Shown here: piece by piece, positions 1-33,698 of the stretch
How the letters are laid out: the number at the start of each line of letters is the position of its first letter
Numbering within the stretch: the stretch's first letter is position 1
Assembly (NCBI GenBank): GCA_902614915.1
Contig: CACMMX010000017.1
Coordinates: forward strand, 1 to 33,698
From: an uncultured Cryomorphaceae bacterium
Lineage (GTDB): Bacteria > Bacteroidota > Bacteroidia > Flavobacteriales > Schleiferiaceae
DNA length: 33,698 nucleotides
Reading direction: 5' to 3'
Notes under the pieces: generated by a model
What the model was told of the DNA's origin: nothing
The model's database searches: none
What the model saw: only the letters and a program-made list of their open reading frames with translations
Made by a program: the position numbers and the translations under genes

Positions 1-586
1 ATTGAAGAATTTCGCCCAAAGGGTCAACCTTACCTAATCCCGTAGTCCCCATTGTGACAACCACAAGAGGAGGAGTTTTTGCCTTTCTTAGAAGATTTTG
101 TAATTCATTTACATCCATTCGACCATCAATGTTTGTTCGAATTTCTTGGAAGGGCATACCTAGAACTTCAGACATTCGCTGGTGAGTATAATGCGAGGAT
201 TTACTTGCGAATACTGAGGTTTCGGAATTCACTTGTCTGGCAACCCAGAGAGCTTCCATGTTACCAATGGTGCCTCCAGAGGTTAAGTGACCTATGCAGG
301 AAGTCCAGCCAAACATTAAGGCAATGGATTGAATAACTTCAATTTCAAGAGTAGACGTAGCCTTACCGCCGTCTAATGCATGATTATTAGGATTTACGTA
401 CGTAGACATCCAATAAGCAGCCTGCGCTAAAACATGTGGCGGTTTAATCATTTGTCCCGCATAATTAACACTGTGATAGGGATAATTATTTTGTAGCTTT
501 TCAGCTAGGTTGTCTAATATGGCTTTGTCCTCTTGATCTAAATGTAAATCTGAAAACTTAAGTTTATGAAGATGCTTCCAATCCAT
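1..586 (-). CDS. Group II PLP-dependent amino acid decarboxylase, N-terminal part (truncated by window edge)
   Basis: This is my own translation of the minus strand from the ATG at 586; about 195 codons are present and the frame stays open to the window edge. Visible family motifs are YVNPNNHALDGGK, the segment TSTLEIEV, GHLTSGGTIGNMEAL (the glycine-rich phosphate-binding turn), SSHYTHQR with the histidine that stacks on PLP, and TMGTTGLGKVDPLGEI. These match the pyridoxal-dependent decarboxylase group of glutamate, aromatic amino acid and histidine decarboxylases. The Schiff-base lysine would lie in the missing C-terminal half, so the substrate cannot be read. The start is 14 bases beyond the stop of the DASH cryptochrome gene on the same strand, so it is most likely the third gene of that operon. 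Confident about the family, unsure about the reaction. Confidence 0.85.
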   Translation of the reverse strand, partial: MDWKHLHKLKFSDLHLDQEDKAILDNLAEKLQNNYPYHSVNYAGQMIKPPHVLAQAAYWMSTYVNPNNHALDGGKATSTLEIEVIQSIALMFGWTSCIGHLTSGGTIGNMEALWVARQVNSETSVFASKSSHYTHQRMSEVLGMPFQEIRTNIDGRMDVNELQNLLRKAKTPPLVVVTMGTTGLGKVDPLGEILQ

Positions 587-600
587 GAACTAGAGGTCAT

Positions 601-1881
601 TTAAGTCCATGTATTAACAAATTCACCTTTAGGGTCATAGCGTTCCGCTTGAATTTTGGTATTGAATTTTCTAAACGGTCGAGGATCATTGCCTCTCCCG
701 GCATTATATAACCAATTACCATAATTCGAGGCGGGATCATAATCAATAAGATGCTGCTCAAAGTATGCCGCACCAGCGCGCCAATCGAGCCCCATATCAT
801 GAATGAGATAGGATGCAACATTTTGACGACCACGATTGCTCATGAATCCGGTTTGAGCAAGTTCTTTCATGTTGGAGTCAACAAGCTTATCCCCTGTATT
901 TCCTGAGGTCCATTTTTCAAATGCACGTTCATTGAAGCCTTGTTTAATCGGTTTTTCCGGCTTTAATCCGTGAGCAACGAATAAGTCCTTCCCGTGTTTT
1001 AATGCTATCCATTGAAAATATTCACGCCACAATAATTCAAAAAATAACCAATAGGTGCTATCGTTACTTTCTATTTCGTCTTCAAATCTATTTAGTTCGC
1101 TTTTTATTTGTCTAGCGCTCAAACAGCCCAATGAAAGAAATGGCGAGAATTTTGAACTGAATCCTCTGCCCAATAAACCGTTTCTAGTTTGTTTGTATTC
1201 CAAAATCTTTTTGCTTTCCCAGAAATAGTAGTCTAATTCTTCCCAAGCGCTTAAATACCCCCCTTTAAAGGGTACGGCTGATCGGTCATCCTTATAGATT
1301 TCAGGTTTGATAAGCGAAATACCCCTCATATTAAAATCACTTGGTTCAAAGGGAGATATATCTGCTTCTCCAATTGGTAACCGAACACTAGAATATTTTT
1401 CAACTTTTCCTCTAAATCGAGAAAAAACCATGGGTATTTCATCTAGAGCAAATGGCAGGTCATTTTGAAGGAACAAGGTTTTTTCGTTGTAGAAATTAAT
1501 CTTAATACCTTTAAGCTTTCCCCAATGCTCTAAAGTAGTTTCTTGCTTTACCTCATTAAAGGCGAATTCTTTAGGTCCAATAATCGCTATTGCACCTATT
1601 TCAATCGCTAAAGTTCGTATGGTTTGTACAGCATCTTTCTCGCGTAATACAATGAGTTCGCTATCATAAGCCATCAATCCCTTGTTTAAATCTATGAGGC
1701 TATCTATTAAAAATGCCTCACGATATTTCCCGCGGGGACCTTTAGCCCATTTTTGGTTATGTTGGGAACCTTCATCTATAAATAACGGAATAACCAAGTC
1801 ATAATTGGTGTAAGCTTCAACAACTGGCCAATTATCGCTAAGCCGAAGATTATTTCTGAACCAAAGAATACAAATCTTCAT
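601..1881 (-). CDS. DASH-type cryptochrome/photolyase
   Basis: A 426-residue FAD protein of the cryptochrome/photolyase superfamily. It has an N-terminal antenna domain starting WFRNNLRLSDN and a C-terminal FAD domain. DASH hallmarks are FMSNRGRQNVASYLI (about 347-360), the segment LDWRAGAAYFEQHLIDYDP (about 365-383), NYGNWLYNAG (386-395), GNDPRPFRKFN and the ending YDPKGEFVNTW. Residues needed for flavin chemistry are present: E282 and W285 (FELLWRE), W367, N386 and W390. DASH proteins repair cyclobutane dimers in single-stranded or looped DNA and may also signal. Length is at the short end for the family. The gene overlaps the upstream (6-4) photolyase by one base (TAATG), which implies translational coupling, and a PLP decarboxylase follows 14 bases on. 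Confidence 0.93.
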   Translation of the reverse strand: MKICILWFRNNLRLSDNWPVVEAYTNYDLVIPLFIDEGSQHNQKWAKGPRGKYREAFLIDSLIDLNKGLMAYDSELIVLREKDAVQTIRTLAIEIGAIAIIGPKEFAFNEVKQETTLEHWGKLKGIKINFYNEKTLFLQNDLPFALDEIPMVFSRFRGKVEKYSSVRLPIGEADISPFEPSDFNMRGISLIKPEIYKDDRSAVPFKGGYLSAWEELDYYFWESKKILEYKQTRNGLLGRGFSSKFSPFLSLGCLSARQIKSELNRFEDEIESNDSTYWLFFELLWREYFQWIALKHGKDLFVAHGLKPEKPIKQGFNERAFEKWTSGNTGDKLVDSNMKELAQTGFMSNRGRQNVASYLIHDMGLDWRAGAAYFEQHLIDYDPASNYGNWLYNAGRGNDPRPFRKFNTKIQAERYDPKGEFVNTWT

Positions 1882-3410
1882 TATAATGCCTCTAAATTTT
1901 GCATAATATATTGTGCTCTTTCTCTGAGCTCTTCTTTCTGCGCGTCCTTCATTTTTTCGTAGGTGCGATAAACCATTCCTAACCTAAAATTATTGAACAA
2001 CTTTTTTCTGTGCCTATCAAAGAAATCCCAATACAGTGCATTAAATGGACAACTATCTGAGTCGGTTTTTGTTTTGTAGTTATAGGAGCAATTTTGGCAA
2101 TAATCTCCCATCTTGTTGATGTAATTCGCGGAGGAGACGTAGGGTTTTGTCGCTATCCATCCTCCATCAGCATATTGACTCATACCACGAGTGTTAGTGA
2201 TTTCTACCCATTGAAATGCGTCAATATAAATTCCTAAAAACCAGAAATCAAGTTGGTCAGGGTGCACACCTGCCAACAAAGAAAAGTTACCAATAACCAT
2301 TAATCTTTGAATGTGATGGGCATAGGCATATTTAAGGCTTTGCTTAATACTGTGCTCCATACATTTCATTTTAGTCTCGCCATTCCAAAACCAATCGGGA
2401 AGTTTTTTCGAATGCTCAAAGAAGTTTTCTTTACTAAATTTGGGCATTCTCTCCCAATAAATTCCTCGCATATATTCTCTCCAACCTAAAATCTGTCTTA
2501 TGAATCCTTCGGCTGCATTTATAGGTATATGTTCGTTTTCTTCAAAGTAGGACTCAGCTCTTCGACATATAGTATACGGGTCCAACATTTTCGTATTTAG
2601 GGCAAATGAAATTCGACTGTGGTATAAGGACCAATCATTCACTGTCATCGCATCCTGATAATCTCCAAAAAACTTAAATTGATGCTTCAGCCAATAATCA
2701 AAAATGGCTAGGGCTTGATTTGTATTAGTAGGCCAAAAAAATGTTTTTGAATCCCCTATAGATCCAATTGTGGGAAGATTTGCCTTAATAATTTCTTGAT
2801 ATACTTCTGTAACATCTGTACTTGGTAAATAGGGTTTTTGTAATAGATGATCCTTCGGAATTTTATTTCTATTTAGGTTGTCGAAATTCCATTTTCCACC
2901 CTTAGGTTGATTTCCTTGCATTAGAATCCCTGTCTTTTTGCGAAGCTTTCTGTAAAAACTTTCCATTAGATATGTCTTCTTGCCTGCAAATGTTTCGTGA
3001 AAATCTTCTGGAGTAGATATAAAATGTTCCGTTGATGAAAATGAAACATGGTAACCTCTTGTTCTCAGAAGTTTAAGATTATTGAGCATTCTAAGTTCAT
3101 CCGGATGCTGGAAATATAAATTCTGCACACCTTTTTTTTGGCATATAGAATCTAAAATGTCAATGAGTTCAATTTCTTTCGACTCAAGAATTTTATGATA
3201 AATTACGTTATGCCCCTGCTTTTTTAGGGTATTAGCAAATTGTCTCATAGAATAAAATATGCCTACAACTTTTTGAATGTGATGAGGTGCGTAAGAGCCT
3301 TCACCCTTGCATTCAATGAATACGTAAGTAATTTCAGAATTGATGACTTTAAACCAGCTATGATTGGGATTTAGCTGATCACCAAGAATAATTCGAAAGG
3401 ATTTAACCAT
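1881..3410 (-). CDS. Iron-sulfur bacterial (6-4) photolyase / cryptochrome (FeS-BCP)
   Basis: A 509-residue deoxyribodipyrimidine photolyase-related protein that repairs (6-4) photoproducts using FAD, a lumazine-type antenna and a [4Fe-4S] cluster. The N-terminus FRIILGDQLNPNHSWF is typical. The four cluster cysteines are visible at C350 (KMKCMEH), C438 and C441 (YCQNC), and C454 (DSCPFNALYWDFF). From memory of the family, these positions coincide with those in Agrobacterium PhrB. The paired histidines H365/H366 (AYAHHIQRL) needed for (6-4) repair are kept, as is the region TNTRGMSQYADGGW. It is the first gene of the minus-strand photolyase operon; the DASH gene starts inside its stop codon. 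The start at 3410 lies about 40 bases downstream of a strong hairpin terminator, so its promoter should lie in that short gap. Confidence 0.94.
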   Translation of the reverse strand: MVKSFRIILGDQLNPNHSWFKVINSEITYVFIECKGEGSYAPHHIQKVVGIFYSMRQFANTLKKQGHNVIYHKILESKEIELIDILDSICQKKGVQNLYFQHPDELRMLNNLKLLRTRGYHVSFSSTEHFISTPEDFHETFAGKKTYLMESFYRKLRKKTGILMQGNQPKGGKWNFDNLNRNKIPKDHLLQKPYLPSTDVTEVYQEIIKANLPTIGSIGDSKTFFWPTNTNQALAIFDYWLKHQFKFFGDYQDAMTVNDWSLYHSRISFALNTKMLDPYTICRRAESYFEENEHIPINAAEGFIRQILGWREYMRGIYWERMPKFSKENFFEHSKKLPDWFWNGETKMKCMEHSIKQSLKYAYAHHIQRLMVIGNFSLLAGVHPDQLDFWFLGIYIDAFQWVEITNTRGMSQYADGGWIATKPYVSSANYINKMGDYCQNCSYNYKTKTDSDSCPFNALYWDFFDRHRKKLFNNFRLGMVYRTYEKMKDAQKEELRERAQYIMQNLEAL

Positions 3411-3449
3411 GATTTTTAAACGCGAAAAAGGGCCAAAAGTTTAGGGCAT

Positions 3450-3475
3450 AAAAAAGGAGCCAATTTCTTGGCTCC
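3450..3475 (-). terminator. Rho-independent terminator
   Basis: On the minus strand an uninterrupted 8-base stem GGAGCCAA / TTGGCTCC encloses a GAAA tetraloop and runs straight into six T residues. It separates the lipoprotein gene (ending 3606) from the photolyase operon (starting 3410). It is also the last of three hairpins in this gap. Confidence 0.8.
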
Positions 3476-3538
3476 GTACCCCTAACCTAATTCAAAGATA
3501 ACTTTGAATTAATCGAAGATAGTACTAAAGATTAGTAC
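3450..3538 (-). ncRNA. Candidate structured small RNA or multi-hairpin 3' end
   Basis: Read on the minus strand, the gap holds three perfect inverted repeats in about 90 bases. They are GTACTAA with a 3-base loop (3522-3538), AATTCAAAG with a TTAT loop (3489-3510), and the terminator stem (3456-3475) with its T-tract. A simple terminator needs only the last one. The pattern would fit a small independently made RNA, or a protected 3' end of the lipoprotein mRNA. I do not recognise it as a known RNA family and see no clear promoter, so this is a structural observation only. Confidence 0.35.
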
Positions 3539-3605
3539 AGAGTGTATACTTGAGTTTTTTTGAGTGTAAAAACTTAAAGCTTCCTTTGCGAAACGAGTCA
3601 TTTAG

Positions 3606-4214
3606 TCAATTGTAAATTTTGAATGAATTTAATATATCATCCAAACAATGTTCCTGAGTTAGTGAAAAAGAATCAGCCTTACATTGCATTTGAAGCTCTA
3701 ATATCAGGCTGTTTTCAGTTGTATCATTACAAATAAGTTTATGAGCGATGATAAAATCCGAGGGTTCTTGTTCATATCTACCATAATTTACCCACCAACT
3801 ATCAATGGTATCTTGAGATTCGGTGACCCATGAATCTCTTCTCGCTATATTTAGATTTGTATGAACAATGGCTTTACAATGTTCGGATATTGTGATGTAA
3901 GCTCCTTTGCGCTTTAAAGGCAATACCTTGAGAAGTATAGATTTGGTCTTTGCTTTATTCAATCCTGCTGCTTGAAAATAATAAAAATTTTGCTCCGCAA
4001 AAACTGGTAATTTTACTTCCCAGTCATAATTGAGTTTGAATCTAAATTCAATTTCCGGAAGGGAATAGTATTGAGCTTGCTCAAAATTGAACGAGTAAGG
4101 GGCTTCTAAGGAGCATTTTCTCTGGCTAAAAGATTCTGTTTTACCGGAGGGCGAGCAAGAAATTAAGAATAAGGTCAATATAATTGAACTTATCTTCGCT
4201 AGGCGATATAACAT
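3606..4214 (-). CDS. Hypothetical lipoprotein
   Basis: A 202-residue protein with a clear lipoprotein signal: MLYRLAKISS followed by a hydrophobic stretch and the lipobox LISC, with C20 as the acylated residue. The mature part is soluble, rich in aromatic and charged residues, and has further cysteines (CSLEAPY, HCKAIVH, LICND, MQCKADS, HCLDD). No domain is recognised. I compared it with the gliding lipoproteins GldD and GldH and saw no match. Its ATG is only 2 bases from the bshC ATG on the other strand, so the two genes must carry their promoters inside each other. It is followed at some distance by the triple-hairpin region. Probably an envelope protein of unknown role. Confidence 0.8.
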   Translation of the reverse strand: MLYRLAKISSIILTLFLISCSPSGKTESFSQRKCSLEAPYSFNFEQAQYYSLPEIEFRFKLNYDWEVKLPVFAEQNFYYFQAAGLNKAKTKSILLKVLPLKRKGAYITISEHCKAIVHTNLNIARRDSWVTESQDTIDSWWVNYGRYEQEPSDFIIAHKLICNDTTENSLILELQMQCKADSFSLTQEHCLDDILNSFKIYN

Positions 4215-4216
4215 CT

Positions 4217-5740
4217 ATGAAACATTTTTTTGTCCAACATGGTGACTCTGCCATTCCTTCAAAGATAATGAAGGACTTCTTTTATGGTGGGGTATTTCCT
4301 CCTTACTTCGCTAGTAAAATTAATAATGATGAAGATTTAAGATTGATTTATACTGAACGGAATAATAATTATTCTAGTGAAACTCGAAGTATGGTTCATG
4401 AATGCATATTAAGGCAAAACAAAAGCCTAAATGCAAGGGAGAAAGCAAATTTGCATGCTTTTGCAAAAGGAGCATGCACAATTACTACTGGACACCAATT
4501 GATGGTTTGTGGAGGAACAGCTTTTTTCGAGGTCAAGATATTATCTGCAGTGGCTCTCGCCAAAGAAGTTCATCGAATATGCGGACGACCCGTTGTCCCC
4601 ATTTTTTGGATGGCTTCTGAAGATCATGATTTTGAAGAAATCGCTTCATTTCGTGTTAATGGTCAAAAATTCACATGGAAAAATAAGTTTGCTTCAGGTG
4701 CCGTTGGAAGACTAAGTACTCAAGACCTGGCAACTCAATTAATTAGTTTTGTGAAAGAAGCTAGGTTGTCTGAAAGTCAGAGGATTTTTATCAAAAAAAG
4801 AATTCAAGCTTACCGAGAAAGTGATTCGCTTGCTGAAGCGACGAGAAGAATTATTCGAGAATGGTGTGGTGAATATGGAGTATTAGTTATCGACGGTGAT
4901 GATCCGAAATTGAAAAGTATAGGACAGAAAATCTGGTCAATGGAATTGAATGGAGAGTTAAGTTCGTTAATTCAGGAGAGAACTCAAGAGATTATTAATT
5001 TGGGTTATGATGCTCAAGTAACACCACGTCCAATTAACCTTTTTGAATTGAAATCAAGGGGTAGATTACGAATGTTGAAGCCAAAAAAAATTCAGTCGAA
5101 CCGTATAAGTCCTAACGCTTTAATTAGGCCTGTTTACCAGGAGATGCTCTTGCCTAATATAGTTTATGTGGGAGGTGGAGGAGAATTAGCATATTGGCTG
5201 CAACTAGGTAAAGTCTTTGATGCTTTAGCTATTCCAATGCCGAAATTATATCTGAGAGATTCTTTGTTGGTTTGCCCCCTAAAAATAGATTCGGTCTTAA
5301 ATAAAATTAAATTAGAGTGGATTGATATACTCAGTGAAACAAAGGAATCTATAATCAAAAGGCTTTTGGAATACGATAAATTAAAAAATATTGAAACTGC
5401 ACAATTTGCTAAGCCACTGAAAGATGCAATTTTATTTTGGTCGCAAAAGATGAACGAATCCTATCCAGAAATGAAATCACACACGGAAGCACTAAAAAGA
5501 AAGATGGATAAACTTTCTTCTAATTCAATTGAACACAGGTACAGAACGCATAAACGCAGAAATATTGATTTTTTGCATCGAATAGATTTGGTATTTGATT
5601 CAGTCTTTCCAGGAGAAATATTTTGGGAACGGACGTCTTCCTATGCCGATGTCTTGGGTTTGTTAGGTAATGATCCAAAAGATATTATAGTTGAAAAGAT
5701 GTCAACAATAAAGGCAGGTACACACATATTGTTAGCTTGA
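4217..5740 (+). CDS. bshC: Bacillithiol biosynthesis cysteine-adding enzyme BshC
   Basis: A 507-residue homologue of BshC, which adds cysteine to glucosaminyl-malate in the last step of bacillithiol synthesis in the cytoplasm. Diagnostic motifs are TGHQLMVCGGTAFFEVKIL, VVPIFWMASEDHDFEE, YVGGGGELAYWLQL and a C-terminal coiled-coil stretch before the end. The ATG at 4217 (MKHFFVQHG) is chosen over an upstream in-frame ATG at 4184, because 4184 would place the start inside the divergent lipoprotein gene and add residues not expected for the family. It lies 21 bases upstream of guaA on the same strand. Bacillithiol is the low-molecular-weight thiol of many Bacteroidota, and the presence of BshC supports that assignment. 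Confidence 0.92.
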   Translation: MKHFFVQHGDSAIPSKIMKDFFYGGVFPPYFASKINNDEDLRLIYTERNNNYSSETRSMVHECILRQNKSLNAREKANLHAFAKGACTITTGHQLMVCGGTAFFEVKILSAVALAKEVHRICGRPVVPIFWMASEDHDFEEIASFRVNGQKFTWKNKFASGAVGRLSTQDLATQLISFVKEARLSESQRIFIKKRIQAYRESDSLAEATRRIIREWCGEYGVLVIDGDDPKLKSIGQKIWSMELNGELSSLIQERTQEIINLGYDAQVTPRPINLFELKSRGRLRMLKPKKIQSNRISPNALIRPVYQEMLLPNIVYVGGGGELAYWLQLGKVFDALAIPMPKLYLRDSLLVCPLKIDSVLNKIKLEWIDILSETKESIIKRLLEYDKLKNIETAQFAKPLKDAILFWSQKMNESYPEMKSHTEALKRKMDKLSSNSIEHRYRTHKRRNIDFLHRIDLVFDSVFPGEIFWERTSSYADVLGLLGNDPKDIIVEKMSTIKAGTHILLA

Positions 5741-5757
5741 AAATAGGCTTATTTTCG
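5729..5757 (+). promoter_or_regulatory. Candidate Bacteroidota-type promoter for guaA
   Basis: TTG (5729-5731), an 18-base spacer and TATTTTCG (5750-5757) match the Bacteroidota consensus TTG / TAnnTTTG with one mismatch. Transcription would begin at or within a few bases of the guaA ATG at 5762, giving an almost leaderless mRNA. It overlaps the end of bshC, so guaA may also be read from upstream. Confidence 0.35.
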
Positions 5758-5761
5758 CATT

Positions 5762-7288
5762 ATGCAAGAAACTTTACTCATTCTCGATTTTGGTTCTCAA
5801 TACACTCAACTTATTGCTCGCCGCGTTAGAGAATTAAATGTGTATTGTGAGATTCATCCTTTCAACAATCCACCTGAATTCACAGATAATATCAAAGGAG
5901 TAATTCTTTCAGGCTCTCCTTATAGTACGCTTCAAGATGATGCTCCCAAGATTGATTTAACGAAGATTAAGGGCAAAATACCCTTATTAGGCATATGTTT
6001 CGGAGCACAATACTTAGCTTTGACTAATGGCGGGTCTGTAACGAAAAGTGAAATTCGTGAATATGGCCGAGCAATTCTTAGTTCAATCCATGATTCTGTT
6101 CTTTTTGATGGTGTTGATTTAGGATCTCAAGTTTGGATGAGTCATGGAGATACTATTACGAAATTGCCACCCGACTTTGAAATCATTGCTTCAACTGCTG
6201 ACGTTAAGATTGCTGGTTACAAAGTGGCTAACAAAAACACTTACGGAATTCAGTTCCATCCAGAGGTCTATCATAGTTCAGATGGAAAATTAATACTACA
6301 CAATTTTCTCTTTAAAATTGTTGGTATGTCTGGTGATTGGACCCCTTCGCATTTCGTTAGTGAAACCATTGCAAAATTAAAAGTAAAGCTCGGTAATGAT
6401 AAAGTTCTTCTTGGTCTTTCCGGCGGAGTAGATAGTTCGGTCGCAGCCTTACTTTTACATCGTGCCATTGGAAAAAACCTCTACTGCATTTTTGTGAATA
6501 ACGGTTTACTTCGCAAAAACGAATATGCAGATGTTTTAGAACAATATAAAGGCATGGGTTTAAATGTTAAAGGCGTCGACGCTGCGAATCAATTCATGTT
6601 TGCACTATCAGGTATATCGGAACCTGAATCAAAGCGTAAGATAATTGGAAAAGTTTTTATTGAAGTGTTTGATCAAGAAGCTACATTGATTAAAGATGTT
6701 AAATGGTTGGCTCAAGGAACAATTTATCCTGATATCATAGAAAGTGTTAGTGTAAACGGCCCCTCAGCTACTATAAAGTCACATCACAATGTTGGAGGAT
6801 TGCCAGAATTTATGAAATTAAAAATTGTAGAGCCACTCAAGACTTTATTTAAAGACGAGGTACGTCGTGTAGGTTCATCAATGAGTATGCCTCAAGATTT
6901 GTTGAAAAGGCATCCTTTTCCCGGGCCGGGTTTAGCCATTCGTATTTTGGGAGATGTGACAAAAGAAAAGGTACAGATTTTGCAAGAAGTAGATTATTTA
7001 TTCATCAATGAGCTCAAAAAACAAGGTCTTTATGACAATGTGTGGCAAGCAGGCAGTATTTTACTTCCAATAAATTCAGTTGGTGTAATGGGAGATGAAA
7101 GAACTTATGAAAAAGTTGTCGCTCTAAGAGCTGTTGAGAGTACAGATGGTATGACTGCCGATTGGGTGCATTTACCCTATGATTTTCTGGCGATGATAAG
7201 TAACAAAATAATTAATCAAGTAAAGGGGGTAAACAGGGTTGTTTATGATATTAGCTCTAAACCGCCAGCAACAATTGAATGGGAATAA
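5762..7288 (+). CDS. guaA: GMP synthase (glutamine-hydrolysing)
   Basis: Converts XMP to GMP using ATP and ammonia from glutamine, the last step of guanine nucleotide synthesis. The class I glutamine amidotransferase domain occupies residues 1 to about 190, with the triad C79 (GICFGAQYL), H166 and E168 (QFHPEVYHS). The ATP pyrophosphatase domain begins with the P-loop SGGVDSS (220-226). The dimerisation domain ends in [10 protein letters not shown], as in other GuaA proteins. At 508 residues it is close to full family length. It sits between bshC (21-base gap) and a LysM/PBP1 gene that overlaps its last 10 bases. guaB, the preceding enzyme, is also in this window but about 15 kb away. Confidence 0.98.
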
Positions 7289-8964
7289 ATCAGTTTTCAT
7301 TTATTTTTTTATCCTCACTATTAGTATCCTTGCACGGACTTGCTAAGAATGGTATAATTTCTAAGATTACCCAAGGCAAGTTTGCATATGAACTAGCTAG
7401 AGAAAATGATAATCCTGCAAGTGTTGTTTGTGAAGCCAATTACAGTTTCCAAGGACATAGTTTGGTTACATATGAAATCGCCAATAATACAATTCTTCAG
7501 AAAGAAATCACAGACTCCTTGGAATACATCTTTCATGAAGTTCAAAGTTTCGAAAGTGTCTACAGCATATCTAGCAAGTATGGACTTAAGGATAGTATCA
7601 TTTTTTGGCACAACAAATATTTGAGAGGCAATCCTGTTTTATCAAAGGGTCAAATCATTAAACTTCCAATATACTTTGCCAATATGAGTAGAGATTGCAT
7701 TGCATTAGGCAATGTTGGAAAGCCGGAATATGAGATGTATATCATCAAGAAAAGAGATACACCGAAATCACTGACAAAAAAATGGGGAATGTACTCACTT
7801 GATAAGTTTTATACTTTAAATCCTGAAGCTCGAGTTAACTGGTTCAAAGGGATGAAGCTGCTGAAACCAGTATCGCAAAATATCGTGAATTATAAATTTC
7901 GTACTGAGGAGACAAGGTTATTAGATGATTTATCTCATAAAAATGATAGTTTCAATATTGCATGTGTTTTACCCTTTTTTATAAATCAATATGTAAATCA
8001 GGGCCCTGGTAAAAAACGTTCAGAACTTACGTTTAGCTATAGACAAGGAATTGAATACGCTATTTACTCGTTTAGTAAAAGTACCAAAGCTAAATGTGAG
8101 GTTAGTTTTTATGATTCAATGAATCAAAAAGATACAGTGAGTAAGCTTATTGCCTCTCTGTGTGATAAAAGGCCAGATATCATCCTAGGACCATTGTATA
8201 GTTCTCGTATTCTACAATTTAGTGGTAGTGAATTAGAAGCTGTAACAGTTAATCTAATTTCAAGGCAGGAATTAATAGAAAGCACTAACATTTGGAATAA
8301 TATCGTTTCGGAAGACATTTTCTGGCTGTCCATACTAAGGCGGCATCGAAACCGCAAAAAGCAGCAATTTTCAAAAAACCAAAAATCATCAAGAAAATTG
8401 TTGATTATGGGTCTAGATTATGGGTATAGCAAAAAAACTTCACAATTTTTAATGGACAGTCTTGAAGGTAATGAGTTCTTTTTATGTGAGGGTGATGACT
8501 CTTGGGCTCATCATGAAAAATTAGGAGGGTTAGACACCAGTATAATTTATGATTTAGTGATTACAAGCAATGACCCAGCATATATTTTGGACGTACTTCG
8601 AAATCTACGGTCCATAAACCTGAATTATCAATGGTTAACACACGAGTATCAAGCACTTAATAACGGAATCTTCAATGATGTATTTGCAAAAGAGCAGGTG
8701 ACCTTATTTACTTCAAATTATACGGACTATAGCCAATTAGATGTTTTAGAATTTATTGATGGCTTCAGGAAATACTTCAATCGGGAACCTGACGAACATT
8801 CTATGGAGGCTTATGATAATACGATGTATCATTTACTACGTTTATTTGATGGGAGAACAAATTGGAGAGGAGTTCGAAAAGGATTCGATTTTAGTGAGGA
8901 AGGAGAAAAAAGAAATATCTATGTTGAATCTCGGAGATTTAGAAATCTCCGTTGGGAACTTTAG
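7279..8964 (+). CDS. LysM-repeat protein with periplasmic-binding-protein (PBP1) fold
   Basis: A 561-residue exported protein with a hydrophobic signal segment at 5-20. Two LysM-like repeats are visible, about 85-132 ([19 protein letters not shown] to IIKLPIYF) and 150-200 ([18 protein letters not shown] to KLLKPV). From about 220 a type 1 periplasmic binding fold follows, seen in [36 protein letters not shown] and a late [12 protein letters not shown]. LysM binds peptidoglycan or chitin-like glycans. The binding-protein fold in a wall-anchored protein suggests a ligand-sensing or structural envelope role rather than ABC transport; no transporter genes are nearby. Its start overlaps the guaA stop by 10 bases, so the two are translationally coupled. 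A 20-base palindrome lies just before the stop. Confidence 0.8.
8932..8951. repeat. 20-base perfect palindrome inside the 3' end of the LysM/PBP1 gene
   Basis: CGGAGATTT followed by AG and AAATCTCCG forms a perfect 20-base palindrome, 10 bases before the stop codon of the gene ending at 8964. It could fold as a stable hairpin in the mRNA, but no T-tract follows, so it is not a classic terminator. It may mark the 3' end of the transcript or simply be coding sequence. Confidence 0.4.
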
Positions 8965-9087
8965 TGGATAATGATTAACACATTATTGAATCCAAAATCT
9001 GTGCGTTAGTTTATCGAAATGTATCCTGTGTTCACTGATACTACCGAGGTAACTTGGCTTGACCTCCTATTGGATTGCTATTTGAGT

Positions 9088-9095
9088 TAACTTTG
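9088..9095 (+). promoter_or_regulatory. Candidate -7 element for the carotenoid genes
   Basis: TAACTTTG is an exact match to the Bacteroidota TAnnTTTG element, within the 218-base gap before crtZ. The nearest TTG triplets upstream (9070-9072 and 9059-9061) give spacers of 15 and 26 bases, outside the usual range, so support is partial. Transcription from it would leave a leader of about 80 bases. I see no terminator with a T-tract in the rest of the 8965-9182 gap. Confidence 0.3.
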
Positions 9096-9182
9096 ATTGT
9101 ATATTTATCTCATGGTTAAAAATTTATCTAAGGCAAATAATTACGCTTACGGCAGTCTTAATTTTCTGCAAATTTATAGCTT

Positions 9183-9650
9183 ATGAATGTATTAGAAATC
9201 TTAATTGTGTTTCTAACATTTCTCTGTATGGAGGGTGTTGCATGGCTTGCCCATCGCTATCTTATGCATGGATTTTTATGGTTTTTGCATAGAGATCATC
9301 ATGTCAAAACCCCCGGCATCCTGGAAAAAAATGATACTTTTTTTTTGATTTTTGCGGCTCCTTCGTGGCTATGTATAATTCTAGGTGGTGCTCATTCAAG
9401 TGGATATTCTGTTTCAATAGGATTAGGAATTGCCTTGTATGGATTGGCATATGCCATTGTTCATGAGGTTTTTATTCATCAAAGACTTCCTTTCCTTCGT
9501 TTGACAAAATACACCTATTGGGAAGCGGTTAGATTAGCCCACAAAATGCACCACAGCCACCTAGATAAAGATGATGGTGAAAATTTTGGAATGTTATGGG
9601 TTCATCCCAAATATATCAGACATGTTCGTAATTTAAGAAAGAACGACTGA
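9183..9650 (+). CDS. crtZ: Beta-carotene hydroxylase
   Basis: A 155-residue di-iron membrane hydroxylase that adds the 3-hydroxyl to beta-ionone rings of carotenoids. All histidine clusters of the family are present: H24/H29 (AHRYLMHG), H36/H39/H40 (LHRDHH), H94/H99 (HEVFIHQ) and H120/H123/H124 (HKMHHSH). Hydrophobic segments lie around 1-20, 52-70 and 76-95. The length is typical of bacterial CrtZ. It is the first gene of a carotenoid run, with lycopene cyclase starting 6 bases after its stop, so the ring made by the cyclase would be the substrate here. Confidence 0.93.
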   Translation: MNVLEILIVFLTFLCMEGVAWLAHRYLMHGFLWFLHRDHHVKTPGILEKNDTFFLIFAAPSWLCIILGGAHSSGYSVSIGLGIALYGLAYAIVHEVFIHQRLPFLRLTKYTYWEAVRLAHKMHHSHLDKDDGENFGMLWVHPKYIRHVRNLRKND

Positions 9651-9656
9651 TTGTGT

Positions 9657-10367
9657 ATGCTTGAAACAAAATGGTTATATATCATTCTTAACTTATTTAC
9701 CATTAGTATTCCTTTATTAAGGAGTTTTGAAAGCAGAGTGGGCTTTTATAAAAGATTTCCTTCACTATTCAAGTCAATCTTAATAGTCAGTGGTGTTTTT
9801 CTTATTTGGGATGTTTACTTCACCCATCGAAAAATATGGGGGTTTACGCCACAATATGTTTCTGGAATTGATTTCTTTGGACTACCACTTGGGGAATATT
9901 TGTTTTTTCTAACGGTCCCATACGCATGTATTTTTATATACGAATGTTTAAAGTTTTTTAAACCAAAAGGTATTTTGAGTTCCAAAACAACTAGAGTTAT
10001 TAGTTTGGTATTGATGATTTTTTCATTCATAATGGCATTTTATGGATTATTCGAGAATAAATGGTATACGTCATCTACATTTTTGTTTCTAGGTATAGCA
10101 ATCTCTCTTGTGCAATTTCTTGTAGAATCAAATTGGCTTCACAGATTTTATGAAAGCTACTTTATCGCTCTGCTGCCTTTTTTTATAAAGAATGGAATTT
10201 TGACTGGTATGTTAATTGATTCTCAAGTAGTTTGGTATAACGATCAACATAATATTGGTTTTAGATTAGGTACAATACCTTTTGAAGATATCTTTTATGG
10301 TATGCTTCTTATTTTAGGGACACTGTACTTTTATGAAAATTTCGAATCAGAAAAGGAAGAAAGATAG
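9657..10367 (+). CDS. Lycopene cyclase (fused CrtYcd type)
   Basis: A membrane protein of 236 residues containing two tandem lycopene-cyclase domains, the fused form of the heterodimeric CrtYc/CrtYd enzyme typical of Bacteroidota. The first repeat carries PLGEYLFF (77-84) and the second IPFEDIFYG (207-215), the acidic motifs of this cyclase class. About six or seven hydrophobic segments are visible. I take the ATG at 9657 (MLETKW), 6 bases after the crtZ stop with an A/G-rich stretch upstream; an in-frame TTG at 9651 directly abuts the crtZ stop and is less likely. In this pathway it would close one or both ends of lycopene to beta rings. Confidence 0.9.
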   Translation: MLETKWLYIILNLFTISIPLLRSFESRVGFYKRFPSLFKSILIVSGVFLIWDVYFTHRKIWGFTPQYVSGIDFFGLPLGEYLFFLTVPYACIFIYECLKFFKPKGILSSKTTRVISLVLMIFSFIMAFYGLFENKWYTSSTFLFLGIAISLVQFLVESNWLHRFYESYFIALLPFFIKNGILTGMLIDSQVVWYNDQHNIGFRLGTIPFEDIFYGMLLILGTLYFYENFESEKEER

Positions 10368-10521
10368 AATTACAAATTCTTATTGACTTTATTAATCATA
10401 TCCTTTACAAAGAATTTATAATTTTATTTTAACGGTAATTAAAATATCCTCATTAATCATCAATTGGGTAGAGTTCGAGAATTGGCGATTATCTTATTAA
10501 TGGAAAAAACATATTTATAAC

Positions 10522-11235
10522 ATGCTTCTTGAGTCAATCTTTAGTTTATCAGGTGTCGTATCACTTTGTACGCTTACATTACTGGAGATCGTCCTGGGAA
10601 TAGATAATATTGTTTTTATTTCTCTAATTACGCAGGATTTAGATGAATCAAAACAGCCAATGGCGCGGAGGCTCGGATTGATTTTAGCATTAGTATTTCG
10701 TGTTATCATGTTATTATGTATAACCTGGATAATAGGTTTAACAACACCATTGTTTTCTATTTTAGAGCATTCTGTCAGCGGTCGTGATGCTATACTTTTT
10801 ATAGGTGGTGTTTTCTTATTGTATAAAGCCTCTGTAGAGATTGTGCATAAAACCGAAGGCAAAAAGAAAAAAGAAAACACAAAGGCTGATAGTGTTGTAA
10901 ACGCAATAATTCAAATAGGATTACTTGATATAGTTTTTAGTTTTGATAGCGTACTTACTGCTGTTGGGATGACAGATGAAATTGAGATAATGATTATGGC
11001 TGTGGTTATATCGATGCTTGTAATGCTTTCTTTTGCTGAATCAATTAGTGCCTATATTAAAAAACATATTTCTCTTCAAATATTAGCTTTATCTTTTCTA
11101 GTTTTAATAGGCACAGTTCTTATTGCGGAAAGCGCCCATATAGAGATTCCAAAGCCCTATATATATTGTTCTGTTGGTTTTGCCCTTATGGTTCAAATCT
11201 TGAGTATACGAGCTAGAAGAAAAACCAATAAATAA
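10522..11235 (+). CDS. TerC-family integral membrane protein
   Basis: A 237-residue polytopic membrane protein of the TerC family. It has the paired half motifs ELVLGIDN-like (EIVLGIDNIVFISL, residues 22-35, with acidic E22 and D28) and GLLDIVFSFDSVLTAVGM in the second half, separated by a charged loop (KTEGKKKKENTK). Family members are linked to metal ion (manganese) efflux or to metal loading of exported proteins; the original tellurium link is indirect. It lies in the middle of the carotenoid genes, in the same direction, but with 154-base gaps before it, and the gap holds no obvious gene. It converges with the unknown gene at 11237 with a single base between the stop codons. Confidence 0.9.
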   Translation: MLLESIFSLSGVVSLCTLTLLEIVLGIDNIVFISLITQDLDESKQPMARRLGLILALVFRVIMLLCITWIIGLTTPLFSILEHSVSGRDAILFIGGVFLLYKASVEIVHKTEGKKKKENTKADSVVNAIIQIGLLDIVFSFDSVLTAVGMTDEIEIMIMAVVISMLVMLSFAESISAYIKKHISLQILALSFLVLIGTVLIAESAHIEIPKPYIYCSVGFALMVQILSIRARRKTNK

Positions 11236-11236
11236 A

Positions 11237-11812
11237 TTATCGAAATTTACCGATTAAGCGGAAATAATCTTTCAAGGTTATTTCATTGATTTTCGTGTTT
11301 GCCTTCGTTCCGAAAAGAAACGACGAGTCATTATCGGATATTGAATAAGGAATTTCATGATTAAGACTTCGCTTGAATATTTCTGACGCAACATTGTAGT
11401 GATCTTTATAGTCCATGCGATTAATTGATATACGCATTAGGGTATCGCCAATAGTTATAGAGATAGTATCCGCGAAAAAAGATGAATTGCTGGGTTCTAA
11501 TACGATATATGCACAATCCTCTTTCCAGTGGTTGATAATGGCGAAGTTAAAATAGTTAAATGAAGTATCTTTTAGACTCTTAGAAATGCGATGTACCCTA
11601 AAGCCTGCTGTGTTTAAGTCCTCGTTTTCAATTGTCCGGTAATGTAATATTCGAGTATTATTAAAAAATATCTCGTCACTTTCTAAAGTTTTAAAATCCG
11701 GTTCTTTGCTGTCGTCAATTAATTGAGGTTTGTAAGGCCATATAATGCTCAATAATAACAACCCTAAAATAAAACCTATTGCCGATTTGTAATACATATT
11801 CATGACATACAA
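11237..11812 (-). CDS. Hypothetical membrane-anchored protein
   Basis: A 191-residue protein with one N-terminal hydrophobic segment (about 9-25, SAIGFILGLLLLSIIW), probably an uncleaved anchor since no clear signal peptidase site follows. The remainder is a soluble, mixed alpha/beta-looking domain with no motif I recognise. Alternative starts at the fourth and sixth residues (both ATG) would keep the anchor intact. It is divergent from the CrtD-type desaturase gene with a 49-base gap, and convergent with the TerC gene. Its place inside the carotenoid block is suggestive but says nothing firm about function. Confidence 0.7.
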   Translation of the reverse strand: MYVMNMYYKSAIGFILGLLLLSIIWPYKPQLIDDSKEPDFKTLESDEIFFNNTRILHYRTIENEDLNTAGFRVHRISKSLKDTSFNYFNFAIINHWKEDCAYIVLEPSNSSFFADTISITIGDTLMRISINRMDYKDHYNVASEIFKRSLNHEIPYSISDNDSSFLFGTKANTKINEITLKDYFRLIGKFR

Positions 11813-11861
11813 TCAACAAATGTGACGGGAGGATGTTTAAGTACGAAGAAGTAAATCATTT

Positions 11862-13352
11862 ATGATTCAGAAAAAGGTAGCTGTTGTTGGCTCAGGTATT
11901 GCAGGATTAGCCGCAGCCATAAGGTTAGCGAACTCAGGAATTAGGGTGGACTTATTTGAGAAGAATTCTTACACAGGAGGTAAAATGACAGTTTATGAGC
12001 AAGACGGATATCGTTTTGATGCAGGCCCCTCCTTGTTTACTTTGCCTCATTTGGTGGATGATATTTTTGAGTCATGCGGCAAAAATCCAAGAAACTATTT
12101 TCATTATAGACAGCTAGATAACGCTTGCCAGTATTTTTGGCAAAACGGTAAAAAGATGCTTTTAAAAGCGGATTACGGCGAGAACATAAAGGCAATCAAG
12201 ACTAATTTTGGTCATTCTGCAGCGCAATCGGCGAGGAAATATTTTAATGATTCAAAAGAAAAATACGAGCTTACCGAACCCTTTTTTCTTCAGCAAAGCC
12301 TTCACCGGTTCAAGACTTTCCTCGATTTTAGAGTGATAAAGGTTATTGCTGCGATTCCTAGGCTTAAATTATTTCGTAGTCTCAACAATATAAATGAGCA
12401 ATATTTTAAAGACAAGGAATTAATTCAACTCTTCAATAGATATGCTACTTATAACGGTTCTTCACCCTATCAGACACCTGGAATAATGCAAATGATTAAT
12501 CACCTTGAACACGGTGAAGGTACTTTCTTACCTATTGGAGGAATGCATAAAATTGCCCAGAGTCTAACTCTACTCGCAGAGGAAATTGGGGTTCGAATAC
12601 ACTTAAATCAAAAAGTAGAAGAGGTGTATTCCCAGGGTAAGGTGATTAATTCACTTTCCATAGGCGGTAAAATGAAAATCTTTGATTCAATCATTCTGAA
12701 TTCAGATGTTCATTTTGCATACGAGCACTTACTAGATGAAAAAATAAAGCGACCAAAAAAAACTCTTGCTCAAGCCCCTAGTTCAAGTGCTGTAATTTTC
12801 TATTGGGGAATAAATCGCAAGTTTGATGAATTGGATTTACACAACATTTTCTTTTCTAAAGATTATAAAAATGAATTTGAACAAATAGCCAAAAACAACA
12901 ACTTTTGGGTAGACCCTACTATTTATGTAAATATTACCAGTAAAGTGGAGTTGAAAGATGCACCTGAAGGTTGTGAGAATTGGTTTGTAATGGTTAATGT
13001 GCCACCAAATCAAGGTCAAGATTGGAAAAAAATAACGAATAAGTTGAGAGATAAGATTCTCGATAGACTTTCTATGGAGTTGAATGCGAATTTAAGGCAT
13101 CATTTGGTGACAGAGCGCATTTTAAATCCGATAATGATTGAAGATTTGACCTCAAGTAAAGGTGGTTCACTGTACGGAACGAGTTCAAATAATTCGTTGG
13201 CTGCTTTTATTCGTCATCCCAATAAAAAGCTTAAAGGATACAGAGGTCTTTATTTCTGTGGAGGTAGTGCACATCCTGGAGGGGGTATTCCATTGTGCTT
13301 ACTAAGTGGTAAATTAGCCGCGAATTGGTGTTTAGAGGATATTTATAATTAA
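11862..13352 (+). CDS. crtD: Carotenoid desaturase, CrtD (1-hydroxycarotenoid 3,4-desaturase) type
   Basis: A 496-residue FAD-dependent amine-oxidase-fold protein. The dinucleotide-binding motif is VVGSGIAGLAAAIRLANSG (8-26), followed by GGKMTVYEQDGYRFDAGPSL and, at the C-terminus, GLYFCGGSAHPGGGIPLC, the conserved CrtI-family ending. The wording RFDAGPSLFTLP with VDDIF, rather than FDMGPSW, matches the CrtD branch of Flavobacteria more than phytoene desaturase CrtI. The neighbour CruF, which makes the 1-hydroxy substrate, supports this. CrtD introduces the 3,4 double bond on the acyclic, hydroxylated end. The GTG start of CruF follows after 7 bases. A CrtI-type phytoene or zeta-carotene desaturase is the main alternative. 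Confidence 0.85.
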   Translation: MIQKKVAVVGSGIAGLAAAIRLANSGIRVDLFEKNSYTGGKMTVYEQDGYRFDAGPSLFTLPHLVDDIFESCGKNPRNYFHYRQLDNACQYFWQNGKKMLLKADYGENIKAIKTNFGHSAAQSARKYFNDSKEKYELTEPFFLQQSLHRFKTFLDFRVIKVIAAIPRLKLFRSLNNINEQYFKDKELIQLFNRYATYNGSSPYQTPGIMQMINHLEHGEGTFLPIGGMHKIAQSLTLLAEEIGVRIHLNQKVEEVYSQGKVINSLSIGGKMKIFDSIILNSDVHFAYEHLLDEKIKRPKKTLAQAPSSSAVIFYWGINRKFDELDLHNIFFSKDYKNEFEQIAKNNNFWVDPTIYVNITSKVELKDAPEGCENWFVMVNVPPNQGQDWKKITNKLRDKILDRLSMELNANLRHHLVTERILNPIMIEDLTSSKGGSLYGTSSNNSLAAFIRHPNKKLKGYRGLYFCGGSAHPGGGIPLCLLSGKLAANWCLEDIYN

Positions 13353-13359
13353 AAAGAAA

Positions 13360-13977
13360 GTGCAAAAATTAGCGCGTGCACATGGCGGCTGGATACTTTT
13401 GTTAATTCATTTTATCGGAGTCTTATTGTTAAGCAGTAAGTGGAGTGATTCCTTTGTCTTCCTTACACCAATTAACCTATCAATTATTGTTACATTATTC
13501 CTTTTATCTTCTGAACTCCCTAAATCGATTATCTTTTATTTAATGCCGGCTCTATTGGGATGGTTGATTGAAGTACTTGGGACCAATACAGGTTTTCCTT
13601 TTGGGGAATATACATACAGCGATATACTTGGCCCTGGTCTATTCGGCACGCCAATTATGATAGGTTTGCTATGGTGGGTACTCATTCGTTCAGCTTATGA
13701 TTTAATGTCCTACGTTACTTCGTCAATAGTCATTAAAAGCATTTTGACGGGTTTATCAATGGTTAGTTTGGATTTTCTTATAGAACCCGTAGCCATTGAA
13801 CTAAATTTTTGGCATTGGAAAAAGCAAATAGTACCAATTGAAAATTACTTGGCTTGGTTCTTATGCAGCTCACTATTTGCAGGTTTAACTGATAAAGGAT
13901 CAGTTAAAAATCCCTTAAGTCATTGGATTTGGATTGTAATGGTTTTATTTTTTGGTGCTCTTAATGCAATTGTCTGA
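13360..13977 (+). CDS. cruF: Carotenoid 1,2-hydratase, CruF family
   Basis: A 205-residue polytopic membrane protein of the CruF/bisanhydrobacterioruberin-hydratase family. Characteristic motifs are EVLGTNTGFPFGEYTY (71-86), GTPIMIGLLWW and DFLIEPVA (138-145), and about six hydrophobic segments are seen. It hydrates the psi end of an acyclic or monocyclic carotene to give the 1-hydroxy group. The start is GTG at 13360, placed 7 bases after the crtD stop behind an AAAAAGAAA stretch; no in-frame ATG lies nearby. It ends the carotenoid block and is followed, after 42 bases, by a gene on the other strand. Confidence 0.87.
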   Translation: MQKLARAHGGWILLLIHFIGVLLLSSKWSDSFVFLTPINLSIIVTLFLLSSELPKSIIFYLMPALLGWLIEVLGTNTGFPFGEYTYSDILGPGLFGTPIMIGLLWWVLIRSAYDLMSYVTSSIVIKSILTGLSMVSLDFLIEPVAIELNFWHWKKQIVPIENYLAWFLCSSLFAGLTDKGSVKNPLSHWIWIVMVLFFGALNAIV

Positions 13978-14019
13978 AAGTCGATTAAAACAATCTTTTT
14001 TCATTACGAATGGCGTGGT

Positions 14020-14784
14020 TTAATTATAGTTTTTTATCGCCTCCTGTCGCTTTTTGTTTCTCTCGAACTCCTCGTAGCACTCTAGAAGAGAAATTAGGAA
14101 TTGATAATCATTCAACGTCCTTATTTGAGTATCAGAGTATTTGCAATAGAACATAAAAGCCTCCATTTCTTCCCTTGGAATCCCAGTTAATTCTTCAAGG
14201 CTTTCCCTATTGTTTCCTTCTTCTAATTTTTGTCGATAATAATCTTCTCGTTGTAATCTGCGTAATGCAGCCAATTGTTTCGGACGCTTTCCGAAACTGT
14301 AGTACAACAAATCTAGAGGATTAGCTAGGGTTGGAGCCACTGCTTGAGGAATCCTAATATCATCATTAGAAGGTACACGAGGCTTCGATTTAGGCATGGT
14401 TCTGGAGTTGTTGGAGGTAATTGCATAGATGCTAACTTCATCTAATAGGTAATTGCGTCGGGATAATTTTATTGTCTTAGCTTTTTTGATGTTCGAAATG
14501 ACGTTAGAATCGATTTCCAAATACTTAAATTGATAGCCAACATTCGAAAATACAATAGTATCTCCTTTCGCAACTGAAATTTCAAAATAGCCTATACCAT
14601 TGGTCACGGTACCTGTAAAGGTCTTATTATTTACGACATAGGAATTGGGTAATGTAAAAGATGAGTCTTTATCTAAAACAGTACCTTTCAGTATGTAAAT
14701 TTGAGCAAGGGCTTCATTACTCACCAGCAGTATTAGGAGCAATTTGAATAAAATATTTATAAATCGTTTAATTCTATTCCACAT
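14020..14784 (-). CDS. Exported carboxypeptidase-regulatory-like protein
   Basis: A 254-residue protein with a signal peptide ending SNEALAQ. A carboxypeptidase-D regulatory-like beta sandwich follows (ILKGTVLDKDSSFTLPN, GTVTNGIGYFEISVAKGD, TIVFSNVGYQFKYLEI, then LLDEVSIY), the module that in Bacteroidota usually heads TonB-dependent receptors. Here no barrel follows; instead there is a charged helical tail (RPKQLAALRRLQREDYYR onward). I take the ATG at 14784, since an in-frame start 75 bases upstream would lie in ettA and remove the signal peptide from the N-terminus. The ATG overlaps the ettA ATG on the other strand in the tetramer CATG. It converges with cruF. Function unknown, envelope location likely. 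Confidence 0.75.
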   Translation of the reverse strand: MWNRIKRFINILFKLLLILLVSNEALAQIYILKGTVLDKDSSFTLPNSYVVNNKTFTGTVTNGIGYFEISVAKGDTIVFSNVGYQFKYLEIDSNVISNIKKAKTIKLSRRNYLLDEVSIYAITSNNSRTMPKSKPRVPSNDDIRIPQAVAPTLANPLDLLYYSFGKRPKQLAALRRLQREDYYRQKLEEGNNRESLEELTGIPREEMEAFMFYCKYSDTQIRTLNDYQFLISLLECYEEFERNKKRQEAIKNYN

Positions 14785-16474
14785 GTCGGACGACGGTAAA
14801 AAAGTCATTTTTTCAATGTCAAAAGTGAGCAAAATATTGCCGCACAATAACAAGGCCATTTTAAAAGATATTTATCTCTCTTTTTTCTATGGAGCCAAAA
14901 TAGGTATACTTGGTTTAAATGGTTCAGGTAAATCGACTCTATTAAAAATTATAGCTGGTGTAGAAGAAACATATCAAGGAGATGTCGTCTTTACACCTGG
15001 ATTGAATATAGGTTATTTAGAGCAAGAGCCGACATTAGAGGCAGGAAAAACGGTTTTGGATATTGTAAAAGAGGGTGCTGCTGAGACTGTTGCTATTCTA
15101 CAAGAATATAATAATATCAATGAAATGTTAGGACTACCTGAGGTGTATGAAAACCCAGACAAAATGGAAGAACTCATGTCCAAGCAAGCAGAACTTCAAG
15201 ACAATATTGATGCTTCCAACGCATGGGAGTTAGATACTATGTTGAATCGCGCAATGGATGCACTGAATTGTCCACCTTCAGAACAGCTTGTTGATGAGTT
15301 AAGTGGAGGGGAAGCTCGTCGGGTAGCCCTCTGCCGTCTTTTGATACAACAGCCAGATGTACTTCTTTTGGATGAACCAACCAATCATTTAGATGCTGAA
15401 AGTATACTATGGCTGGAGCAACATTTACAGCGGTATAAGGGAACTGTTATTGCCGTCACGCATGACAGGTACTTTTTGGATAATGTTGCGGGCTGGATTC
15501 TTGAATTAGATAGAGGAGAGGGTATACCTTGGAAAGGTAATTATTCCTCTTGGCTAGATCAAAAAACAAAGCGTCTTGCTAAAGAGGAGAAACAAGCTTC
15601 CAAACGCCGGAAAACTCTAGAACGTGAATTAGAATGGGTTCGAATGAATCCTAAGGGTAGACAGAGTAAGAATAAGGCACGTTTGAGCAACTACGAAAAT
15701 TTGCTTTCCCAGGAACAGAAAGAAAAAGAAAGTAATCTAGAAATATTTATTCCCGCAGGTCCTCGCCTAGGGACAAGTGTAATTGAAGCTAAGGGTGTAA
15801 AAAAAGCTTTTGGTGAAAAACTCTTATATGATTCCTTAAATTTTAAACTTCCTCCAGCCGGTATTGTCGGGATAATAGGCCCTAACGGAGCAGGTAAGAC
15901 GACAATTTTCAAAATGATCATGAATCAATTATCTCCGGATGAAGGTTCATTTGAAGTAGGTGAAACAGTAAAAATTACCTATGTAGATCAAGGTCATGAA
16001 AAGATGGACTTACAAAAGTCAATTTTTGAAATTATTGGTGATGGTACAGAAGAAGTTTTGCTTGGTGAGCAGCGCGTTAATGCTAGAGCATACTTGAGTA
16101 GATTTAACTTTTCTGGGGGAGATCAAAGTAAAAAAGTAGGTGTTCTTTCTGGGGGTGAAAGGAATCGGCTTCATCTAGCGATGGCACTCAAAGATGGTGG
16201 TAATGTATTGCTTCTAGATGAGCCTACTAATGATTTAGATATTAATACATTAAGAGCATTAGAAGAAGCGCTTGAAAACTTTGCGGGTTGTGCAGTAATT
16301 ATCTCGCATGATCGCTGGTTTCTTGATCGTGTCTGTACTCATATTTTAGCATTCGAGGGTGATTCAGAAGTTTATTCCTTTGAAGGCACTTTTTCTGAAT
16401 ATGAGCAGAATAAATCAAATAGACTTGGTAATACAGAACCCAAAAGATTTAAGTACAAGAAATTGATGAAATAG
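14783..16474 (+). CDS. ettA: Energy-dependent translational throttle protein EttA (ABC-F)
   Basis: A soluble ABC-F protein of 564 residues with two ATPase domains. The first has the P-loop GLNGSGKST (44-52), LSGGEARRVALCRLL and LLLDEPTNHLDAES; the second has GPNGAGKTT, LSGGERNRLHLAMAL and LLLDEPTNDLD. Long stretches match E. coli EttA as I remember it, including DRYFLDNVAGWILELDRGEG, GNYSSWL, ELEWVR, GRQSKNKARL and the ending EPKRFKYKKL. EttA binds the ribosomal E site and gates the first translation step by energy status. Start at 14783 (MSDDGKK); an upstream in-frame ATG at 14744 would add residues absent in the family. Its start codon overlaps that of the divergent gene by two bases. Confidence 0.95.
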   Translation: MSDDGKKVIFSMSKVSKILPHNNKAILKDIYLSFFYGAKIGILGLNGSGKSTLLKIIAGVEETYQGDVVFTPGLNIGYLEQEPTLEAGKTVLDIVKEGAAETVAILQEYNNINEMLGLPEVYENPDKMEELMSKQAELQDNIDASNAWELDTMLNRAMDALNCPPSEQLVDELSGGEARRVALCRLLIQQPDVLLLDEPTNHLDAESILWLEQHLQRYKGTVIAVTHDRYFLDNVAGWILELDRGEGIPWKGNYSSWLDQKTKRLAKEEKQASKRRKTLERELEWVRMNPKGRQSKNKARLSNYENLLSQEQKEKESNLEIFIPAGPRLGTSVIEAKGVKKAFGEKLLYDSLNFKLPPAGIVGIIGPNGAGKTTIFKMIMNQLSPDEGSFEVGETVKITYVDQGHEKMDLQKSIFEIIGDGTEEVLLGEQRVNARAYLSRFNFSGGDQSKKVGVLSGGERNRLHLAMALKDGGNVLLLDEPTNDLDINTLRALEEALENFAGCAVIISHDRWFLDRVCTHILAFEGDSEVYSFEGTFSEYEQNKSNRLGNTEPKRFKYKKLMK

Positions 16475-16510
16475 CGGATAATTATTTAAAAAAATTATAA
16501 ATTAACGAGA

Positions 16511-16530
16511 CTCTCAAATAGTTTTGAGAG
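16511..16530 (+). terminator. Hairpin downstream of ettA (possible terminator)
   Basis: CTCTCAAA and TTTGAGAG form a perfect 8-base stem with a TAGT loop, 36 bases after the ettA stop. Only CTTCATTG follows, so the T-tract is lacking and intrinsic termination is uncertain. No other structure is evident in the 102-base gap before the acyl-CoA dehydrogenase gene. Confidence 0.4.
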
Positions 16531-16576
16531 CTTCATTGTAAATTGAGGCATACCTATCAATTAAGATAACTAAATT

Positions 16577-17728
16577 ATGAGAATCACCATGAGTGATGAG
16601 CGTCAGGAAACGCTTGAACTAATCCGTCAATCTGCGAAAGAATTTGCCCGAGCAAAAATTCGTCCTAATATGATGGAATGGGATGAAAATCAACACTTTC
16701 CAATTGAAGTATTTAAAGAATTAGGCCAGCTAGGATTTATGGGTCTTTTGGTACCTGAACGATATGGTGGCGCTGGATTGGGTTACCAAGAATATATTAC
16801 TGTAATCGATGAAATTTCACAGGTATGTGGCTCTATAGGCCTTTCATTAGCGGCACACAATAGCTTATGCACTGGACACATTCTTCAGTTTGGAAACGAG
16901 AGTCAAAAAGAAAAATGGTTACCAAAGTTAGCTACCGCTGAATGGATTGGTTCATGGGGGCTAACTGAGACAGGCACTGGATCTGATGCCGGTGGAATGG
17001 ATACGACGGCAAAGCTAGATGGAGATTATTATGTTTTGAATGGTTCTAAAAATTGGATTACGCATGCTATATCATCAAATATCTCTGTGGTTATTGCTCG
17101 GACGGGAGAAAAAGGAGAATCAAGGGGGATGACCGCTTTTGCTATAGAAAAAGGAACTCCAGGTTTTACAGCTGGTCAAAAGGAAAATAAATTAGGAATG
17201 CGTGCCTCTGAAACAGCTTGCTTGTTCTTTGATAATTGCAGAATCCCGAAAGAAAATATTTTAGGAAATATTGGTGAGGGTTTTATTCAAGCTATGAAGA
17301 TTTTAGATGGAGGAAGGATTTCAATTGCGGCATTATCTCTCGGAATCGCAAGAGGAGCAATGCTTTCAGCTATTGAATACGCAGATAATCGGGAGCAGTT
17401 CGGTAAAAAAATACGTTCTTTTCAAGGAATTAGTTTTAAGCTTGCTGAAATGTCTACGAAAGTTTACGCAGCTGAATTGATGACAAGGCATGCAGGTGCA
17501 TTAAAAGAGGAGGGGAAGCCAATGACGCAAGAGAGTGCAATGTGTAAATTATATGCTTCTGAAATTTCTACTGAAATTGCTAGTGAAGCAGTCCAAGTGT
17601 TTGGGGGTTACGGCTACACGAAAGATTATCCAGTTGAAAAATTTTATCGCGATTGTAAACTTTGTACCATAGGTGAGGGGACTTCGGAAATCCAAAAAAT
17701 TGTAATTTCAAGAAATCTATATCGTTGA
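16577..17728 (+). CDS. Acyl-CoA dehydrogenase (short/branched-chain type)
   Basis: A 383-residue FAD flavoprotein that oxidises acyl-CoA at the alpha-beta bond and passes electrons to ETF. The N-terminal helical domain is followed by [17 protein letters not shown] (flavin and substrate contacts), [17 protein letters not shown], and the C-terminal helical domain with [12 protein letters not shown] and [21 protein letters not shown]. The catalytic glutamate is E367 in GEGTSEIQ. Length and motifs fit short-chain or butyryl/isovaleryl-type enzymes; substrate chain length cannot be read. A second ATG lies four codons in (16589) and may be the true start. It stands alone on this strand, with ettA 102 bases before. 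The stop is one base from the stop of the convergent DUF2256 gene. Confidence 0.93.
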
Positions 17729-17729
17729 G

Positions 17730-17858
17730 TTAATTTTTGGAACACCTTTTACTACAATACTTTACATCTGGCCAATTTTTTTTCCATTTTTTGCGCCATG
17801 TAAAGGATCTACCGCAGGCAACACAAACTTTTTCTGGTAAATAAGGTTTTCTATGCAT
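17730..17858 (-). CDS. DUF2256 zinc-ribbon small protein
   Basis: A 42-residue protein starting [12 protein letters not shown]. It carries the DUF2256 signature [18 protein letters not shown] followed by YCSKRC, a CxxC ... CxxxC set expected to bind zinc. The open frame extends upstream, but the family begins here and the upstream part overlaps the divergent neighbour. Function is unknown. My recollection is that DUF2256 genes are often found near photolyase/cryptochrome genes and TIGR03643 genes; here the TIGR03643-type gene is divergent, 46 bases away, while the photolyase homologues are 13 to 14 kb away. It converges with the acyl-CoA dehydrogenase gene with one base between stops. Confidence 0.85.
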
Positions 17859-17904
17859 CAAATAATGAACAAGGCAATAAATGAAAGGTTCCCGTATTGT
17901 AAAA

Positions 17905-18174
17905 ATGTTTCGAGAAGACGAGATTGACCGTATTGTTGAAATGGCTTGGGAGGATAGAACACCATTTGATGCCATCACTGCACAATTCGGATTGACAGAA
18001 TCTGAAATTATTGTTTTCATGAGGCATCAAATGAAACTGAGTTCTTGGCGTCATTGGAGGGCACGTGTTCAAGGTCGAAGCACAAAACATAGAGCTCGTC
18101 GAGGATTCGAATTAGGTCGCCATCGAAGCTCGAGACAAAGACATATTTCTAACAATAAGATATCAAAACGATAA
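17905..18174 (+). CDS. TIGR03643-type small basic protein
   Basis: A protein of 89 residues from the ATG at 17905 ([24 protein letters not shown]). An in-frame ATG at 17881 would add eight residues and cannot be excluded. The core reads as the TIGR03643 family: [38 protein letters not shown] and the basic motif [11 protein letters not shown]. The first half looks like a helix-turn-helix, with a sigma-like or recruiting role conceivable. The C-terminal tail is extended, very rich in R, K, H and S, and may bind nucleic acid. It is divergent from the DUF2256 gene. No biochemical role is known to me; association with photolyase genes is recalled, not shown here. Confidence 0.8.
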
Positions 18175-18254
18175 TTGAATGTTGTAACTAACTGGTTTAC
18201 AATGTATAAATCGTTTACTCATTAGTTCAAATACTATCTTAATCGAGATATAAT

Positions 18255-18273
18255 TAATGGAATAAATCCATTA
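18255..18273 (+). terminator. Weak hairpin plus T-run between the TIGR03643-type gene and the large secreted gene
   Basis: TAATGGA, a 5-base loop and TCCATTA are followed at once by TTTT. The stem is short and AT-rich, so termination would be weak; it could instead act in the leader of the gene at 18295, whose likely ribosome binding site AGGAG (18279-18283) follows closely. Confidence 0.35.
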
Positions 18274-18294
18274 TTTTAGGAGTTCTATGATAGT

Positions 18295-21200
18295 ATGAAT
18301 AATATGAAGAAGATTTTATTGACCCTTGTAATGCTGTTATTGAGTCTTCAAGGCATGGCTACTCACGTATACGGAGGAGAACTTGTTTGGAAATGTTTGC
18401 CAAATGGTAACTTCAAGTTTTTTCTAACGATGTATCGAGATTGCGGCGGAACAGATTATAATGCAACATTTCATACTATTACCACAAATGCCCCTTGTGG
18501 TAATTTTCGAGTCGATAGAGTTTTTCCGGATCAATTTGTGGCACCGATATGCTATTCTTCGACAAACACAGCGCAAGCGCAATGTAATAATACCTCTTTT
18601 GGAACTTATGGAACAGGAACATTACAGAAAATAGTCTTTGAATCAAGTGAAGTGACTATTAATGGTACGCCTCCGGTAACTGGATGGTATTTTTACCATC
18701 AAATTTTTGCAAGACCATCGCAACTTACCAATGGTGGAAGCAATCAAAACTTTATTGCAAGAGCCGTAATGTATCCTTACACAGCATCAGGTGCCACTGG
18801 ACCAACAGTTGCTAACCCTTGTTTTGACAGTAGTCCAGATTTTTTAGAAGATCCAGCATTGTTAGCGGTAACCAATTCAGAAATTATCTATAATAATTTG
18901 GGCTACGATCCTGATTTAGATTCACTCTACTACGATTGGGCAGATCCACTTATAACATGGCCAAGCACGCCTATTTCGTGGAATACTGGCTATAGTTCTT
19001 CTTCACCCTTACCTTCTGGTTCTGGAAGTACAGGAGCAAACTTGATAAATGAAACTGGTGAAATTTCATTCGTATCTGCACAGGCAGGTAGTTTTGCTAC
19101 ATGCGTTAAGGTAGAATCGTGGAGATGTGGTCAAAAGATAGGTGAAATTTTCCGAGATATACCGATCAGCATCTTATCCCAAACAACACCTGTAGGTTTT
19201 TGTGCGCCTACTTACCAGTCTGGCCCACCATTACTTTCTTTAACCCCTGATGCTTCTCTACTAACGCCAACTTCACTGACACCAGTTACGAACCTGATTG
19301 GCGATACAATTGCGTACGAAACGTCAGCTTACCCTGGAGATACAATTAAGTTTGAGGTTCTTGCATCTGACCCCTATCCAAACCCAAGCTGTGATGCTCA
19401 AATAATTACACTTAGTGCGGCTGGTGGTAATCTCAGCAGCGCTGCTAATTATGGAAATTCCAACAATTGTTTGTTCAACCCTCCTTGCGCTACTCTTACT
19501 TCAAAGAATACAGGTGCTTATGCAGGTTCGTTTAGCTCAGCACAGATAAATAAAGCAGATTTTGAATGGAAGATTGATTGTAATCACTTGTTTTACCAAG
19601 AATTCCAATGTGGTGCGTTGAAGTCAGATTATGAATTTTACTTTAGAATGATTGATGACCAATGTCCAATTAATGAATTTTCTTATGCAAAGGTACGAGT
19701 CAAGGTACTTAACTATATGCCACAAAATGTGGATATTACCAATGCCTGTATTTCACAAGATCCTATTAGTGGTTCAGTTTCCTTTGATTGGGTAAACAAT
19801 GTAGATACAGGATTTAACTATGACTACTACTTAATTAGTCACATTGATGCGTTGGGTAACACGACCATTTTGGATACCATAAGAGATTGGACTGTACAGT
19901 CATACACTCATACTGGAGCCAACCCTAACCAAGTAAATAGGTACTTTATTCAAACGGGAGGTGGTTGTGGCTTAATTACGCCGCCATCGGATACAATTCA
20001 AAATATTAGAGTTGCTCTTCAAGCTTTTCCACCCCCACCAAATAGTAGCATAGCCCGATTGGATTGGAACAGGTGGCTGCCCGGTGATACATCCACGAGT
20101 TACGATATTTGGGTTGAGGCGCCTTCAAATTCTAATCAGTGGACTCAATTAGGAACAACTAGTGACACTTCTTGGATTGATACCGTTGCCTTTTGTGGAT
20201 CATGGTTGAATTATCAAGTACGTTATAATTCGACTTGCTTAAGTTCGCTTGATTCAGGATATTTTTCTGATAAAACTGAACCGAATAGGATCCTTTTCGA
20301 TTCTGTTACAGTTGCAGGGGGTAATATAGCTTCCATTGCTTGGAGGCAGGCAAACGAGGGTGACGTTGCTTACTATCGTATATTACGAGAGGACAATAAT
20401 GGATTTCCAGTTCCAGTAGATTCCGTCTTAGCTGCGAACTGGGCTACTGCCATGCCTTGGGCTTATGTGCTTAGTAATGCTGCTAATCAAAGCGAAAAAT
20501 ATTGGATTCAGGCTGTAGATAGCTGCGGGAACTTTAGCTCTCTTGGTACAACTACTCCTTCAAGTACAATTTTCTTGCAACTAGGTATTGATCCTTGCGA
20601 TGGATATGCCCGTCTGCGTTGGAATTCATACAAGGAATGGACACAAACACTACCACTTGAATATAATCTTTATGCGGATATAACTGACCCAGCAGGCGGA
20701 ACTATTACAGGTGTATTGCTCAAAGGAGGTAACTTAGATACGACCTTTAATCATTACGGTATTCTTGATGGATTTTCGTATTGCTATTATGTGCGGGCAG
20801 TGGATACTTCGAGAACTATTACCTCAACATCTAATCGAGTTTGTAATAGTTCAGCGATTGTTCAAGGTTCACAGGTGTTATACCTTGGTAGAGCAACGGT
20901 AAATAGCCAAAACGGCGTGAATTTATATGCTTATATAGATCAATATGCGGATGTAATTGATTATCAAGTACAACGCGCAGATGATGAAATAGGCCCATAT
21001 TTAACTATTGGTAGTGTTGTAAAACCGTTATTAGGACCGTGGGAAGTAAAGTTTGTGGATTATACGGCAGACCCAATGTCCCGCAAATACTACTATAGAA
21101 TTACTTCAAGAGACTCGTGTGGTTCTCTAGATACGATTTCAAATATTGCTACGAATATACTTTTGAATGCAGAAGCAGTAGGTAATTTAACTTGTTCAAT

Positions 21201-21747
21201 AACTTGGTCGGCCTACCGCGATTTTGATGCCGGAGTTGATGAATATGAAATATACAGGTCAATTGATGGAGGTAATTCCTTCAACTACGTTGCATCAACA
21301 GAAGACACAAGTTTTATTGATGATATTAAGCCATTTACAAATTCTCAAGGTAAATATTGTTACTATGTGCGAGCAATTGCCAAAGATGGTATAATTCCTT
21401 GGAGAGATGAGTTTGGTGAGAAATTTAATGCTCGATCAAACGTAGCATGTGCAGTTCATAAAGCACGCCTTTGGTTCCCAACAGCATTCACTCCTTATTC
21501 TACTAATTCTGTAGATAACAGAATTTGGAAACCTCAAGGTGTATTTGCACGACCAGATAGCTATATGATGTTCATCCTGGATAGATGGGGACAAGAGGTT
21601 TTTAGAACTAATAACATAAATCAAGGTTGGGACGGCAAGATTAATGGAGAGGATGCTTTGATGGGAGTATACACCTATTACGTGAAATATCGTTCTATAG
21701 AGGATGTGCCAATAGAGGAACGGGGTAACTTTACTCTGCTCTATTGA
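18295..21747 (+). CDS. Large secreted surface protein with gliding-motility/T9SS C-terminal domain
   Basis: A 1150-residue exported protein with a signal peptide (KKILLTLVMLLLSLQG, cleavage near MATHVYGGE). The mature start THVYGGELVWKC with MYRDCGGTDYN is a pattern shared by many large Bacteroidota surface proteins. The middle is repetitive and beta-rich, with several segments resembling fibronectin type III folds (for instance DYYLISHIDALGNTTILDT and EYEIYRSIDGGNSFNYVAS) and many cysteines. The last 90 residues, from FPTAFTPYSTNSVDNRIW through ILDRWGQEVF to GWDGKINGEDALMGVYTYYV, form a CHU_C type C-terminal signal. This implies export across the outer membrane by the type IX system. Stand-alone gene; a second possible start is the ATG at 18304. 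Adhesin-like or sugar-binding roles are possible; none is shown. Confidence 0.88.
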   Translation: MNNMKKILLTLVMLLLSLQGMATHVYGGELVWKCLPNGNFKFFLTMYRDCGGTDYNATFHTITTNAPCGNFRVDRVFPDQFVAPICYSSTNTAQAQCNNTSFGTYGTGTLQKIVFESSEVTINGTPPVTGWYFYHQIFARPSQLTNGGSNQNFIARAVMYPYTASGATGPTVANPCFDSSPDFLEDPALLAVTNSEIIYNNLGYDPDLDSLYYDWADPLITWPSTPISWNTGYSSSSPLPSGSGSTGANLINETGEISFVSAQAGSFATCVKVESWRCGQKIGEIFRDIPISILSQTTPVGFCAPTYQSGPPLLSLTPDASLLTPTSLTPVTNLIGDTIAYETSAYPGDTIKFEVLASDPYPNPSCDAQIITLSAAGGNLSSAANYGNSNNCLFNPPCATLTSKNTGAYAGSFSSAQINKADFEWKIDCNHLFYQEFQCGALKSDYEFYFRMIDDQCPINEFSYAKVRVKVLNYMPQNVDITNACISQDPISGSVSFDWVNNVDTGFNYDYYLISHIDALGNTTILDTIRDWTVQSYTHTGANPNQVNRYFIQTGGGCGLITPPSDTIQNIRVALQAFPPPPNSSIARLDWNRWLPGDTSTSYDIWVEAPSNSNQWTQLGTTSDTSWIDTVAFCGSWLNYQVRYNSTCLSSLDSGYFSDKTEPNRILFDSVTVAGGNIASIAWRQANEGDVAYYRILREDNNGFPVPVDSVLAANWATAMPWAYVLSNAANQSEKYWIQAVDSCGNFSSLGTTTPSSTIFLQLGIDPCDGYARLRWNSYKEWTQTLPLEYNLYADITDPAGGTITGVLLKGGNLDTTFNHYGILDGFSYCYYVRAVDTSRTITSTSNRVCNSSAIVQGSQVLYLGRATVNSQNGVNLYAYIDQYADVIDYQVQRADDEIGPYLTIGSVVKPLLGPWEVKFVDYTADPMSRKYYYRITSRDSCGSLDTISNIATNILLNAEAVGNLTCSITWSAYRDFDAGVDEYEIYRSIDGGNSFNYVASTEDTSFIDDIKPFTNSQGKYCYYVRAIAKDGIIPWRDEFGEKFNARSNVACAVHKARLWFPTAFTPYSTNSVDNRIWKPQGVFARPDSYMMFILDRWGQEVFRTNNINQGWDGKINGEDALMGVYTYYVKYRSIEDVPIEERGNFTLLY

Positions 21748-21778
21748 TTGTTAATTTTTCAATAAATCAATCGCGTGA

Positions 21779-23317
<1,539 letters not shown>

Positions 23318-23319
23318 AT

Positions 23320-25275
23320 ATGAAAAAAATAATAATTTTGATCTTATGCCTATTCGGCATGCAATTACAAGTCAAAGCACAAAGCCAAGAGGTATTATTT
23401 ACAGTCGGTAAGATTCAAGTAACTCCAGAGGAATTTAAAACGGTATATGAAAAGAACAAAGGAGTTGGAAATAATATTGATCCTAAAACACCCGATGAAT
23501 ACTTAGATTTATATATCAACTTTAAACTCAAAATTGCGGAGGCATTAGATCAGCAACGCGATACAAGCTCAAAATTTATAAAAGAGTTTGGTGGATATAG
23601 AACTCAGTTAGCTAAACCATACTTGAGCGACTCAGGATCGGAAAAAAGACTCTCTAAAGAGGCATATAAACGTATGCAAGAAGAAATTCGGGCATCGCAT
23701 ATTATGTACGAGATGGCTTCTAGTGCCCTTCCTTCTGACACAATAAAGGTCTATACAGCCATGATGCAGCTTCGTGATGATATTGTAAATGGAAAGATAA
23801 GTTTTGAAAATGCGGCTCGAACTAAAAGTGCAGATACGTGGAGTGCAAATAGAGGCGGCGACTTAGGATATTTTACTGCGTTTAATATGGTTTATCCATT
23901 TGAATCTGGGGCATACAACCAAGATATTGGAAAAATTAGTAAACCCATCCGATCTCAATATGGTTACCACTTGATTAAAACGACAGACAGAAGACAAGAA
24001 AGTGGAACGGTACGTGTTCGTCAAATCTTCTTTGCTGCAGGTGAAAGAGCCAATCAGGAAGAGAAAGACCGGGCTCAAAGAAGCATCAATGAGATATACC
24101 AAAGGCTCGAAAATGGAGAGAATTTTTTAGACCTTGTTACTTACAGTGAGGATAGGAAAACCAAGAATAGGGGTGGTGAGATACCTGAATTTGGAATCAA
24201 TAAAATGATGCCAGCTTTTGAAATAGCAGCTTTTGACTTGAAACGACCAGGAGATTATTCAGCCCCAATCCAAACAAATATAGGTTGGCATATTATTCAA
24301 TTGATAGAGAAAAAGACATTACCTTCTTTTGAAAGTCTAGAAAAGGAAATATTGGCAAAAATTAAAAGAGACAATAGGAGTCAGCTAGGAGCTGCCAAAT
24401 TTGTAAAGTCGTTAAAAATGGATTATGACTTTACAGTCAAAGAACGCGATTATAAAAGAGCACTTGCCTTGGTAAATAGATCGAGTTTTGCAAAAGGTAA
24501 TTGGCAAATTCCTAAAGTGAGGTATGACCCAGTAATTGCCACTTTTGCGGATGAGGAATTACTATTGACAGAGCTGTTAGAATTTTGGTCAATCAATCAA
24601 AAGCCTATGGAGGAATCATCGGTGAATGAATATTTACGATTGTTATTTGATGTACATGCGAACGACAGAATTGTTGGTTACGAGGATAGTCAGCTAGAAA
24701 ATAAATATCCAGATTTCAAAAACTTAGTGAGGGAATACCGTGAGGGAATTTTACTCTTTGACTTAACTCAAGAAGAAGTTTGGGATAAGGCAGCCAAGGA
24801 TAGCTTGGGTATTTACAATCATTATGAAAAAGTTAAGTTTGAATTTAGCTGGGAAGATCGAATTAGGTATAAACTTTGGCTCACGGGTGACAAAAAAATA
24901 GCTAGAAAGATATACAAACGAGCTTCGCGCAATAAAATTGATAAACTCAAGAAGTTACTGGAAGATAACGAGGCACTTACTGTCGTGGTTTCAGAAGGTG
25001 TTGCTGAGCGGAAAGATGAAATTGTTTTCAATACCATTTGGGAAAAAGAAAAAGGAATATATGGCCCTGAAGTTGTCGGTGACGAATTTGCTGTATTGCA
25101 GGTTTTTGATTTTATTCCAGCCAGTCCAAAGGCACTTAGTGAGGTGAAAGGGCTCATCATTGCGAGTTATCAAAATGAGATTGAAAAAGGTTGGATTACC
25201 AAGTTAAAGGCCCAATTTCCAGTGAGCATAAATAAAAATGTTCGGGATCGTCTCTTTCAAGAGTTAGCTGACTAG
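23320..25275 (+). CDS. Periplasmic peptidylprolyl isomerase, PpiC/SurA-like, two parvulin domains
   Basis: A 651-residue exported protein with a signal peptide (KKIIILILCLFGMQLQVKAQ). Two parvulin-type domains are visible: about 125-225 (EIRASHIMYEM ... NRGGDLGYFTAFNMVYPFE ... GYHLIKT) and 230-340 (VRQIFFAAGE ... RGGEIPEFGINKMMPAFE ... GWHIIQLIEK). A long C-terminal region without a parvulin motif follows. Such proteins help fold and deliver outer membrane proteins. It starts 2 bases after guaB and is followed after 3 bases by a SurA-like lipoprotein, so it belongs to one transcription unit with guaB and surA. Confidence 0.88.
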   Translation: MKKIIILILCLFGMQLQVKAQSQEVLFTVGKIQVTPEEFKTVYEKNKGVGNNIDPKTPDEYLDLYINFKLKIAEALDQQRDTSSKFIKEFGGYRTQLAKPYLSDSGSEKRLSKEAYKRMQEEIRASHIMYEMASSALPSDTIKVYTAMMQLRDDIVNGKISFENAARTKSADTWSANRGGDLGYFTAFNMVYPFESGAYNQDIGKISKPIRSQYGYHLIKTTDRRQESGTVRVRQIFFAAGERANQEEKDRAQRSINEIYQRLENGENFLDLVTYSEDRKTKNRGGEIPEFGINKMMPAFEIAAFDLKRPGDYSAPIQTNIGWHIIQLIEKKTLPSFESLEKEILAKIKRDNRSQLGAAKFVKSLKMDYDFTVKERDYKRALALVNRSSFAKGNWQIPKVRYDPVIATFADEELLLTELLEFWSINQKPMEESSVNEYLRLLFDVHANDRIVGYEDSQLENKYPDFKNLVREYREGILLFDLTQEEVWDKAAKDSLGIYNHYEKVKFEFSWEDRIRYKLWLTGDKKIARKIYKRASRNKIDKLKKLLEDNEALTVVVSEGVAERKDEIVFNTIWEKEKGIYGPEVVGDEFAVLQVFDFIPASPKALSEVKGLIIASYQNEIEKGWITKLKAQFPVSINKNVRDRLFQELAD

Positions 25276-25278
25276 AGG

Positions 25279-26118
25279 ATGCGCAAAACAATATTTTTTG
25301 TAATACTATCGCTTTTCTCATGCAAGCAACAAATAAAGAAGGATGGTGAGGTCATAGCCAGTTTACATGGAAAGAAATTGTTGTTTGAAGATATTGCAAG
25401 CCAATTACCTAAACCCGGTATTCTAAATAAAGCGGATAGCTTGGCTTTATTGCAGACTTTAGTAAGAAACTGGGCCAAGAATGAGCTGTTGGTCAAAGCG
25501 GCTGAATTTAATCTTAAAGAAGATTTATTAGATTTTGAGGAATTGGTGATTCAGTACAGAAATGATTTACTTAAGCATGCTTACATTGAAAGGTTTGTAA
25601 ATCAAAATTTAGATACCAATGTGAGTTCCAAAGAAATCAGTAATTACTACTATAAAAATTTGAGCAATTTTGAACTTAAAGAGAGTATAATTCGTGCAGA
25701 GTTTACTGCAGCTCCACTCGAAGCTCAGAGTGTTAGTGAAGCAAAGCGCTGGTTTAAAAGCAATTATTACGAGGAGCGGTATTTGGATTGGATAGAAGTT
25801 TTTGCAACTGACCAAAGTACTTACACAGACTCTTCCTGGGTGCCGTTAGATGAATTTCTTGAGGACATACCATTGGAGTCGAGTAATCCTTACAGTTATT
25901 TGAAAAGAACTCCGAGGTTTACTTGCGAGGACTCTATGATGGTTTATTTTGTGACAGTAGGTGAACTTAGGATTGAAAATAGTTATTCACCATTGGAATA
26001 TGTGCGGGAAAGAACCAGAAAAATGATTCTCAATAAGCGCAGAATGGATTTAATTGAGAAAGTCGAAGAAAACATAATAATAAATGCAATTGAAAAGGGC
26101 GATTTATATATTCATTAG
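25279..26118 (+). CDS. SurA-N-like lipoprotein without a parvulin domain
   Basis: A 279-residue lipoprotein: MRKTIFFVILSLFSC gives a short signal with lipobox LFSC and C15 as the lipid-bearing residue. The mature region opens KDGEVIASLHGKKLLFEDIASQLPKPG, like the N-terminal chaperone region of SurA/PpiC proteins. A predicted-helical stretch ends near residue 120 (SSKEISNYYYKNLSNFEL). I find no parvulin signature (no GG-DLG/GEIP or GYHIIQ motif), so it probably has chaperone-like but not isomerase activity. It lies between the two-domain isomerase gene (3-base gap) and the SurA gene, which begins 35 bases inside its end. This sandwich suggests the three act together at the outer membrane. Confidence 0.75.
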   Translation: MRKTIFFVILSLFSCKQQIKKDGEVIASLHGKKLLFEDIASQLPKPGILNKADSLALLQTLVRNWAKNELLVKAAEFNLKEDLLDFEELVIQYRNDLLKHAYIERFVNQNLDTNVSSKEISNYYYKNLSNFELKESIIRAEFTAAPLEAQSVSEAKRWFKSNYYEERYLDWIEVFATDQSTYTDSSWVPLDEFLEDIPLESSNPYSYLKRTPRFTCEDSMMVYFVTVGELRIENSYSPLEYVRERTRKMILNKRRMDLIEKVEENIIINAIEKGDLYIH

Positions 26119-27439
26119 TGCTTTAGGATACATAACCTCTGTATTTGGTCAAGGCCAGACAGTGGATGGCGTTGTTGCAGTTGTGGGTGGCGATGTTATA
26201 CTTAAGAGTGAAGTTGATGAACAATATGATATGATGCGTCGTCAAAACTTTGGTGAAGACGTCAATGAATGCATTGTTTTCGAAGAATTACTCTTTCAGC
26301 GACTTTTGATTCACCATGCGAAAATTGATTCAGTGGCAGTGGGAGAAGAAGAGGTCGAGGCTAATATGGATCGTCGGATTCAACAGTTAATAGCACAAAT
26401 GGGTGATAAAAAGAAACTAGAGGAATTTTACGAAAAATCCGTTATCGAAATTAAAGAAGATATGCGAACGCTGGTAAGGGATCAATTGACCGCCCAACGT
26501 ATGCAGATGAGTATAGTTGAGGGTATTGAAGTAACTCCTTCAGAGGTACGAGAATTTTATAGAAGTCTACCAGCTGATAGTGTTCCTTTAATTTCTGAAG
26601 AAGTAGAGTTGAGTCATATTGTGAAATATCCAGAAATTTCAAAAGAGGCAGAGACTGAGGTTATTGAAAAATTAAAAAACTTGAAAGACCGTATAGAAAA
26701 TGGAAGTTCATTTTCATCAATGGCCATACTTTATAGTGAAGATCCTGGTTCAAACAAGAAAGGTGGTGAATACAAGGCCATACAAAGAGGAGTTTTTGTC
26801 AAGGAATTTGAGGCAGTTGCCTTCAATTTAAAGAAAGGAGAAATAAGCGACCCGTTTAAAAGTGAATTTGGATACCATATTGTTCAACTCCTTGATAAAA
26901 GAGGTGAAGAGCTAGACTTGCGTCATATTTTGATAAAACCGAAAATGACTCAAACCAATTTAGCTGAAGCCAAAAAATTCCTTGATAGCGTTTCGGTGGC
27001 CATAAAGAATGGCGATATAACTTTTAAGCAAGCTGCAAGAAAGTATTCAGAAGATGAACAAACCAAATTTAATGGTGGTCAAATGAGTAATTTTCAAAGT
27101 GGTAATAATAGATTTGAAGTGAGTAATTTGGATAGAGGATTATTTTCATTAATCAATAATATGGATGAAGGTGAACTCTCTGAGGCTAGTTTTTATCAAA
27201 GTCAAGACCAAAAGGAAGCCTTTAGAATAGTTCGAATGGATAAGAGGTTTGAACCGCATAAAGCCAACCTTGATATTGATTTTACACGAATCAAGGGCTT
27301 TGCATTACAGGGTAAACAAAATAGAATTATAGAAGAATGGAAGGAGGAAAAATTGTTGGAAACATTCGTGAAAATAAATTTCGGATACTATTCTTGCGAA
27401 AGTAAATTGGCCGATTGGAATAGCAACAGAGATGACTAA
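26084..27439 (+). CDS. surA: SurA-type periplasmic chaperone/peptidylprolyl isomerase
   Basis: A 451-residue exported protein with a signal peptide ending SVFG. The SurA N-terminal chaperone domain is seen in TVDGVVAVVGGDVILKSEVDE and the helices up to about 170. Two parvulin domains follow: about 175-275 (EEVELSHIVKYPEI ... KKGGEYKAIQRGVFVKEFEAVAF ... GYHIVQLLDKR) and 280-390 (LDLRHILIKPKM ... FNGGQMSNFQSG). SurA chaperones nascent outer membrane proteins across the periplasm. The ATG at 26084 lies inside the preceding lipoprotein gene, a 35-base overlap in another frame. The MoxR gene overlaps its last 8 bases, so the set looks translationally coupled. Confidence 0.92.
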   Translation: MQLKRAIYIFISALGYITSVFGQGQTVDGVVAVVGGDVILKSEVDEQYDMMRRQNFGEDVNECIVFEELLFQRLLIHHAKIDSVAVGEEEVEANMDRRIQQLIAQMGDKKKLEEFYEKSVIEIKEDMRTLVRDQLTAQRMQMSIVEGIEVTPSEVREFYRSLPADSVPLISEEVELSHIVKYPEISKEAETEVIEKLKNLKDRIENGSSFSSMAILYSEDPGSNKKGGEYKAIQRGVFVKEFEAVAFNLKKGEISDPFKSEFGYHIVQLLDKRGEELDLRHILIKPKMTQTNLAEAKKFLDSVSVAIKNGDITFKQAARKYSEDEQTKFNGGQMSNFQSGNNRFEVSNLDRGLFSLINNMDEGELSEASFYQSQDQKEAFRIVRMDKRFEPHKANLDIDFTRIKGFALQGKQNRIIEEWKEEKLLETFVKINFGYYSCESKLADWNSNRDD

Positions 27440-28394
27440 TCAAGAAGTAATACAAATATTAGAGTCGGCGCCGGAAAAAGTTAAAAGGTTTAAAGGTGAA
27501 GTAGGTAAATTAATCGTAGGTCAAAACGAAGCTATTGAACTCATTACAATGTCTATCCTTGTCGGAGGTCACAGTCTTTTAATTGGTGTTCCTGGACTTG
27601 CTAAAACTCTACTTGTTACGACAGTTAGTGAGGCTCTAGGGTTGAAATTTTCAAGAATTCAATTCACTCCAGATTTGATGCCAACAGATATAACAGGGAC
27701 TGAAATACTTAATAGAGAACGTATATTTGAGTTTAGACAGGGTCCTGTTTTTGCCAATGTAATCTTGGCAGATGAGATAAATAGAACCCCTCCAAAAACA
27801 CAAGCAGCTTTATTAGAATCTATGCAAGAAAAACGTGTTAGTGTTGGGGGTATAACGTATGATTTACCGATGCCATTCTTTGTTTTGGCGACACAAAACC
27901 CAATTGAGCAGGAGGGTACGTATCCTCTACCCGAGGCACAGCTTGATAGATTTTTATTTAATATTAGAGTTGGTTACCCAACTCAATCGGAGGAAGAAGA
28001 TGTAGTTAAACAAACCACAATATCCAGGGAGGTGAAAATTAATGAGGTGTTTACAGCAGAAGCTATTGGTAAACTTCAAGAGGCTCTGCGGAAATTACCT
28101 GTTGTTGATGAAACCATTCAATACGCTGTTGGTCTTGTCAGAAAAACAAGACCAAATTCAGACAGTTGTCATCCAAAAGCTCAAGAATATTTGAATTGGG
28201 GAGCCGGACCCCGTGCCTCGCAGAACCTCATTTTGGCTGCTAAGGCAAAATCAATAATGGACGGACAAGGGTCACCTACAATATCACATGTTAAAGCCGT
28301 TGCTAGACCAATATTACGTCACAGAATTGTGATTAATTATAAAGCCAAGGCTGAAGGGATATCTGCTGATGATATAATTGAACAGTTATTGTAG
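27432..28394 (+). CDS. MoxR-family AAA+ ATPase
   Basis: A 320-residue cytoplasmic AAA+ ATPase. The Walker A region is GVPGLAKT (52-59), the Walker B region is VILADEINR (110-117) followed by TPPKTQAALLESMQE, and the sensor-type stretch is ATQNPIEQEGTYPLPEAQLDRF. MoxR proteins work as chaperones or assembly factors for metalloenzymes and envelope proteins, often together with DUF58 and von Willebrand A proteins. None of those partners is present here; the next genes are a sensor kinase and a regulator. The start overlaps the surA end by 8 bases (ATGACTAA). Confidence 0.92.
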   Translation: MTNQEVIQILESAPEKVKRFKGEVGKLIVGQNEAIELITMSILVGGHSLLIGVPGLAKTLLVTTVSEALGLKFSRIQFTPDLMPTDITGTEILNRERIFEFRQGPVFANVILADEINRTPPKTQAALLESMQEKRVSVGGITYDLPMPFFVLATQNPIEQEGTYPLPEAQLDRFLFNIRVGYPTQSEEEDVVKQTTISREVKINEVFTAEAIGKLQEALRKLPVVDETIQYAVGLVRKTRPNSDSCHPKAQEYLNWGAGPRASQNLILAAKAKSIMDGQGSPTISHVKAVARPILRHRIVINYKAKAEGISADDIIEQLL

Positions 28395-28397
28395 ATT

Positions 28398-28414
28398 GTT
28401 AAACGGCGTTAAAC
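28398..28414 (+). promoter_or_regulatory. Direct repeat GTTAAAC, likely regulator site ahead of the two-component genes
   Basis: GTTAAAC occurs twice (28398-28404 and 28408-28414) separated by GGC, a 10-base period, in the 57-base gap between moxR and the histidine kinase. A partial third copy, TTTCAAAC, follows at 28421-28428. Tandem half sites one helical turn apart are the usual target of OmpR/PhoB-type regulators. The gene 29851-30537 encodes such a protein, so autoregulation is likely. Confidence 0.45.
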
Positions 28415-28451
28415 TTCATCTTTCAAACTTAGTGTATAGTACATTCGCTAT

Positions 28452-29858
28452 ATGTTAAGCCGACTTATAGAAATTTTTAAGGCCAATTCAATCACCGCTG
28501 TTCTTACCGCTGCTGTTCTTGGTGCTTTGTTACTTCAGTTAAATTTGCTTTACGGACAACTGGAATTGCAACGTCAACAGTTTGAGCAACAAGTAGGTAC
28601 TGCATCTACGAGTTTGAATGAACGCGTAAGGCTGTATGTTAGGAGAAAGAGCATGGGGCGTTTCAAATCCTCAAATTCCAACGATAGTACAGTCACTATA
28701 AACACTCCCATGGGTCAGACTATCTTAAGCTGGTATTCAGGACAGCAGAATTTTACCCCGGGTTTTGGAGATTCTTCCATGTTTAGCGGTTTTATTGATA
28801 ATTTTCAAAATTCACTCCCGTGGGCTGCTCAGTTGACTGAATTGGAGATGGATAGCATTATTACAGCGCAGCTTAAAATCAACGGGGTAAGGACATCTCC
28901 AAAGTGGGCTATTATTGAAAATGGCTATCTAAGTCAATTGGTCTCTGAAGATTTTGAACCCAACCAGACCGCGTTTAATTATGTATTAGCGGAAAGTTTT
29001 TTTGGTCCCACTAGACAACTCCTTCTTTATTTCCCTTCGGAAAAGATATACTTGGCTAAAAGTGTTTATTTGTCTTTAATCGCTTCTCTTTTATTCTCAG
29101 CGGTTATTCTTGTAGCCTTTTTTGGGGTGCAGCGCCAAGGAAGAAAACAAAAACGATTAGCGCTCGTAAAGAGTGATTTTATAAATAATATGTCGCACGA
29201 GTTTAAAACACCCTTAGCTACCATAAACTTAGCAGTGGATGCATTAATGAAAAACGGTGAACAGATGACTTTAGAGCAGATGCAGAGTTATTTATCAATC
29301 GTGAAAAAGGAGAATAAACGAATGAATGCTCAAATGGAATCGGTTCTTCAAATGTCTATGCTAGATAAGGAGGAATTGACATTAGACCGCTCAACGATTG
29401 ATATTTCAGTGGTACTCCAAGAAGCTGTAAATCATTTTAAGTTGGCTGTTGAACAGCGGAATGGATGGATTGATCTCAATATTGCTGAAGGTATTTATGA
29501 ATACTTTGGAGACCGAACTCAATTTAAAAGTGCATTGACCAACCTGATTGATAATGCGGTAAAATACAGCAAAGCAAGTCCAATGATTAGCGTTCAATTA
29601 TCGGAAAGCGACACTGCGTTTATTATCTTCGTGAAAGATAGGGGTATAGGTATGGACGAAGACACTCAAAATCAAGTATTCGACAGGTTTTACCGTGCTA
29701 CCAAAGGTAATATTCATGACGTTAAAGGCCATGGCCTGGGTTTGTCCTTTGTCAAGGATATAGTTGAGAAACACGGTGGCACAATCAATTTGAAAAGTCA
29801 ATTAAAGGAAGGCTCGATCTTCACAATACAATTATTTAAAAACTCTAAAGATGACTAG
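28452..29858 (+). CDS. Sensor histidine kinase
   Basis: A 468-residue inner-membrane kinase. Hydrophobic segments at about 13-33 and 205-225 bracket a periplasmic sensor domain of about 170 residues that I do not recognise. No HAMP linker is evident. The DHp region has the H-box SHEFKTPLATINL with H249; the ATPase domain has NLIDN (364-368), DRGIG (396-400) and GHGLGLSFVKDI (426-437). Together with its partner it resembles the RprX/RprY pair of Bacteroides. The regulator gene overlaps its last 8 bases (ATGACTAG), so the pair is coupled. A GTTAAAC direct repeat lies in its upstream gap. Confidence 0.93.
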   Translation: MLSRLIEIFKANSITAVLTAAVLGALLLQLNLLYGQLELQRQQFEQQVGTASTSLNERVRLYVRRKSMGRFKSSNSNDSTVTINTPMGQTILSWYSGQQNFTPGFGDSSMFSGFIDNFQNSLPWAAQLTELEMDSIITAQLKINGVRTSPKWAIIENGYLSQLVSEDFEPNQTAFNYVLAESFFGPTRQLLLYFPSEKIYLAKSVYLSLIASLLFSAVILVAFFGVQRQGRKQKRLALVKSDFINNMSHEFKTPLATINLAVDALMKNGEQMTLEQMQSYLSIVKKENKRMNAQMESVLQMSMLDKEELTLDRSTIDISVVLQEAVNHFKLAVEQRNGWIDLNIAEGIYEYFGDRTQFKSALTNLIDNAVKYSKASPMISVQLSESDTAFIIFVKDRGIGMDEDTQNQVFDRFYRATKGNIHDVKGHGLGLSFVKDIVEKHGGTINLKSQLKEGSIFTIQLFKNSKDD

Positions 29859-30537
29859 GCAACGCATTCTTTTAGTAGAAGATGACACAAATTTTGGAAA
29901 CCTCCTTCGTGATACACTGGTATTTAACGAGTATAAGGTCGATCTTGAGCGTGATGGTGTTCAGGGCTTGAGAGCATATAAACAGGGGGAATATGATCTT
30001 TGCATTTTTGACATCATGATGCCAAAGAAAGATGGAATCACTTTGGCGACAGAGGTTAAAGCAATAGACAATGGCCAACCATTAATCTTTTTAACTGCGA
30101 AGGGTCAGAAAGAAGATATAATTGCAGGTTATAGTGCTGGCGCGGACGATTATTTAGTAAAGCCTTTTGATACAGATGTACTGCTCTATAAAATCCAAGC
30201 AATAATTGGCCGTAACCTTGCTGATGTTGAGGAAGAACCGGATGAAATAGAGATAGGTGTATTGATGTTTAAGCCTAAAATTCGTCAACTAATTTACCGC
30301 GACGATGTAATTCGATTGAGTCCAAAGGAATGTGATTTATTAAAGCTTCTTAGCATTCATAAGAACCAACTGCTTCCACGCTCTAAAGCGCTGCTTAAGA
30401 TTTGGAAAGAGGATAATTATTTTACTGGGAGGTCAATGGATGTTTACGTAGCAAAGCTTCGTAAATACCTTAAAGTTGATCCTTCACTACGTATTGAAAA
30501 TGTTCACGGCGAGGGCTTTCGATTAGTACAGGAATAA
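29851..30537 (+). CDS. OmpR/PhoB-family response regulator
   Basis: A 228-residue regulator. The receiver domain has acidic D11/D12 (VEDDTNF), the phosphoacceptor D54 (CIFDIMMPKKDG), T82 (FLTAKG) and K104 (YLVKPFD). The C-terminal winged-helix domain reads IRLSPKECDLLKLL, NQLLPRSKALLKIW and YVAKLRKYLKVDPSL, followed by NVHGEGFRL. It is partnered with the preceding kinase by an 8-base overlap and most likely binds the GTTAAAC repeats upstream of that kinase. It resembles RprY; targets elsewhere are unknown. It converges with the photolyase-like gene, with 4 bases between the stops. Confidence 0.94.
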   Translation: MTRQRILLVEDDTNFGNLLRDTLVFNEYKVDLERDGVQGLRAYKQGEYDLCIFDIMMPKKDGITLATEVKAIDNGQPLIFLTAKGQKEDIIAGYSAGADDYLVKPFDTDVLLYKIQAIIGRNLADVEEEPDEIEIGVLMFKPKIRQLIYRDDVIRLSPKECDLLKLLSIHKNQLLPRSKALLKIWKEDNYFTGRSMDVYVAKLRKYLKVDPSLRIENVHGEGFRLVQE

Positions 30538-30541
30538 TCAT

Positions 30542-31990
30542 TTACTTGCTTGGGCTAATGTGTTTGCAGATAATTCTTTTAGATTCCTTTTTGGTAAATG
30601 CTTCTTGCTTTTTTGCATAAAGTATATGGCTAGCACGCTTTCGGGCTTCCTCTAAAGATACTATAGGCGCTTTCGGGTAGCTTCCTAAATGAATTTCCTG
30701 CATAGCCAATTCCATGGGTGTCATTTTCCACGGTTCATGTAAATAAGATGCTGGTAGCTGAAATAATTCAGGAATCCATTGCCGTATAAATTTTCCTTGA
30801 GGATCATGTTCTTTACTTTGTTTCACAGGATTATAGATACGAATGGTATTTACTCCAGTATACCCACTTTGCATTTGGAATTGTGCATAATGAATTCCAG
30901 GTTCAAAGTCAGTAAACAAGGAGGCTAAGTAGTCCGCACCTGGTTTCCAAGGAAGCCATAGATATTGACTGTAAAAACTCACAATCATTGCGCGCATCCT
31001 AAAGTTGAGATACCCAGTTGCAGTAAGGCAGCGCATACAAGCATCCACTAGTGGTACTCCGGTTCTCCCATCCTTCCAACGATCAAAAAAAACCTGATTC
31101 CAAGGCTTTTGCTCATCAATGGAAGAATACGCTCTGTTTATTGTTACATACTCATACTCCCATTCGCTTTCAAATTTCTGAATGAAGTGTGCTTGCCATC
31201 TTAAACGGTCAGCAAATGCTTTTATGTTTCTTTTAGATCCGGGAATATCCGTTTTCTTCATAAGTTGATACAACTGTCTAACGCTTATGTTTCCCCAGGC
31301 TAAATGTGGAGATATTCTACTGCAGCCCTTTCTAGAGGCTTGCGGTTTGGAAATACTGCGGGCATATTGAACAATCCTCTCATTGAGAAAGCTGCGAATT
31401 ACCTTGTGAGCGCGTTGTTCTCCTCCTTTTTGAAAAAACGGATGGGGATCAAGTGGTTTAGAAAACTGCTTAGCAATACCCTCTCCGTTTAAAGCGTTTG
31501 TAGTAATAAGATTAAGATCGGTATTCAGAAGGGGCTTACTTGCATCAATGTACCAGTTTTTAATCCAATCATTTCTATTTCTAATGCCTCGTTGCACCCC
31601 ATTTGCATCTGATTGTATCCACTCAATCTGTTGTGATTGTAAGTATTTATTTACGGCTATATCACGATCATAGGTGTATCTGATACCCGTTTCTTTGTGA
31701 CTAAGGACGCGGACCACATCATACTTGGCAATCAATAACTGGAAGAACTTTACGGCTTCGGAGTGGAAGAAGTAGACTGCTTTTTTCCCAACTTGATAAT
31801 TCATGTCTTCAACAGAATCCGCAATGAATCTTAAATGACGCTCATCATATTGGGGAAGATTAAAAAGAGAAGGTTCGTAAAGAGTGAAATACAAGGTAGG
31901 AATCCCGAAATAGATACTTTGATGAACGGGAAGGTGATCAGACCAACGCAAATCACGCTTGAACCAAACAAGTTGAATTTTTGGCTTCAT
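30542..31990 (-). CDS. Divergent photolyase/cryptochrome homologue with altered active site
   Basis: A 482-residue protein with the fold pattern of the cryptochrome/photolyase superfamily: [14 protein letters not shown] at the start, [18 protein letters not shown], the FAD region [18 protein letters not shown], and the ending [19 protein letters not shown]. Aligned by eye to E. coli photolyase, the dimer-contacting residues E274, N341 and M345 are R262, F330 and A334. The FAD-N5 asparagine N378 is H367 and the FAD-proximal tryptophan W382 is F371, while W277, R342, R344, W306 and W359 have counterparts. So it is probably flavin-binding but unlikely to repair cyclobutane dimers. A basic tail follows ([13 protein letters not shown] onward). 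Its start overlaps the flavin reductase stop by 4 bases (ATGA). Confidence 0.85.
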
Positions 31991-32616
31991 TCAAAGTTAT
32001 AATTTTCTGTTTTCGGATAGGGCTGGTGTTTCCCCTTAGTATGGAGAGAGGTATAATGTTGCAGCCCAATGGCAAGAACGGGACTTTCCTGAAAAAGTAT
32101 TTGTCCTTTATCGTTGATATGAAGTTTTTCACTCCATCTTAATTGTTTAATTGAACCGACCGTGTAAATACATTGATTATTTAAGGTGAATTCTTCAATA
32201 TATTCTATTTCAATCGCATAAATAAAGTCTTTGGGTATAGGGTGGTCCCAACCTTCAAAGTTCTGAATAGGTTCGTCAAGTAATTCTAGCTCAAAAATAT
32301 CCTTAGGGGCATTGACACTGACTTCATGAACCGTATCACATTTATGGAAAGGCATGCAGATTAGTGTCATAATTCCACTATTCCGATAATTTTCCAGGGT
32401 ATGACTATACGCACTAGGGGGTCTGAAGAGCACGCTTAATTGTGGTGGATGCGCACCAACATGAGTAATATTTGAAAGCGTTGTAGCATTCCATTGTCCA
32501 TGGCCGCCCGTAATACCTATAAATGCTGTTCGAACACCAGATAAACTATTGATTAGCGCAGTACGATAACGCTTATCTAGGTCAATAATTTGTTCCCGAT
32601 TTAAAGAAGTATCCAT
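31987..32616 (-). CDS. Flavin reductase-like (FMN-binding split barrel) protein
   Basis: A 209-residue cytoplasmic protein with the split-barrel pattern of NAD(P)H:flavin reductases. It opens with [19 protein letters not shown], then [21 protein letters not shown] and the flavin-contacting [17 protein letters not shown], followed by a core ending in [10 protein letters not shown]. Such proteins supply reduced FMN or FAD or bind flavin themselves. It lies between the SDR (2-base gap) and the photolyase homologue (ATGA overlap). That placement suggests it reduces or loads the flavin of the photolyase homologue; this is inference. Pyridoxamine oxidase-like or other flavin-binding split-barrel roles remain possible. 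Confidence 0.83.
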
Positions 32617-32618
32617 GC

Positions 32619-33305
32619 TTAAAGGACACTTTGACCGCCATCAATGTGAATAATTTGTCCCGTCATCCAAGAAGTTTTATCGCCCAACAAAAATGCCGTC
32701 ATTTCTGCAATGTCAGCTGGCGCTCCAATTCTTTTCATGGGGTTGTTATTCCCTAATACTGTTTTCTTTTCTGGAGTACTCAAAACCTTTGCAGCAAGAG
32801 GAGTATCTGTTAATGAGGGTGCTATACAATTAATTCGCGCTTTAGGTGCCCATTCGGAGGCAATAGCTCTAGTAAGACCTTCGATTGCTCCTTTGGATGC
32901 ACTTACAGTAGCGTGGAAAGGCATACCGCGCTGAACGGCAACTGTTGAATACAGCACAACGGAAGGAATACTCTCTGTATTAAAGTTTTTATAGGCGGCC
33001 TGAAGTGCCTTCACTGCGCCAATGACTTGTAGTTGATAATCTGATTCAAAGATTTCTGGTTTAGAACCTTTAAACGGTTTTAGTTGGATGGATCCTACGC
33101 TGTAGACGAGTCCATCAATGTTTTCAGGCATTCGATCTTCCCAATCGTCGCTGAGGACATCAAATTCTTCCCAATCAATGGAATGAGCAGGTCCCTCATA
33201 CGGTGTTCTACTAAAAACAATGACCTCATTACCTTCTGCTGCAAGTAATTCTGCAGTTTCTTTTCCAATTCCCTTGCTACCTCCTATTATTACGTATCTC
33301 TTCAT
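32619..33305 (-). CDS. Short-chain dehydrogenase/reductase family protein with atypical active site
   Basis: A 228-residue Rossmann-fold protein. The nucleotide-binding motif is IIGGSKGIG (6-14); GTVSAS-type and ARINCIAPSLTDTPL (156-170) and the ending WMTGQIIHIDGGQS are all family hallmarks. The usual catalytic YxxxK is changed: in ATVSASKG the tyrosine position is V134 (codon GTA), the lysine is K138, and the serine position is T121 next to S120. The start is taken at 33305 (MKRYVIIGGS); an upstream in-frame ATG would add 34 residues not expected before the Rossmann fold. It is the first gene of the operon with the flavin reductase and photolyase homologue. It may bind NAD(P)H without classic dehydrogenase activity. 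Confidence 0.85.
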   Translation of the reverse strand: MKRYVIIGGSKGIGKETAELLAAEGNEVIVFSRTPYEGPAHSIDWEEFDVLSDDWEDRMPENIDGLVYSVGSIQLKPFKGSKPEIFESDYQLQVIGAVKALQAAYKNFNTESIPSVVLYSTVAVQRGMPFHATVSASKGAIEGLTRAIASEWAPKARINCIAPSLTDTPLAAKVLSTPEKKTVLGNNNPMKRIGAPADIAEMTAFLLGDKTSWMTGQIIHIDGGQSVL

Positions 33306-33362
33306 TATAGTATGTTGTTCTAAGATTCTAAACGCAATTTTTAAAGACGGGTTCAGATATTG

Positions 33363-33395
33363 CTTAAAATTGATTATGCGTATTGTAATTTTAAG
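33363..33395. promoter_or_regulatory. Long inverted repeat in the divergent gap between the SDR operon and hutH
   Basis: CTTAAAATT (33363-33371) and AATTTTAAG (33387-33395) are perfect 9-base arms around a 15-base spacer, giving a 33-base element in the 106-base divergent gap. Arm centres are 24 bases apart, a little over two helical turns. It is placed to bind a dimeric regulator affecting either gene, or could merely be AT-rich promoter sequence. Confidence 0.4.
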
Positions 33396-33411
33396 AGAAT
33401 AAAACACTGAT

Positions 33412-33698
33412 ATGATTCAAAAGTTAAAAATCGGTTCTTCACCGCTTACATATGCTCAATATGCTGAAATAGCCTCTGGAAATGTTAAAATCGATTTAGA
33501 TTTTGATGCGGCAGAACGCATTCGGAAGTCACGCGAATTTCTAAAAAGTCACACGCAAACTAGTAAAGCACCTATCTACGGAGTGAATACTGGTTTTGGT
33601 GCATTGTGCAATGTTGCGGTAGATGCTGCCAATCTTAGTAAACTTCAAACAAATTTGGTCCGTTCGCATGCGTGTGGTGCCGGATCAGAAATCAGTCC
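33412..33698 (+). CDS. hutH: Histidine ammonia-lyase family protein, N-terminal part (truncated by window edge)
   Basis: My own translation from the ATG at 33412 gives 95 residues in an open frame to the window edge. The start MIQKLKIGSSPLTYAQYAEI is followed by PIYGVNTGFGALCN (Y56 corresponds to the catalytic tyrosine of the family) and LQTNLVRSHACGAG. These identify an aromatic amino acid lyase, most likely histidine ammonia-lyase, which deaminates histidine to urocanate. The MIO-forming Ala-Ser-Gly triad lies beyond the edge, so tyrosine or phenylalanine ammonia-lyase is not excluded. It is divergent from the SDR operon. Confidence 0.85.
   Translation, partial: MIQKLKIGSSPLTYAQYAEIASGNVKIDLDFDAAERIRKSREFLKSHTQTSKAPIYGVNTGFGALCNVAVDAANLSKLQTNLVRSHACGAGSEIS

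Follow-up and report, generated by a model that had tools for sequence, protein, structure and literature searches.

An SDR and flavin-reductase-like gene pair beside photolyase homologues in an uncultured Cryomorphaceae bacterium and its relatives

Introduction

The reduced flavin of photolyases in cells is usually credited to photoreduction through a chain of tryptophans. In the DNA analyzed here, a stretch of 33,698 nucleotides from an uncultured Cryomorphaceae bacterium (the window), the gene for a photolyase homologue (PHR) follows genes for an SDR-fold protein (SDR) and for a split-barrel protein that resembles flavin reductases (FLR). This raises the question of whether the three genes form a system of their own or are one instance of a wider association. 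A preliminary description of the locus proposed the former, as a relay that runs from an SDR sensing or delivering NAD(P)H, through the reduction of flavin by FLR, to the use of the reduced flavin by PHR in light, with the three proteins acting as one dedicated complex or chain.

Photolyase genes are known to keep company with other genes in bacteria. In Pseudomonas, light-inducible LitR/CarH regulons mix phrB with genes for an SDR and an FAD oxidoreductase and with furan fatty acid and pterin genes; the genes concerned include ufaM, cryB and folE/folM/folX (PMC9758184). Within the phylum of the window, genes for photolyases and related proteins form a chromosomal cluster, and this gene-proximity cluster is enriched in proteorhodopsin-bearing marine Flavobacteriia; the main text of that paper, as far as available, does not contain the words “flavin,” “short-chain” or “dehydrogenase” (PMC5932025). 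The SDR-FLR-PHR arrangement is not named in the open-access literature that we searched. The 2008 genome paper on Polaribacter MED152 reportedly mentions a photolyase cluster.

Results and Discussion

The locus and its three proteins

The genes for SDR (228 amino acids [aa]; 32619..33305), FLR (209 aa; 31987..32616) and PHR (482 aa; 30542..31990) are consecutive on the minus strand, and their reading frames are open at the coordinates first reported. A 2-base gap separates the end of SDR at 32619 from the start of FLR at 32616, and the stop of FLR and the start of PHR share the four bases ATGA (31987..31990, minus strand; TCAT/ATGA), as had been described. The overlap suggests, from the sequence, that FLR and PHR are translationally coupled, and all three have the look of a single operon with coupled translation, presumably cotranscribed, which agrees with the earlier view that they are made together. 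The family alignment agrees with the ATG at 33305 as the start of SDR; an upstream GTG at 33407 is a possible alternative. A separate gene for a DASH-like protein, distinct from PHR, also lies in the window.

PHR belongs to the photolyase/cryptochrome superfamily, with FAD_binding_7 (PF03441; 9.9e-62, 208.4 bits) and DNA_photolyase (PF00875; 1.3e-8, 35.4 bits) both above cut-off. It stays below the class I CPD photolyase model PRK10674 of NCBIfam (131.9 bits versus a cut-off of 506 bits), the CRY-DASH model TIGR02765 (126 versus 317 bits) and the plant-type cryptochrome model TIGR02766 (150.4 versus 603.9 bits), and its best PDB match is plant cryptochrome 1 (2.7e-38). Judged by these models, its subfamily, here called type B, stands apart among photolyases and fits none of the named NCBIfam classes. 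PHR shares the two-domain family (PF00875 and PF03441) with the E. coli class I CPD photolyase PhrB and retains the equivalents of W359, W277, R342 and D372, but it differs from PhrB at E274 (Arg262 in the window), N378 (His367), the proximal Trp W382 (Phe371), W384 (Met) and N341 (Phe), and it has lost W306. Replacement of E274, N378 and W382 (PhrB numbering) extends to all 89 aligned type B rows, with Phe (85), Leu (2), Ile (1) or Val (1) at the W382 position, and the Trp at the W306 position is absent in 88 of the 89, with W359 being kept in 88. Type A photolyases keep W382 and W359 in 29/29 cases and W306 in 27/29. Type B is thus without residues on which canonical photoreduction relies, so that a flavin reductase of its own could have a place. 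PHR would be a flavin photoenzyme that may repair CPD or 6-4 lesions in light.

FLR scores under the 27-bit cut-off of Flavin_Reduct (PF01613; 1.1e-4, 22.8 bits), a model that its relative in L145 matches at 55.6 bits. Its closest PDB entry, by sequence (4.2e-14) and by fold, is the split-barrel protein 3fge, which is followed in the fold ranking of the predicted structure (pLDDT, 90.8) by FMN-binding proteins and flavin reductases. This model-based search assigns FLR the split-barrel fold that it shares with flavin reductases and FMN-binding proteins (3fge, 1eje, flavoredoxin and HpaC), with a sequence relation to 3fge (26% identity, versus 11 to 18% to the other listed matches), and a function as NAD(P)H:flavin reductase is putative. 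The copy in the window is divergent (19 to 30% identity to most of 30 relatives, 39 to 69% to the three closest), and 12 residues are invariant across the 31 sequences.

The SDR matches adh_short_C2 in Pfam (3.2e-39) and has the classical glycine motif (GGSKGIG) and the active-site Lys (K138 in the window; Lys in 78/78 members of the subfamily). The catalytic Tyr of YxxxK is missing, with V134 in its place in the window and Ile (40), Val (34) or Thr (4) among the 78, and H131 is invariant in the subfamily. The preliminary remark that two of the three active sites are non-standard is therefore borne out, and it holds across both subfamilies. Classical carbonyl reductase activity is not to be expected of an SDR without this Tyr. 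The predicted structure (pLDDT, 94.5) resembles classical SDRs, and a fold search with it returns generic SDRs. Identification as a sepiapterin reductase by sequence or fold was set aside, since both searches give generic SDRs; no sepiapterin reductase is among the PDB matches listed for either, and a pteridine reductase model scores the protein at 83 bits, well under the best generic SDR models. What the SDR has in common with sepiapterin and pteridine reductases is the fold and, in relatives, a gene position after PTPS and folE, and what sets it apart from them is the lack of the catalytic Tyr.

Distribution of the gene pair

We surveyed 148 genomes of the window's order, counting neighbors within 4 kb and SDR matches at E ≤ 1e-38, with photolyases assigned to classes A, B and C by PF03441 score and match length, here and in the shuffle tests below. 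The exact SDR-FLR-PHR trio is present in 3 of the 148 genomes and at 6 of 80 type B loci, the latter count coming from single-sequence phmmer searches, which miss distant FLR. Phaeocystidibacter luteus (L028), a culturable relative, has the trio. As regards the exact trio, then, homologues of the three genes are largely found apart, an outcome that the preliminary description had named as refuting its proposal; the trio is lineage limited, and SDR-FLR is the unit that recurs more widely. Among 58 FLR genes in the order, 21 have an SDR match and 25 have a photolyase within 4 kb, at least one photolyase being on the same strand in each of the 25. FLR adjoins a type B photolyase without SDR in 7/58 genomes of the order. 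In the window's family, SDR and FLR matches lie at most 64 bp apart in 15 of 16 FLR-bearing genomes, next to a type A (class-I-type) photolyase, a type B photolyase or a CRY-DASH with DPRP. When the photolyases beside the pair were compared with reference proteins, some proved to be class-I-type enzymes in which the Trp triad is intact, so the pair is not specific to this PHR.

In a sample of 296 genomes from the phylum, with a neighbor limit of 5 kb, the SDR subfamily occurs in 57 genomes and FLR in 47, with both in 33. The SDR gene is close to a photolyase-superfamily gene in 27/57 genomes (30/57 without), to folE (GTP cyclohydrolase I) or PTPS in 11/57 and to FLR in 11/57. FLR is near a photolyase-superfamily gene in 17 of the 45 cases that were located, the other 28 having none within 5 kb, and in L172, L173, L174 (a 4.2-kb contig), L175 and L176 no gene of the photolyase superfamily was detected within that distance of the SDR-FLR pair.

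Beyond adjacency, FLR is present in 32/37 genomes with type B versus 21/57 photolyase-bearing genomes without it. Within-family shuffles (20,000) gave P = 5e-5 for FLR with SDR within families of the order (reached in none of the shuffles), P = 0.0005 for type B with FLR and P = 0.00025 for DASH with FLR, and type B and DASH likewise co-occur beyond such shuffles. For type A, co-occurrence with FLR is barely above the shuffles (P = 0.04) and that with SDR is not above them (P = 0.22). The idea of the three families as a module therefore stands as an association beyond chance and falls as a general three-gene arrangement. A shared sunlit lifestyle can also be a source of such co-occurrence.

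Plasmids provide further combinations. Three Vibrio plasmids carry PHR-FLR, two of them without an annotated SDR in the 12 kb shown, and the third has an SDR at a distance of about 3 kb, to which the window SDR shows no match at 1e-3. In Pseudoalteromonas plasmids, the partner of FLR is a different type of SDR, in which the Tyr is present (as seen in L119 and L120).

Carotenoid, pterin and MerR-B12 neighborhoods

In related genera and other orders, the SDR and FLR genes lie within a larger carotenoid, pterin and MerR-B12 neighborhood, which makes “three-gene system” too narrow a term. The order MerR/B12-ECF sigma-crtI-crtB-idi-PTPS-folE-SDR-FLR is seen in 8 of 14 maps from the window's family and was verified with Pfam in L145, where the PTPS is closer to rat 6-pyruvoyl tetrahydropterin synthase (1.2e-34) than to QueD-named entries (1.3e-9). 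The sister genome G145 has the ancestral-type MerR/B12-crt-PTPS-folE operon, with its regulator, without SDR-FLR, and there the pair adjoins type B on another contig. In the SDR tree, the placement of the window copy within its family is not settled (long stem), so we infer the direction in which the pair moved from gene order alone.

The window's genome (86% complete) has no folE or PTPS near the trio, and the sole PTPS found in it is of a lower-scoring type. A PTPS homologue is present in 280/296 genomes of the phylum sample, so its presence says little and was dropped as a test. The higher-scoring form, found in 53 genomes, tracks the SDR (37/53 versus 20/243), in counts that follow taxonomy and were not shuffled within families. 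The company that the SDR keeps, of photolyases, folE/PTPS and FLR, points at pterin chemistry. This neighborhood resembles the Pseudomonas LitR/CarH regulons, in which a regulator of the MerR-B12 family governs photolyase genes together with an SDR, GTP cyclohydrolase I and further pterin genes; the likeness of the SDRs is one of description, and the available text of that paper does not use the term “flavin reductase” (PMC9758184). Unlike those regulons, the window's genome, at 86% completeness, yielded no MerR-B12 gene.

Role of the gene pair

It is likely that SDR and FLR have their role in photoreactivation or in the light response to which it belongs, and a recurrent pair that is often found beside photolyases or pterin genes probably prepares or maintains the cofactors of the light enzyme. 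The fuller reading that we prefer, with chances that we put at about even, is a photo-repair operon in which the task of SDR and FLR is the supply or upkeep of reduced cofactors, pterin linked for SDR and flavin for FLR. For this reading we infer light induction, the substrates of SDR and FLR and which protein reduces what. SDR-FLR would be a conserved accessory pair that provides reduced cofactors for photolyases in general. FLR would use NAD(P)H to reduce free flavin or enzyme-bound FAD, a step that would matter most for type B because the proximal Trp is gone; that it supplies reduced flavin to the photolyase is possible, though we would sooner doubt than assert it. The SDR, with its NAD(P) motif kept and its catalytic Tyr absent, would act on a reduced pterin from GTP cyclohydrolase I and PTPS, and the product may be used as an antenna or electron-transfer cofactor; the chance that it is a pterin enzyme falls somewhat short of even. 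With type B lacking the proximal Trp and tending to occur with a flavin reductase, enzyme-driven flavin reduction can be put to a direct test. The place of the Tyr-less SDR next to GTP cyclohydrolase I and PTPS offers a concrete lead on the pterin that such bacteria may make for their light response, and a pair found beside several photolyase classes is a photolyase accessory that deserves a name.

A rather unlikely alternative places SDR and FLR in the response to light or oxidative stress, as enzymes for the redox chemistry of carotenoids, quinones or lipids that belong to one light regulon with photolyases and do not act on them. The crtI, crtB, idi and MerR-B12 neighbors in relatives, the mixed LitR regulons with phrB, an SDR and an FAD oxidoreductase (PMC9758184) and the pairs without a photolyase nearby all fit such coregulation, but in the window's genus SDR-FLR adjoins a different photolyase rather than crt genes, and FLR stands beside type B without SDR both in the order and in Vibrio.

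An extension of the photo-repair reading that we regard as improbable would make type B a class of photoenzyme that gave up Trp-chain photoreduction and receives its electrons in darkness from a flavin reductase of its own. The Tyr-less SDR would then make or hold a dedicated reduced pterin, and SDR-FLR would be a mobile cofactor-maturation pair able to join one photolyase class or another.

The relay of the preliminary description appears quite unlikely. Overlapping genes, the proximal Trp missing throughout type B and the within-family co-occurrence of type B and FLR are consistent with it; the rarity of the exact trio, the presence of SDR-FLR with other photolyase classes and alone and the Vibrio plasmids with PHR-FLR and no annotated or matching SDR argue against it. 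Moreover, flavin reductases of the split-barrel fold bind NAD(P) themselves, as PDB titles also indicate, so an SDR step would be superfluous and the delivery of NAD(P)H by the SDR finds no support.

Most improbable by far is that FLR is a CobR-like corrinoid reductase by which a CarH-type light sensor has its B12 kept adenosylated, for although CobR (3cb0) is at rank 18 of its fold matches and a MerR-B12 gene heads the larger operon in relatives, several flavin reductases and FMN-binding proteins rank above CobR, and the window's genome, at 86% completeness, showed no such regulator.

A candidate promoter upstream of SDR

Upstream of SDR lies a weak candidate promoter element, GAACC-N15-CGTTTAGAATCTTA (33321..33354, minus strand), which resembles an extracytoplasmic-sigma promoter; a looser scan pattern matches the window three times. 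A promoter common to the trio and the carotenoid/pterin operon was set aside, with GAACC-N15-CGTT preceding 2 of 42 mapped SDR-family genes, both in close relatives of the window, a weak negative because the scan depended on the gene starts that we assigned and passed over L003, where the element is present. In the alignment of the window with five close relatives (a seventh sequence, L006, being left out), GAACC-N15-(C/G)GTTTAGAATCTTAGAA is kept in 6/6 sequences.

Gene organization and protein identity

The three genes lie on the reverse strand and follow one another in the transcription order SDR (a Tyr-less SDR-fold protein; 33305-32619), FLR (a split-barrel, flavin-reductase-like protein; 32616-31987) and PHR (a photolyase homologue of type B; 31990-30542), and their joining by a 2-base gap (SDR/FLR) and a 4-base ATGA overlap (FLR/PHR) was found just as the preliminary description had it. 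The trio is divergent from a histidine-ammonia-lyase-like gene (33412-33698, forward strand), a family with a member that also adjoins SDR-FLR in another genus of the window's family (L134, L142), and its other flank is a convergent response-regulator gene that ends at 30537. Pfam and PDB searches place PHR in the photolyase/cryptochrome superfamily and assign SDR a classical-SDR fold; FLR has a Pfam Flavin_Reduct match below the cut-off and the split-barrel protein 3fge as its sole PDB sequence match at E ≤ 0.1. Fold searches with AlphaFold2 models of SDR and FLR (mean pLDDT, 94.5 and 90.8) agree with these sequence-based identities.

Active sites

Type B proteins were aligned with E. coli PhrB as reference (89 distinct rows, window included), with residues numbered as in the literature. 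All 89 rows carry E274→R, N341→F, N378→H and W384→M, and W382 is replaced in every one (F in 85, L in 2, I in 1, V in 1), with W359 retained in 88 and tryptophan at the W306 position in 1; a second sample (23 type B proteins drawn from gene-order maps) has F (15) or L (8) at W382. In contrast, 29 class-I-like (type A) proteins from the same loci all keep N378, W359 and W382; E274 is present in 28, the remaining one being unreadable, and W306 in 27. PHR itself scores below the NCBIfam thresholds for class I, DASH and plant cryptochromes. Judged from these alignments, PHR is a member of a coherent subfamily without the proximal tryptophan, since W382 is replaced throughout type B and kept in type A. 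Among the 78 distinct proteins of the SDR subfamily (profile score ≥ 288 bits; next score, 194), the catalytic tyrosine is I, V or T in all, and Lys138 and His131 are invariant. The earlier claim of non-standard active sites in two of the three proteins is thus borne out for SDR (78/78) and type B (89/89). FLR has 12 invariant residues among 31 sequences.

Linkage of SDR, FLR and photolyases

A conserved pair, SDR and FLR occur in neighbourhoods of light-repair, carotenoid and pterin genes, and in the window they adjoin a member of a photolyase subfamily without the proximal tryptophan. Among 148 Flavobacteriales genomes, 58 have FLR, 94 have PF03441 and 69 have SDR at E ≤ 1e-38. Within 4 kb, FLR has an SDR match in 21 of 58 genomes and a photolyase in at least 25, and SDR matches have a photolyase in at least 33 of 69. 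The pair occurs with type A in at least 10 genomes (one also with a DASH-class gene in range) and with type B in at least 3; among the matches listed, it occurs with the DASH class alone in 2 genomes and with no photolyase in range in 6. Of the 16 FLR matches in the window's family (20 genomes sampled), 15 lie ≤ 64 bp from the SDR match.

Across 296 genomes of the phylum, profile searches part both proteins as clear subfamilies, with FLR in 47 genomes at ≥ 227 bits (next score, 93), SDR in 57 at ≥ 288 bits (next score, 213) and both in 33 (Fisher, 1e-17, relatedness not corrected for). Surroundings were analysed for all 57 SDR and for 45 of the 47 FLR genes (those of G296 and G407 were missed by gene calling), some stretches stopping at contig ends. 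Within 5 kb, SDR has a photolyase-superfamily gene (type A, B, DASH or the photolyase-related DPRP) in 27/57, folE or PTPS in 11/57 and FLR in 11/57; for FLR, the counts are 17/45 (photolyase superfamily), 11/45 (SDR) and 4/45 (folE or PTPS). Photolyase linkage is therefore frequent and not obligatory, as 30 SDR and 28 FLR loci have no such gene in range.

We kept 80 of 88 confirmed PHR-relative loci, whose record titles point to Bacteroidota, Vibrio, Pseudoalteromonas, alphaproteobacteria and other sources. SDR, FLR and photolyase genes often lie close together, but the exact SDR-FLR-PHR order is found in 6 of the 80 (L003, L004, L005, L006, L028, L081); an FLR match lies anywhere on the locus in 13 (single-sequence search, many loci ending at contig ends). 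On three Vibrio plasmid loci, an annotated flavin reductase follows PHR by 76-77 bp; two have no annotated SDR across the 12 kb listed; in the third, an SDR lies ~3 kb beyond, with no match to the window SDR at 1e-3. A pair of SDR and flavin reductase genes is present at three Pseudoalteromonas loci, where the genes listed in the 16-kb annotation include no photolyase. In the two of these that were aligned (L119, L120), the FLR family is paired with a different, Tyr-bearing SDR type, so the FLR family seems to have partners from two SDR subfamilies.

A carotenoid and pterin neighbourhood

In gene-order maps of 40 regions, picked for holding SDR, FLR or photolyase genes, the run MerR/B12-ECF sigma-crtI-crtB-idi-PTPS-folE-SDR-FLR appears in 8 of the 14 maps of the window's family (L132, L144, L145, L146, L147, L148, L150, L151) and is followed by a photolyase in 6 of these 8. 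In another family, the same run occurs in L152 and, with one extra gene, in L138; PTPS-folE-SDR runs are found outside the order in L177, L178, L180 and L210, and in L208 with one intervening gene. Pfam confirms every gene of the run in L145, where PTPS has rat 6-pyruvoyl tetrahydropterin synthase as its closest match. In the sister genome of the window (G145), the run is whole but for SDR and FLR, and folE is next to a type A photolyase (L171); a separate contig (L139) has SDR-FLR beside a type B photolyase, as in the window. On the simplest reading, the pair switched photolyase partner, a change to which the SDR tree assigns no direction. In the window's genome (86% complete), a single folE and a single PTPS were found, both away from the trio; its assembled part yielded neither a MerR-B12 gene nor a type A photolyase.

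Lifestyle, relatedness and co-occurrence

Labels were permuted inside families for the 94 photolyase-bearing genomes of the order (20,000 shuffles). FLR with SDR was observed in 47 genomes against 37.6 expected, a value reached in no shuffle, and excesses were also observed for type B with FLR (32 versus 25.1; P = 0.0005), type B with SDR (33 versus 27.7; P = 0.003) and, among the matches listed, the CRY-DASH class with FLR (25 versus 18.7; P = 0.00025); type A gave 48 versus 45.6 with FLR (P = 0.04) and 58 versus 56.7 with SDR (P = 0.22). A shared sunlit lifestyle could have produced the first four associations, because type B and DASH (among the matches listed) themselves co-occur beyond the shuffles (P = 0.0002). 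Relatedness above the family level does not account for the same four, whereas kinship inside families is left in place.

Proposed role

The preliminary description proposed a relay in which SDR senses or delivers NAD(P)H, FLR reduces flavin and PHR uses the reduced flavin in light; SDR is unlikely to be needed to feed FLR with NAD(P)H. We think that FLR would supply reduced flavin and SDR would handle a reduced pterin, so that the operon would encode both a light enzyme and what keeps it charged. Available sections of PMC9758184 describe LitR-controlled, light-induced Pseudomonas genes, among them phrB (sharing an operon with an SDR and a FAD oxidoreductase), ufaM, cryB and pterin genes; those of PMC5932025 describe a photolyase proximity cluster in proteorhodopsin-bearing Flavobacteriia, and those of PMC9040609 a light-regulated cryptochrome and photolyase in Dokdonia. 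Photolyase classes and operons are covered in PMC9649867, PMC9426592, PMC9498864 and PMC7560933, whose available sections do not mention an SDR-FLR-PHR operon.

Other light-related genes

A second photolyase pair of the window (601-3410, reverse strand) comprises a CRY-DASH-like gene (604-1881; closest in the PDB to CRY-DASH, 1e-94) and an adjoining DPRP gene (1884-3410). The stretch 9183-18174, in the same window as both photolyase groups, is a possible photoprotection region, with a His-rich membrane-type protein without a Pfam match (9183-9650), resembling a carotene hydroxylase by its motif, a lycopene-cyclase match (9651-10367), a crtI-like gene (11862-13352; 48% against a crtI-family gene of the maps) and a TIGR03643-like gene (17881-18174). 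Type B photolyase, DPRP, CRY-DASH and FLR form one cluster in L130, L125 and L135. Directly before FLR in L140, L160, L161 and L162 lies a member of a small gene family (F45) that, judged by eye, has a likeness to flavin reductases.
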